The notes under the pieces were generated by a model. The model did not search any database. It was given only the letters and a program-made list of their open reading frames with translations, and was not told where the DNA came from. The position numbers and the translations under genes were made by a program. From Odontesthes bonariensis (taxonomy: Eukaryota; Chordata; Actinopteri; Atheriniformes; Atherinopsidae), in NCBI RefSeq assembly GCF_027942865.1, contig NC_134507.1, positions 35,641,711 through 35,705,710 of the forward strand: 64,000 nt of DNA. The letters run 5' to 3'. This document shows positions 1-64,000 of this stretch, piece after piece (within the stretch, counting starts at the first letter, position 1; every line of letters begins with the position of its first letter).

Positions 1-905
1 TAAAGAGAGTAAAGTGAGGAAAGGTGTGTCAGATGAGGCCCCCCAGCAGTCTAGGCCTATAGCAGCTTAACTATGGGATGTTTCAGGATCACCTGAGCCA
101 TCCCTAACTATAAGCTTTATAAAAAAGGAAAGTTTTAAGCCTGGTCTTAAAAGTGGAAAGGGTGTCTGCTTCCCGGACATTTACTGGCAGCTTATTCCAC
201 AATTGAGGGGCCTGATAACTGAAGGCTCTGCCTCCCATTCTACTTTTAGAAACTCTGGGAACCTCAAGTAAACCTGCAGTTTGGGAACGAAGTGCTCTGT
301 TAGGAAAATATCTTACAATGAGATCTTTAAGATATGATGGAGCTCGGTCATTAAGAGCTTTATATGTAAGGAGAATAATCTTAAATTCTATTCTGAATTT
401 AACAGGGAGCCAATGAAGAGAAGCTAAAACTGGAGAAATATGATCTCTCCTGTTAGTTCTCATCAGAACTCTGGCTGCAGCATTTTGGATCAACTGAAGG
501 CTTTTCAGAGAATATGTAGGACAGCCCAATAATAAAGAATTACAGTAGTCCAATCTTGAAGTAACAAATGCATGAATTAGTTTTTCTGCACTACTCTGAG
601 ACAAGATGTTCCTGATTTTAACAATATTACGAAGGTGAAAGAAGGCAGTCCTAGAAACCTGTTTTATATGAGAGTCAAATGATAAATTCTGGTCAAAAAT
701 AACTCCAAGGTTCCTCACTGTAGAACTAGAAGCCAAGGAAATACCATCTAGAGTAACTATAGCTAGACAATTTCTCCCTGAAACGCTCAGGTCCACCTGA
801 TCCAACTTACTTCCAGGTAGTAAGTGACAACATTGAGCCAATAAATTGTTCCCAAGCCACTTCACTAGAAGTAGCTGCCACATCTTTTGATTTGTGTAGC
901 ACAAG
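1..905 (-). mobile_element. L2-like LINE, 3' end (reverse transcriptase tail and 3' UTR)
   Basis: A minus-strand ORF of about 266 residues (104-904) reads as the C-terminal third of a non-LTR retrotransposon ORF2: the segment LGVIFDQNLSFDSHI, the RLDYCNSLL block, the SLHWLPV block and the end motif LSTFKTRLKTFLF are typical of the region after the RT palm in L2/jockey-group fish LINEs. Positions 1-103 are its 3' UTR; the same UTR occurs on the plus strand at 46620-46720, so both belong to one family. Endonuclease and RT palm are absent: the element is 5'-truncated, the usual result of incomplete target-primed reverse transcription. The reading frame of the retained part is open, suggesting modest age. 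The clade name (L2 rather than a related jockey-group clade) is my inference. Confidence 0.85.
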
Positions 906-1380
906 CTTCATTACAAGTATTCAGAGTACAAGACCTTTGCAACCGCAGACAATATTATGAAGCCATCCTCAGTCATGGACTTGCAGAAACTACTGTGCAG
1001 GTTTCACATGGCCCCAGCATCTGATGGGTCTGCCCTTACCCAGAGCTGTAGGGTGAGGACTGCTACAGAGTGGAAAGGTTTCCCCCTCAGCACAATATGC
1101 AGCAGTGGAATCTTCTGATAGAGCTCAAGGCCACACCTTTACCCACTGCTGTCAGAGAGCTGCAGTTGGCTTTTCAGCCATTTTTAGTTGGGAATGCATT
1201 CCAAGCTGAAGCCGTCAAGACCTTCACAAACTCACCTTTGATCAGATACTGTCCTTAAGTTAATGCCAACACCTTATTTATAGGATTAAGTCATGTCAAC
1301 CTGTCAGACCCTCAACTATCCCCTCCAACCCACAACTGGATGACCCAGAGACAGCTAGGAGCCATTTGATGGAGCAACAA
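906..1380. other. No gene recognised
   Basis: Unique-looking sequence between the LINE and the 3' end of the secreted-protein gene. Short ORFs only, with no recognisable domain, repeat or RNA. Possibly the 3' flank of the minus-strand gene next to it. Confidence 0.5.
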
Positions 1381-1399
1381 GGTATTCAAGTTAAAGCCA

Positions 1400-1405
1400 T
1401 TTATT
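1400..1405 (-). promoter_or_regulatory. Polyadenylation signal AATAAA
   Basis: AATAAA on the minus strand, about 125 bases after the stop codon of the secreted-protein gene (about 50 after removal of the proposed 3' UTR intron). No other good signal lies between. Confidence 0.5.
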
Positions 1406-1444
1406 CAAGCGGTAGCAGCAGCGATGCCTCTAGAATATGCAGAT

Positions 1445-1517
1445 CTGCAAGACAAAGAAAGTCAGTCACCTACCAGCAGCTACAGAGAGCACACATGCAG
1501 AGTAAAGTGAGCCTCAC
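1445..1517 (-). other. Possible 3' UTR intron of the secreted-protein gene
   Basis: Twelve bases after the TGA codon the minus strand has CTG/GTGAGG, and 73 bp further on a pyrimidine tract ending TCTTGCAG. Splicing here would place a last exon junction just after the stop, too close to provoke decay. It leads directly into the exon carrying the polyA signal. Tentative. Confidence 0.4.
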
Positions 1518-1528
1518 CAGAAAGATCC

Positions 1529-2022
1529 TCAGAAGCCGCTCTGAACTTGAACCTTGTGCTGAGATGTTTTGCCGTGGTCTGGCTCAGATTCTGTTGGGGT
1601 GTAGCGGAACTGGCTGAACAGCACACGCTTCTTGTTGTAGCGGGACCGAGATTTGTAAGCGTAGACTTGATCCTCGTCGGCCACAGGAGTGAAGACTGGC
1701 TCGTCCTCGCCGCTGGTGTCAGATGAAAGGCTCCAGCTCCCATCTTCAAACTGGTAATTGCTGCCAGGAGCTCCAGAACCACTGGCTCCAGTTTGTTTCT
1801 GATACGTTGGCTTAGATAGATCTTGCCCATAAACTTAATACATGGGTGAGGAAACAGAGAATTAAGATCAGCCTTCCATTTACAACCCGAGTCAATTTAA
1901 ACTGCTTTTAGTTGCTGAGCTTTGATTGGGATCAGCTTACCGCTTTGTGCAGGAATGCAGGCGATGCTTCCAATCAGCACACAAGAAATCCACAAAACCC
2001 TGCAGAAACAGGGACATCTCAT
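1529..2022 (-). CDS. Small secreted protein, two coding exons, unrecognised family
   Basis: Two exons join in phase on the minus strand. Exon 1 (2022-1941, 82 nt) starts at ATG and encodes MRCPCFCRVLWISCVLIGSI followed by ACIPAQS, a clear signal peptide with a hydrophobic core and likely cleavage after IPA. It ends in a GTAAGC donor. A 107-bp intron (1940-1834) ends in a pyrimidine tract and TTAAG. Exon 2 (1833-1529, 305 nt) continues in the same frame to a TGA, giving about 128 residues. The mature part is rich in Ser, Tyr and Gly (PTYQKQTGASGSG), has an acidic block (SGEDEPVF), then a basic block with a KKR site (RSRYNKKRVLFSQFRYTP). Donor, acceptor, phase, signal peptide and a downstream polyA signal all agree, so I think it is a real gene. 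I do not recognise the family. The KKR could be a convertase site (a secreted peptide precursor) or merely a basic patch. No cysteines are seen in the mature part. Confidence 0.72.
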
Positions 2023-2940
2023 ATGAAGTTCTGAGTACATTTAGAGACCAGTGGGGTCCAACCACCACCTCCCCTTAACATGCCCAGTCCTGTTGAGCTT
2101 AACTGTATAAACATGGTGTAATGCTGCGACCAAATGAGGTTCTGCTTGTCTCAGACATTTAAGGCAGCAGAGGTTCAGTGCCACCACTTAGAAGCACTGG
2201 GATAGACTAGAAGTTACTCACCTCATTCTGCTGCAATATAATTAAAGCTTGCCTGGGACCTGCTCCTGACAGACTGCACTAACACAAAGTTCAGAGCCCT
2301 GTGACACTAACCTGAAGCTGCAGGAGCTGCTTTCATATGATCCTCAGGGCAGAGGGAACTGATTGCTCAGCGGTAACAGCTGCTGCTGAAAGGTGCAAGG
2401 CTGCAGTTAACTGGCAACAATGGACTCACATATGGAGCATCTCAGTGTTATGTCAATAAATAGATAATAATCAGGACCTCTTGTGAGTATTATGTATTTT
2501 ATTTACATGTATAAATATTAAATTATAAATAATCAAATATTCTGAACTGCTGATATACATGATAATAATAACAATAACAATGGAAGTCGCTCTCAACACG
2601 TGAAATGCCTCTCATAGTTCATTATTAGTAGGCTAATTGATGAATAAACATCCTGCTGCTGAATATGTGTTTAAAAATAAATAAATCAGATGGAAACCTG
2701 CAGAAGAAAGTCTTCTAGCAGCTGTCTCTCTGTGTTTATTGGCATACAGCACGGTTAGTGAGGTCCAGATCCATGTGGGCACTCAGGACGGATTTAAATA
2801 GCGACTCTGAATGGACGGTAAACCCGCACTGAAGGCCCAGTGAGCCAAAGCACGGCCGCCACTGAAACATATATTTGAAACCTGTCAATATGTTAATTTT
2901 GCATGTTTACCTCTATAACTGGTGTTATATGTAAAACAGA
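2023..2940. other. 5' flank of the secreted-protein gene; no gene recognised
   Basis: Likely holds the promoter and 5' UTR of the minus-strand gene. 2480-2700 is strongly AT-rich. No clear TATA box at a convincing distance, and no repeat ends that I can pair. Confidence 0.4.
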
Positions 2941-3547
2941 GCACATGGTCAGTTAGCTTTTTAAAAACGTTTATTTTAAAGAAAACGATCAAAACAAGAG
3001 TTTTTCTGGAAGAGATTTAAATAAGTTCTGAATATGCATAGAAGAGAGGTTACATTTGAGTCTATTTTCTTTGTATGTAATGTACATAGATAATCCATGA
3101 GCCTTGTCAAGCGGTGAAGTTGTAAAGCAATGAGATGAAAAAGTGATCAGAGCTTCATCCTCTGTGGCTGGTTGACTGTTAGAGCTTCCAGCTGCCTCTA
3201 ACTCCCACACCTCAAAAAACAAATGTCCCTCACAGGGTAGACATCTCAGGTGATGTTCTGACTGGGGTGGTTTATAAAATCAATATGTAGAAGTGTTTGT
3301 GTCCTGCACTGTGTACCTGGAAAATACAATTATTGATCCATCACCTACTAACGCTCTCATGCTCTCTCCTTCACAGTGACGGTGCTGCTGTCAACACAAC
3401 TCATGATTAACTTCCGTCACAGAAATGGATGTTAATGACATGATCTTTATCCACAAGGACAATTCTTTCCAATTCTTGAAAAAATACAGTTATATTTACT
3501 TCTGCGCCCTGCATTTCTTTTGTTGAAACATCTGACGATCACCCTGT

Positions 3548-3594
<47 letters not shown>

Positions 3595-3904
3595 GGAAGT
3601 TAACCAGCTTGGGCTGCTGCTGATTGGTTGGCAGACACCTCTGTTTGGTTTTGGCTCTCAGTCTCCATGTTGCTGATTCTGGACCTGCTGAGATGTCCCA
3701 GGCCATTGTTGGCTTTGATCCTCATACATTTAACTTTGTCCTGAGAAAGGACAAGTTCCAAAAAGTCAAACAGGGACTGCTTTTGCATTTGACGTAGTCA
3801 AACTGCATGCACCTGGAGAAGCCAAAAGGCTTACAGCACCTGGTATTCCCAGGCAGTCTCCCATCCAAGTGTTAACCAGGCCCGGCTCTGCTCAGCTTCT
3901 GAGA
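2941..3904. repeat. Solitary copy of the snRNA/5S array spacer
   Basis: 3070-3280 matches 50608-50830, 3450-3740 matches 50900-51176, and 3720-3904 matches the part of each array unit around the inverted 5S. The order is the same: flank, CA run, the TTAACCAGCTTNGGCTGCTG segment, the AAAGTCAAACAGGGACTGC segment, then truncated 5S on the minus strand. Compared with this copy, the array units lack roughly 130 bp between the CA run and the CTGATNCTGGA segment. The match spans two places about 47 kb apart in the same orientation, so this is either a dispersed 5S-bearing repeat or a relic of the array. Confidence 0.7.
3549..3586. repeat. (AC)n microsatellite
   Basis: Pure AC run of about 19 units, in the same place as a shorter interrupted CA run at 50998-51024 in the related flank. 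Confidence 0.95.
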
Positions 3905-3905
3905 A
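3829..3905 (-). pseudogene. Truncated 5S rRNA gene (3' two thirds)
   Basis: Read on the minus strand it begins near 5S nucleotide 42 with CTCAGAAGCTGAGCAGAGCC and runs to GGTGCTGTAAGC. The first third is missing; the internal control region is present but changed (GTTAACACTTGGATGGGAGA for GTTAGTACTTGGATGGGAGA). It shares its breakpoint with the inverted 5S copies in the array. Confidence 0.75.
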
Positions 3906-4658
3906 ATATTCAAAGTTTGCTTTGTTAGAAGATCCAGAGAGCAAAGATATCAGAATAATTGATGTAGCTATACGCACTATAATTAACAGGAATGTTTCAC
4001 TATGACACTGGGACCTTACTGCAGCATTTTTCAGAGTGTGGTTGAAGATGTGAGGACCTAAAGACTCAGTTGGACCATTTCTGAATTCTTCAGACTTTAA
4101 TTGGAGTTTGGGTTGAAAAACTGCTGGAACTGGGATGGAGAGCCATCTGTCCTTGTTCACAAACTGCTGCAAAGTCTGTTGATCAGTTCACAGTCATCGT
4201 CTTAATAATAATCTCGCAGTGCAGAGTCTCTGTATATTTCAGATTCCTTCCAGGTCACCCAGATAAAGGAAGAAATAAAGTCAGAGTTTCAGCTTGTGCT
4301 GCCTCTCAGGTGGAGTTTAGGTGTGAGGACAGAGCACAAAGAGGCTTGAAGTCAGAGAGCTTCTCAGTTTGGGACAGGAGGAGGAGATGCTGGTGAACAT
4401 GGAGGATGAAGAAGCATCTCTGAGCTCCCGCTGAAATCAATTCCCTCGCTGAGCTGATCGATCAGCAAGTCTGTGAAGTCAGAGAAAACCTCAGAAGGAA
4501 ACAAAGGAAGTGCTATGCTAAAATACCATCAGTTAAAGTTCTGTTTTAAATGATCCTCCTGTAGTCAGAGGCAGGATTATTCATATTCAGATCAACACCA
4601 AAATGTGAAAAATCAGAGGTCTTTCCACTCATTCACATATTTTAATATAATCTGAGAT
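3906..4658. other. No gene recognised
   Basis: Moderately AT-rich sequence with short ORFs that show no domain. Nothing I can assign. Confidence 0.4.
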
Positions 4659-4666
4659 ATTCCGAT

Positions 4667-5136
4667 TAGGGCTGTGACTCGATTAAAATTTTTAATCGAG
4701 TTAACTACAGGCTTTAAAATTAATTAATCAAAATTAATCGCATTTTAATCGCATATACTTTATCCTTTAGAAAATTAACATTTTCAACAATATTTCAACA
4801 AACACAGAACATATCCCTATTTGAAATCTGAATGTAGCATGCATGAAAACACAGTATATAGAATCTTGGATGTTAAGCTGCGTTGGGCCCCCGTTAGCTT
4901 CCACGCTAGCTGCTACATGTTTAGCGTTGAGGTGATATTTGAGGCTTGATACGCTGCGGTGATACGCAAATTCCTTGTTGCATAATCTGCACACAACCAT
5001 GCTCTTGTCGACGCTTCCATCCGTCTGTATTTTAAAAAAAAATGATAGTGTGCGATTAAAATGCGTTATTTTTTTTAACGCGCTAATATGTGTGTAGTTA
5101 ATTAATCGAAATTAACACGCTAAAGTCCCAGCCCTA
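4667..5136 (-). mobile_element. hAT-type non-autonomous transposon with a BED-finger remnant
   Basis: Ends are inverted (TAGGGCTGTGACTCGATTAA at the left; reverse complement TAGGGCTGGGACTTTAGCGT at the right). The flanks are an 8-bp target duplication, ATTCCGAT (4659-4666) and ATTCTGAT (5137-5144), with one difference. Inside, on the minus strand (4767-5000), an ORF starts MVVCRLCNKEFAYHRSVSS and continues with YHLNAKH: CxxC and HxxxxH, the BED zinc finger found at the N-terminus of hAT transposases. The DDE core is absent, so it cannot move itself. Confidence 0.85.
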
Positions 5137-5144
5137 ATTCTGAT

Positions 5145-5744
5145 ATATAACAGCAATGCTCAGAGCACTAAAAACTGTCAAAATCATCTAAAATTATTAA
5201 CAATAATTCAACTCCACCAGTCTGGTCGCTTGTTTCTCTCTTCTGATTTTGCTGAAGACGGACACAGGATTTAGAGGATGTTTAAGGAATGTTTGAATCT
5301 AATCATTCCTTTTGTTTAAACATATGAATTTGAGCAAAACTGAGAAACTTATAAAATGAATGCAAAGTATGTAGTTGTGGTTAGGTATGATCACTGATGA
5401 GCTGAAAGAAGAAGACAGGAAACTGTGGGAATTTGGTCAAATAGTTAAGTGTCCTTTACTTTCCCTTAAATATCTTTGGGCATGTGGAAACACATGGCAC
5501 CCCATTAAACTCATTGGCAAGTGTCCTCTGGAGCAGCTTCTTTGAATGAGTCTGTGAAGCTGCAGTGAGTGATGGTCATTGGTCGTGTTGTCCAGGTGGA
5601 GGCGCTTCAGGAGCAAGAAACAGCTGTGCTTTGTAAGGGAAAGAGAAGCCAGAGAAGCAGCGAGGAAGCTGCTAAAAGATGTCAAAGCGTGTCGTTGTAG
5701 CGCGCGTGCAGTGTGTTGTGTGTGTGGAAGAGCAGAAAGAGTGT
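5145..5744. other. No gene recognised
   Basis: Short ORFs on both strands without domains. The right end merges with the 3' flank of the 7SL gene. Confidence 0.4.
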
Positions 5745-5749
5745 AAAAA
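5745..5749 (-). terminator. Pol III terminator of 7SL
   Basis: Five T residues on the minus strand directly at the end of the 7SL homology (GTCTTTTT). Confidence 0.8.
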
Positions 5750-6044
5750 GACTGAGTCCTGCTGTATTACTCAGGCTGCACTACAGCATCTATTCACATG
5801 CACGATCCCACTACTGAGCAGCACGGGGGCTTTGCCCTGCTCCGTTTCCCACCTGGGCTGTTGCCCCCCTCCTTAGACAACCTGGTGTTCCTGGGCTACC
5901 CCAGGCGCACCATATCCATACCCAACTTAGTGCAGACACCCGATGGACATAGTCCTCTGCAGCTCAGAACTCCTGAGTTCAAGCGATCCACCAGCCTCAG
6001 CCTCCCGGTAGCTTGGATTACAGGCGCGCGCCCCCGCTCCCGGC
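5749..6044 (-). ncRNA. RN7SL: 7SL RNA (signal recognition particle RNA)
   Basis: The minus strand starts GCCGGGAGCGGGGGCGCGCG and follows vertebrate 7SL throughout: CCTGTAATCCAAGCTACCGG, GGAGGCTGAGGCTGGTGGAT, CGCTTGA, the GGGTGTCTGCACTAAGTT segment, the CACCAGGTTG loop, GGAAACGGAGCAGG and CCCCCGTGCTGCTCAGTAG (helix 8, the SRP54 site), then GTGAATAG and a 3' end in GTCTTTTT. About 296 nt, close to the usual 300. 7SL is the scaffold of SRP, which directs ribosomes to the endoplasmic reticulum; transcription is by Pol III. The full length, Pol III terminator and CRE upstream favour a working gene over a retro-pseudogene, and no poly(A) tail follows. Some stem differences from the human RNA need a fold to judge. 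Confidence 0.88.
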
Positions 6045-6086
6045 GACAGGTGCTCTCATTCAAGCAGGTTTTGGGCTTTTTGATCC

Positions 6087-6094
6087 TGACGTCA
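6087..6094 (-). promoter_or_regulatory. CRE/ATF site of the 7SL promoter
   Basis: Perfect palindromic TGACGTCA at -43 to -50 from the 7SL start. Mammalian 7SL genes depend on an ATF/CRE site at about this distance, which separates true genes from dispersed copies. Confidence 0.75.
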
Positions 6095-6193
6095 TCAGCG
6101 AGCTAATTTGCTGTCGAGGAACAAAATAAAGCATCTTTTAAATGTTAAAGGCTGATCAGTGATGAAACATTTTGACAAAATGTGACTGGCTGG

Positions 6194-6730
6194 TTAAAGG
6201 TAGGGTAGGAGATCCTGGATTTTGAGTCCAGCGAAGCTGCTTTTTGAAAATACACAGGTCAAAAGTCCCAACCCCTTTCTTCAGACTTCCCCCCGAAGCC
6301 ACGCCTCTAGAGTACATGAACGCACAATGCTTGTTCACGAGCGTTCACACGTTGCCGTATTTAGTATTTAGTATATGCTAACTATACGTTTAATAATGCT
6401 AGGTGCTAGCCAAGCCGGCTCTAGTTTAGCTTCCTGCCAAGCTTCTGGATGCGTAATTCGTTCACGGAGCAGGGTACGCGCACAGGGGGAAGGAGGGGGA
6501 GGGAGGAGCAGATTGCAGTTTGATAGACGCATCAGAATCCAATCATCGTTAACAGTCCGTTCAGTATGATTGGATAGTGTTTTTCCTGGATTGTTCGTTC
6601 TAGAGGCCACTAAAACTTTTCATTCTTGTGTCAAAACTTTTAATTAATTGGTTGCAATGGGGGTGTGAAGAGTATTTCAAGCAATATGTAAAAAAATGCT
6701 CCAGAAAAAGAAGCCCTACCCCACCTTTAA
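6194..6730. mobile_element. TTAA-flanked MITE
   Basis: TTAAAGGTAGGGTAGGAG at the left pairs with GCCCTACCCCACCTTTAA at the right, with TTAA as the outermost tetranucleotide on both sides (6194-6197, 6727-6730). TTAA targets are used by piggyBac and Kolobok elements; I cannot choose between them. No transposase is visible, and ORFs inside have no domain. Confidence 0.7.
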
Positions 6731-7026
6731 GTTTGACGTTTGATATTGATTAAACATTTTTCTTTGGTGCTCCGTAAAACCTCAATTTCTGATCAACTTC
6801 AGAGGAGTTTCTCATTTCTGCTTCTTTAACACTGACAGATCAGCTCACCAAACTCCTCCCGTCGATGCTTTCCACTTCCGTTCTGGCGGGCTCCGGTTTG
6901 TTTTGCTAGCTAGCTCCGATATCGACGCAGTGAGAAAAAGGATGGAAAACCTTAAGAGGAAAAGTGGTTCGGGAACGACGTGCAGTAGTTGGCTGCACTT
7001 GAACGAGTGGTTAGATAGAGAGTGCT

Positions 7027-7209
7027 TTGACAAATGTCCGCATACATGTGGAAAGAGCAATCCAGAGACTGAAGATCTTTAAGATTTTATCCCAGACTGT
7101 TCCCATCATGGCACCTAAACTGGACAACATCTTGACCATCTGTGCTGGCCAAGTTAACCTGAGAAGTGATGATCACTTCTCACTGATCAGAATGCCTCAT
7201 GAGGTTTAG
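7027..7209 (+). pseudogene. DDE_Tnp_4 transposase, C-terminal piece (ISL2EU-like)
   Basis: The translation has VRIHVERAIQRLKIFKILSQ followed by MAPKLDNILTICAGQVNLR, the end of DDE_Tnp_4 transposases, in which HVERAI-R-K holds the last catalytic acidic residue. Only about 60 residues remain; catalytic parts upstream are missing. It faces a YqaJ-like piece on the other strand, which is the gene pairing known for ISL2EU transposons, so I place it there. Not functional. Confidence 0.7.
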
Positions 7210-7614
7210 AATCTTGCCTGTGTTCCTGTTAGTATATGTTTAACAGTTAACATTGTAAATTATTATTATAGTGATATAATTGTGTGGGGTCGTTTTGTAT
7301 TTCACTTTTTAATACCTGTTAGGATTAAATACATGATCTTTCAAGTTGAAGCCATTTGTTTAATTTCCTCAAAACAATGAATTAATCCAGTGTTATTAAT
7401 GTAAAGTATGAGTTTACTATGAATGAACTGTGTTAAAAGAAATTGTAACACTCTAAGGAAGATAGGGCACTCATGATCGTAGTTCAGTGCAATAATGAAA
7501 TGAAATTACATCAACCTTTATTTTCAATTTTGTACAACAATATATTCCACATTATATTACATTATATAAACAACAGACATCTGTTGGCACCCTTGGGCAC
7601 CTACATAGGGCAGT
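7210..7614. other. Spacer between transposase and YqaJ pieces
   Basis: AT-rich, no gene. Probably the internal 3' untranslated regions of the same transposon. Confidence 0.4.
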
Positions 7615-8007
7615 TTATTTTGGTTTTAAAATGCTGAGATATTTACTGCAGAACTGTAACCTTCCCTCAACAAAATCATCAACGATTTTTGGGAGCATGT
7701 GGGAAAAGTAAAATGTACGCAGCCTTGTGATATGCTCCTGAACAAAGCCTTGGTCGTAGGGTACTTCTATTTCTAGGTGCTCAGTTTTGTTTGTTATGTT
7801 GGGCCACGTCGTCACGTTATCCTCCCAGTCCTGCACCGAATTCGGGCGGGGGATAGTAACTCCATCTCTAGTTAACGTATTTAAACTCTGTTCCCATTGT
7901 AAGGACATTATTAGCCATACGATCTGTGAGTGGGCTGTCAAAGCTAGCATCATCTGTTTACATTGGCAAACGCTGCGCAAACCACTTCCTGCGGAAATGA
8001 AGTGCAT
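7615..8007 (-). pseudogene. YqaJ-like nuclease, C-terminal piece (ISL2EU-like)
   Basis: The 130-residue minus-strand ORF contains EIEVPYDQGFVQEHITRLRT followed by FYFSHMLPKIVDDFVEGRL. The pattern VPYD--F------L--F-F--LP resembles the end of YqaJ/lambda-exonuclease-like proteins carried by fish DNA transposons. The catalytic core is missing. It lies tail to tail with the transposase piece at 7027-7209, about 400 bp apart, so the two are probably remains of one element whose ends I could not define. Confidence 0.5.
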
Positions 8008-8048
8008 TTGTGGAGGGTAATGGCGCCGCCCATGGTTTGTCGCGTAAA

Positions 8049-8645
8049 GCCGGAGTTATAGTTGACGCGTCTGTCACGGCGGTGGCGGACCGTGACGTCA
8101 AAATGACGTTTCAGGCCTGGCGCTTGCCTTGAAAAGACGGCGCTGCGCGTTGTCGTGCACCAGTCGATTTTTGTAACTTGGCTGCGCCGAGAATGACAAA
8201 TCGGATGGACCGATGTGAGACCGGCTCAGTGAGGAGGTGCGTTTGTACAGCAGCTATACGAAACTGCAGTGAAACAGCACAGGGAGCACGTAAACTCCCA
8301 AAACTGGTGCACAGAGATTGGCAGAACTTTGGGGAAAGAGGGAGAGTTCTGTAAGAATGTGTGGAAGAAGCTACGGGGCAGATACGTGAAGGCAAAGAAG
8401 AGGGCAGAGACTCGGAGTGTTGATGCCGGGGACTTCAGACCTTCACCTTTTAACTGAATTAAAAAATTAAAATGATCCGAATACTGCAGCAGTATAATTA
8501 ATGTCAGTGTTCCTGCTCTTCATTGTTTTCTTCTCCACTTTCGTGGTTGTAGAGTAGCGGTAACCTTCACGTAGCAGCGCCACCTCTGTGACGGAGAAAA
8601 TTGCAACTACTGGCGCATCGACTTGCGCCACTATATATAGCCGGC
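8049..8645 (+). mobile_element. Harbinger-like remnant with a MADF domain
   Basis: The ends GCCGGAGTTATAGTTGACGC and, at the right in reverse complement, GCCGGCTATATATAGTGGCG form an imperfect inverted repeat, each followed inside by a CGTGACGTCA-like segment. The plus-strand ORF at 8269-8457 holds WCTEIGRTLGKEGEFCKNVW followed by KKLRGRYVKAKKR, a MADF (Myb/SANT-like) pattern. PIF/Harbinger elements carry such a DNA-binding ORF beside the transposase; the transposase is absent here. A target duplication could not be fixed. Confidence 0.55.
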
Positions 8646-10232
8646 ACGAACTCGTGACGTCATCAACACCGCTCGCGCGAGCAGACGCAGCAACCATGCT
8701 AGAGCCTTAAAGTTGCCTATAGAGTAATACAGAGTTGCGACACGCTTTGATGTCGCCGCAAGGGCTGTCAGGTGGTCCATGTGAGCCTCCGTAGTTCCAA
8801 ACGTCACAGCGCTGTCAGTCAGCTTGAACGGGTCTAAGCGGGACGGAGCACAAAAACTACAACTTTAACTTTTACCATGCAATTTTCAGTAAATAGTGAC
8901 CAATAATGTGCATTGATCACTTCACTGAGGATGTGTTTTATCAACCTTTTTCTTTTTTGGAGCGGCAGAGACACATTTATCAGTGTTTTAAATGGTAGAG
9001 GGTGCCCCTACCTCGTCCTCCTTCATACTGAATCATGCCAGTGGTCCAGCTTACCTTCAGATCTACATCCTCCAACAGAGTATGATGTCACTGTCTGTTC
9101 CTCCTGTTGTCCCAAACACTCCATCTGTAGAGATGTCCTTCAGTCTCTGTTCTCTCTGGTGTCAGATGGACAATGAGCTGAATGGCAAAGCTGGGCTGAA
9201 TAAATCATTTTAAAGAAGCTTTAAATGACTTGGAGGGAAACATGTGGCTGTAGATGCTTTGACTGATGAGCCGGGATCAATTCTTCTTTTCTGTAGAAGA
9301 CCTAATTATTCTGTATATCTCATGTGAACTGAATACATGTGAAACAAACATCTGTAACCCTGTTTATTGGGCTTCCAGCAAGAAAACTATTGTAAAATAT
9401 GAATTAATTGATTAAAATATGAATTTGATCACTTTTTTCTGGTTAAAACCAAAGTAAATTACAAAATAAATGTGTCAGTTGTGCAAAAAAAACAAACAAA
9501 AAAAAAAACAGATCTAAACCAAACATTTCATTATAAAATGTCATCATGGAAACTGTAAAACAAGCCTTAATAAAGAAGTTCTTTTACTGCTACTTATACT
9601 GTTGGGTAGATCAATCTGCAGCACTGAACTGTATTTGATTAAATTTAAGGGTTTGGACATTGTAGAAAAGTTCTGAAGTCCTAATGAAGGTTGATCCATG
9701 GCAGCAGCGACCACCACATCTGCTGACCTCCCTGACAACAACAGAGAAATTCCTACATTCAGTTTGATGAACTTGATGAAGCGTCCCCAGCTTCTCAGGC
9801 CAGTGGGGTTTGTGTCCATGTTCTGGGTCGCAGTTGGGTGACCAATAAGCCGCTAACTAAAGATCGACTGACTTTTACAGCATCTTTCAGGAAGTTTTCT
9901 GTGTTCAGAGCTTCTAACTAAGGTCATTCATCTGGACCAGCTTGGCTTTATGACTTTACTGCAGTAACTCACCCAAGTAAGAAGCTAAAGCTGAAGTGGC
10001 CTTGCTTGGCCGTTAATCCCACTTTGTGGTACATCCGGCTCAGATCAGCAGAACTCTCATGAAGGCGTGATGGAATGAATAAAGTGGGCTGCTTCAGTGC
10101 ATGGAACACAGGAGAACTCCTCACTCCTCCTGCTGTAGCTACAGAAAAAGCAGCAGTTAGACATGAACAGTGACTTCCTGCATGATCTGAGCTCTTTAAC
10201 CTCTCTGCTCTGTGTTGTTTCCTCTCCTGCAG
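8646..10232. other. No gene recognised
   Basis: Contains short ORFs without domains (for example 8913-9213), a GC-richer stretch at 8646-8850 that could be an old promoter, and an A-rich run near 9487-9510. From about 10140 it runs into the acceptor of the Ig exon. Confidence 0.4.
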
Positions 10233-10520
10233 AACACAGAACCATCACAGCTGAACCTGGACAGGATGGGATTCTGCCATGTCGGGTTCCACATTTCAGC
10301 ATCTCTCAGGAGGTCACACACTGCTTTTGGATGCAGACATATTCTTTGTGTCCGGATATGAAACTTCTGCTCCATGAGAGCCATTAAAGCATCATCCAGG
10401 TTTAAAGAAGCGAGTGGATCTGCAGGACAGACAGATGAAGGATGGAGACCTGTCGCTGATTCTGAGAAATGTGACGACTGATGACAGAGGAACATATGAG
10501 CGTCCAGTCGTCCATTTGTT
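10233..10520 (+). pseudogene. Broken immunoglobulin V-type exon
   Basis: A pyrimidine-rich acceptor (CCTCTCCTGCAG) opens an exon reading EHRTITAEPGQDGILPCRVP: the first strand and first core cysteine of a fish V-set domain of the CD276/butyrophilin-like or NITR-like kind. After a degenerate middle with a stop (near 10384), the second half is seen in another frame: KKRVDLQDRQMKDGDLSLIL then RNVTTDDRGTYE, the D-E-F strand pattern. The second core cysteine expected after TYE is replaced (GAGCGT), so the disulfide cannot form. The exon is a dead member of a multigene innate receptor family; the precise subfamily is uncertain. Confidence 0.75.
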
Positions 10521-11537
10521 CTTAACTCGTGCGTACCAGCTAAGATTCCCATAAATGTCAGTCTGCTGTAGTTCCCCTACAATCCAGCAGAGGGTGCTGT
10601 GACTAAGAGGAGCTGAATAAGTGGAATCTGTGAGGTGCAGTTTTATCTACGAAGCAGATGATGTTCTGGTAGAAGAGACATTTCCATCTTACTAACATGG
10701 CTGGGAGTGATAAAGTCAGAGGGTGGGACATGGTGGAAGATGGTTGTTCTGGGAACTACCAAGAAGCTGAAGATGTAAAAATCTACTTTTATGGAGGAGA
10801 CTAAGAATGACAAAGAGTTGTGTTCCTGAAACTGAGTTTTCAGTGACTCAGACCTGATCCCACTCACTGGTGATTGATGGAAATGATCAACATGAGGATC
10901 TAACCCAACTCCAGCAGAGTCTGGGTCTTCTATGACATGAGAGCTAACAGCATCACAGTGTGAACAAAAAGCAATCAGCCAATCAGCTCAGAGAAGAATC
11001 CACTCAATATTTAAACGTGTGGGTTGAAAAACACGGCAACAACTCTGAGACACCTTCTGATTCACATGAGAGCTGTACGAAACTGCAGTGAAACAGCACA
11101 GGGAGCGAAACAAGTCAAATATTCTCTCTGCCTTCTGCTTCTGCACAAGAGAAACAACAAAGAAAGCAGAGTGCTGCTGACATAACAGCAGCTGAGTCCA
11201 GAAGTCATTAATACAACATGAATAACAGGAAAGTCTCTGAGGACATTAAACAGCTTTGGCTTGTTGTCAGATTCTGATCAATTCCTGAATTATTAAATAT
11301 AAATTTCCCTGCCCTAAGAAACAGAGCCCTGAAGGAAAGATATGTGAACACAGGAAGAAGAATGCAGTCATCTCTCATTTCATATCAGCTGCAGGAAGCT
11401 TGTTTCTGTCATGAAGTCACTGAGGATGTTTTATTCATTGTGTGAAGCTTCTGCTCCTCAAGCTAAAAAAAACCCCCATTGTTTTAAAGACTTTTTTTAA
11501 ATCTTTTTTATCCTTTTTTCATGTTTTTCAGGCTTGT
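10521..11537. other. No gene recognised
   Basis: No domain-bearing ORF. 11076-11106 repeats 31 bp found at 8257-8287. The right end, from about 11465, is a T-rich tract next to the zinc-finger exon. Confidence 0.4.
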
Positions 11538-11887
11538 TTATCCTGTGTGACTACGTTGGTGCGTCTTTAGACTACCTAATGTAGTGAAAGCTGCCCCACA
11601 ATGACCACAGCTGAAAGGCTTCTCTCCTGAGTGAGTACGTTGGTGTGTCTTTAGATCAGATAATTGAGTGAAAGCTGCCCCACACTGACCACAGCTGTAT
11701 GGCTTCTCTCCTGTGTGACTATGTTGGTGTGTCTTTAGATCAGATAATTGAGTGAAAGCTGCCCCACATTGACCACAGCTGTATGGCTTCTCTCCAGTAT
11801 GAAGCCTCTGATGATACCTCAGATTTGATCGTTTGATAACTTTCCCACAGTCCTTACAGCAGTGCCATCTGGATCCCTCTTGGGCTC
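11538..11887 (-). CDS. C2H2 zinc-finger terminal exon, four fingers (short copy)
   Basis: The exon opens after a CATTGCAG acceptor with [20 protein letters not shown] and has four fingers joined by HTGEKPY/F linkers, then stops right after RSHTG. Finger helices read QLSDL twice and TLGSL after a first conserved finger (KRSNLRYH). The start codon must lie in an upstream exon, because the frame passes through the acceptor. The same exon with eight fingers is at 38275-38973 in the opposite orientation, and about 230 bp of upstream intron is also shared. Finger arrays bind DNA; a role in gene or transposon silencing is only a family-level guess. The early stop probably trims fingers from a longer ancestor. 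Confidence 0.75.
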
Positions 11888-12150
11888 CATGTTTCTGCAA
11901 TGACAGAGAGGAAGAAGACTTGGATCCTTTTGAAGTTCACACAAAAGATTTATCTAAGCTAACCTACGCTAACCAACATATTCTAACTGGACCTGGACAG
12001 GCCGAGCCACACAGGTCTCAATATCTCAGATCAAACGTTAACGCTGAGGGTGCGTTTATAAGTGCCCTCAGCTATCAGCACTGTGCTCTGATGTGTTCTG
12101 CACACGTTCAGCTTTTTAAGCACTAAACTCTTGCTTTTTGTTTTTATTAA
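11888..12150. repeat. Left arm of an inverted duplication with 38030-38268
   Basis: The intron upstream of the short zinc-finger exon matches, in reverse complement, 38030-38268. Shared landmarks include the GGATCCAAGTCTTCCTCTCT segment, GGACCTGGACAG and the AAAAAGCTGAACGTGTGC segment. The arms lie about 26 kb apart. Confidence 0.8.
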
Positions 12151-12430
12151 TCTTCCGTGGACTTAAGTTCACTTCATCAGAGAAGCAACGGACCAACTCT
12201 GACACTCAGAGGATTCGATCATCTAACCACAGCCCTCGGCACCATCGTTCTCGTTTCCCGGTGAAAAGAAGCAACTGAGAAGTCCGCTAAAGTCAGCCAC
12301 CACAACCAGGAAGGCCCAGAGAGCAGAAGAGAAATCCCCCCGGACCCCGCGTGGCCGCTGCCGTGTTCCGAGCTGACTAAGCAGAACTTCAGCACAGTAA
12401 GACCGACCCGTTTTCACCTTAAAGTGGGTT
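12151..12430 (-). promoter_or_regulatory. GC-rich block, possible first exon/promoter of the short zinc-finger gene
   Basis: A locally GC- and CpG-rich block (CCCCGGACCCCGCGTGGCCG) stands out from AT-rich surroundings and lies 5' of the minus-strand zinc-finger exon, just beyond the duplicated arm. It could be the promoter and 5' UTR exon. No coding exon is convincing. Confidence 0.3.
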
Positions 12431-13186
12431 TGATGGATGTCTCGAGGCTTTCACAGAATGATAAATTAATCCGAAATGTCAGTATTCAGCGTCAAATAGT
12501 CAGCCAACCTATTTGAATACATCCAGTATCTCTCCATTCCCCATATTTTATTTTCCATTCACTAAGTGTTTTATATAATTACCCATATTCCATGCATCTC
12601 CTGTTTGTTTAAAGGTTCATGTCTAAGATCATATCATTGTAATAAACAGCTCATATATCTATATATATGTTATAATCACAGATTGTGTCGTATGCTTCCT
12701 TTTCGTAATGTCTGTCCAACCAAACGAGAACTTTCACGAAAGTAGCGAGATATGAGACTTATTATTAATTGATTATTAATTGATTATTAAATTGATTATT
12801 AAGTTAACATACCAGGATCGTAAGATTTTAACAGTCGTCCTCCCTGAACTGTAACTTAAAGCAAGTTAAAATATCAGCGAGGTGGTGCCCTAAATTCGAG
12901 GTTTAAGGTTTATTTGAGACAGTGAGAACGTCTTATAAATCCTTATATTTGATTCATATATAAATGCCCAATAACGCTACAACCGTTATATCCCTACCTG
13001 ACAGGCAGCGTACCTTTTGTGATGGATACTCCCACAGGAGTCTATTTGGTGTTGCTAATGTTTAGATTTTATGATAGATAGGCTACATCTGTATATTTTT
13101 GGAGTTCATGAATTGCACAGAATGTATTATACTCTTGCTAATGGGGGGAGGTATAAATGATAACCTCTTCAATTCCTCTTTGGCAG
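12431..13186. other. AT-rich, no gene
   Basis: Includes a short tandem of ATTGATTATTA-like units at about 12763-12803 and an AT dinucleotide run near 12655-12670. No gene seen. Confidence 0.5.
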
Positions 13187-13950
13187 GACGTGATGGTGGG
13201 CAGGCATATTCTGGACCGACTGCAGTCCAGGTTGGAGCGGGCATTGCAGCGACTGCCCTTGGACCTGGACTATCTCGAGTTCATATGCATGAGTGAAATG
13301 ACTCTGATTATGTCACTCTCTGCTCACGTAGACTTCACACAGGAGGTAAGTTAAATGGTGTTTGTGCGATGTGGCTTGGTTATTCTGCAGGGTTCCTAGG
13401 TTTTGATAAAACCTGCAATAGTCATGGAAAGCCCCCAGGTTGGTCCAATATTTACAGCCAATTCAGACATTTATGTATCTTGTTCACATGTTCCAATCAG
13501 TCCACAGACATAAGTTAAATGCCAAAGATAAAAAAAAAACTATTGTATTCTTGGATTTAATGTTACACCACTTTGATAAATAAGGTCCACTGACTGCAGT
13601 GACAAATGAAAATGTTCTTCCTTCTTTCTTTTAGGTATTTGAAGGTTTTCTTCAGCTGCACACCATCATCAGCACTGAATTAGATGGGAGAAGAAAAGCA
13701 GTTGTAGTGGACAGGACTGCTGGAGAAAGGAGGTGTCCAAAGTTGGTTATTTCCAAAGACCACCTCCAGCATTTGATTGAAATCGACCTGTCTGTCCCCT
13801 GTATTTCCAAACTGCTGAGTGTATCAGTGAGCACACTCAAACGCAGAATGCGACAGTGGGGCCTCTCAAAAAGGGAAGGCTACAGTAAAATGACAGATGA
13901 TGAACTTGACAGCTTGGTCTCTGCCATCAAGCAAGACTCCCCGAATTTGG
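13187..13950 (+). pseudogene. Two exons of a repeated fish protein family (integrase-core type), 3' part missing
   Basis: Exon 1 (13187-13345, 53 codons) follows CCTCTTTGGCAG and ends CAGGAG/GTAAGT. Exon 2 (13635-13950) follows TTCTTTCTTTTAG and ends near TTTGG/GTTGGT. The junction keeps phase 0 and the joined frame is open: DVMVGRHILDRLQSRLERAL at the start, then VFEGFLQLHT, and LVISKDHLQHLIEIDLSVPC with SKLLSVSVSTLKRRMRQWGL, a helix-turn-helix-like motif. This resembles the N-terminal half of a fish family whose later exons carry an integrase-like core; those exons are not seen here before the LTR element. Partial, perhaps dispersed by transposition. The family assignment is from memory. 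Confidence 0.5.
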
Positions 13951-14279
13951 GTTGGTGCTTTTTACAGAAAGATTTTCTTTGAATCATCATGATCATGCAC
14001 TTGTCCATAGCATTAAAAAAAATGTGTGCCATAATAGTAACTTTTGAAATGACAGGGTTTTCCACAAGCGCCAGCTGGCGGCCATATAGGAAACACAATT
14101 AAGTCTAGCCGGCTACTTTAATGACTTATTTTTATTGCCTATAGGCTATAAATATTAGTTTTCGATTTTAATAAAATTAAATGTTTTTCTAACAGACTAA
14201 CAATAATGCCAAACTGAACCGCACTCCATTAATGTTGTGATTCGCTCTGCTTACACTGATAATAACCACAAATTACTCT

Positions 14280-14445
14280 GATCACCGCCGACTTCATTGC
14301 TCACAAGTAAGAAAAACTTTTTGCGGCGTTGTTCTGTGAGTTTTTTCCATTTCTCACCTTTATGGGCAATTACCTTAGGTACTCGATAGTAACCCTTTCC
14401 CTTCTCTCGGTTAGACCGATTGCTACATCCACAAAACTGAGGCAT
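14280..14445 (-). pseudogene. THAP-domain fragment from a DNA transposon
   Basis: The minus strand reads MPQFCGCSNRSNREKGKGYY then RVPKVIAHKGEKWKKLTEQR, matching the first half of a THAP zinc-binding domain: C-x-C, then a Y-R-P block. The second zinc pair (C-x2-H) is missing. THAP domains sit at the start of transposases of P and ISL2EU types in fish, so this is more likely a transposon scrap than a host THAP gene. Confidence 0.55.
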
Positions 14446-14762
14446 TTTGGGCAAAAAAGTGGCAGGCAAAACAGTGTTTTCAATGGGCTCCAGCTCAGGT
14501 TGCCCACCACTTAGGTTCGCGCGCTTAGAAAATATGGAATACAGTATAGATAATATATGGATTTAAAAAATGGTCTATGGCATACATTCTCCAGATTTCT
14601 GGATTCTACACTGCACGAAAAGAGGGATTTGTGTCACTGTGGACGGCAGTGAACTTCCGCGAATTCACCTAATTTTCGGACGCACCTGGGCGCTTGCGGG
14701 CAGACAAACTTTAAGTTTGTTGAGCGAGAAAATCGTCGGAAACGAACCCGACTCGCGGCGGG

Positions 14763-14813
14763 CTCTCACAGCGGGGTGCTAATGGCCCAGCGATTAGCAC
14801 CCCGCTGTGAGAG
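14763..14813. repeat. Perfect 21-bp inverted repeat with 9-base loop
   Basis: Arm 14763-14783 starts CTCTCACAGCGGGGTGC; arm 14793-14813 is its exact reverse complement; the loop is GGCCCAGCG. The GC-rich stem would form a strong hairpin in DNA or RNA. It lies 98 bp before the LTR element and outside its target duplication. Confidence 0.9.
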
Positions 14814-14906
14814 TGCCTGGACCTCTCACTGGCCTCGCTGGTATTGGACAAAAGGCACGTGATTACATGAAAAAGCTCCTGTAAAGCTGACTGCCCATTG
14901 GCCAAT

Positions 14907-14911
14907 AAGGT
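14907..14911. repeat. Target duplication AAGGT, left
   Basis: AAGGT just before the left LTR; the same five bases follow the right LTR at 20795-20799. Confidence 0.9.
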
Positions 14912-15596
14912 TGTGATGGCCAAACCCATGGCCACACTCTAGTCAGCAACTCTCTTATGTAGTATTCTTTTACACATCACTTTCATCACTTTAGTTCCAA
15001 TAAAATGTTTATTGTTTGGGTTAAATACATTTGTTCTATTTGTAAGCGTGCACATTTAGTTACTTATGTATTCTTTCTCAACCTGTGGTTTCTGTTTGTT
15101 TAATTCTGTTTCTTTTACTGGTATTTACCTGTTCTGTGGGAGTTGCCTGACGAGCTGAGCAAACACTGATTGGACTGAACCACCAGTTCCTGCTGGAGGG
15201 TGGAGGAGATTTTGAGTTCTTTAGTTAAATAAGTTTCCTATTTAAGTGATTTTTGTATTTAAATTGCAAGACTTTGTTCTTACTTTTGGGTGCTTAGTTT
15301 ATTTATTAATGTGGCTGTAATGTGGTATTTGTTGCAGTTAGTGATTGTATTTTGTTTAGTTACCCCTAATGTGTGTGTTACTGGTCTGATCAGCCAGCAT
15401 TTACCCTTGTGTGTCATTTCTTTGTGCAGGTCAGTTATGTTTTGTTTGTACAGCTACTTTGTTCACATTTTTGCCTGAGTTCAGTTTTGTTTCTTTGACC
15501 TCTTTTATGTGCTCAGTATTTTTGGGTTAAATAAAGAAACCCTATTTTCTAATAATTTTCCTGTCTCCTCTCTTGGTTTTGACGTGGTCCCTCACA
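14912..15596 (+). repeat. Left LTR
   Basis: 685 bp, TGTGATGG...CCTCACA, nearly identical to 20111-20794. Contains an AATAAAG signal near the 3' side, fitting R-region polyadenylation. Confidence 0.93.
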
Positions 15597-15680
15597 TATG
15601 GTGTCAGAAGTGGGATCTTGAGTTGAGGAGACAGGATTTTTTTTTTCTTTTTGTTACTCCCCCAACAAATCTTTTGAGCC

Positions 15681-18600
15681 ATGCAGAATGGTGTGCGACC
15701 GAGGAAAGGAAATAGAGTGGAGACCAAAGAGGCCTTGCAGCAGCCAGAGACGGAGGGAGGAGCTTCAGTCATGCCAGAAGAAACTGAGGGTGAAGATATC
15801 AGGGAGCCAACTTTGCTTGATATTGCAGGAATCCTTCAGACCTTCATGGGACAGCAGGAAGTTCAGGATAAAAAGCAGAGAGAGGAATCTGCACAACAAG
15901 AACAGCGCTTCAAGAGTTTACAACACCAGTTTCGGCTTTTGCAGATGGAAGTACATGCCAGGACAGCTCCTGTCCATGAGCCTACATCAAATGATTCGGG
16001 GCTGGTTGGAAATTCAACTGATTACCAGACTCAAGTAACTTCTCAACCTGGGGTTGACTCAGCTTCCAGTCTAACAGGTCAGTCTGGGCATATTCATCAT
16101 CCTAGATTGGAAAAATTAACTGTTGAAGATGATATTGAACATTTCCTGACCACCTTTGAGAGAATTGCAGCTGCTTGTCACTGGTCCAAGTCAGACTGGA
16201 TTTTTCATCTAATACCTCTTCTGACTGGTAAGGCCCGAAGTGCTTATGTGAACATGGATGTGGATGATTCCCTGGATTATGTGAAGGTAAAACCTGCCAT
16301 TTTGAAAAAATATGATGTAAACCCAGAAACTTATAGGCAAAGATTCCGCTCTCTTGATGCTACTGATGAGAGTCCAAAGGAATTATATGTAAGGCTGAAA
16401 GAACTTTATGAGAAATGGATTCAACCTAAAAATAAAACTGTGAGGGAAGTTGGTGAGCTGATCATTTTGGAACAATTTTTGAGACTGCTGTGTCCTGAGC
16501 TTCAGGTCTGGATCAAGGAGCACAATCCAAAGACTGCTGCAGAAGCTGCCACACTGGCAGATGTATTTGTCGCTGCCCGAATTAGGAGTCAGCCATGGAG
16601 CAACAGTGCATGGAAGGCTGCTAGAGACTCACGTCGACCACAGGCCTCTCCACATCATCAGAGGTCAGCAATAAGTGTGGGCAAGCTCTTTTCAAGGGAA
16701 AACCAGTCTGCAAACACCTTCAAGTCAGGTAAAAGACCACCTGTGTGTTACCTCTGTGGACAGGAAGGCCACACTAAGCCTGTGTGTCCCAGGAATCAAA
16801 GCAAGTACTCTCAGATGTGTTCAGTGCCTCATCAGAATGTGGATATTAAATCTGAGATGAAGCAGTCAAATAAAGTCACCCAGGTGAAGATTTATGAACA
16901 AGAATTGGATGCTTTAATAGACACTGGTAGTACACAAACTCTGGTGCACAGGAAATATGTACCAACTCGCTATGTATGTCCCTCTGAAACAATATCTCTT
17001 TGCTGTGTACATGGGGATGAAAGATTGTACCCCACTGCTGATCTGTTTATTGAGGTGCAGGGGTCTTCCTATTTGTTAAAGGTTGGGTTAGCTGATAACC
17101 TACCCTATCCGGTTGTTCTCGGGGATGATCTGCCAGTTCTCTATGATTTATTAACGGAAGTGCAGAGCTGCAATGTGGCTGTAACAAGGGCTCAAGCTAA
17201 AAATCAGGATGAACATTATGCAACACTTAGTGCTTTACCCTTCTTTGAGGCTGAGCTAGAGACAGAACCGGGAAAGTCTCGGAAGCCACGCAGTCAAAGA
17301 AGGCGTGAAAAATTTCAACATGCAACTAGCAAGCCCTCAAGTGAGGGTGCTCCAGATTTGCCTTTGGGTTTTCAAATACCCATGAACATTAGACAACTGC
17401 AGCAGGATGATCCAACTTTGTCTGCCATACTTTTGAGGGCTAAGGAGAAACCTTTTGCAGAATCTGACACAAATAAAGAGCAGTATATTCTGCAAGATGG
17501 CATTTTATACCACCAACATCGCCAGGTTAAGCAGTTAATGGTCCCTAAAGTGGCTCGTGAAGCAGTGCTTACTTTGGGACACTCTATTCCCTGGGCTGGC
17601 CACCTTGGGAAGTATAAGACCACTGCTCGCATTAAGCGATATTTTTTCTGGCCTGGTCTATGTTCAGATGTTGCTCGGTTTTGCAGAAGCTGCCCTCAGT
17701 GTCAGAAAACTTCAATAAGAGTGCCAATTAAAGCACCACTTCACCCTCTCCCAATCATTGGCACACCATTCCAACGTCTTGGCATGGACATAGTTGGCCC
17801 TGTGGAAAAGAGTAAAGCTGGAAATCGCTTTATGTTGGTCATTACAGACTATGCCACAAGGTATCCTGAAGTCTTTCCATTAAAAACTGTTAAGGCAAAA
17901 CCTGTGGCTTCTTCACTGATTCAATTTTTTTCAAGGATTGGATTTCCACAAGAAATTTTGACTGACCAGGGTACTAACTTTATGTCAAAGTTGTTGAAAC
18001 AGGTTTACAAGCTGTTGGGCATCAGGAGCATGCGGACAACTCCCTATCATCCCCAGACAGATGGACTGACGGAGCGTTTTAATCAAACTCTGAAACAAAT
18101 GCTCCGTAAGTTTGTTAATGATACAGGATCTGATTGGGATCAGTGGCTGCCATACCTACTTTTTGCCTATAGAGAAGTTCCTCAGGCTTCGACTGGGTTC
18201 TCGCCATTCGAACTCCTTTACGGCCATGAGGTGAGGGGTCCTCTGACCTTGTTGAGGAACTCATGGGAAGGAAAGCAACGTGAGGAGGGAGATGTTAATG
18301 TTGTCTCATATGTTGTGCAAATGAGGGATAAGTTACAGCATATGAGTGAACTGGCTCAGAGTCATATGGCAGCTGCACAGCAAAATCAAAAGGCTTGGTT
18401 TGACAAAAAAGCTCGCCATAGAAGTTTTGTCCCTGGCCAGAAGGTTTTGGTTATGTTGCCAACTTCTGACAGCAAGTTGCTAGCAAAGTGGCAGGGGCCT
18501 TTTGAAGTTTTAAAGAAACTTGGACCTACTACGTACCAAGTTTCCACACCAGGTCTCCAGCGTGGGAGCCGAGTGCTCCATGTTAACCTCCTTAAGGAGT

Positions 18601-20084
18601 GGGTTCCACGTACTGGAAATGACTCGGAGGTGTTGCTTATTCACAGGGTGGATGAGGAGGAGGAAGTTAATGATTATATTCCTTCAGTAACAGCCTCTGT
18701 CCTGGATTTAAGTCATCTTACCAGTGAACAACAGTCTCAGATAAGGCCTCTGATTAATACAAATTTATTTCAAGAGTGTCCAGGTCGTACCACTCTGGTA
18801 GAGCACAACATTGTTTTAAAGCCTGATGCTGTTGCAAAGCGTATGAGTTACAGGATACCAGAACGATTCCGGGAGAAGCTAAAGAAAGAGGTTGACCTCA
18901 TGCTGTCCTTAGGAATTGTTCAACCTTCAACAAGTGAGTGGTGTAATCCTGTTGTGTTGGTTCCAAAAACGGATGGCACAATACGATTTTGCATTGATTT
19001 CAGGTACCTCAATGCTATTTCAAAGTTTGACTCTTACCCGATGCCACGTATAGAGGATCTCATTGAGAACCTGGGGAAAGCAAAATATTTGACAACTATT
19101 GATTTGTCTAAGGGCTACTGGCAGGTGCCCCTCACTAAACAGGCCCAGGAGTTGACGGCATTCCGTACTCCTTGGGGATTATTTGAGTTCACTGTCCTGC
19201 CATTTGGTCTGCATGGGGCCCCAGCAACATTTCAAAGACTAATGGATCAGGTTCTCCGTGGGCTCTCGGCATTCACCTGTGCATACCTTGATGATATTGT
19301 TATTTTCAGTGAAACTTGGGAGGAGCATGTAGATCATCTAAGGGAGGTCCTGGATCGGTTGCATTCCGTGGGCCTTACTATCAATCCAGCAAAATGTGCT
19401 CTTGCCAGGACAGAAATACAGTATCTTGGTTTTACCATTGGAGGGGGCACAATTAAACCACAAGTTGGTAAAATTGATGCAATAGTGTCATGTCCTCTTC
19501 CACAAACCAGGAAACAGCTGCGATCCTTTCTCGGCATGGCTGCATTCTATCATAGATTTATCCCCAACTTTTCAGCTAGAGCAGCACCCCTAACAGATAT
19601 GACAGGCTCAAGATGTCCCAACAAACTCCAGTGGACAGCAAATGCCATTGCAGCTGTCAAGGATATTAGACAATCCCTGAGTAAGAATCCAGTGTTGCAC
19701 TCACCAGATTTTACAAAGGATTTTCTGTTGCAAACTGACGCTTCAGATAGGGGTCTGGGTGCAGTGCTTCTGCAGGGACCACCAGAGAACCGACATCCAG
19801 TCGCCTATATCAGCCGAAAGCTGTTACCAAGGGAGAGGCGTTATGCAACTGTAGAGAAGGAAGCCTTGGCCATTAAGTGGGCCCTTGACTCATTCAAGTA
19901 TTATTTGCTTGGGAGAGAGTTTATTCTTCAAACTGATCATAGAGCCCTCCAGTGGCTAGAAAGAATGAGGGACACTAACGGTAGGATTACTAGATGGTAT
20001 CTCGCACTGCAGCCATATCGGTTCAAGGTTCAGTACATCCCTGGTAAAGACAACGCCACTGCTGATTACCTTTCTCGATACTAG
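15681..20084 (+). CDS. Gag-Pol polyprotein of the Gmr1-like element
   Basis: A 1,467-residue single-frame polyprotein. Approximate parts: Gag 16100-16620, CCHC zinc knuckle near 16745-16795, aspartic protease near 16860-17150, integrase zinc-binding region near 17560-17720 and core 17760-18240, reverse transcriptase 18860-19400, RNase H 19700-20050. Gag and Pol appear fused without a frame change. Family roles: Gag packages the RNA, RT/RNase H copies it, integrase inserts the copy. The integrase-before-RT order copies the Ty1/copia arrangement although the RT is of Ty3/Gypsy type. Confidence 0.93.
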   Translation: MQNGVRPRKGNRVETKEALQQPETEGGASVMPEETEGEDIREPTLLDIAGILQTFMGQQEVQDKKQREESAQQEQRFKSLQHQFRLLQMEVHARTAPVHEPTSNDSGLVGNSTDYQTQVTSQPGVDSASSLTGQSGHIHHPRLEKLTVEDDIEHFLTTFERIAAACHWSKSDWIFHLIPLLTGKARSAYVNMDVDDSLDYVKVKPAILKKYDVNPETYRQRFRSLDATDESPKELYVRLKELYEKWIQPKNKTVREVGELIILEQFLRLLCPELQVWIKEHNPKTAAEAATLADVFVAARIRSQPWSNSAWKAARDSRRPQASPHHQRSAISVGKLFSRENQSANTFKSGKRPPVCYLCGQEGHTKPVCPRNQSKYSQMCSVPHQNVDIKSEMKQSNKVTQVKIYEQELDALIDTGSTQTLVHRKYVPTRYVCPSETISLCCVHGDERLYPTADLFIEVQGSSYLLKVGLADNLPYPVVLGDDLPVLYDLLTEVQSCNVAVTRAQAKNQDEHYATLSALPFFEAELETEPGKSRKPRSQRRREKFQHATSKPSSEGAPDLPLGFQIPMNIRQLQQDDPTLSAILLRAKEKPFAESDTNKEQYILQDGILYHQHRQVKQLMVPKVAREAVLTLGHSIPWAGHLGKYKTTARIKRYFFWPGLCSDVARFCRSCPQCQKTSIRVPIKAPLHPLPIIGTPFQRLGMDIVGPVEKSKAGNRFMLVITDYATRYPEVFPLKTVKAKPVASSLIQFFSRIGFPQEILTDQGTNFMSKLLKQVYKLLGIRSMRTTPYHPQTDGLTERFNQTLKQMLRKFVNDTGSDWDQWLPYLLFAYREVPQASTGFSPFELLYGHEVRGPLTLLRNSWEGKQREEGDVNVVSYVVQMRDKLQHMSELAQSHMAAAQQNQKAWFDKKARHRSFVPGQKVLVMLPTSDSKLLAKWQGPFEVLKKLGPTTYQVSTPGLQRGSRVLHVNLLKEWVPRTGNDSEVLLIHRVDEEEEVNDYIPSVTASVLDLSHLTSEQQSQIRPLINTNLFQECPGRTTLVEHNIVLKPDAVAKRMSYRIPERFREKLKKEVDLMLSLGIVQPSTSEWCNPVVLVPKTDGTIRFCIDFRYLNAISKFDSYPMPRIEDLIENLGKAKYLTTIDLSKGYWQVPLTKQAQELTAFRTPWGLFEFTVLPFGLHGAPATFQRLMDQVLRGLSAFTCAYLDDIVIFSETWEEHVDHLREVLDRLHSVGLTINPAKCALARTEIQYLGFTIGGGTIKPQVGKIDAIVSCPLPQTRKQLRSFLGMAAFYHRFIPNFSARAAPLTDMTGSRCPNKLQWTANAIAAVKDIRQSLSKNPVLHSPDFTKDFLLQTDASDRGLGAVLLQGPPENRHPVAYISRKLLPRERRYATVEKEALAIKWALDSFKYYLLGREFILQTDHRALQWLERMRDTNGRITRWYLALQPYRFKVQYIPGKDNATADYLSRY

Positions 20085-20110
20085 AGTGAAGACAAAGAAG
20101 TGGGGGGGTG

Positions 20111-20794
20111 TGTGATGGCCAAACCCATGGCCACACTCTAGTCAGCAACTCTCTTATGTAGTATTCTTTTACACATCACTTTCATCACTTTAGTTCCAAT
20201 AAAATGTTTATTGTTTGGGTTAAATACATTTGTTCTATTTGTAAGCGTGCACATTTAGTTACTTATGTATTCTTTCTCAACCTGTGGTTTCTGTTTGTTT
20301 AATTCTGTTTCTTTTACTGGTATTTACCTGTTCTGTGGGAGTTGCCTGACGAGCTGAGCAAACACTGATTGGACTGAACCACCAGTTCCTGCTGGAGGGT
20401 GGAGGAGATTTTGAGTTCTTTAGTTAAATAAGTTTCCTATTTAAGTGATTTTTGTATTTAAATTGCAAGACTTTGTTCTTACTTTTGGGTGCTTAGTTTA
20501 TTTATTAATGTGGCTGTAATGTGGTATTTGTTGCAGTTAGTGATTGTATTTTGTTTAGTTACCCCTAATGTGTGTGTTACTGGTCTGATCAGCCAGCATT
20601 TACCCTTGTGTGTCATTTCTTTGTGCAGGTCAGTTATGTTTTGTTTGTACAGCTACTTTGTTCACATTTTTGCCTGAGTTCAGTTTTGTTTCTTTGACCT
20701 CTTTTATGTGCTCAGTATTTTTGGGTTAAATAAAGAAACCCTATTTTCTAATAATTTTCCTGTCTCCTCTCTTGGTTTGACGTGGTCCCTCACA
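20111..20794 (+). repeat. Right LTR
   Basis: 684 bp, nearly identical to the left LTR; a G-rich purine tract (AAGAAGTGGGGGGG) stands just before it. Confidence 0.93.
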
Positions 20795-20799
20795 AAGGT
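20795..20799. repeat. Target duplication AAGGT, right
   Basis: Matches 14907-14911. Confidence 0.9.
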
Positions 20800-21339
20800 T
20801 AATATATGCATACTTTATATGGGCATATCATTCAGTAATTATGATTAATAATTGTGATTATGATTACTAATATTCCTGGGATGTTTGTGTACTTCATATA
20901 TTCACGCCATTCTTATAAGCTGCACTATGACTAGGCTATGAATGCAGGCATGAATGACGTGAATCTATTGAGGAAATGAAACAGGAAACTTTTCTTTTTT
21001 AAAGCGCTTTTATTGCCACACCACACAATGTACATAGCTTACATTGTAATAAGAACCATATTGATAATAAAGAATTGAAAACTATATACACACACTGCTG
21101 TAGCCTACAATATACACAATAAGCCTAAACGCTGCCGTTTGGAATCCGCATTCTTCGCATTCCTCCGGTCCCTGCAGGGTCTGCGGGAGTTGTCAGACGT
21201 CCTCATCCTGGATCAGAAGCTGGCTTCTGGGAGCTGTTACCAATAAATAATCAAAACATAGTCTATCCTTGCACAGCATATTGACAACTTGTCTATAAAG
21301 TAACGAAAGTCATATTGACAGCGTATATGTTCTTACTCC

Positions 21340-22075
21340 CTTTCACTCTTCTGTGGTGAGACTGTGAGTATTTCGGGTTGGCTTCAAGACGCGCCTGTAG
21401 CACAGCACACAGGTCCGTCACGCAGCTAAAAAAAAAAACAAACAATAGGAATGAATAAAATGACCAGTGCTTAAAAGTGTCAGTGCCAGCCGTGGTAAAA
21501 GTCAGCGCCGCTCACCCTCGATAGTGTCCCCGTCTGCCTCTCTGAAGTTCGGACTGTTTGCCACCGCCTCCTTCAAGCGACTCGTTACATCCATATTGTG
21601 AGGTGACAGTAGCCTGTAAAAACAAAAGGCCTATGGTTAATAAAAAAAAAAACTGCATTGACGTAACGTAACATCGGGTCCAACTCAACTAGATATTGGG
21701 AGAACATTCACTTATTCTTACCCTTGACCTGGATTATAATGCCACGGTGAGTTATGCAGGCGGCGAACTGCTTCCTATAAATTGAAAACACGAAATTCAT
21801 TTTTTTAAATAAAGCAACTCACACTGGTTTTCACGTGATGGACACAATTAAGTTGAGTTTAGCCTAAAGCCACAGTCAATAACCTACTCTTACCGCGATT
21901 TTCGGATTCTGTATCCGCCTTCTCTTGTGCGCTCTTCAACTTCTCTGGAATGTAACTCCAGTGCGTTCTCGACGGCCATCTTGCCTCCAACCTAGCGAAT
22001 CTCTGGTCCATTCCCTCCAGCACCCTCTGGCCACCATACGAGAAATCCCGGTCATAGCATTCAACAGGACTTTCA
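21340..22075 (-). pseudogene. Possible exons of an unrecognised minus-strand gene
   Basis: Four stretches look like exons on the minus strand: about 22066-21893 (after TTGCTTACAG, ending at GTAAGA; an ATG-led reading starts MKVLLNAMTGISRMVARGC), 21775-21724 (EAVRRLHNSPWHYNPGQG, ending at GTAAG), 21612-21515 (after TTTTTACAG; NMDVTSRLKEAVANSPNFRE, ending at GTGAGC) and about 21426-21340 (VTDLCAVLQARLEANPKYSQ). Each has sensible splice signals, but the frames do not all join in one phase, so the gene may be decayed or my boundaries wrong. No domain is recognised. Confidence 0.3.
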
Positions 22076-22562
22076 TTTTATCTGCCTGTAAGCAAGTGAG
22101 TAAGTAAGTTTAATATACAGCACATTTAAAATCAGCGAGAACTGTCCCAAGTGCTGTACAGTGTCAACAAGACTAAAATTAAACAATCAAATGGTCATGT
22201 GCAAGTAGAAAAAAACACACAAACCTGTAGACCCGCAGAGAGTTGCTGGGGAGTTGAAAGCTAGTCGTCTTCCAGCCCATTGTATTCCACAAACCAGGGC
22301 AGTTTTCACAGCACGGGACTCTGTCTGCCTTTCTGTCTGTCTGCCTTTCTGCCGCCAGATCTGCTCCTTAAACTTTTTGTTTACACTGCACGACACAATG
22401 TTTCTCATACGTGATTGAACGAGAGCTTATGCGAGCCGTTAAGCTCCACCAATCATATGCGTATACGTCATTACACGGAATACTCGCGAGACAACCTCCC
22501 GTCCTTTTGCTATTTAATGTTGTCTGACCACAGCTGGCAATTTGCACTGTTTTGACACAAAA

Positions 22563-22640
22563 ATGGACTCTGCAAGGACAAAGAAAAGACCTCGGCGATA
22601 TTGTGACCATTGTGACACCGAATTAAGCCATACACAATAA
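22563..22640 (+). pseudogene. N-terminal piece of a transposon-type zinc-binding protein
   Basis: ATG opens MDSARTKKRPRRYCDHCDTE then LSHTQ and a stop. The basic start followed by YCDHC resembles the first residues of a large repeated fish protein family with a CxxC/HxxxH motif and transposase-like body. Only 25 codons remain. It lies head to head with the exon-like stretches at 21340-22075. Confidence 0.35.
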
Positions 22641-22885
22641 AACACTGAGCGCACTGCACATTATGTATACAGGCCAGATTTCTATATTTTATTTCTATTT
22701 TATTTAAGAAACCTTTTAGAATATTGCTGTAGCATGCTTATTTTATCTTTATCTTATCTTTATTATTATACATTTGGACATCCAGTGCGGGCAATAAAGA
22801 AAATAATTTCTTTGTTCAGGGAAACACGTTTCTAACTGCACATATGACAATAAACCTTTGAATCCTTGAATCCTTGAATTTTGCC
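22640..22885 (+). mobile_element. SINE/LINE 3' tail
   Basis: Ends in TGACAATAAACCTTTGAATCCTTGAATCC, a short TTGAATCC tandem after a ACAATAAA segment, typical of 3' tails of fish LINE/SINE families. No protein remains; the 5' boundary is a guess. Confidence 0.4.
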
Positions 22886-23676
22886 CACAAAAAGCGGTTA
22901 CAAAAGAGGTGTTTGGGAGAAAAAAAACAGATATGCATCACCTGTCACCAGCAGACAGCGTGCACCTCTTCTTTTTCAAGACAACACAGCAACAAACTTG
23001 GCTGGAGTTGGAGGTGATGGTGAACATGTAGAAACAGGGCTGCCCACCCCCCACCTCACCTCACCCCACCCCACTTGAAAATGACTGTGGCAGCTCCTGA
23101 CCTGATCACTTGCATTTACATATTAAAGGCTCTCCTAAGTAGGGGAGGGGATGGGGGCATGGGGGAGCAGTTGCCAGGTCAATTTGCGACAATTTGGGCC
23201 AAGTTTTCACTTTTACCACCGCAAATGCAGGGGCTCAACGTATGCGGACATGTAAGGGGCCACATACACCCACAAATCCCTCTTTTCATGCAGTGCTACT
23301 GGTGTAATGGACCACGATGTTCAGTAGCTGCATTAAACAATTGATACATTTTTATTTTGAAGATATGGTGTGGTAATGTTTGGTGGAATAGATGGCTTTT
23401 CAAGAAAGGTCAGTGTCCCCATGGAGATTAAAGTGTGTGATATAATATTCAATGTAATTTCCTTAAAGCTATACTTACCTTTCTGGCATTTTTACACTTT
23501 TCTTTTGTAATCTTAAAATGCTCCTAATAAGCTTATGGCACACTAAAATGTAAAAGCAATCCACCATATGTTGAAACTCGTCAATATTCAATTCTCATAT
23601 ATTTCTGATAAAAGTCCGACCAATCATTTTATTTGGACCGAATAAAATGATTTGCCGAGCTTCCTGCCTGTCATCC
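22886..23676. other. No gene recognised
   Basis: Includes CCACCCCA low-complexity sequence at 23041-23070 and a 12-bp inverted repeat (23622-23633 with 23641-23652, AATCATTTTATT). No domain-bearing ORF. Confidence 0.4.
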
Positions 23677-23684
23677 GTCCCCAC

Positions 23685-24438
23685 CAGTGATGCGCGGGCT
23701 GACCCAAAGCCAGCGGGCGCCTGCAGGCATCCGCGGTCACCCGCAGTTGCGGGTCATAAAAAAATATTTTTAATGATGTTCGGGTTGCAATCGGTCGGGT
23801 CGTTTTGTCGTTTGAGATAAACATTAAAAAATAACGTGGTAAACGTTTGTAATTCAAACAGTAGACACAATATTCTATTAAATAAATACACTTTATCGGC
23901 TGAATAACTTCCGCAGAGATGACGTACGTGGTCAGAAGTACAGTAGGTATGGAGACGGCAAGAGAGAAGGTCAAGTTGGGAGAGTGGAAGCTCCGCAAAC
24001 ACACACGCAGAAAAAGTAAGGTTTGGGACTCATTCGCCGAGATCATCAAAGATGATGAGCAAAGTGCAGGCTTTGTCATGTGCACCTCCTGTGAAGTTGC
24101 CTATAGCAAATTGTTGTGGGAAGGCTACCTCTATTTTTAGATGCTGAGTGCTAATTTAACTTGAATGCTGAAGCAGGGAAAGTTTGTCAACATAAACTTA
24201 CAAGCAATGCCATCTTACAATTTTAACACCTTAAAAATGAATGCAGGTAGGCTATATGAGGTCCGTTGTGCGTTGCCAATGACACTAGGATGTTCATTAA
24301 GACCATTGGCCACTTTTTTTAAAAGCGGGTCGGGTCAACATTTTTTCAGAAATATTTCTTGCGGTCTGAGTTAACGGGCGGGTTAGTGGAAAAAGCGGTT
24401 GGTTGCGGGATGTTTTTTCGTCGACCCGCGCGTCACTG
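23685..24438 (+). mobile_element. hAT-type non-autonomous transposon with BED finger
   Basis: Inverted ends CAGTGATGCGCGGGCTGAC and, at the right in reverse complement, CAGTGACGCGCGGGTCGAC. Exact 8-bp target duplication GTCCCCAC at 23677-23684 and 24439-24446. Inside, on the plus strand, SKVWDSFAEIIKDDEQSAGF then VMCTSCEVAYS is the first half of a BED zinc finger (aromatic pair plus CxxC). The transposase core is missing. The perfect target duplication suggests fairly recent movement by a helper element. Confidence 0.9.
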
Positions 24439-24783
24439 GTCCCCACCTCCCTCCCCGTTTCACTCCCTCTGCTCATGGTGTGTTCAAGTTGTACTCGGGA
24501 GTCGGGTACACGTAAACTACAAAGCAGGCCGTGCTAACATTAGCCTGGTAGATCACAAGTTGTTTATATTCGGACAAGGCGAGCGCAAGAATAGCTTTGG
24601 TGGACGCGGTAACTGGAACGCTGATAACTCGGCTGTGACGTCATTCCCAGCTTCCCAACATTTCATTCATTTATTGTTTTTATAAATTATTGTATTTAAT
24701 GTTTAATAATGTATTTCTGTGGTGTTTATGTTTTCCAAATCCTCACAAAGATCATGTACCTATATGCTGCCAATAACAATAAG

Positions 24784-25542
24784 CATACATGTATAAAGTA
24801 CTAGTGATTCAGACTTGAGTAGAAGTACATGTACTCTATCAAAAAAGTGACTTGAGTAGAAGTAGAAGTGCTCTTTAAAAACCGTACTTAAGTGGAAGTA
24901 CTAAAGTCTTAAACATGTTTTGTATTTAAATATTGCAAGTAGTTTATTTTTAAAATTACTTCTCAAGTACTGAAAGTAAAAGTATTGTGTAGTGTAGTTA
25001 TTAAAGAAATCAGTCGAAAGTTTGAAAATCAAATTGTTTATATTATTCAAAATGTTTGGCTGTAACAGCAGTACAGCGGAATGTACAAGAGCACCTTGAA
25101 ACACTGGGCTTAACTCTTTGTGAACAAACAGATCAAGCATGTCCCCTCTCCATTTAAAGCATCCCTCCCCTCTCTTTCCTGCTTGTGCTTTTTTTTTTCT
25201 ACAACTTTTCCCCTTCTTAAACTGTGTGCATGCTTGTGTGTCTCTCTGTGTGTGTTTTTATATGTATGTTTGCGTGTTTGTATGCGTGTGGGTGTGTTTG
25301 TGCATGAATGTGTGTACGTTTTTATGTGTGTGTGTGTGTTTGTGTGTGTGTTTATAATAACGAGTAACGATGCAGCACATAAAAAATGTATCGGAGTAAA
25401 AGTACTAAACTCATTGAAAATATGTACTGAAGTAAAAGTGGAAGTAGGAGAAAAAAATAATACTCCAGTAGAGTACAGATACAGCATTTTAGTACTTAAG
25501 TAGAGTAGTGAAGTAGTTCTACTTCGTTACTATACATCTCTG
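24784..25542. mobile_element. hAT-type MITE rich in AAGTAC/GAGTAG motifs
   Basis: Exact 8-bp target duplication ACAATAAG at 24776-24783 and 25543-25550. Terminal repeats CATACATGTATA and, reversed, CAGAGATGTATA. The arms are full of AAGTAGAAGTAC-like motifs in opposite senses. The middle holds an imperfect TG microsatellite (about 25225-25352), which creates open frames on both strands without coding meaning. No transposase. Confidence 0.8.
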
Positions 25543-25550
25543 ACAATAAG

Positions 25551-26118
25551 GCATCAACAACCCAAGATTTCTTCCTTCAGGCTATAGAGACACATGGTTT
25601 TCCATCCAGGTAACATGCTATGTCTTGTTTTCAGGTTGCTCTTTATGTTTACATTAGATTTTTTGAACATTTTAAAAGAAATGTAAAGTTGCCTTTACAA
25701 AATTGTTGACCCACTGACATAATCACAATATTATATGTATGTTTTTACAGTGATCTGCTATTCAAGGATGTTTCAGTCTTATAAAATAAGCATCTTTATG
25801 TATTAATAAAATCTTTTACAACTAGTGTCCCCTCCAGGAGGCTCTCGCTCTCTTCCCCCCCCCCCCCTCTCCCCAGTCAGGCCATCCTCCATGATAGGAT
25901 AGAGAGGACAGCTGATTTTCCTTTGTCTGCCTTTTGTGTTGAAGGAGTGACACAGTTTTGTCAACTACTAAATTAAGTCTTTATTCCGTCATTGTTTGAA
26001 GTCAACCACGGAGAATATTTCTGTTTATGCAAATGAATTCAAACCTTTTGTTGAACCTGGAAACATCTCTGCAAGTGCTCATTATTTAGTGAGTTGTAGA
26101 CTTCCTCCTCAGAAGACT
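25551..26118. other. No gene; C-run
   Basis: Contains a run of about 14 C at 25855-25868 and AT-rich sequence. No gene recognised. Confidence 0.5.
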
Positions 26119-26765
26119 ACCCAGATAGCAAATAGTCATTGAAACGATGTTAAATCAACATCCCGCTGTCAACAATAAACCCATTGAATCAACGTCGAAC
26201 TCTGATGTTGATTCAACAACATTTTGCTCCCTCCATTATCATTGAAACAACATTGAAATCATACCTAGAGATCAACAGGATTTCACTGATATTTTGATTA
26301 CAATGGATATTGAAACAATGTTGACATCCCAGCACATCAACAAAACTTCAATGGTATTTTAGTAACCTATGCCTATACCACAGGTTTAATCTAAAAAGGT
26401 CTAAATTAATATATTAAAAACATTATTATTAGACTATTAACATTAATATCTTGTAAAGCGACCTTGAGTACCATGAAAGGCGCTATATAAAACAAATTTA
26501 TTATTATTAATCCTGCTATCTACAGCCTGGATGGGCTTGAGCAAAATATAGAAACTACAGCAGACTAAGCCTGTAGGCTATATCGCCTAGCACAAATAAC
26601 ACCCCATCCATTTTTTTAAACACTCAAACAATTGTTTTTATTGCATTTTTCTTTTAATGCGCGAGGCTCTCTCCTGCAGTGGCCGTCGTCCAGACCCCCC
26701 CGCCCGGTCTGGAGCGTAGCGCAGCCACTTCTGCACAGCTTGTGCGAATTCATGTATTTGCAGTA

Positions 26766-27527
26766 CAGTGAACCCTCGCTATAACGCGGTTCATCTTTCA
26801 CGGTCTCACTGCTTCACGGATTTGCATCGTGCATTGTGTTCTGCATTCTGATTGGCTAAACAGTCTCTCGCTTCTTCTCTACCTGTGTGTCAATAACGTT
26901 GCGGTTTAATATGTACACGTACACGTTCATTACAGTTCTCAAACATAATCGATGGTGGCATGTCGGTATATATAAATCTTTTTGCCCTGAAGAAAAAAGA
27001 GCGACAACAACTACCGATAACGATGTTCTTCTCTCGAAAAAACACACCTGCACCGCGGGCTTTAGAAGAAAAAAACGCTACAGAGCGGGGTCAGGATGCA
27101 GCGGCTCAGTCAGAAGAGCAGTGAAATACACGTGAGACACTATTTGTCCCACTGTACTTTGTATTTTTTTTCAAAATCATTTTTCATTTTCTCCCGTTCT
27201 AATCCAATGACTCGGGTCGCGGTGAGGCGGCGCTGATCTCCGCAATTTGAAGCCTTCAGTTCCTATTGATGATGAAAATGATTATTTTACAGTAGGCTAC
27301 AGTATAGTTATTTGTAAAAAAACAACAAAAAAAACGTTTATACAGTACTTTTATTTGTTAAACAAATGCTTGGGCCTGTAAAAAGGTTTTGTTATTTGGT
27401 TTCATTGCATTATGCAGTATTTCATTGTATAAAAATTGTAAAAAAAATAAAGGTTTCTACTTCACGGATTTCGCCTATCACGGGTTCTTTTTGGAACGTA
27501 ACCCCTGCGAAAAATGAGGGTTCACTG
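26766..27527. mobile_element. Tigger/pogo-like MITE (nested)
   Basis: Ends CAGTGAACCCTCGCTATAAC and, reversed, CAGTGAACCCTCATTTTTCG, each flanked by TA (26764-26765, 27528-27529). CAGTGAACCCTCG and a TA target are typical of pogo/Tigger members of Tc1/mariner. The interior has no intact transposase. It sits inside the larger element at 26119-28719 and is therefore younger. Confidence 0.8.
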
Positions 27528-28362
27528 TACTCAGTCGTTGAGTCAGGGCATCTAAAATAAAAAAAAAAAAAAGCAAAAAATACATTTCAGTTTAGCATAG
27601 CAGACTTCTGCCTGTGAAGGATATAAGCATATAGGCCATGTAGACAGAAACATTATGTGTGTGTGGTAGCTATCTTTCCCTCAAACATAGACATAGAATA
27701 TCCTATCCATATTTTAAGATGAAGCTTATTAAACTGAGGACTTGCTTACTTGACGATGTGGATTAATGATCTGAAAAAAGAGAAAAAGTAAATCACAGTG
27801 TCAGTAAACAGCAATTTAATTCTGAAATAATAAACCACTAATTAATAAAAAAACGACGAGAAGATAGTGACAGCCACTATCCAGGCATCACGCAAGCTGA
27901 CGTGTTGCTAGCGCATGCTAACTTATTCATCCAGACAACGTTGAATTCACGTCAATCTTCTGATAGTTGTGTAGCCTATTCAATCGTTTTTTTAGACACC
28001 TTGCCTCTTTGATCGCTGATCCTAGCTAAAGGTAGGGCAAGGATATGCAGATATACTGTAACACCCCTTGCTGGGAAATAAACCGGTGAATAAAGCATTG
28101 CTAGCTAACTGACTATTTCTTCAGGGTGTTTATGAAGCCTGCAGTTAACTTGCTTTTGACAACTTGCAGTGTTGTTGATCGGAGGAATTCTGCTTGATTT
28201 ATAACAGAATGCTATGACAGTATCTAGCCTATGCACCATGTAAACTATACATTTAACTGTGTAGTGCAGTTCAGCATTCAAAAGATTAAATCAAAGTGCT
28301 TTCTTACCTGAAATTGATTCCGAAAATAATGAGATGGGGTGCAGTACCGCCGGTCTACCACA

Positions 28363-28500
28363 TGATGGTCTCCCGGTCAACTATAAATCCATGACTTTTC
28401 GATCATCTTTCCCGGTCAACTATAAGTCGATGGCTTTTCGACATTTCCTGATTTCCCGATCAACTCAAAATCAATGACTTTTCAACATTACTATTATCAC
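28363..28500. repeat. Three tandem ~45-bp subterminal units
   Basis: Units start CCCGGTCAACTATAAATCCA, CCCGGTCAACTATAAGTCGA and CCCGATCAACTCAAAATCAA, each ending in a GACTTTTCGA-like segment. Such iterons near an end are often transposase-binding sites. Confidence 0.6.
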
Positions 28501-28719
28501 CCAGTAAACCAAATATCAATGATGCATCAATCATACTAAGGATAACTATGTATCAATGTTGTTTCAATATCACTGAGGTCAACATTATGTTGTCTCGGGT
28601 TTTCATCAGTTTGCCAATAGTGATTCAACATTTATTTTGCATCAAGATTTCAATGTCAACCATTCTGATGATTCAGATGGAAAAACAATATCATTTCAAT
28701 GTCAGCTTGCTATCTGGGT

Positions 28720-30335
28720 TATCAATTTATGGTCAGACTATGTGCATACAATGTGTAATTAACACAAGTGTAGTGCAATTTGGGCAATAACTCAAACATA
28801 GTGCTATAACTTATTTTATTTAACTCTCTTTACTTTGTATATCTTGTATAGCCTATATTCTTATTTACACTTTGTTTTAGATTAGTCTATATTAATTATA
28901 TATTATATTAATTATTCTATATTATACTGTAATTTAGATTTACAGAGATCATATGTGTGTGTTTGGAGCTTCTGGGGACTTGAATTTCCCTGAGGGAGTC
29001 ATCCCAAGGGATAAATAAAGTTGAGTCATGGGGCAAATAAACGTGAAATATTTACTTTTTATTAAAAAAAATATATGGACTTCGTCTGTAGTGTGATAAT
29101 TAGCTTACTACTTTGATGTTCATAATAACCTAAACATTTGAGAATTAAGCAAGTTATGTCTTGAACGTTTGAATGTTTCACCATCAACACAATGTTGTCA
29201 GTGGTAAGATGGCGGCCATCTGCAGACGTTCCACTCCGTTGCCCAGCAACGCGGACGAGACATCTAGCCATTCTATACCTATGAAAATAGCAACAGAAAG
29301 CTACAAGCAGGTGAGTCCAGAAAAAGGATGAATTTAGTGGTTAGACGTTAGAAGAAAGGTCTTCAAATTGCTCTGTGTCATTGGTTTGATTCCAGCTCCT
29401 GGACACGGGCAGTCAGAACATGCAGCAGAGAGTAAAAAGTTCAAAAAACCTAGCTGCTATTCGCAGTTAGCACGTCCCGCTAATGCTAATGCTAACGATC
29501 GTTACCGTTAACCGCCAAATAAGATGGAGCTTTATCCTTTTAGCTGTGTGTGAAACATACTTCTGGGCTCTTTTCTTCCTCTTTTCTAACCTTTTGGGGC
29601 AGTTTTTGACCATCCTGTCACATTTTCCACTAAAGCTGCAGTTTTCTTAACTTCTTTCTGTAGTTTTGCTGAAATCTTTTGTGATTTAAAAAGTTTGATG
29701 ATCAATGTGAAATGTAGAATGGTTCTTTCCAGACTTATCTGAGTATCATTTGGCTTTTGGATAGAAGTGTGCAGCGATGTGTTTGATGTGTTTAACGTAC
29801 ACAATATGCCATATTTCATGATTAGATCTTAAAATGACTTAATTATGGTCAATATAAATACTTTAATTACATTCAGAGTTTAAGTTGTGTGAAGAGGAGT
29901 CATAGCATTATTATAAAGACTTGTGGGTGATCCAGGAAAGTGTCACAGGAGCAGTAGAAATCCAGTTCTCCTCAGTATCAGTGTGTGATTTCTCACATTT
30001 ACACTCAGAAGCCCATTAAAAGACAGTCTGGCTGTCCTCTTCAGACGTGTCTCATGAAAGCTTCATTATTCAGTTTCCTTTACATATCCAATATTTTCTT
30101 TTATCCACGAATCAACAAGGACTGAGCACATGATAAAAAGGTTCTGGAAATGAGAACAGGTTTAGAAACGGAGAGAATCTGAACCTCAGTCTTTGGGATG
30201 ATATTGGGACCCTTTCCTCAAACAGGATCATTGTGTTAATGTAGTAAAATGTTTTAAGTTGATGGTGTTCCACTGACTCAGATGAGATTTATGGGATATT
30301 GCACACAGTGGGTGTCAGTTTACAGAGTATATTAT
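28720..30335. other. LINE/SINE-type tail and unassigned sequence
   Basis: 28960-29030 ends with CCAAGGGATAAATAAAGTT, a common 3' tail of fish LINE/SINE families. 29180-29330 is a CpG-richer block (GATGGCGGCCATC, GCAACGCGGACGAG) that could be a promoter or 5' exon, with CAGCAG/GTGAG-like junctions, but no supported ORF follows. The rest shows nothing I can assign. Confidence 0.35.
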
Positions 30336-31521
30336 TAGAGGTGCACCGAATATTCGGCAACCGAAAATATTCGGCAACCGAAAATATTCGGCCGAAAACG
30401 CAAAAAAAAACACATTCGGCTTTCGGCCGAAAGCCAAATGAGTGGCCGAATTGGAGGCCGAATAGTGGTTACGCAAAATTATCCACTTCCAGACGGCGGA
30501 GTCGACAGAACCAAACTCATCTGTAAACTCTGCCAATATGCCGCCCATTGATTCAATGCGAGACTCCGGTTCTTTTCACAAACGCCACATCAACACCGTA
30601 GAACTAAATGTTCGAGTAAACAAAATAAAAGACAACATTAGTTGTTGTAATCATTAAAGAAATAGCATTCTTAGCATTGTCGCTGGTACCAATAAATAAT
30701 CAAAGTAATACTGGCCACTTTAGTCTGCTTCTCAACCAACGGCAGAGTCATTCCCCAGAGGCAATCTGCGGGGTCAGAACTAGGATTCTTTAACTTACAC
30801 TTCTCCTATGCATCACATTCACACAGTTACAGCAAACACCACGAAGTATGGAGTGATGAAATAAAAATAAACTAGCAGGTAACATCACGCTACAGGTGCT
30901 CCTCGGTCTCTGTGTGACGCTAACGGAGCTAACCGGCGCTACTTCCTGTTTTACTTGTTTCAACATAAAAGCATGTATTTCAAAATACATTTTTAAAAAA
31001 CTCCTGCATTTACAGCCAAGTTGAATTGTCTTCTCACCGTAGTAGTTTCAGTCTAAAATATCACTAAAAGGCAAAACACACAAACTACAAAAAATGCCGC
31101 CACTGTTCCTGAAGGAGCAGGCTACCTAGACTCTATGCCAAAAAGGACACTCAGATAATTTGTTATATTGCATGTTTTTACATTTTTGTGTTGGAACGCG
31201 TTTATAATATGTTGTATTTTTTGTTGTTGTATGAAATGAATGAAAAAAAACCCAGAATGAATTGAAAATGGGAATTAATTAAACTTATCTCTAGTTACTA
31301 GTAATAACTTTTGAAGATTTCAAATAAACATTTATTTTCTTTGAAAAACATGTCTAAACATTTATTGTAAGGTGTAGATTTAAGCAATATTTAAAAATGG
31401 TGAAAAATCTAACTTTTGTTAACTTAACTGAACTGTAATATTCGGTTTCGGTATTCGGCCAAGTGATTAATTATTATTCGTTTCGGTTTCGGCCACAAAT
31501 TTTCATTTCGGTGCACCTCTA
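30336..31521 (+). mobile_element. hAT-type non-autonomous transposon (TTCGGC-rich ends)
   Basis: Ends TAGAGGTGCACCGAATATTC and, reversed, TAGAGGTGCACCGAAATGAA. Exact 8-bp target duplication TATATTAT at 30328-30335 and 31522-31529. Both arms carry many TTCGGCCGAAA-type motifs. Near 30480-30545, on the plus strand, GVDRTKLICKLCQ recalls the start of a BED finger. The transposase body is missing. Confidence 0.88.
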
Positions 31522-31797
31522 TATATTATTACATTTTTTTCTGAATTTGATCAAAAAGCTACAAATATTTTGAACTGTGACCTTAGTGGGTCTTTAAAGA
31601 AGCATCTTAAAGTTAACAGGGATTTAAATAAAAACCAAAATAATGAGTTTAATGGAATGTAACTGGATGGTTAAAAACTGTGCAGAAAGGTTATCAAGAG
31701 AAGAAGAAAAGTGGGTGTGGTTTAACACGCTGCACGCCACAGCTGGATTTTATCGTATGGGCTGACTGTTGCAGAGTCCATCAGTCGGAGAACCAGA

Positions 31798-32210
31798 ATG
31801 GAGCAGCAGAACCAGGAGCAGAACCAGGAGCTGATGCAGAACAAGGAGCAGAACCAGGAGCAGAACCAGGAGCAGAACCAGGAGCAGAACCAGGAGCAGA
31901 ACCAAGAGCTGAAGCAGGAGTTGAAGCAGGAGCAGAACCAGGAGCAGAAGCAGGAGCAGAACCAGGAGGACTACCAGGAGCTGATGCAGGAGCAGAACCA
32001 GGAGGACTACCAGGAGCTGATGCAGGAGCAGAAGCAGGAGCTGAAGCAGGAGCAGAACCAGGAGCAGATGCAGGAGCAGAACCAGGAGCAGAACCAGGAG
32101 CAGAACCAGGAGCTGTACCAGGAGCTGATGCAGAACCAGGAGCAGAACCAGGAGCAGAACCCCTCCACCAGGAACAGAGCCGGCTCATCCTCTGGGTCCG
32201 CCAGGCCACA
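31798..32210 (+). CDS. Possible coding exon of Gln/Glu/Asn-rich repeats
   Basis: ATG at 31798 opens a run of NQEQ/KQEL units about 120 residues long, followed by non-repetitive NPSTRNRAGSSSGSARPQ and a possible donor CAG/GTCAGTG at 32210. The DNA is a 12-bp minisatellite with period divisible by three, so every frame stays open and the ORF itself is weak evidence. Features favouring coding: an ATG right before the array, in-frame unique sequence after it, and a plausible donor. Against: no homologous domain and no second exon found. A low-complexity coiled or disordered segment would be predicted. Confidence 0.3.
31801..32160. repeat. 12-bp minisatellite (AACCAGGAGCAG)
   Basis: About 30 units of AACCAGGAGCAG with variants such as AAGCAGGAGCTG and TACCAGGAGCTG. 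Purine-biased on the plus strand. Confidence 0.9.
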
Positions 32211-32271
32211 GGTCAGTGTGGAGGACGTTTTTATTTTATTTCTTATTTATTTGGTTAGGACCAGTGGCGGC

Positions 32272-34548
32272 ACCTCCATAGGGGCGATTTGTGCGACGCA
32301 CTACCAAACACGGAGTTTTTTTTTTTTTTTAATCTAGCTGCTAAGGCGGGACTGATCTACTGTAGGCAAACTGGTTGTATATGTCATTGTCCAATCAGAT
32401 TAAGGTCCCGCCTGGTGTTGCTACGCCCATTTTGTGCGATTTCTGTCAGGGTCGAATTTGCACCAGGAAGTTCCCATTGACATGAATGGTCCGTCAGTTT
32501 TTTTCAAAAATCCTGCTCCCAATGCATTTTCTATGAGGGTTTATGTGCTCGCACAAACGACGCACAACGTGCTTTCGTCATATGTCTGTTGCGCGGGACC
32601 ATGAACATTCTACGTTGAAAAAAAAAACATTCTACGTTGTAGGGGTGGAACGGTACAAAAAACTCATGGTTCGGTACGTACCTCGGTACGGACCCTACGG
32701 TTCGGTACATTTTCGGTACAGTGCCGAATGAGGCGTGTAGCGAGGTTCGAGCACATGTAATAGATATCTGAATCCTGCCTCTTCTACAGTGGAATATGGG
32801 CGCATAGCAGATAAGATGTAAATTCCAATTGCTTCTGCTCTGCATGTATTCTATCCAGGGGTTACTGTAATACATTTGGGAGACGTAATTGGTCGGGTCT
32901 TTTCATGGTTCTATAGAACACATACACATCTGACGTAGGTGTGTGGTGGTCGGTAGCTACGCCCCATGTCATGCTATCACGGCTGAAATGTTTCATCATA
33001 CCACACAGACAGAACCGGCGCGTGTTTAATAAGTTAAACTTACACTGGTCTCCTTTGTCTGCGGCGCGCTGCTCTCCTTTCTTCCTTCGTGAAACGAAGA
33101 AGTATCGCCTGCGCTTGATCCTGAGACTCTGTGAGCTCTTCCAGCCTCGATATTAGACGCCTGATGTGATCGTCCATGATTAATATCACCATCATGCAGA
33201 CCATGAACACGGTGGCCTCCCCGCTCTCCATATTAGCTTCTGGGTGGTGTTTTTTCTACATTTACCGGTTTTGTTTTGTTTTTTAATGTAGCGCTAAACG
33301 GCTAACGGCTAACACGTCACTGACGCAGACGGCTGCGCGCGCCGCATCAGTCCCGACTCATGTGCGAATGCAGACTGAAACAGCTCCGCTGGGGAAGGAC
33401 AGTTATCAGAACGAAATTCGAGTAGGACAGTTCTGATAACTGCGTTCTTATAACTACTCTGTCCGAAAGCGTATATCTCTACGGACCAATCAGAGCTTGC
33501 ATGTGGCAGTGTTTAAATGGGTCCTGAAGGAAACTCTTGCAAAATAACAGTTCCGCGTTCAGAAAACTTTCGTACCGTGTGTATTCTGCGTGGAAATGCG
33601 CGTACCGAACCGTGACCCCCGTACCGTGACGGTTCGGTACGAATACATATACCGTGTCGGCCCTACTATGTTGTTGTTGTAACGTTGTGGTTTTCAATAA
33701 AGAAAAAAAAAAAACATTCTACAAAGAAGTTTGGAAGAATTTTGCGGGATTTTCGAGCTTGCCTTGCGAAGCAAAGATGAAACAGAGGGCTCCACCAACC
33801 CTGCTATTTTTCCAGGTAGTATTTGATGTAGCTAAATAACTTTTGTGCTCAGTCATTGACTTGTAATGATTTAAATCTTTTATATAATGTTGACAATGAT
33901 AGCAGAATGTATAATGACACATTCATTGTTAATGGTGCAGTATTACATTTAAAAAAGAGAGAAATCTCACATAAGTAAGCTGCACTTAACCATGTTTGAC
34001 AACTGGTTATGCTTTTCTAAGTCATATTTTCCAAAACTTCAGTAAACACTTGACTTGGATTTATATGCTGTCATTTTAATTACATTCTTTAGAATGAAAA
34101 TTGAATGAATCTTATCATTAAGAGCTTGTGTGTTTACCTATTTCATAGAATCCTGGAACAATATGAGGAAAATAAATAAATAATGGATAAGGTGTAATAT
34201 TAACTGATTGGCAAATTATGCAAAAAATAACTAAGAATGATTACAATAAATTATGCTACCTAGACAAATATACCTCAGTCCTATGGACTTTTATGGTACT
34301 TATGGACATAACGGGGGGAAATTGCAGTCACTTTGGTTATTTGGCAGACCAAATAACCCCTCGACTCTGCGTTGTGTTTATTTAAGGAAGACAAGGAATT
34401 TCTGGACGATTGGACATTTTATTTCCTGTGTGGGAACATAACAGGTTTGCATCAGTGCAATCAGTTCAGCTTTGCACAGCTCACTCTGATGCAGCTTTCA
34501 CAGACTGGAAATTGCACTACCTAAAAAAAATGTCAGGAGCCGCCACTG
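32272..34548. mobile_element. hAT-type transposon remnant, 2.3 kb
   Basis: Ends CAGTGGCGGCACC and, reversed, CAGTGGCGGCTCC. Exact 8-bp target duplication GTTAGGAC at 32264-32271 and 34549-34556. The interior has no convincing transposase and holds a second hAT element at 32640-33665. Inserted 50 bp downstream of the minisatellite exon candidate. Confidence 0.88.
32640..33665. mobile_element. hAT-type MITE (CGGTAC-rich), nested
   Basis: Starts TAGGGGTGGAACGGTAC and ends GTACGAATACATATACCGTG then TCGGCCCTA. 8-bp target duplication CTACGTTG (32632-32639) and CTATGTTG (33666-33673), one difference. Arms carry many GGTTCGGTACG motifs. Lies wholly inside the element at 32272-34548, so it is the younger of the two. 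Confidence 0.8.
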
Positions 34549-35206
34549 GTTAGGACACTCAGTGTTTCCCACAGATGTGAAGGCAATGTGTGGTGGTGGG
34601 CCACGGGGGGGGGGGTTTAGAAATAACAATTCTTCAAAATAATTCCTTTGTTAATAATTGGTCACACAGAACTTTATTGTATTAATATTCACATCTTCAT
34701 TGTAAACAAATGAATAACATGGCTAATTACACAGGTCGGACTGTTCAGCTGTTTCAGACTGATACCTCCGGTTCAGGCTGGGCCTCATCCTCAACACGCA
34801 CGTCTCTTTTTCAATCGCGGAAAATATTTTTCAATACTCATCTGGATTGAAGCAGCAAACATTCAGTGTAAGAGTTTAAAAAACCTACTTCATTTGATTC
34901 ACAGCTGCTAGAGTTTTGACCTCGACAACCCAACTACATTTTTTTTTTTTTTACGGCAAACTTGCGACTAGTTAACTTTATAAAGAAGGCATAATCGCTT
35001 GTTTGCTATGGGTCGGGTCGGGACAACATTGTATTAAAAATATAAAATATTTTTATAGGACTTTTTAATGTGTGATTTTATAAAGGTGCACATAATACCA
35101 ACCTTTCGTGAATTTCGCCAGCCGTCTTCTTTCGGTTGAGCTAATCTAACGCGACGCTGAAGCTAGCAAGCTTCCAAGCTTCCAGGGAATCTTTTGAAAG
35201 ATTCAC
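34549..35206. other. Possible single end of another hAT element; G-run
   Basis: CAGTGTTTCCCACAGATGTG at 34560 looks like a hAT terminus, but no matching right end is found. A G-run follows at about 34605-34615. No gene. Confidence 0.3.
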
Positions 35207-35213
35207 ATCAAAG

Positions 35214-35414
35214 TTAAGAGTCCGTACACAAAAGAGAAAAGACGGAGAGGTGACCCATGAGAGCAGCTCTGGCTGTTTTCAACCACTGTTTAAGGGTCTT
35301 TTTAAAGGTGGTGGAATTGTCCCAGTTTCTAACACGAGTTGGCAGTGTGTTCCAGCACTGTTCCTCTGATGGACTCCACCATTTGGCCAGACTTAGTCCT
35401 GCATCATTGCACAT
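35214..35414 (-). mobile_element. LINE fragment, ORF2 C-terminus
   Basis: The minus strand reads EEQCWNTLPTRVRNWDNSTT then FKKTLKQWLKTAR, the last residues of jockey-group ORF2 proteins (W-LP-R-----T-FK--LK-WL). About 66 residues remain. Confidence 0.6.
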
Positions 35415-35508
35415 CAGTCTCCTCTAGTGCTCTGGTGTTTACTCTAGAGGATTCTGTCTTTATGAAATCCTGTAATAGTGGAGGGGCTAATCCTTTGGAA
35501 ACCTTTTG

Positions 35509-37560
35509 ATTTTTGATTTGATTTATTTATTTAAACTCGAAAAATCATTGAGGGCCTGACCCTCATTTACAATGATGTCGAGTAAAAAGACAAACATATA
35601 AAATATAACAATATAAAAATATAAAATAAACATATATAAGACATATATAAAGCAACATATACACAACATATATCATGTAAAAAGTATTAAATAAACAAAC
35701 TATGAATTAAAACAAGTACATGAATGTGATAAAAAACCTCTGAGCATTTCTTTAAAATGGTCTTGAGACATAAAAGTATCAAGACCCACCCTTTGTTGCA
35801 TAGTGTTCCATGCTGAAGGTCCACAGATACTAAAAGCAGTTTTGCCCAGCTCAGTGCGGGCATACGGTACCTCCAGCAAATTGCTGTTACGGGTTTGGTA
35901 TGGATTTGCATACCTAACTAAAAGAGAGGATATATAGAGTGGAAGCTTGTCAGTAAGGGCCTTATAAATAAACATAAATAAATGCATGTCCCTTCTTTGA
36001 GAAAGTGGAGCCCACCCAACTTTGTCATACAACAAACAATGATGAGTAATGTAGGGATCTCCAGTAATGAACCGAAGAGCTGAATGATCAACAGTATCGA
36101 GTGCCTTAAGATTAGAGAGTGGTGCATCCCTATAGATCACATCCCCATAATCAATGCAAGACAAAATTGTAGCTTCGATTATCTTTTTTCTACAGAAAAC
36201 TGGAAAGCAAGATTTGTTTCTGTGTAGATAACATAGCTTTTGTCTAAGCTTAGTCACAAGACAGTCAATGTGCTTCTTAAATGTGAATTTGTCATCCAGC
36301 CAGATCCCTAGGTACTTATAATGTGAAACTCTTTCAATAACAGACCCATGTAGAGTGGAGATATTCAGATCATTTCTGTTACAATCCTTAGATCGAGTAA
36401 AAACCATGCACTTAGTCTTACTTGCATTGAGCAGAAGCTTAAGACCAATTAAGGCATTTTGCAGGATATTAAAAGACTGCTGTAATTGTTCCAGGGCCAG
36501 GTGAACAGAATCTGCAACACAATACAGAATTGTATCATCTGCATAAAGATGCACAGAGCATTTGGAGAGAAGAGGGACTATGCTATTTATGTAGATGGTG
36601 AAGAGTACCGGGCCTAAAACTGAGCCTTGCGGGACCCCCTTAGTTATTAAAAGGGGGTCAGATTGTGTATTACTCAATTTCACAGTATGATGTCTGTGGG
36701 ATAGGTAGCTCTGAAACCATCTACAAGCACTTGCACTAAAACCAATACCAGGCAAAATTTGCAGGAGCAGAGAATGGTCCACGGTGTCAAATGCTTTTGA
36801 CAAGTCTACGAACATGGCAGCACAATGTTTTTTCTTGTCAAGAGAAGTGACAATATCATCCATTACTTTAGTAACAGCAGAGACTGTACTATGCTTAGGC
36901 CTAAAGCCTGATTGGAGAGGGCTTAGGATATTAAAAGCATTTAAAAATTCTTTTAGCTGATCATTCACCAGCTTCTCTAATATTTTTGAGAGACATGATA
37001 GCTTAGAAATTGGTCGATAGTTATCAGGGTCAGTCTTATCACCCCCTTTGTGCAGAGGGGTGATGTGAGCAAATTTCCATAGTGAAGGGACAACCCCAGT
37101 GGACATGGAAAAGTTAAAAATGTGCAATAATGGCTCTGCTATTATGTGTGCCGCAGTGCACAGAAAAAAAGGATCTAGGTGGTCTTCTCCAGTTGCTTTG
37201 CGACTATCAATTGCTAGTAAAGCAGATAGCACTGTATATTTTGAAACAGGCTGAATCTTGAATTCCTGATCATTGTCTCTGGTGATATGTACATCATTTG
37301 CAGAGACATTTCCAGCCTGAGATGTACAGGAATGACTATTGCTATTATCGAAAATTTGACTGGCTAAAGAGAAGTGTTTGTTTAGAGCACAGCAAATGTC
37401 AGATTTGTCCTGTAATAGGCAATTATCAAATTTAATGGAAGAAGGCATGGGCGTAACAGATTTACTGTTTTTATAAGTAACAGCCTTCCAGAATTTTGCT
37501 GGATTAGAATAAGAGCTAGAGACAAGATTAAAATAATAGTAAAATAATAGAAACCTGAAA
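35509..37560 (-). mobile_element. LINE with intact RT domain, 5'-truncated
   Basis: A minus-strand ORF of 643 residues (37631-35700) carries a full reverse transcriptase: LDPFFLCTAAHIIAEPLLHI, FKPDNYRPIS-type motif (PDNYRPISKLSCLSKILEKL), GFRPKHSTVSAV, AMFVDLSKAFDTVDHSLLL, GVPQGSVLGPVLFTIYINS and the catalytic LYADDTILY, then the thumb and tail to LEVPYARTELGK. The endonuclease is missing. The 3' UTR has CATTGTAAATGAGGGTCAGG forming a hairpin, and ends in AAATAAATAAATC near 35509. Clade within L2/CR1/Rex is uncertain. The first residues of the ORF come from the LINE into which it inserted. The long open frame suggests youth. Confidence 0.85.
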
Positions 37561-37858
37561 GATGAGACAGACATCCAAAAACAGCTGATAGCTATCAAAG
37601 TCCAAGATTTTGCACTGATGTATGTGACCATGTTGTATAACAGCAGGAAATACGAGGAAGTATCACTGCATGCGTAGAAGTCTTCGCTGACTCCATAGTC
37701 AGGAAGGGTCTCGCATGTTTGAAATTTGATAAGTTAAATTTAATTGTATTTGTGACTTTTTTAACGTGTTGCTTAAAATTAAGATTAGAATCAAAGATTA
37801 GCCCGAGGTACTTAAAGTGTTGAACCACATCAAGTAGGTTAAGTGTAAAGAATGTCAT
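37561..37858 (-). mobile_element. Second LINE fragment at the 5' side of the RT LINE
   Basis: VQHFKYLGLIFDSNLNFKQH then VKKVTNTIKFNLSNFKHARP is the post-palm region of another fish LINE family. It abuts the 5' end of the RT-bearing LINE in the same orientation, suggesting insertion of one LINE into the other. Confidence 0.65.
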
Positions 37859-38029
37859 GTATTACCACCACTGTTACTTTTATTCCTTTAAACCAGCGGC
37901 CATCAACCTTTTTCAGCCCAACCTCTACATGGTGTTTAAGTGAACAACTTGGACAAGACTCTGGTTCCTTCCATCATTTAGAAATATTGTAGCTCCAGTT
38001 CCTTTTCAGTTTCATCATGACAAAAAGAA

Positions 38030-38268
38030 TTAGTGAAAGAGCAAAAAGCAAGCGTTTACTGCTTAAAAAGCTGAACGTGTGCAGAACACATCAGAGCACA
38101 GTGCTGATAGCTGAGGGCAGTTATAAACGCACCCTCAGCGTTCACGTTTGATTTGTGATATTGAGACCTGTGTGGCTCGGTCTGTCCAGGTCCAGTTAGA
38201 ATATGTTGGTTAGCTTAGAGAAATCTTTTGTGTGAACTTCAAAAGGATCCAAGTCTTCCTCTCTGTCA
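38030..38268. repeat. Right arm of the inverted duplication with 11888-12150
   Basis: Reverse complement match to the intron upstream of the short zinc-finger exon. Duplication therefore covered intron plus exon. Confidence 0.8.
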
Positions 38269-38274
38269 TTGCAG

Positions 38275-38973
38275 AAACATGGAGCCCAAGAGGGATCCAG
38301 ATGGCACTGCTGTAAGGACTGTGGGAAAGTTATCAAACGATCAAATCTGAGGTATCATCAGAGGCTTCATACTGGAGAGAAGCCATACAGCTGTGGTCAG
38401 TGTGGGGCAGCTTTCACTGCATTAGGTAGTCTAAAGATGCACCAACGTATTCATACAGGAGAGAAACCGTTCAGCTGTGGTCAGTGTGGGGCAGCTTTCA
38501 CTCAATTATCTACTCTAAAGAAACACCAACGTATACACACAGGAGAGAAACCGTTCAGCTGTGGTCAGTGTGGGGCAGCTTTCACTCAATTATCTACTCT
38601 AAAGAAACACCAACGTATACACACAGGAGAGAAGCCATACAGCTGTGGTCAGTGTGGGGCAGCTTTCACTCAGTTTGGTAATCTAAAGACACACCAACGT
38701 ATTCACACAGGAGAGAAGCCGTTCAGCTGTGACCAGTGTGGGGCAGCTTTCACTAGATTAGGTAATCTAAAGACACACCAACATATTCACACAGGAGAGA
38801 AACCTTTCAGCTGTGGTCAGTGTGGGGCAGCTTTCACTAGATTAGGTAATCTAACGACACACCAACATATTCACACAGGAGAGAAACCTTTCATCTGTGG
38901 TCAGTGTGGGGCAGCTTTCACTGGATTAGGTCGTCTAAAGAGACACCAACGTAGTCACACTGCAGAGAAATGA
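38275..38973 (+). CDS. C2H2 zinc-finger terminal exon, eight fingers
   Basis: After the acceptor TCATTGCAG the frame reads [20 protein letters not shown] and then eight C2H2 fingers (C-x2-C-x12-H-x3-H) joined by HTGEKP linkers, ending HTAEK and a stop. Finger 1 differs (KRSNLRYH). Helix contact residues (-1, 2, 3, 6) of fingers 2-8 read A/G/S/M, Q/S/T/K twice, Q/G/N/T, R/G/N/T twice and G/G/R/R, and the repeats CGQCGAAFT are almost identical in DNA, a sign of recent finger duplication. The first exon with the start codon is not identified; upstream intron DNA is shared with the inverted copy at 11538-12150. Nuclear DNA binding is the family role; the target is unknown. Confidence 0.85.
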   Translation, partial: KHGAQEGSRWHCCKDCGKVIKRSNLRYHQRLHTGEKPYSCGQCGAAFTALGSLKMHQRIHTGEKPFSCGQCGAAFTQLSTLKKHQRIHTGEKPFSCGQCGAAFTQLSTLKKHQRIHTGEKPYSCGQCGAAFTQFGNLKTHQRIHTGEKPFSCDQCGAAFTRLGNLKTHQHIHTGEKPFSCGQCGAAFTRLGNLTTHQHIHTGEKPFICGQCGAAFTGLGRLKRHQRSHTAEK

Positions 38974-38975
38974 TT

Positions 38976-41364
38976 GGCTTAAATCAACAACAATTTTTAC
39001 GGCAGATAAGCAAACATTCACCTGAGAGCAGCTACAGGAACTACCAATCAGAAGCCTTGCATTTGTTCAGATTACAAATCTTATGTATCCTCTGTATTTT
39101 ATTGTTCTGCATTTCATTAAAGGTCAGATGTTAACTTTTCTCATGCTTTTCCTGTTCTTGCTACACTGATATTTTTGAAGAAAATGTGTGTTTGGTTACA
39201 AGGGAAAGTTGACCCTTATCATCTTCCCCAAAGACCCAGAAATCTTTAACTCAGTCTGAAAAAGGTTTGGAGTTGTTCTCTGTACTTCCCAGACAGCTGC
39301 ATGATGCTCATGACTAAAGCTGAAAGTTAAGGCTGTTCCAACACTAAAAGGGCACGAGGCTCAACTTCAAGCTGTGGAACTCTTTCAAATGTCTGTTGTG
39401 TTGGAATCAGACGTGTGAACGGATTTTAGTCCAAACGTCATGGCTGCACTGAGGGAAAAGGCAGCTAAGCAGGCTAACGGTACTTTGAATTGAACCGTTT
39501 AACACGAGAAAGCTGAACTGATCTGTTTGTTGCTTCTACAACTGCTCAGTTACTCACACAATCAGGCACTGAGTAGATTAACCAAACAGACATTCTGCTG
39601 TAATCTCAGATGCGCTCAGTCGCGCTGCTCACATTGTTTTAGTCCACAACTCTTCTTCTTCTTCTTCTTCTGTCCCGACGGCTACACAACTTACCCAGAA
39701 CACCTGGTGGCAGAGTGTGCACATGACACCCTTATACTTTATTGGATTGTATCTACAAACTCAAATGCTGATGATTTAAACCTGCTTCGGCTGTTTTTGT
39801 TCCCTTTAGTTTTAAGCTGACTGTGTTTGGCGTACCCTGAGCATTTCAGTGGAAAATGTTCAGCACAGACTTGGAGGTGTATTGTGTTCTTGTGGTAACT
39901 ACGTCCCCACAGCTATTATGTCCTGAAGAGTTTCTTAGAAAGCGCTTTGTGCCGCTCACAGTGGGAGAATCTCACTGACAAATCCCACTTTGGCCTAAAG
40001 ATGTGATCAGCGGTGACTTTTGTGTGTTAGCGACTGGCGCTACGGTCCTGGCTGAACAGGAAGTAGCCACCAGAAATGCAAGACAGTCGCTGTAGCGACT
40101 GAATGTTACGCAGGACTGTCTTCCTGTATGCAGATGGTCATCAGTGAAGTCACCTCCCCCGAATGAACCCCGTCATGTTGTGTATATGTGGCAAAACATG
40201 GCGAGGCAGCCGGGGGGCTGTTAGCGTGACAGAGACAGTCCCTCAGTCAGAGACGAACCTCAGAAGTTAAACCCAGTTTGTAACTGAGCTGACTCACAGT
40301 GGAAGTCACACGTTAGATCTGGTTCTCAGTGAGTGTTTCCTGTTGAGATCCAGCCGTGTCTGATCAGTGCTGCAGTTTCTTGTTTTGCATTATTCTCTCC
40401 TCTTACTCAGACTACACCTGAAACTAATCAAAATCAGGAAGCAGCATGAAGAATTGTCTCATCAGCCAATTCAAAGAAGTAATAACAAGTGCTGGAAAAA
40501 GGCAAATGAATGAAGGGACGTAAAAATGAGGAAAATACCCTCAGTCCCCAGAAGTCTTTCTGGGGTTCCTGCTCCCAAAGCACACTGAGCGCTGCTTCTG
40601 TGCTTCAGTGTTTTTCAGTAGTTTGTGTTCACTTTTTCCACCTCCGTAATGATCTGTAAAACTGAAGGTTGTTGAAGAACACAGTGCTGGATCCAAACAA
40701 TAGTGTAATGTTCCAATTTGACCTCCTGGTGGCAGTGTCGTCTCACTGGGGATTTCTCATTGATTCTTTTAAAAGCAGGAATCAATGTCAGATATTCATG
40801 ATCTGAAGGGGATGAACTCCTGTGCTTCTGCAGAATACCTGAGTTTCCTCCATTGCGACCATGAAGTTAGTGTTTTTCACCATATATATTTATATTTACA
40901 CTAACTTATAGATTTAATCTGCTGTAACTCCTGGTTAAATGGAGGTTTTTCTCTTTCTTTAACTGCAGAATTCCACCGTAATATAATTCTAGTTAAAAAA
41001 ATAAAATAATAAACTCATATGTCAGCTTTAGTTATTTATAAATGTAGATTGATTATGCATATTGGATGGAAGCTTTTGGCTCTGGATGAAATGTTTTGGG
41101 TTCAGGTGGAACCGAACCAGGTCAGCACCATTATTCCAGAATTCTTTGCATCTTCTTCAGATTTTCTCTGTAAAAACAGAGACTTCTAAAACATGTTTCT
41201 GAGCTGGTGTGGATGCTGCTGGAAGGACTTCTGCTGGTCACTCTGGTAGTTTTTCACATCTGTTATGATGTGTAACCGTAGCAACGGGAAAGTTGTTCAC
41301 CTGTTGGTGCAGCTAACTGAGCTTCACAAAAGCCCAAGAAATGGCTGGAAAAATACCCCAAATC
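38976..41364. other. 3' flank of the zinc-finger gene; no other gene recognised
   Basis: Likely holds the 3' UTR (an ATTAAAGG signal at about 39116). A CTT run at about 39650-39670. Otherwise unassigned; short ORFs lack domains. Confidence 0.4.
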
Positions 41365-41369
41365 TGGAT

Positions 41370-41520
41370 GAGCTGAAGAGGAGACGTTTAGGATGCAGAG
41401 CAGGAACAAACTGGAGGAACAGGAGGAAGTTTAAAGCATTTCTTACCTCGATCATCAGGGGAAATGTGAGGTCACTGGTGGATAAGACAACTACATGGAT
41501 CAACTACACACTGAAAGGTT
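41370..41520 (+). mobile_element. LINE fragment, N-terminal edge of the endonuclease ORF
   Basis: KRRRLGCRAGTNWRNRRKF then FLTSIIRGNVRSLVDKT matches the basic leader and -NVRSL-NK- start of the endonuclease domain in fish LINE ORF2 proteins. Only about 50 residues remain. Confidence 0.55.
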
Positions 41521-43309
41521 GAATCCTAAACTTTCTATTTTCATTTTCTTTTCATAGGGACTAAGTTCAAGCCTTTTCCAGATTCCACTCAATTTTTTCA
41601 GTCTTCAAAGTTTGAAACCAACAAGTCGGAGACTTTATTGGGATACAGAGCATGAGACAGAACACCAAGCAGCTGAACAAACCAGAGACAGTTGATGAGC
41701 AAAGCTGCTTCACAGGAAACATGTTGGAAGACTAAAAGATAGTGTCTGTAGTCATCAGTCTCAGGTAAAAAGTGCCAAGAAAGCAGCACAAAGCAGCAGA
41801 GGCATCGCTCAGAGGGTCAATAAACTGCTTTGGGACTCGGAGATCATATGTTCAAGTCCTGTGAGAGCTGCTTAAAGAGTTTAAATGTCTCCAGGTTTTA
41901 GAGGCCAAAGCAAAGAGTGAAAAGCTTTAAGGTGGAAAGTTTCATTCTTTGATTTAATGGCTCAAACTGGTACTGAGCAGCTTTTAGTTTGTCAGGATGA
42001 GGGATCAAAGCTCCTAAAGAAATAAAGTCTTTAGTTCAGCATCCCAACAGAAGAATGGAAGCACCTCAGAAAGGAGGCTGAAGCTGTGATTGGGCGGTTC
42101 AGGCAGATGCAGAGCAGCTTCTGGAAGCAGAGGGAGGGGCTTCAGCTCCTGTGGATGCTGATGGTTGTTAGGAAAGGAAGGGCAGGTTGTTCAGCTCAGA
42201 GCAGGCTGGGATTTATCAAGCCAAAATGAAAAGAGAAACTTTAGGATCCAACCCTTGAACAGCTCAGGCTGTCGGCTGAAAGCTCTGAGCCTCAGAGAAC
42301 GTGGAAACTACGACCAGACGACTTTTAAAGTTCAACAACGCTGCTCACAAGGAGCAGCTCAGGATGATGGGACGCTGCCTGGGGTTGGACTCATCATGGG
42401 TTCAGTTCCCTCAGATGCTCTGAGTCACAGCTGTCTTTCAGCTCGCAGCCCAAGCCGTGCGTCCAGATGCTCAGTCATACATCAGTTAAAGGTAGATGAT
42501 TTATCTGATCTGATTATTTACAACATGTTCATTCAGCTTTGGACATATTTCTGGAATTAATGGTTTATGGCTTGTATCTTTAAAAACTTTGCCCCCTGGT
42601 GTATGAAGAGAAGAAGAAACCACAGGGACCCACTCAGGAAGAGGGCGGGCTTTATTTGGGGCTTCAACAACCAGCTCAAACTGGCCAAATGAGTGAGAGA
42701 CACAACGCTGGAAACAAGTGTTCAGCAGCTGCTCTGTAAGTAGAGAAGCTGTGTTTTTCTGCTTCAGCTGAAATCCTTTAACTGTTCCTGCTCTGTGGAG
42801 AACTTCTGATAGTGGAGGGGACATTAAAACAGGTCAGGCTGAGGTCGGATGGAAAACACATGATGATGAGCTGCTTCAGGAGGAACTTTACACAACTCAG
42901 AGCGGACAGAAACTAAGTGAAAAGAATGCAAAATAAATGCTCAGTTTGATCCAAACTCCTGCAGCTGAGCGTGTAAAGAATAAACGGTGTGAGTGGTCTG
43001 TGGGGGGGGCAGCAGGGCTTTACCACTGCTCGCCCCACCTTGTTTCAGCTCAGGTGTTTTCTGCTAAAGTCGACAGCAGGAAATGTTTGAGGAACTCTAA
43101 GAGACGGTGGTGTCAGATAGAGATGGGCTTTAGGCCACGCCCACACAGAACCTTATCAGAAAGTAGAAATGGACTGTTCCTGTACAGCACTTTTCTGATC
43201 TTAATGAGCACTCAGAGCTTCAACACTACCTGCCACATTCAGCCACACTCACACAGCACGTCTTAGTCTGTAAATCATGCTTTCTACTCGCCCTCATGAC
43301 GTCACACTC
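41521..43309. other. No gene recognised
   Basis: 41600-41800 on the minus strand has a CCCAATAAAGTCTCCGACTT segment reminiscent of an LTR-type polyA region, not enough to call. The rest has short ORFs only. Confidence 0.35.
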
Positions 43310-43600
43310 AGCACCTCTCACAGGATCCCTCGGGGGACGTGGTTATACGCCTTCTCTAAGTCAACAAAAACATGTGGACTGTGTGTTCAAACTCCCACGA
43401 CCCCTTCAGTAACTGCGTTGATGAATATCTGGTCCGTTGTTCCTCTGAACCGCAGGATCAACAGTGGGCTGGAGGCTCCTGGAGTAAACCTTCCTGGGAG
43501 GTGAGCTCCTTCTCTAGGCCTGACCTGATTATCCCCCAAAGTGCTGCAACACTTCATTTCAGTCATTTCAGAGGGGGAACATGTCAAGGTTGGCCCGTTC
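43310..43600 (-). mobile_element. RTE/Rex3-like LINE fragment (RT motif)
   Basis: Minus strand contains FRGTTDQIFINAVTEGV and, after a stop, PHVFVDLEKAYNHVPRG. The order (GF-PG--T-DQIF then VFVDLEKAYD-VPR) is that of RTE/Rex3-type reverse transcriptases. Heavily decayed. Confidence 0.55.
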
Positions 43601-43812
43601 CAGGTGTTGTTTCCAGAGGTGCATCTTTGGGCAGAATCCAGTGTCGTGCTTGTGAGCGGGTTTTCATGTCAGTGTTCAGTTCATTCAGATGCTCTAAAAC
43701 TCCATCATCAATATGTCTGAAACTGTGTTCTCTGACGGAGGAACTTTAGCTGCTTGTTAAGCAGCGTTAGGCCCGAGCATCTCATTACAAAGGCTCTGCA
43801 GGCAGGTAGTAT

Positions 43813-44046
43813 TCACGCCTCTGCTCCTGTGTGGCTGCTTTTATTTGCTTTGAGTTCAGCTTCCACGTAGCAAACATTCAGAGAAACCTCAGAGGTTTTT
43901 CTCATGAAAGTTGCCTGTTCCTCAGCGTGTTGATGCAGGCAAACCAAATACTTGGTGTTCTTGTTCTGAAGTGACGGATGTTTAGTTTGGAGATGAAGTT
44001 TGAGCTGGTTTGGGACCATGTTAGACGGTTTATTTCCACACAACAA
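43813..44046 (-). pseudogene. hAT transposase fragment (ZBED5/Charlie-like)
   Basis: MLCGNKPSNMVPNQLKLHLQ then TKHPSLQNK and later RKTSEVSLNVCYVEAELKAN matches the region between the BED finger and catalytic core of Charlie-type hAT proteins (KL--HL-TKHP---K). About 78 residues; the rest is absent. Confidence 0.6.
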
Positions 44047-45599
44047 GCAAATGTTACTGTATTGCCTAAAGTTGTATTCTGAACTTTGCCAGAATAGTCC
44101 TGTGGAGTTAGAAAGTGTGCATGTGAAAGCACAGCTGCAGCTTCCTCCTGCAGATGCCCGTCTGTTCTCTGATGCTGAGACTTCTCACAGCTGCAGTCTA
44201 CTCTGCAGTCAGGACAGACCACCTCACTTCTGGACAAACAGTCATCAGATCCAACAGGACCAGAGGTACAGCTGCTCTTTATTCCCAACTCTGCACAGAA
44301 GCAGCTCAGCTGTTCACCCTGCTTCCAGCCTCTATGCTCAGATAACCCAACCGGACTCCAGCTCTGCTGCAGCTCCACTGCTGGACGTGTCCCACTGCTT
44401 TATCCACCATCAGTGCATCATTTTCACACTCACCAGGTTCCCAGGACTTGGGATGGGAAATGTTAGAAATTGACCAATTCCGGTTCCATTATCGATGTCG
44501 CTTATCGATTCTCATCCAGTTATATAAAGTGCAAATATAGTACAAATGTCTTTGGCTGCAGAAACACTTTCATTTCAAGTATGCAGCAACATCTGATGTA
44601 TTTTGGCCTCTGTCCTTTGACTTTTCCTGCCTGGATGAAAGGGGCAGCTGCAGGTGTGCGGGAGCCTCTGATCCTGAACGTCCCAGAGATAATCAGCTTC
44701 AATCCTTTCTCCTGGAGTTGTGTTTCCTGCAGCTGGAACTGTGTGTGTTTGTTTTCAGAGTCTCCAGCAGAGCCAGATGTCCTCTACTCTTCACTGAGGT
44801 AGTCCACCAGTCCAACCACTGATGTCCAGCTGCTGGGACCAGTTTGCTGCACCAAACCACCAGTTTAGCTTCATGAATGGATCAGAATCTGACAACAAGC
44901 CAAAGCTGTTTAATGTCCTCAGAGACTTTCCTGTTATTCATGTTGTATTAATGAGTTCTGGACTCAGCTGCTGTTATCTCAGCAGCGCTCTGCTTTCTTT
45001 GTTGTTTCTCTTGTGCAGAAGCAGAAGGCAGAGAGAATATTTGACTTGTTCCGCTTTAGCTATATCCCAGACCATAATTATCCCTACTCAATAATTCCAC
45101 TTTGCATTCCATATTTTGAAAATACTGGCACCTAAAGGCTGAAAATTTGGGCTAAAAAGTTCAAATTGGCATCTAAAGGGTTCATTTTTTTTAAATAATT
45201 GAAAACTTGGTAGTTATGATTAGAACTGAAGTGGAATAAAAGATTTATGAAAAATAAAGTGGAAAAAAATATTAATATATGATGTTTTTAAGTGGTTTTA
45301 AAAGTGGACAAAAATGTCCCTTTTCAGAAATTAAGTTGTGTTTTAAATCAGGTATGATGGTTATATTATAAGTATTATATTAGCTGTCAATAATATTTTA
45401 TGAGGAGAAACGTCCAATATTGAGAAAAAATAAAGTATTTGGAAAAAGTCATTATCCGATTCAGTTAAATATTAATAGCATATTTCAGCTCTTCAGATTT
45501 TGTGATAAAACTTTTCTTATACTTTTCTGAAGAAAACATTATTATCTCTTCACCAAAACTACGAACTTCAGGCAGTAATTGTTTACATTTGTCATGATT
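44047..45599. other. Unassigned; possible receptor-tail exon scrap
   Basis: Near 44758-44805 a TTTTCAG acceptor precedes SPAEPDVLYSSLR and a stop; DVLYSSL fits an ITIM-like motif of fish inhibitory Ig receptors, but it is short. 45100-45460 is AT-rich without genes. Confidence 0.25.
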
Positions 45600-46334
45600 T
45601 TTAAGACTCAGCGACCTCTTCATGGTTCCCTGGTGGACAGGACACAGAACACTGGGTTGTGATAGCTGTAATACGTTCTCATGACACCTGAGTGGAGACA
45701 TCGCTGTGGCTGGGAAATGAAAATAAGGTCAAGCAGCGTGTTCCTGTCTGTGGTGGCAGAGGTGATCAGCTCCTTAGACTGAAACACATCTACAACTGGC
45801 TTTGTTGACCTGAGTACCTGATTCTCATTGAAGTCTCCACACACAATAACAGGGTGACAGTCCATCCAAAAGGCTTCCCAGGTTCTCCAGGAACGGTGTC
45901 AGACTGTAGTCAGGAGGTCTGTACACAGCTGCAATCACTGCACAGACTGGAGCCTCAACCTTCAAAGCCACAAACTCCAGATCAGTCACATTCTGCAAAT
46001 ACTGTCTCTCACGCACCTGAATGTGCTTTCTCACATAGACAGCAACCCCGCCACCTGCTCTGCTGGCCATCTGAGGATACTGAGTGTAGGACGTGTGTCT
46101 GTTGCGCTTGAACATGTTGTAGCCGTCCAGATGCAGCCTGTCTGCAACAAAGGAGCCCTGCAGGTGAGTTTCTGTCAGACACAGGACATCTGCCAGGCAC
46201 AGCTCATGATGTCTCCTGATGTCACCGATGTGAGATGGCAGTCCCTCTGTGTTGTGCTGAACAAGGCTCAGAGTGTCGGGCCTGTGTTCTGTACTGTGTT
46301 TAGACTTAAATGTTATAAAATGTAATCTCAGCAA
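45600..46334 (-). mobile_element. LINE fragment, APE-type endonuclease
   Basis: Minus strand: PDTLSLVQHNTEGLPSHIGD, then ADVLCLTETHL, AGGGVAVYVRKHIQ, AVYRPPDYSLTPFLENL, and in another frame VIVCGDFNEN and TTDRNTLLDLIFISQPQRC. These are the endonuclease blocks N, E (ETHL) and D-x-N (GDFNEN) of non-LTR elements. A frame change lies at about 45850. The reverse transcriptase does not follow, so both ends are lost. Confidence 0.8.
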
Positions 46335-46499
46335 GAGACATTATTAAAACTTTAATCAGAGTTCCCCAAAATGACTAATACGGTGCATGATTCTATCATT
46401 AGTTCAATGGATACAGTCAAATTTGCATGAGCTATATACTGACCGAGGGATCGGACCTGTCCTGCATAATGTTAATCTCAGCCTTTTGTGTAAATGGCA

Positions 46500-47025
46500 G
46501 AGCAGAGCCTTCCGTTATCAGGCCCCTCTCTGTGGAACCAGCTGCCAGTTTGGCTTCAGGAAGCAGACACCCTCTCTACTTTTAAGATCAGGCTTAAAAC
46601 TTTCCTTTCTGATGAAGCTTATAGTTAGGGATGGCTCAGCTGAGCCTGAAACATCCCATAGTTCTGCTGCTATAGGCCCAGCCTGCTGGGGGAGCTCCCA
46701 TGATGCACCTCTCCTCTCCATGTACATGTGACATCATTGTTGTCATTAACTTGTTCCTCTCTCAGCAGGTGTCCCTGGCCTGGTGTTACGCTGCTTGTTG
46801 TCCCCTCTTTTCTGTCCTCTCAGCCCCAGCTGCTCCAGGCAGATGGCCGCCCTTCCTGGTTCTGGTTCTGATGGAGCTTTCTTCCTGTTAAAACTCAGTT
46901 TTTTCTTCCCACACTTCTGTGCATGCTCGGGATTGAACAGAAGTTACGGTGCATTTTGTAGGATTCCTTAGCTAAGCTACTTCTTTTAATTGTGTCTGTG
47001 TTAATAAAACTGAACTGAAATGACA
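46500..47025 (+). mobile_element. L2-like LINE, 3' end (same family as 1-905)
   Basis: The last ORF2 codons (QAPLCGTSCQFGFRKQ frame and neighbours) and the 3' UTR, with CTTATAGTTAGGGATGGCTC and TTCTGCTGCTATAGGCCCAG, match the reverse complement of the window's first 180 bases. It ends in TAATAAAACTGAACTGAAATG, the short TGAACTGAA-type tail of L2 elements. Confidence 0.75.
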
Positions 47026-47474
47026 AATAAATGAACATGTACATCTGTACTGTTATATGTTACGTTAAAACAGAGTACTGAAATATATCTTTATTGAATA
47101 GATGAATAAATCTGAAGTCTGATTCTGTCCAGGGTTTCTTCCAGGTGTCCTCCCTCTGTCCCCATCTCACATCTGAAATTCCTCTCAGTAGTATTTCAGA
47201 GCTGAGCCTTGGTTGGGAGAGTTTTTATCTTCACTTCATCTTCACAGACTATATTACCACAGCAATACAACTGAGCCAAATGCTGGATTTAAATTCATTT
47301 TCATTATATTTTCAAAGAAACTTCATTAATAAAAATAGAACATAAAACAATATTAACTATGTGTAAACTATATACATATATATGAAATTTATTCTGCCAG
47401 AGGGCAGGGTCTTTCCACTGCCTCAATGTTAATGATTTTGTTCCCAATATATTTTATATTTAGAAAGACTTTAC
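47026..47474. other. No gene recognised
   Basis: AT-rich, with ATATATACATATATAT near 47370. Nothing assigned. Confidence 0.4.
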
Positions 47475-47748
47475 CCTTTTCCAGGGCTCCCACAAGTCCT
47501 GGGAAATATAAAAGACTTCGGTGCTGGACATGAGGAGCTCCAGCACCCCCCTGTGCTGCTCTCCATCACGCCCATCACCTCCACTCCAGCTGCCTCATCA
47601 GTCACAATCAGCACCTGCCAAAACAAACAGCACTTATGTCCCATAATACCTTGCAGCTAGATATTAAACCCCTTTCTTACTCCTTGTTTATTTCTTTAAT
47701 CTCTTTCTCAATTGTGTCAGATCACTTGCCATTTTATGTCTGTATAAT

Positions 47749-48170
47749 ATACACTAGATTGCCAACAGTATTCACTCACTCATCCAGATAATTAAATTCA
47801 GGGGTTCCCATCACTTCCATGGCCACAGGTGTAGAAATGCAAGCCCCTCGGCATGCAGACTGCTTCTACAAGCATCTGTGAAAGAATGGCTCGCTCTCAG
47901 GAGCTCAGTGGGTTCCAGCGTGGTGCCATGATAGGATGCCACCTGTGCAACAAGTCCAGTGGAGACATTTCCTCGCTCCTAAATGTCCCACAGTCAGCTG
48001 TCAGTGGTGTTAGAACAAAGTGGAAGCGACTGGGAACGCCAGCAGCTCAGCCACCAAGTGGTCGGCCACGTAAAATGACAGAGCGGGGTTTGGAGGTCTG
48101 TAGCAATGGACTCTGCAGAAGGTTGGCGACCTGTCTGCAGAGTCAATTGCTGCAGACCTCCAAACTTCAT
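47749..48170 (+). mobile_element. Tc1/mariner-like deletion derivative
   Basis: Starts TACACTAGATTGCCAACAGT after TA, the classical terminal repeat of fish Tc1-like elements. The frame MARSQELSGFQRGAMIGCHL then SSGDISSLLNVPQSAVSGVR and SGRPRKMTERG is the paired-type helix-turn-helix of Tc1 transposase, followed by a jump to CAATTGCTGCAGACCTCCAAACT from a later part. The DDE core is deleted. The right terminal repeat is not found. Confidence 0.75.
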
Positions 48171-48262
48171 GTGGCCTTTTACATGTTTAAACCAGAGAAA
48201 ACAACTCCTTGTATGTGCCTACCGACTTGGCAAATAAAGCTCATTCTGATCCTGATTAGAAT
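48171..48262 (+). mobile_element. LINE/SINE 3' tail
   Basis: CTACCGACTTGGCAAATAAAGCTCATTCTGATCCTGATTAG is the kind of AATAAAGCTNATTCTGATTCTGAT tail found on many fish LINE and SINE copies. No protein part. Confidence 0.45.
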
Positions 48263-49104
48263 GTGTTTTTAGATTAGATGAATTAGAATGCTTTTTACTT
48301 CTACATTGCTGTAGGGTGTTGTGTGCAGGAAGTCCCCTCCTGCATCCATGTTGGACTTTAAGTGGGTAATCCTGCACTGGCTGCCGAGGTCCAGCTCCTG
48401 GACTGCAGCTTCCCGCCACAGCGTGAGGGAGGCAGAAGCTTTATCCTGTACAGAACACAGTATGAGATGTCAGAACTATAAAGGCACCAGAGATTACTCT
48501 GTAATGTGCAGCCTACAAGTGACCACAGTGAACATATAAACAACCAGCGCCACAGAAAGAGACAGTTAGCACACTCCCATAGACTACTAAGGTACTCACA
48601 GAATATGAAAGTTATCTTATTTTATCTTCCCTTATCTAGAAACCACAGAGGTTGTCCCTCCTCTCCAATCCTCCCGTTCTCTGGTCTTACCTGCTGCAGC
48701 TTCACCTCACGCAGCGGGACCTCCTCTCTCCCACTGCGGACCTTTTTCACAGCTGAGAGCTAAATAAGAACAAGTTCAATCACTTAGTGATCTAATTAGA
48801 CCTAAACATGTCATTGCAACAGCTTTTCTGTAATAAAACATTTCAAATACTGGTAGGCATTACTTTGTCTACCTAAAATGTTTGTATCTCTGAATTACAA
48901 TTAAGCACGGTCATTTATCTGAGTGTATTAGTGTGTTCTTCTGATGAAGACAAATCAGCATACCTGAACAACTTTGCCCTCCAGTGTGAGGAGGCCCTTT
49001 GTCCCCTTCACATTCTTTATAGTTGTGTGTAGGGACGGGGGACAGAGGAGGGCTTTCCTGCAAAGGGGTCCATCCTGCAAACCTTGCAGCACCAACCCCG
49101 CTCC

Positions 49105-49260
49105 ATGCTGTCAGAGGTGGAGAAGATCATTAGGCTTTCCCTGGCCCTGCCCATATCTGTCACAGCATCTGAGCGCTCTTTCTCAGCCTGAAAACCTGGC
49201 TGCGCAGCACCATGACGCAGGAGAGACTAACACATTTGGCCATTATGAACACTCACAGTG
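49105..49260 (+). pseudogene. hAT transposase C-terminal dimerisation piece
   Basis: Plus strand: EVEKIIRLSLALPISVTASE then RSFSA, and after a break KTWLRSTMTQERLTHLAIMN. The pattern LALPISVTASERSFS--K-WLR--M-QERL--LA is the hAT C-terminal dimerisation motif. About 50 codons, with one in-frame stop. Confidence 0.7.
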
Positions 49261-49261
49261 A

Positions 49262-49540
49262 CCTTATGGATAAATTGGCTTAAACAATTTATCAAGAACA
49301 CATCTTCAATTTGGAACTTCATACCGAATTTAATTTTCTCTAAATTAGGAGGCCTAAATTTCTTTTTACTTTGTAATTATAATGTTGAAAAAATCCCCTC
49401 AAAACTATCCTACTTTCATAAACAGATGCTTCTTTCTTGGTCATTGATCTGCAAACATAATTTTCCCCCACAGAGATACTACATATGGAGCAATATTGGT
49501 ATGAAGTTCCAAATTTAAAATGGGTTCTTGATAAATTGTT
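49262..49540 (+). mobile_element. L1-like LINE fragment with fold-back
   Basis: IKNTSSIWNFIPNLIFSKLG then FFLLCNYNVEKIPSKLSYFH and LLSWSLICKHNFPPQRYYIW is the region after the RT palm in fish L1/Tx1-like ORF2. Its start (49288-49327) recurs in inverted form at 49499-49539, so the piece is bounded by a 40-bp imperfect inverted repeat. Confidence 0.7.
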
Positions 49541-50600
49541 GCCAATTGCCAATTTATTTTGAAAATAGTAATACCACCTCAAACCAACTTGGTTATGTGT
49601 AGCACACGGAGCAAGACACCTGAGCTCAGCCACTCTGCTGGGAAATAATATGGGCACGGAGCGCAAAAAGAGCGAGATGAGGAGGTAACTGGGCTATATA
49701 GTCCATCCCACCAGCAGTCAATGGCTATTTACCCTTATTGCGGTGTGCAATTAGGGCCGTCATGACTCATAGGATGCGAAAGCATCTATGCTACTACACC
49801 AGCCTTCACCATTTCCCCAAGGAAAGACAGCGCCAGTGCATTATGAACCTCATTTATCCTCCTCTCTGCATCAAACACATTCATGCTGCCTTAACTGAAA
49901 ACTGTCATTTCCACGTTGCAAATTTGAAAGTCAGGCCAAAATGCCATCGCTGTCAATTTGGGGAAAACGGAAAACTCATGCTACAACATTTCAAATGTGA
50001 CACTTTCAAAGTAATTAGGCTTTGGAACTTTTCGAAGGTTTTAAGATAATCACAGGACTGGGAAACCTCCCAAACTCGCCTTAACCATGGCCTGAACAGG
50101 CTAACGTTATGCCTGTTTGGTTCGTTAGCTAGCTAACTAATGCTAACGTTAGCTAGTGAACGCTAACTGTCAGAGCAGTAATTAAAACATATTAACAAAC
50201 ATACTTGCTTGATAACTTACCTTATTTATTCTTCTTCAAAAGAATTAAAAAAAGTGGACTCAGCAGGCTGCCCTCAGTGCCCCGGCCTGTGTGCTGGACT
50301 GCTGCGTTGCTGACATAGACCTAATATACTTTGCTGAGCGGGAGAGACTGAATGTCGCACCATGCACACTTCTTCTTCTTTGAATCCGCAGTGGGAGTGA
50401 GACTGTGTTGCTACTTATTGTTGAGTGAGCTTCACTCTAAATAAAGTCATCTTCACTCTAAACACTAAGTTTTTTGCATTTTTCACCATGCAACTAACTT
50501 TTACTTCATAAATATCAGTCATAAGTGCATATGGTAATTAACCTAGTAAAGTTAACGAATGTATGTATGTCAGGGCAGCTATTGGACTTTACAGTGAAGA
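49541..50600. other. No gene firmly recognised
   Basis: A plus-strand ORF at 49738-50049 has LHHFPKERQRQCIMN and CHRCQFGENGKLMLQHF, faintly THAP- or finger-like but not assignable. 50125-50170 is a cluster of GTTAGC/GCTAAC palindromes. Otherwise unassigned. Confidence 0.3.
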
Positions 50601-50604
50601 TGTA

Positions 50605-51176
50605 TTGTATATAGATAATCCATGAGCCTAGTCAAGCGGTGAAGTTGTAAAGCAATGAGATTGCTGAGATTTTCTCATGAGAATGAGAAAAAAGTGATCA
50701 GAGCTTCATCCTCTGTGGCTGGTTGACTGTTAGAGCTTCCAGCTGCCTCTAACTCCCACACCTCAAAAAACAAATGTCCCTTACAGGGTAGACATCTCAG
50801 GTGATGTTCTGACTGGGGTGGTTTATATAATCTATGTGTATAACTGTTTGTGTTCTACCACCCAGGTATAGACAATAGTGATCCATCGGCATTTTTATCC
50901 ACAAGGACAATTCTTTCCAATTCTTCAAAAAAATACAGTTATATTTACTTCTGCGTCCTGCATGTCTTGTGTTGAAAAATTTGCCGATCACACTGTGACA
51001 CACACACACACACAGACACACAGACACGAGGAAGTTAACCAGCTTCGGCTGCTGCTGATTGGTTGGCAGACACCTCTGTTTCTATTGGCCCTCAGTCTCC
51101 ATGTTTCTGATCCTGGACCTGCTGAGATGTCCCAGGCCATTGTTGGTTTTGATCCTCATACATTTAACTTTGTCCT
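50605..51176. repeat. Left flank of the array, related to 3070-3780
   Basis: Same order and sequence as the solitary spacer copy, with small indels (for example an extra 26 bp after AAAGCAATGAGAT) and a shorter CA run at 50998-51024. It stops at the array junction within the segment CATTTAACTTTGTCCTGAG. Confidence 0.8.
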
Positions 51177-51279
51177 GAGCGGGCGGGAGTGCAAAGTTGT
51201 ACCATCTGAAACGGCTGAAGAGTGCTCACTGCAGCGGGTGGGCGGAGGTGCAAAGTGACGCTTTGTAGGCAAAAAAAGA

Positions 51280-51296
51280 GCACCGCCACAAGTGCG
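51280..51296 (+). promoter_or_regulatory. Candidate PSE of U2 (copy 1; repeated in every unit)
   Basis: GCACCGCCACAAGTGCG at -61 to -45 from the U2 start, the position of the proximal sequence element bound by SNAPc. It resembles the U5 candidate (CTCACCGTGGGG). GC boxes (GAGCGGGCGGGAG) and octamer-like GTGCAAAG motifs lie further upstream, at about -160 and -95, where a distal element is expected. Confidence 0.5.
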
Positions 51297-51340
51297 CATT
51301 GTGCCAGGAAGGGCTCTCGGACGTGAAACAGTGGAGGGTT

Positions 51341-51528
51341 ATCGCTTCTCGGCCTTTTGGCTAAGATCAAGTGTAGTATCTGTTCTTATCAGTTTAATAT
51401 CTGATACGTCCTCTATATGAGGACTACATATTAAATGGATTTTTAGGCACAGGGGTTGAAAAAGGGGCTTGCTCCGTTCACTCCACGCATCGACCCGGTA
51501 CTGCAGTGCCGCCGGGAACGGTGCACTC
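51341..51528 (+). ncRNA. RNU2: U2 snRNA, copy 1
   Basis: 188 nt, the vertebrate length. ATCGCTTCTCGGCCTTTTGG start, the branch-point pairing GTAGTA (in GTGTAGTATCTG), the stem IIa segment, the Sm site GATTTTTAGG, and the 3' stems ending GGAACGGTGCACTC. U2 pairs with the intron branch site and with U6 in the major spliceosome. Compared with mammals the region after the Sm site is changed (CACAGGGGTTGAAAAAGGGG) but can still pair. Pol II type promoter with PSE; no TATA. Base 173 is C. Confidence 0.95.
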
Positions 51529-51895
51529 TTCCCAACTCTTGTGAAATAACAAAACCAGCGGTACATGGTGGTAGTTTCAGGGAGCCATTGTATTCTGACT
51601 TCTAAAATGGAGCTATAATCTTTAGAAAAGACGCAGTTTATGAGCACGTCGTGGGATTGAGCTTCCCTGGTTTCTCTGTATGACCATGAACACCAAACTA
51701 CACACAGAGAACAGAGGAGCTTGACAGACACACACTAAGTTATCTGAGAGTCCCATTTTCAGCTGCAGAGAACAATCACATCAGGGAAGTCGACGTGCAG
51801 GCTCAACATCAGCCTCTCAAGCCAACTCTCTGGTAAAATAGGGGCAACGTATGGTTCCAGCACCTATGTAACACATATTTGTCACGGGGACTGTG

Positions 51896-52014
51896 GCTTA
51901 CGGCCACACCGCCCTGAACACGCCCGATCTCGTCCGAACTCGGAAGCCAAGCAGGGTCGGGCCTGGTTAGTACTTGGATGGGAGACCGCTTGGGAATACC
52001 AGGTGCTGTAAGCA
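51896..52014 (+). rRNA. RN5S: 5S rRNA, copy 1
   Basis: GCTTACGGCCACACCGCCCT to GGTGCTGTAAGC, 118-120 nt, full length. The internal control region is present: box A AAGCCAAGCAGGG (as in Xenopus), intermediate element, and box C GGATGGGAGACCGCTTGGG. Against the fish consensus that I remember, three bases differ in every array copy: 16 (G), 43 (A) and 95 (T, inside box C). T5 follows at 52015-52019 as Pol III terminator. 5S is a structural RNA of the large ribosomal subunit. Whether this variant is the main class or a minor one cannot be told here. Confidence 0.95.
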
Positions 52015-52019
52015 TTTTT
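52015..52019 (+). terminator. Pol III terminator of 5S (copy 1; same in every unit)
   Basis: TTTTT directly after GTAAGCA. The same run follows each of the eight 5S genes. Confidence 0.85.
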
Positions 52020-52236
52020 CTCTCTTCTCTCTGCATGTCTTTTGTTGAAACATCTGTTGATCACCCTGTGATCCATCTTGCTGATCCTGGATCTGCTAAG
52101 GTGTCCCAGGTCATGGTTGCCTTTGATCCTCATACATTTAACTTTGTCCTGACAAAGGAGCAGTTCCAAAAAGTCAAACAGGGACTGCCTTTGCATTTGA
52201 CGCAGTCAAACTGCATGCGCCTGGAGAAGCCAAAAG

Positions 52237-52314
52237 GCTTACAGCACCTGGTATTCCCAGGCGGTCTCCCCATCCAAGTACTAACCAGGCCCGACTCTGC
52301 TTAGCTTCTGAGAT
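52237..52314 (-). pseudogene. Truncated inverted 5S, unit 1
   Basis: On the minus strand: ATCTCAGAAGCTAAGCAGAG to GGTGCTGTAAGC, about nucleotides 42-120 of 5S. The first third is missing. Box A is nearly whole, box C has one extra G (GATGGGGAGACCGCCTGGG), and a T4 run (CCTTTTGGC) follows. Its 3' side faces the complete 5S, 222 bp away, tail to tail. It carries CGCCTGGG where the full array genes have CGCTTGGG, so it is not simply a recent copy of them. Confidence 0.85.
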
Positions 52315-52553
52315 AAAACTCTGGCTTTTAGTCTGCGAAAAGAGAGTGAAAGTGAACTCCACTTTGAGATGGCTCTGGGATTGGGCCGACTGGGAGAATT
52401 GCTTGAAAAAAACCTCTACACCCAATGAGCGGTCAGAACAAAGCCTCAAGACCCCTAGTCTTTTGCACAGAGTAAAAGACAAAGCAGCCATTGAATAGGG
52501 CCCGATTGTTCCTACCTGGTCGGCCGAGGAGCCAGCGTCTCAACCAAGCAAAG

Positions 52554-52570
52554 CTCACCGTGGGGAAGGT
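52554..52570 (+). promoter_or_regulatory. PSE of U5 (copy 1; repeated in every unit)
   Basis: CTCACCGTGGGGAAGGT at -65 to -49 from U5, matching the vertebrate PSE core TCACCNT at the canonical distance. Units 4, 5 and 7 have CTCACCGTGGGCAAGGT. Confidence 0.65.
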
Positions 52571-52618
52571 GGCTATGCCAACTAGCCTGATGCACTGCTC
52601 CCGCAGTGTCAAATACTC

Positions 52619-52738
52619 GTACTCTGGTTTCTCTTCATAACGTACAAGTCTTTCGCCTTTTACTAAAGACTTCCGTGGAGAGCAGCATTAATGAGTTGTT
52701 TCTATTTTTGGAAGGCTTTACCTTTGCGGGTGAAGCCC
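52619..52738 (+). ncRNA. RNU5: U5 snRNA, copy 1
   Basis: GTACTCTGGTTTCTCTTCAT start, then the invariant loop 1 CGCCTTTTACTAAAGA, TTCCGTGGAGAG, the Sm site TATTTTTGG, and a terminal hairpin GGCTTTACC/GGGTGAAGCC (about 9 bp). About 116-120 nt, the normal length. Loop 1 holds the exons during both splicing steps. The variable stem II/III (CAGCATTAATGAGTTGTTTC) differs from the mammalian form, as is usual. A PSE stands 49-65 bp upstream. It is co-oriented with, and 298 bp upstream of, the next U2. Confidence 0.93.
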
Positions 52739-53035
52739 ATTCTGTCTGTGCAAAGGAAATCTTCTTGCTGTGCCAAGTGACTTCTCGGAGTAGAGTCACC
52801 TTATTTCTTGAGACCGTGCCCATGTTCAAAGCTGGAGCGCTAAATTGTTGTTGTTTGAATGGTGCTCAGTGGAGCGGGCGGGAGTGCAAAGTTGTACCAT
52901 CTGAAACGGCTGAAGAGTGCTCACTGCAGCGGGTGGGCGGAGGTGCAAAGTGACGCTTTGTAGGCAAAAAAAGAGCACCGCCACAAGTGCGCATTGTGCC
53001 AGGAAGGGCTCTCGGACGTGAAACAGTGGAGGGTT

Positions 53036-53223
53036 ATCGCTTCTCGGCCTTTTGGCTAAGATCAAGTGTAGTATCTGTTCTTATCAGTTTAATATCTGAT
53101 ACGTCCTCTATATGAGGACTACATATTAAATGGATTTTTAGGCACAGGGGTTGAAAAAGGGGCTTGCTCCGTTCACTCCACGCATCGACCCGGTACTGCA
53201 GTGCCGCCGGGAACGGTGCACTC
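53036..53223 (+). ncRNA. RNU2: U2 snRNA, copy 2
   Basis: Identical to copy 1 (base 173 C). The downstream spacer has GTATTCTGTCTTC instead of GTATTCTGACTTC, as in copies 4 and 7. Confidence 0.95.
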
Positions 53224-53590
53224 TTCCCAACTCTTGTGAAATAACAAAACCAGCGGTACAGGGTGGTAGTTTCAGGGAGCCATTGTATTCTGTCTTCTAA
53301 AATGGAACTATAATCTTTAGAAAAGACGCAGTTTATGAGCACGTCGTGGGATTGAGCTTCCCTGGTTTCTCTGTATGACCATGAACACCAAACTACACAC
53401 AGAGAACAGAGGAGCTTGACAGACACACACTAAGTTATCTGAGAGTCCCATTTTCAGCTGCAGAGAACAATCACATCAGGGAAGTCGACGTGCAGGCACA
53501 ACATCAGCCTCTCAAGCCAACTCTCTGGTAAAATAGGGGCAACGTATGGTTCCAGCACCTATGTAACACATATTTGTCACGGGGACTGTG

Positions 53591-53709
53591 GCTTACGGCC
53601 ACACCGCCCTGAACACGCCCGATCTCGTCCGAACTCGGAAGCCAAGCAGGGTCGGGCCTGGTTAGTACTTGGATGGGAGACCGCTTGGGAATACCAGGTG
53701 CTGTAAGCA
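53591..53709 (+). rRNA. RN5S: 5S rRNA, copy 2
   Basis: Same sequence as copy 1; short TCTCT tract after the terminator. Confidence 0.95.
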
Positions 53710-53931
53710 TTTTTCTCTCTTCTCTCTGCATGTCTTTTGTTGAAACATCTGTTGATCACCCTGTGATCCATCTTGCTGATCCTGGATCTGCTAAGGTGTC
53801 CCAGGTCATGGTTGCCTTTGATACTCATACATTTAACTTTGTCCTGACAAAGGAGCAGTTCCAAAAAGTCAAACAGGGACTGCCTTTGCATTTGACGCAG
53901 TCAAACTGCATGCGCCTGGAGAAGCCAAAAG

Positions 53932-54009
53932 GCTTACAGCACCTGGTATTCCCAGGCGGTCTCCCCATCCAAGTACTAACCAGGCCCGACTCTGCTTAGC
54001 ATCTGAGAT
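53932..54009 (-). pseudogene. Truncated inverted 5S, unit 2
   Basis: As unit 1 but with the GATGCTAAGC variant at the start of box A (A for T on the plus strand, TAGCATCTGAG). Confidence 0.85.
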
Positions 54010-54313
54010 AAAACTCTGGCTTTTAGTCTGCGAAAAGAGAGTGAAAGTGAACTCCACTTTGAGATGGCTCTGGGATTGGGCCGACTGGGAGAATTGCTTG
54101 AAAAAAACCTCTACACCCAATGAGTGGTCAGAACAAAGCCTCAAGACCCCTAGTCTTTTGCACAGAGTAAAAGACAAAGCAGCCATTGAATAGGGCCCGA
54201 TTGTTCCTACCTGGTCGGCCGAGGAGCCAGCGTCTCAACCAAGCAAAGCTCACCGTGGGGAAGGTGGCTATGCCAACTAGCCTGATGCACTGCTCCCGCA
54301 GTGTCAAATACTC

Positions 54314-54433
54314 GTACTCTGGTTTCTCTTCATAACGTACAAGTCTTTCGCCTTTTACTAAAGACTTCCGTGGAGAGCAGCATTAATGAGTTGTTTCTAT
54401 TTTTGGAAGGCTTTACCTTTGCGGGTGAAGCCC
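54314..54433 (+). ncRNA. RNU5: U5 snRNA, copy 2
   Basis: Identical to copy 1. A spacer variant upstream, CAATGAGTGGTC, is private to this unit. Confidence 0.93.
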
Positions 54434-54730
54434 ATTCTGTCTGTGCAAAGGAAATCTTCTTGCTGTGCCAAGTGACTTCTCGGAGTAGAGTCACCTTATT
54501 TCTTGAGACCGTGCCCATGTTCAAAGCTGGAGCGCTAAATTGTTGTTGTTTGAATGGTGCTCAGTGGAGCGGGCGGGAGTGCAAAGTTGTACCATCTGAA
54601 ACGGCTGAAGAGTGCTCACTGCAGCGGGTGGGCGGAGGTGCAAAGTGACGCTTTGTAGGCAAAAAAAGAGCACCGCCACAAGTGCGCATTGTGCCAGGAA
54701 GGGCTCTCGGACGTGAAACAGTGGAGGGTT

Positions 54731-54918
54731 ATCGCTTCTCGGCCTTTTGGCTAAGATCAAGTGTAGTATCTGTTCTTATCAGTTTAATATCTGATACGTC
54801 CTCTATATGAGGACTACATATTAAATGGATTTTTAGGCACAGGGGTTGAAAAAGGGGCTTGCTCCGTTCACTCCACGCATCGACCCGGTACTGCAGTGCC
54901 GCTGGGAACGGTGCACTC
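54731..54918 (+). ncRNA. RNU2: U2 snRNA, copy 3
   Basis: As copy 1 except base 173 T, which turns a G-C pair of the terminal stem into G-U. First unit of the higher-order block. Confidence 0.95.
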
Positions 54919-55285
54919 TTCCCAACTCTTGTGAAATAACAAAACCAGCGGTACAGGGTGGTAGTTTCAGGGAGCCATTGTATTCTGACTTCTAAAATGG
55001 AACTATAATCTTTAGAAAAGACGCAGTTTATGAGCACGTCGTGGGATTGAGCTTCCCTGGTTTCTCTGTATGACCATGAACACCAAACTACACACAGAGA
55101 ACAGAGGAGCTTGACAGACACACACTAAGTTATCTGAGAGTCCCATTTTCAGCTGCAGAGAACAATCACATCAGGGAAGTCGACGTGCAGGCACAACATC
55201 AGCCTCTCAAGCCAACTCTCTGGTAAAATAGGGGCAACGTATGGTTCCAGCACCTATGTAACACATATTTGTCACGGGGACTGTG

Positions 55286-55404
55286 GCTTACGGCCACACC
55301 GCCCTGAACACGCCCGATCTCGTCCGAACTCGGAAGCCAAGCAGGGTCGGGCCTGGTTAGTACTTGGATGGGAGACCGCTTGGGAATACCAGGTGCTGTA
55401 AGCA
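55286..55404 (+). rRNA. RN5S: 5S rRNA, copy 3
   Basis: Same sequence as copy 1; followed by the longer TCTCTTCTCTTCTCT tract. Confidence 0.95.
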
Positions 55405-55631
55405 TTTTTCTCTCTTCTCTTCTCTCTGCATGTCTTTTGTTGAAACATCTGTTGATCACCCTGTGATCCATCTTGCTGATCCTGGATCTGCTAAGGTGTC
55501 CCAGGTCATGGTTGCCTTTGATCCTCATACATTTAACTTTGTCCTGACAAAGGAGCAGTTCCAAAAAGTCAAACAGGGACTGCCTTTGCATTTGACGCAG
55601 TCAAACTGCATGCGCCTGGAGAAGCCAAAAG

Positions 55632-55709
55632 GCTTACAGCACCTGGTATTCCCAGGCGGTCTCCCCATCCAAGTACTAACCAGGCCCGACTCTGCTTAGC
55701 TTCTGAGAT
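55632..55709 (-). pseudogene. Truncated inverted 5S, unit 3
   Basis: Same as unit 1. Confidence 0.85.
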
Positions 55710-56013
55710 AAAACTCTGGCTTTTAGTCTGCGAAAAGAGAGTGAAAGTGAACTCCACTTTGAGATGGCTCTGGGATTGGGCCGACTGGGAGAATTGCTTG
55801 AAAAAAACCTCTACACCCAATGAGCGGTCAGAACAAAGCCTCAAGACCCCTAGTCTTTTGCACAGAGTAAAAGACAAAGCAGCCATTGAATAGGGCCCGA
55901 TTGTTCCTACCTGGTCGGCCGAGGAGCCAGCGTCTCAACCAAGCAAAGCTCACCGTGGGGAAGGTGGCTATGCCAACTAGCCTGATGCACTGCTCCCGCA
56001 GTGTCAAATACTC

Positions 56014-56133
56014 GTACTCTGGTTTCTCTTCATAACGTACAAGTCTTTCGCCTTTTACTAAAGACTTCCGTGGAGAGCAGCATTAATGAGTTGTTTCTAT
56101 TTTTGGAAGGCTTTACCTTTGCGGGTGAAGCCC
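56014..56133 (+). ncRNA. RNU5: U5 snRNA, copy 3
   Basis: Identical RNA. Private T to C in the 3' flank (GTCACCCTATTTC). Confidence 0.93.
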
Positions 56134-56430
56134 ATTCTGTCTGTGCAAAGGAAATCTTCTTGCTGTGCCAAGTGACTTCTCGGAGTAGAGTCACCCTATT
56201 TCTTGAGACCGTGCCCATGTTCAAAGCTGGAGCGCTAAATTGTTGTTGTTTGAATGGTGCTCAGTGGAGCGGGCGGGAGTGCAAAGTTGTACCATCTGAA
56301 ACGGCTGAAGAGTGCTCACTGCAGCGGGTGGGCGGAGGTGCAAAGTGACGCTTTGTAGGCAAAAAAAGAGCACCGCCACAAGTGCGCATTGTGCCAGGAA
56401 GGGCTCTCGGACGTGAAACAGTGGAGGGTT

Positions 56431-56618
56431 ATCGCTTCTCGGCCTTTTGGCTAAGATCAAGTGTAGTATCTGTTCTTATCAGTTTAATATCTGATACGTC
56501 CTCTATATGAGGACTACATATTAAATGGATTTTTAGGCACAGGGGTTGAAAAAGGGGCTTGCTCCGTTCACTCCACGCATCGACCCGGTACTGCAGTGCC
56601 GCCGGGAACGGTGCACTC
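56431..56618 (+). ncRNA. RNU2: U2 snRNA, copy 4
   Basis: Base 173 C. Spacer carries the GGGGAAACG variant (56930) otherwise seen only after copy 7. Confidence 0.95.
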
Positions 56619-56985
56619 TTCCCAACTCTTGTGAAATAACAAAACCAGCGGTACAGGGTGGTAGTTTCAGGGAGCCATTGTATTCTGTCTTCTAAAATGG
56701 AACTATAATCTTTAGAAAAGACGCAGTTTATGAGCACGTCGTGGGATTGAGCTTCCCTGGTTTCTCTGTATGACCATGAACACCAAACTACACACAGAGA
56801 ACAGAGGAGCTTGACAGACACACACTAAGTTATCTGAGAGTCCCATTTTCAGCTGCAGAGAACAATCACATCAGGGAAGTCGACGTGCAGGCACAACATC
56901 AGCCTCTCAAGCCAACTCTCTGGTAAAATAGGGGAAACGTATGGTTCCAGCACCTATGTAACACATATTTGTCACGGGGACTGTG

Positions 56986-57104
56986 GCTTACGGCCACACC
57001 GCCCTGAACACGCCCGATCTCGTCCGAACTCGGAAGCCAAGCAGGGTCGGGCCTGGTTAGTACTTGGATGGGAGACCGCTTGGGAATACCAGGTGCTGTA
57101 AGCA
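56986..57104 (+). rRNA. RN5S: 5S rRNA, copy 4
   Basis: Same sequence as copy 1; short tract. Confidence 0.95.
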
Positions 57105-57326
57105 TTTTTCTCTCTTCTCTCTGCATGTCTTTTGTTGAAACATCTGTTGATCACCCTGTGATCCATCTTGCTGATCCTGGATCTGCTAAGGTGTCCCAGG
57201 TCATGGTTGCCTTTGATACTCATACATTTAACTTTGTCCTGACAAAGGAGCAGTTCCAAAAAGTCAAACAGGGACTGCCTTTGCATTTGACGCAGTCAAA
57301 CTGCATGCGCCTGGAGAAGCCAAAAG

Positions 57327-57404
57327 GCTTACAGCACCTGGTATTCCCAGGCGGTCTCCCCATCCAAGTACTAACCAGGCCCGACTCTGCTTAGCATCTG
57401 AGAT
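57327..57404 (-). pseudogene. Truncated inverted 5S, unit 4
   Basis: Carries the GATGCTAAGC box A variant. Confidence 0.85.
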
Positions 57405-57708
57405 AAAACTCTGGCTTTTAGTCTGCGAAAAGAGAGTGAAAGTGAACTCCACTTTGAGATGGCTCTGGGATTGGGCCGACTGGGAGAATTGCTTGAAAAA
57501 AACCTCTACACCCAATGAGCGGTCAGAACAAAGCCTCAAGACCCCTAGTCTTTTGCACAGAGTAAAAGACAAAGCAGCCATTGAATAGGGCCCGATTGTT
57601 CCTACCTGGTCGGCCGAGGAGCGAGCGTCTTAACCAAGCAAAGCTCACCGTGGGCAAGGTGGCTATACCAACTAGCCTGATGCACTGCTCCCGCAGTGTC
57701 AAATACTC

Positions 57709-57828
57709 GTACTCTGGTTTCTCTTCATAACGTACAAGTCTTTCGCCTTTTACTAAAGACTTCCGTGGAGAGCAGCATTAATGAGTTGTTTCTATTTTTG
57801 GAAGGCTTTACCTTTGCGGGTGAAGCCC
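57709..57828 (+). ncRNA. RNU5: U5 snRNA, copy 4
   Basis: Identical RNA; promoter of the GAGCGAGCGTCTTAACC / GTGGGCAAGG variant. Confidence 0.93.
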
Positions 57829-58125
57829 ATTCTGTCTGTGCAAAGGAAATCTTCTTGCTGTGCCAAGTGACTTCTCGGAGTAGAGTCACCTTATTTCTTG
57901 AGACCGTGCCCATGTTCAAAGCTGGAGCGCTAAATTGTTGTTGTTTGAATGGTGCTCAGTGGAGCGGGCGGGAGTGCAAAGTTGTACCATCTGAAACGGC
58001 TGAAGAGTGCTCACTGCAGCGGGTGGGCGGAGGTGCAAAGTGACGCTTTGTAGGCAAAAAAAGAGCACCGCCACAAGTGCGCATTGTGCCAGGAAGGGCT
58101 CTCGGACGTGAAACAGTGGAGGGTT

Positions 58126-58313
58126 ATCGCTTCTCGGCCTTTTGGCTAAGATCAAGTGTAGTATCTGTTCTTATCAGTTTAATATCTGATACGTCCTCTA
58201 TATGAGGACTACATATTAAATGGATTTTTAGGCACAGGGGTTGAAAAAGGGGCTTGCTCCGTTCACTCCACGCATCGACCCGGTACTGCAGTGCCGCTGG
58301 GAACGGTGCACTC
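58126..58313 (+). ncRNA. RNU2: U2 snRNA, copy 5
   Basis: Base 173 T. Counterpart of copy 8 in the three-unit block. Confidence 0.95.
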
Positions 58314-58680
58314 TTCCCAACTCTTGTGAAATAACAAAACCAGCGGTACAGGGTGGTAGTTTCAGGGAGCCATTGTATTCTGACTTCTAAAATGGAACTA
58401 TAATCTTTAGAAAAGACGCAGTTTATGAGCACGTCGTGGGATTGAGCTTCCCTGGTTTCTCTGTATGACCATGAACACCAAACTACACACAGAGAACAGA
58501 GGAGCTTGACAGACACACACTAAGTTATCTGAGAGTCCCATTTTCAGCTGCAGAGAACAATCACATCAGGGAAGTCGACGTGCAGGCACAACATCAGCCT
58601 CTCAAGCCAACTCTCTGGTAAAATAGGGGCAACGTATGGTTCCAGCACCTATGTAACACATATTTGTCACGGGGACTGTG

Positions 58681-58799
58681 GCTTACGGCCACACCGCCCT
58701 GAACACGCCCGATCTCGTCCGAACTCGGAAGCCAAGCAGGGTCGGGCCTGGTTAGTACTTGGATGGGAGACCGCTTGGGAATACCAGGTGCTGTAAGCA
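58681..58799 (+). rRNA. RN5S: 5S rRNA, copy 5
   Basis: Same sequence as copy 1; long tract. Confidence 0.95.
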
Positions 58800-59026
58800 T
58801 TTTTCTCTCTTCTCTTCTCTCTGCATGTCTTTTGTTGAAACATCTGTTGATCACCCTGTGATCCATCTTGCTGATCCTGGATCTGCTAAGGTGTCCCAGG
58901 TCATGGTTGCCTTTGATACTCATACATTTAACTTTGTCCTGACAAAGGAGCAGTTCCAAAAAGTCAAACAGGGACTGCCTTTGCATTTGACGCAGTCAAA
59001 CTGCATGCGCCTGGAGAAGCCAAAAG

Positions 59027-59104
59027 GCTTACAGCACCTGGTATTCCCAGGCGGTCTCCCCATCCAAGTACTAACCAGGCCCGACTCTGCTTAGCATCTG
59101 AGAT
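59027..59104 (-). pseudogene. Truncated inverted 5S, unit 5
   Basis: Carries the GATGCTAAGC box A variant. Confidence 0.85.
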
Positions 59105-59408
59105 AAAACTCTGGCTTTTAGTCTGCGAAAAGAGAGTGAAAGTGAACTCCACTTTGAGATGGCTCTGGGATTGGGCCGACTGGGAGAATTGCTTGAAAAA
59201 AACCTCTACACCCAATGAGCGGTCAGAACAAAGCCTCAAGACCCCTAGTCTTTTGCACAGAGTAAAAGACAAAGCAGCCATTGAATAGGGCCCGATTGTT
59301 CCTACCTGGTCGGCCGAGGAGCGAGCGTCTTAACCAAGCAAAGCTCACCGTGGGCAAGGTGGCTATACCAACTAGCCTGATGCACTGCTCCCGCAGTGTC
59401 AAATACTC

Positions 59409-59528
59409 GTACTCTGGTTTCTCTTCATAACGTACAAGTCTTTCGCCTTTTACTAAAGACTTCCGTGGAGAGCAGCATTAATGAGTTGTTTCTATTTTTG
59501 GAAGGCTTTACCTTTGCGGGTGAAGCCC
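59409..59528 (+). ncRNA. RNU5: U5 snRNA, copy 5
   Basis: Identical RNA; same promoter variant as copy 4. Confidence 0.93.
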
Positions 59529-59825
59529 ATTCTGTCTGTGCAAAGGAAATCTTCTTGCTGTGCCAAGTGACTTCTCGGAGTAGAGTCACCTTATTTCTTG
59601 AGACCGTGCCCATGTTCAAAGCTGGAGCGCTAAATTGTTGTTGTTTGAATGGTGCTCAGTGGAGCGGGCGGGAGTGCAAAGTTGTACCATCTGAAACGGC
59701 TGAAGAGTGCTCACTGCAGCGGGTGGGCGGAGGTGCAAAGTGACGCTTTGTAGGCAAAAAAAGAGCACCGCCACAAGTGCGCATTGTGCCAGGAAGGGCT
59801 CTCGGACGTGAAACAGTGGAGGGTT

Positions 59826-60013
59826 ATCGCTTCTCGGCCTTTTGGCTAAGATCAAGTGTAGTATCTGTTCTTATCAGTTTAATATCTGATACGTCCTCTA
59901 TATGAGGACTACATATTAAATGGATTTTTAGGCACAGGGGTTGAAAAAGGGGCTTGCTCCGTTCACTCCACGCATCGACCCGGTACTGCAGTGCCGCTGG
60001 GAACGGTGCACTC
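59826..60013 (+). ncRNA. RNU2: U2 snRNA, copy 6
   Basis: Base 173 T. Counterpart of copy 3, 5,095 bp downstream. Confidence 0.95.
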
Positions 60014-60380
60014 TTCCCAACTCTTGTGAAATAACAAAACCAGCGGTACAGGGTGGTAGTTTCAGGGAGCCATTGTATTCTGACTTCTAAAATGGAACTA
60101 TAATCTTTAGAAAAGACGCAGTTTATGAGCACGTCGTGGGATTGAGCTTCCCTGGTTTCTCTGTATGACCATGAACACCAAACTACACACAGAGAACAGA
60201 GGAGCTTGACAGACACACACTAAGTTATCTGAGAGTCCCATTTTCAGCTGCAGAGAACAATCACATCAGGGAAGTCGACGTGCAGGCACAACATCAGCCT
60301 CTCAAGCCAACTCTCTGGTAAAATAGGGGCAACGTATGGTTCCAGCACCTATGTAACACATATTTGTCACGGGGACTGTG

Positions 60381-60499
60381 GCTTACGGCCACACCGCCCT
60401 GAACACGCCCGATCTCGTCCGAACTCGGAAGCCAAGCAGGGTCGGGCCTGGTTAGTACTTGGATGGGAGACCGCTTGGGAATACCAGGTGCTGTAAGCA
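60381..60499 (+). rRNA. RN5S: 5S rRNA, copy 6
   Basis: Same sequence as copy 1; long tract. Confidence 0.95.
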
Positions 60500-60726
60500 T
60501 TTTTCTCTCTTCTCTTCTCTCTGCATGTCTTTTGTTGAAACATCTGTTGATCACCCTGTGATCCATCTTGCTGATCCTGGATCTGCTAAGGTGTCCCAGG
60601 TCATGGTTGCCTTTGATCCTCATACATTTAACTTTGTCCTGACAAAGGAGCAGTTCCAAAAAGTCAAACAGGGACTGCCTTTGCATTTGACGCAGTCAAA
60701 CTGCATGCGCCTGGAGAAGCCAAAAG

Positions 60727-60804
60727 GCTTACAGCACCTGGTATTCCCAGGCGGTCTCCCCATCCAAGTACTAACCAGGCCCGACTCTGCTTAGCTTCTG
60801 AGAT
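60727..60804 (-). pseudogene. Truncated inverted 5S, unit 6
   Basis: Same as units 1 and 3. Confidence 0.85.
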
Positions 60805-61108
60805 AAAACTCTGGCTTTTAGTCTGCGAAAAGAGAGTGAAAGTGAACTCCACTTTGAGATGGCTCTGGGATTGGGCCGACTGGGAGAATTGCTTGAAAAA
60901 AACCTCTACACCCAATGAGCGGTCAGAACAAAGCCTCAAGACCCCTAGTCTTTTGCACAGAGTAAAAGACAAAGCAGCCATTGAATAGGGCCCGATTGTT
61001 CCTACCTGGTCGGCCGAGGAGCCAGCGTCTCAACCAAGCAAAGCTCACCGTGGGGAAGGTGGCTATGCCAACTAGCCTGATGCACTGCTCCCGCAGTGTC
61101 AAATACTC

Positions 61109-61228
61109 GTACTCTGGTTTCTCTTCATAACGTACAAGTCTTTCGCCTTTTACTAAAGACTTCCGTGGAGAGCAGCATTAATGAGTTGTTTCTATTTTTG
61201 GAAGGCTTTACCTTTGCGGGTGAAGCCC
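61109..61228 (+). ncRNA. RNU5: U5 snRNA, copy 6
   Basis: Identical RNA; promoter as in copies 1-3. Confidence 0.93.
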
Positions 61229-61525
61229 ATTCTGTCTGTGCAAAGGAAATCTTCTTGCTGTGCCAAGTGACTTCTCGGAGTAGAGTCACCTTATTTCTTG
61301 AGACCGTGCCCATGTTCAAAGCTGGAGCGCTAAATTGTTGTTGTTTGAATGGTGCTCAGTGGAGCGGGCGGGAGTGCAAAGTTGTACCATCTGAAACGGC
61401 TGAAGAGTGCTCACTGCAGCGGGTGGGCGGAGGTGCAAAGTGACGCTTTGTAGGCAAAAAAAGAGCACCGCCACAAGTGCGCATTGTGCCAGGAAGGGCT
61501 CTCGGACGTGAAACAGTGGAGGGTT

Positions 61526-61713
61526 ATCGCTTCTCGGCCTTTTGGCTAAGATCAAGTGTAGTATCTGTTCTTATCAGTTTAATATCTGATACGTCCTCTA
61601 TATGAGGACTACATATTAAATGGATTTTTAGGCACAGGGGTTGAAAAAGGGGCTTGCTCCGTTCACTCCACGCATCGACCCGGTACTGCAGTGCCGCCGG
61701 GAACGGTGCACTC
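61526..61713 (+). ncRNA. RNU2: U2 snRNA, copy 7
   Basis: Base 173 C. Counterpart of copy 4. Confidence 0.95.
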
Positions 61714-62080
61714 TTCCCAACTCTTGTGAAATAACAAAACCAGCGGTACAGGGTGGTAGTTTCAGGGAGCCATTGTATTCTGTCTTCTAAAATGGAACTA
61801 TAATCTTTAGAAAAGACGCAGTTTATGAGCACGTCGTGGGATTGAGCTTCCCTGGTTTCTCTGTATGACCATGAACACCAAACTACACACAGAGAACAGA
61901 GGAGCTTGACAGACACACACTAAGTTATCTGAGAGTCCCATTTTCAGCTGCAGAGAACAATCACATCAGGGAAGTCGACGTGCAGGCACAACATCAGCCT
62001 CTCAAGCCAACTCTCTGGTAAAATAGGGGAAACGTATGGTTCCAGCACCTATGTAACACATATTTGTCACGGGGACTGTG

Positions 62081-62199
62081 GCTTACGGCCACACCGCCCT
62101 GAACATGCCCGATCTCGTCCGAACTCGGAAGCCAAGCAGGGTCGGGCCTGGTTAGTACTTGGATGGGAGACCGCTTGGGAATACCAGGTGCTGTAAGCA
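62081..62199 (+). rRNA. RN5S: 5S rRNA, copy 7
   Basis: As copy 1 but with a private C to T at base 26 (62106, GAACATGCCC). Confidence 0.93.
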
Positions 62200-62421
62200 T
62201 TTTTCTCTCTTCTCTCTGCATGTCTTTTGTTGAAACATCTGTTGATCACCCTGTGATCCATCTTGCTGATCCTGGATCTGCTAAGGTGTCCCAGGTCATG
62301 GTTGCCTTTGATACTCATACATTTAACTTTGTCCTGACAAAGGAGCAGTTCCAAAAAGTCAAACAGGGACTGCCTTTGCATTTGACGCAGTCAAACTGCA
62401 TGCGCCTGGAGAAGCCAAAAG

Positions 62422-62499
62422 GCTTACAGCACCTGGTATTCCCAGGCGGTCTCCCCATCCAAGTACTAACCAGGCCCGACTCTGCTTAGCATCTGAGAT
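62422..62499 (-). pseudogene. Truncated inverted 5S, unit 7
   Basis: Carries the GATGCTAAGC box A variant. Confidence 0.85.
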
Positions 62500-62803
62500 A
62501 AAACTCTGGCTTTTAGTCTGCGAAAAGAGAGTGAAAGTGAACTCCACTTTGAGATGGTTCTGGGATTGGGCCGACTGGGAGAATTGCTTGAAAAAAACCT
62601 CTACACCCAATGAGCGGTCAGAACAAAGCCTCAAGACCCCTAGTCTTTTGCACAGAGTAAAAGACAAAGCAGCCACTGAATAGGGCCCGATTGTTCCTAC
62701 CTGGTCGGCCGAGGAGCGAGCGTCTTAACCAAGCAAAGCTCACCGTGGGCAAGGTGGCTATACCAACTAGCCTGATGCACTGCTCCCGCAGTGTCAAATA
62801 CTC

Positions 62804-62923
62804 GTACTCTGGTTTCTCTTCATAACGTACAAGTCTTTCGCCTTTTACTAAAGACTTCCGTGGAGAGCAGCATTAATGAGTTGTTTCTATTTTTGGAAGG
62901 CTTTACCTTTGCGGGTGAAGCCC
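62804..62923 (+). ncRNA. RNU5: U5 snRNA, copy 7
   Basis: Identical RNA; promoter variant as in copies 4 and 5. Upstream spacer has private changes (GAGATGGTTCTGG, GCAGCCACTGAAT). Confidence 0.93.
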
Positions 62924-63220
62924 ATTCTGTCTGTGCAAAGGAAATCTTCTTGCTGTGCCAAGTGACTTCTCGGAGTAGAGTCACCTTATTTCTTGAGACC
63001 GTGCCCATGTTCAAAGCTGGAGCGCTAAATTGTTGTTGTTTGAATGGTGCTCAGTGGAGCGGGCGGGAGTGCAAAGTTGTACCATCTGAAACGGCTGAAG
63101 AGTGCTCACTGCAGCGGGTGGGCGGAGGTGCAAAGTGACGCTTTGTAGGCAAAAAAAGAGCACCGCCACAAGTGCGCATTGTGCCAGGAAGGGCTCTCGG
63201 ACGTGAAACAGTGGAGGGTT

Positions 63221-63408
63221 ATCGCTTCTCGGCCTTTTGGCTAAGATCAAGTGTAGTATCTGTTCTTATCAATTTAATATCTGATACGTCCTCTATATGA
63301 GGACTACATATTAAATGGATTTTTAGGCACAGGGGTTGAAAAAGGGGCTTGCTCCGTTCACTCCACGCATCGACCCGGTACTGCAGTGCCGCTGGGAACG
63401 GTGCACTC
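63221..63408 (+). ncRNA. RNU2: U2 snRNA, copy 8
   Basis: Base 173 T, and a private G to A at base 52 (63272) within the conserved TATCAGTTTAATATCTGA stem-loop II region, so this copy may be weaker. Confidence 0.93.
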
Positions 63409-63775
63409 TTCCCAACTCTTGTGAAATAACAAAACCAGCGGTACAGGGTGGTAGTTTCAGGGAGCCATTGTATTCTGACTTCTAAAATGGAACTATAATC
63501 TTTAGAAAAGACGCAGTTTATGAGCACGTCGTGGGATTGAGCTTCCCTGGTTTCTCTGTATGACCATGAACACCAAACTACACACAGAGAACAGAGGAGC
63601 TTGACAGACACACACTAAGTTATCTGAGAGTCCCATTTTCAGCTGCAGAGAACAATCACATCAGGGAAGTCGACGTGCAGGCACAACATCAGCCTCTCAA
63701 GCCAACTCTCTGGTAAAATAGGGGCAACGTATGGTTCCAGCACCTATGTAACACATATTTGTCACGGGGACTGTG

Positions 63776-63894
63776 GCTTACGGCCACACCGCCCTGAACA
63801 CGCCCGATCTCGTCCGAACTCGGAAGCCAAGCAGGGTCGGGCCTGGTTAGTACTTGGATGGGAGACCGCTTGGGAATACCAGGTGCTGTAAGCA
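63776..63894 (+). rRNA. RN5S: 5S rRNA, copy 8
   Basis: Same sequence as copy 1; long tract; last complete gene in the window. Confidence 0.95.
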
Positions 63895-64000
63895 TTTTTC
63901 TCTCTTCTCTTCTCTCTGCATGTCTTTTGTTGAAACATCTGTTGATCACCCTGTGATCCATCTTGCTGATCCTGGATCTGCTAAGGTGTCCCAGGTCATG

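Follow-up and report, generated by a model that had tools for sequence, protein, structure and literature searches.

A stretch of 64,000 nucleotides of Odontesthes bonariensis DNA, here called the window, ends in a tandem array of linked U2, 5S and U5 genes (51179-64000, + strand) that comprises seven complete units followed by the first 942 bp of an eighth. Each complete unit also contains a truncated 5S sequence on the opposite strand, most plausibly an inherited relic of a repeated element of about 830 bp, designated E. We consider it likely that this is a composite-unit array of independently transcribed genes, in which the interval between the linked U2 and U5 genes holds a 5S gene and a piece of the older element E, with amplification acting on the unit as a whole. 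U2 and U5 would be transcribed by Pol II from their own PSEs, most likely each gene separately, and 5S by Pol III, starting from the internal promoter and stopping at a T-run. The inverted 5S would be the relic of another 5S gene that formed part of E before the array arose and was then copied, presumably neutrally, with the unit, while the likeness of the units would be upheld by unequal exchange and gene conversion.

The array is confirmed as real by cmscan matches to Rfam models. Eight U2 genes (177.2-185.9 bits, gathering score 46), eight 5S genes (109.9-112.3 bits, gathering score 38) and seven U5 genes (86.1 bits, gathering score 40) follow one another in a fixed order and spacing, spanning 51341-63894, and all lie on the + strand:

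51341-51531, + strand: U2 snRNA gene of unit 1 (Rfam RF00004)
Starts 53036, 54731, 56431, 58126, 59826, 61526, 63221, + strand: U2 snRNA genes of the other units (RF00004)
51896-52014, + strand: 5S rRNA gene of unit 1 (Rfam RF00001)
Starts 53591, 55286, 56986, 58681, 60381, 62081, 63776, + strand: 5S rRNA genes of the other units (RF00001)
52619-52731, + strand: U5 snRNA gene of unit 1 (Rfam RF00020)
Starts 54314, 56014, 57709, 59409, 61109, 62804, + strand: U5 snRNA genes of the other units (RF00020)

These matches bear out the initial annotation, which had described a linked array of at least seven and a half units of 1,695 or 1,700 bp, with U2, 5S and U5 on one strand in each unit and with Pol II and Pol III genes mixed. 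It had placed the array at 51177-64000; the array itself stands, and its first unit begins 2 bp further right, at 51179. The remaining units start at 52874, 54569, 56269, 57964, 59664, 61364 and 63059, and successive U2 genes are separated by 1695, 1695, 1700, 1695, 1700, 1700 and 1695 bp, the two lengths differing by a single TCTCT indel directly 3' of the 5S gene. Intact 5S and snRNA genes thus alternate within a tandem unit, as in linked 5S-snRNA tandem arrays. No match to U1 was found in the array by cmscan with Rfam. The Rfam alignments flag one non-standard pair in U2 and one in the array 5S, the latter a point against our reading, and the 3' stem-loop of U5 may include some bases beyond the called end, which is 52731 in unit 1. 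Tandem Repeats Finder, run on the window, did not list the array because its maximum period is 500.

Candidate control signals lie upstream of both snRNA genes, as exemplified by unit 2:

52974-52993, + strand: PSE-like site of the U2 gene, AGCACCGCCACAAGTGCGCA, with CACCG at -60
54249-54268, + strand: PSE-like site of the U5 gene, CTCACCGTGGGGAAGGTGGC, with CACCG at -62

We tentatively take these CACCG-containing sites near -60 as candidate PSEs, by comparison with the PSE consensus. U2 is also preceded by GGGCGG at -160 and -101, and a T-run terminator, ATTTTT, directly follows the 5S gene (shown for unit 2). No octamer within one mismatch occurs in the expected DSE range, which counts against our reading. 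In the fish U2-U5 unit, each gene has a PSE about 40-60 nt upstream (PMC3464664). The genes here likewise point in the same direction, each with a PSE-like site, and the CACCG cores at -60 and -62 fall at or just outside that range. The signals are compatible with independent Pol II and Pol III genes. The sharing of one unit had earlier been taken to raise a question of co-regulation; given the separate PSE-like sites of U2 and U5 and the T-run terminator of 5S, co-regulation is not required as an explanation.

Element E occurs whole at one place outside the array, as a truncated copy in the left flank of the array, and as its right part in each complete unit:

3075-3904, + strand: uninterrupted element E outside the array (BLASTN and alignment), with an inverted partial 5S at its right end
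50600-51178, + strand: left flank of the array, a truncated E copy that ends where unit 1 begins
52023-52313, + strand: E-derived segment of unit 1, with the inverted 5S at its end (BLASTN)
52232-52312, - strand: inverted partial 5S of unit 1, located through its offset to the match at 53927-54007 in unit 2
Ends 54008, 55708, 57403, 59103, 60803, 62498: E matches with the inverted 5S in units 2 to 7

In a BLASTN comparison of one unit with the 51,178 bases left of the array, 52072-52313 matches 3664-3904 (90.9-91.7% identity by unit) and 52023-52071 matches 3501-3549, the units lacking about 114 bp that correspond to 3550-3663. BLASTN also matches 50600-50856 of the left flank to 3075-3305 (85.6%) and 50891-51179 to 3443-3745 (89.1%). 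A direct alignment, for which the left-flank and unit pieces were joined beforehand in the script, carries 3075-3904 unbroken through the left flank to 51178 and then into unit sequence from 52153; long local alignment forces weak matches outside 3075-3904, and we used only those blocks that BLASTN also gives. Over the 81 bp common to the three E copies, the left flank agrees with the 3664 copy at 78/81 positions, whereas unit 2 agrees with the 3664 copy at 72/81 and with the left flank at 71/81, indicating that the left flank is a sister of the outside copy rather than an offshoot of the array. Within the window E has a single copy apart from the array and its flank, and local duplication would also explain such a distribution, which weighs against an older repeated element.

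The truncated, opposite-strand 5S covers the gene from about position 43 through its 3' end. It had been reported in every unit and is found in all seven complete ones; the window ends before the corresponding point of the eighth. It had also been put forward as the distinctive member of a fixed four-part unit. Such a designed fourth part is not supported, since the fragment and its flank recur outside the array at 3664-3904 and E is found once more, truncated, in the left flank. The unit-2 fragment scores 34.9 bits with the Rfam 5S model, under the gathering score of 38, and its outside counterpart 29.5 bits (- strand, 3828-3954), also below gathering. Both fragments begin near 5S position 43 and share T43, A47, T53, A60 and C95; at these positions the array 5S carries A, G, C, G and T, which points to one ancestor of the two fragments other than the array 5S. 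Unit 2 and the 3664 copy are equal at 75/81 aligned bases of the 5S fragment, plus one gap, and at 145/160 bases of the rest of the shared E segment; with divergence so similar, there is no sign of extra constraint on the fragment. Against a simple common descent, the unit fragment is nearer the array 5S (91.4% identity over 81 columns of its 3' part, unit 2, BLASTN) than the outside fragment is (87.5%, BLASTN), so exchange between the inverted fragment and the array 5S within the unit is possible to some degree.

As to its origin, E may descend from a SINE or from a target-specific transposon. A 5S-derived SINE of the SINE3-like type is expected to have a full 5S-derived 5' head with a promoter, a tail, target-site duplications and many copies; no clear target-site duplication was seen by eye at E. 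A target-specific transposon was judged by a fixed insertion site inside an RNA gene and a coding sequence of its own. Three translated pieces of E gave no Pfam match at or above the cut-off, with one uDENN match (E 0.071) falling below it. Target-specific transposons of RNA genes are exemplified by Dada, Mutsu (which targets 5S) and Keno (which targets U2) (PMC3706591). A 22-mer of E had no match in virus and prokaryote contig collections, nor had a 38-mer of 5S in the virus collection, results that are uninformative for a fish.

The left edge of the array reads CCTGA followed by GCGGGCGGG, and beyond the corresponding point the 3664 copy continues as CCTGAGAAAGG; the junction between units reads AGTGGAGCGGGCGG. 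The E copy of the left flank stops where the first U2 promoter starts, and at the join the 3664 copy and the unit junction have GAG in common. The edge would be compatible with end joining through this 3-bp microhomology.

Comparison of the units reveals 19 variable sites. Fifteen lie in the spacers and one in the inverted 5S; U2 has two, the 5S gene one and U5 none. The three genes, 423 bp in all, thus hold 3 of the 19, and these are the variant bases singled out in the initial annotation, which prove real: U2 173 is C in units 1, 2, 4 and 7 and T in units 3, 5, 6 and 8, U2 52 is A in unit 8 only, and 5S 26 is T in unit 7 only. In the Rfam structure line, U2 52 belongs to the innermost pair of the stem 47-52/61-66, and the G-to-A change of unit 8 would put A opposite C. 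The units are mosaic. Ten sites are informative, and 16 of their 45 pairs occur in all four combinations, so that units have swapped parts or certain sites have mutated twice. In addition, a block of three units has a near-copy beside it:

54569-64000, + strand: units 3 to 5, then near-copy units 6 to 8 (shift 5,095 bp, 5 mismatches in 4,337)

For comparison, unit offsets of 1, 2, 4 and 5 give 3.5 to 6.0 differences per kb. Pair 3-6 differs at 1 of 1696 sites and pair 4-7 at 3 of 1696, while pairs 3-8, 5-8 and 6-8 have one difference apiece in 937 sites; because units 3, 5, 6 and 8 are alike wherever unit 8 covers them, duplication of the block rests mainly on pairs 3-6 and 4-7. This counts against our reading, as does the chance that an assembly error or artefact may lie behind units so alike. 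Unequal exchange by three units would be the simplest account of the block. Mosaic units and near-identical three-unit blocks are what unequal exchange and conversion are expected to produce, and alike, mosaic and locally duplicated units are the pattern of concerted evolution associated with linked 5S-snRNA tandem arrays.

The inverted 5S might instead do work in the array, if a cruciform or hairpin with the 5S gene stalled replication and promoted breakage and template switching, and with them the amplification and homogenisation of the units. The arms, about 80 bp long, 91% complementary and about 220 bp apart in every complete unit, are suited to such a role; the strand folds at -220 kcal/mol compared with -124.7 kcal/mol for shuffles (z -18.9; 0 of 100 shuffles as good), with 73 bases of 5S paired to the inverted arm in the predicted fold, and the left edge of the array falls within an E copy. 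However, a strong fold is a consequence of the inverted repeat itself, and a read-through transcript from 5S into the inverted fragment would form a long hairpin as with any such repeat. Moreover, the same fragment lies at 3824-3903 with no full 5S or array adjoining, and it has no extra conservation between copies. A working role is thus quite unlikely. The least probable account is that the fragment arose inside the array by inverted (palindromic) duplication of the array's own 5S: its 91.4% identity to that gene would fit, but the outside copy has the same truncation, the same flank and the five bases that the array 5S lacks.

Selection might also act on the linkage itself, one amplification unit keeping the dosage of U2, 5S and U5 in step or gathering them in a single nuclear body. 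By their Rfam matches all three genes seem intact, and their low variation agrees with this, but two polymerases and separate control signals are involved. Nor does the distribution among fish favor it: U2-U5 and 5S lie on different chromosomes in Plectorhinchus, a non-syntenic arrangement is the commonest in fish (PMC3464664), and U2 of Halobatrachus is unlinked to other U snRNA genes (PMC3544641). We regard selected linkage as very unlikely. An extension of our reading, itself unlikely, is that E with its 5S fragment is a place at which units of 5S and snRNA genes recombine and become established, supplying the homology or hairpin for the entry of 5S into U2-U5 and for placement of the array in another E copy. 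If so, the inverted repeat would promote the growth of the array from within the unit, and the remainder of E would be expected at the right end of the array.

The composite-unit reading, in which a relic of E was amplified with U2, 5S and U5, makes the locus a readable case of unrelated RNA genes becoming one amplification unit, with the array edge, a donor-like element and mosaic units all within one assembled stretch. Copy-specific expression could be read from RNA data through A43, C53 and T95, which distinguish the array 5S from the E fragments, and through U2 52, U2 173 and 5S 26. The locus alone leaves knowledge of U2, 5S or U5 unchanged.

As far as our literature search reaches, the exact unit is new; the type of array is already known. 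The phrase 'inverted 5S' had no match in that search, which does not establish that such an arrangement has never been published. Judging by its title, a 2002 study by Martins et al. reportedly describes inverted 5S sequences in tilapia 5S repeats, which would be a likeness among fish 5S repeat units. By title again, Cross and Rebordinos are said to have described linkage of 5S and U2 in Crassostrea oysters in 2005; 5S and U2 would share one tandem array there as here, but the phylum is another and U5 is absent from the title. Manchado et al. reportedly described 5S-U1-U2-U5 linkage in Solea senegalensis in 2006, again from the title. In Antarctic fish, another insertion of 5S, in the 45S spacer, is described, with expression in ovary and early embryo (PMC10138776). 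The toadfish Halobatrachus has no linkage of the present kind (PMC3544641), and separate snRNA and ribosomal loci are the usual fish arrangement, while U2-U5 linkage is common among the fish studied (PMC3464664).

Plectorhinchus mediterraneus has U2 then U5 in each tandem unit, as in the present array, with a PSE and a 3' box assigned to both genes; its U2-U5 spacer, which holds no 5S, measures 533-570 bp and its U5-U2 spacer 168-178 bp (PMC3464664). The spacer lengths here are not those of Plectorhinchus. The U5-U2 spacer of 304 bp is longer, does not fit and speaks against our reading. The U2-U5 spacer is 1,087 bp, of which 669 bp remain once the stretch that starts with 5S and ends with the inverted fragment (418 bp) is subtracted (unit 2 coordinates), in rough agreement with insertion into a U2-U5 spacer of 533-570 bp. 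In Solea senegalensis, 5S, U1, U2 and U5 are reported as closely linked (PMC3464664); that linkage includes U1, whereas the array here has no U1 match, and the two are alike in joining 5S to U2 and U5 in a fish.

The last U2 gene of the tandem U2–5S–U5 array, that of unit 8 (63221-63411), carries an A at position 52 and has the lowest Rfam score among the eight U2 genes (177.2 bits). In the Rfam structure, A52 of this gene would abolish the base pair at the inner end of a conserved stem. The array 5S (53591-53709) is unlike both 5S fragments of E, a repeated element of about 830 bp, at positions 43, 47, 53, 60, and 95, and may be one among several 5S types of the genome.

Other features of the window are as follows.

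4767-5111: mobile-element-like gene piece, BED zinc finger (Pfam, E 3.4e-09)
5746-6044, minus strand: full-length Metazoan SRP RNA match (Rfam, 210.8 bits)
11541-12140 and 38042-38628: two C2H2 zinc-finger-like segments in inverted orientation to each other (BLASTN)
14912-20794: LTR element, 685-bp direct repeats enclosing a single open frame
45825-46340: mobile-element-like gene piece, endonuclease/exonuclease domain (Pfam, E 6.8e-08)
47835-48272: mobile-element-like gene piece, Sleeping Beauty HTH (Pfam, E 2.4e-06, below the cut-off)

The inverted C2H2 zinc-finger-like segments are 91.0% identical over 600 columns (BLASTN), and the open reading frames matching them, assigned by eye, lie at 11538-11936 and 38236-38973. 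Direct repeats of short period were detected by BLASTN at 31798-32161, where both strands carry long, overlapping open frames whose composition is simple.

The LTR element is young-looking, and its direct repeats are 99.85% identical (BLASTN). Its open frame of 1,468 codons (15678-20084) encodes, in order, SCAN, protease, integrase, and reverse transcriptase plus RNase H domains (Pfam), which places the integrase ahead of the reverse transcriptase, an arrangement that we take to be reminiscent of Gmr1-like Ty3/gypsy elements.
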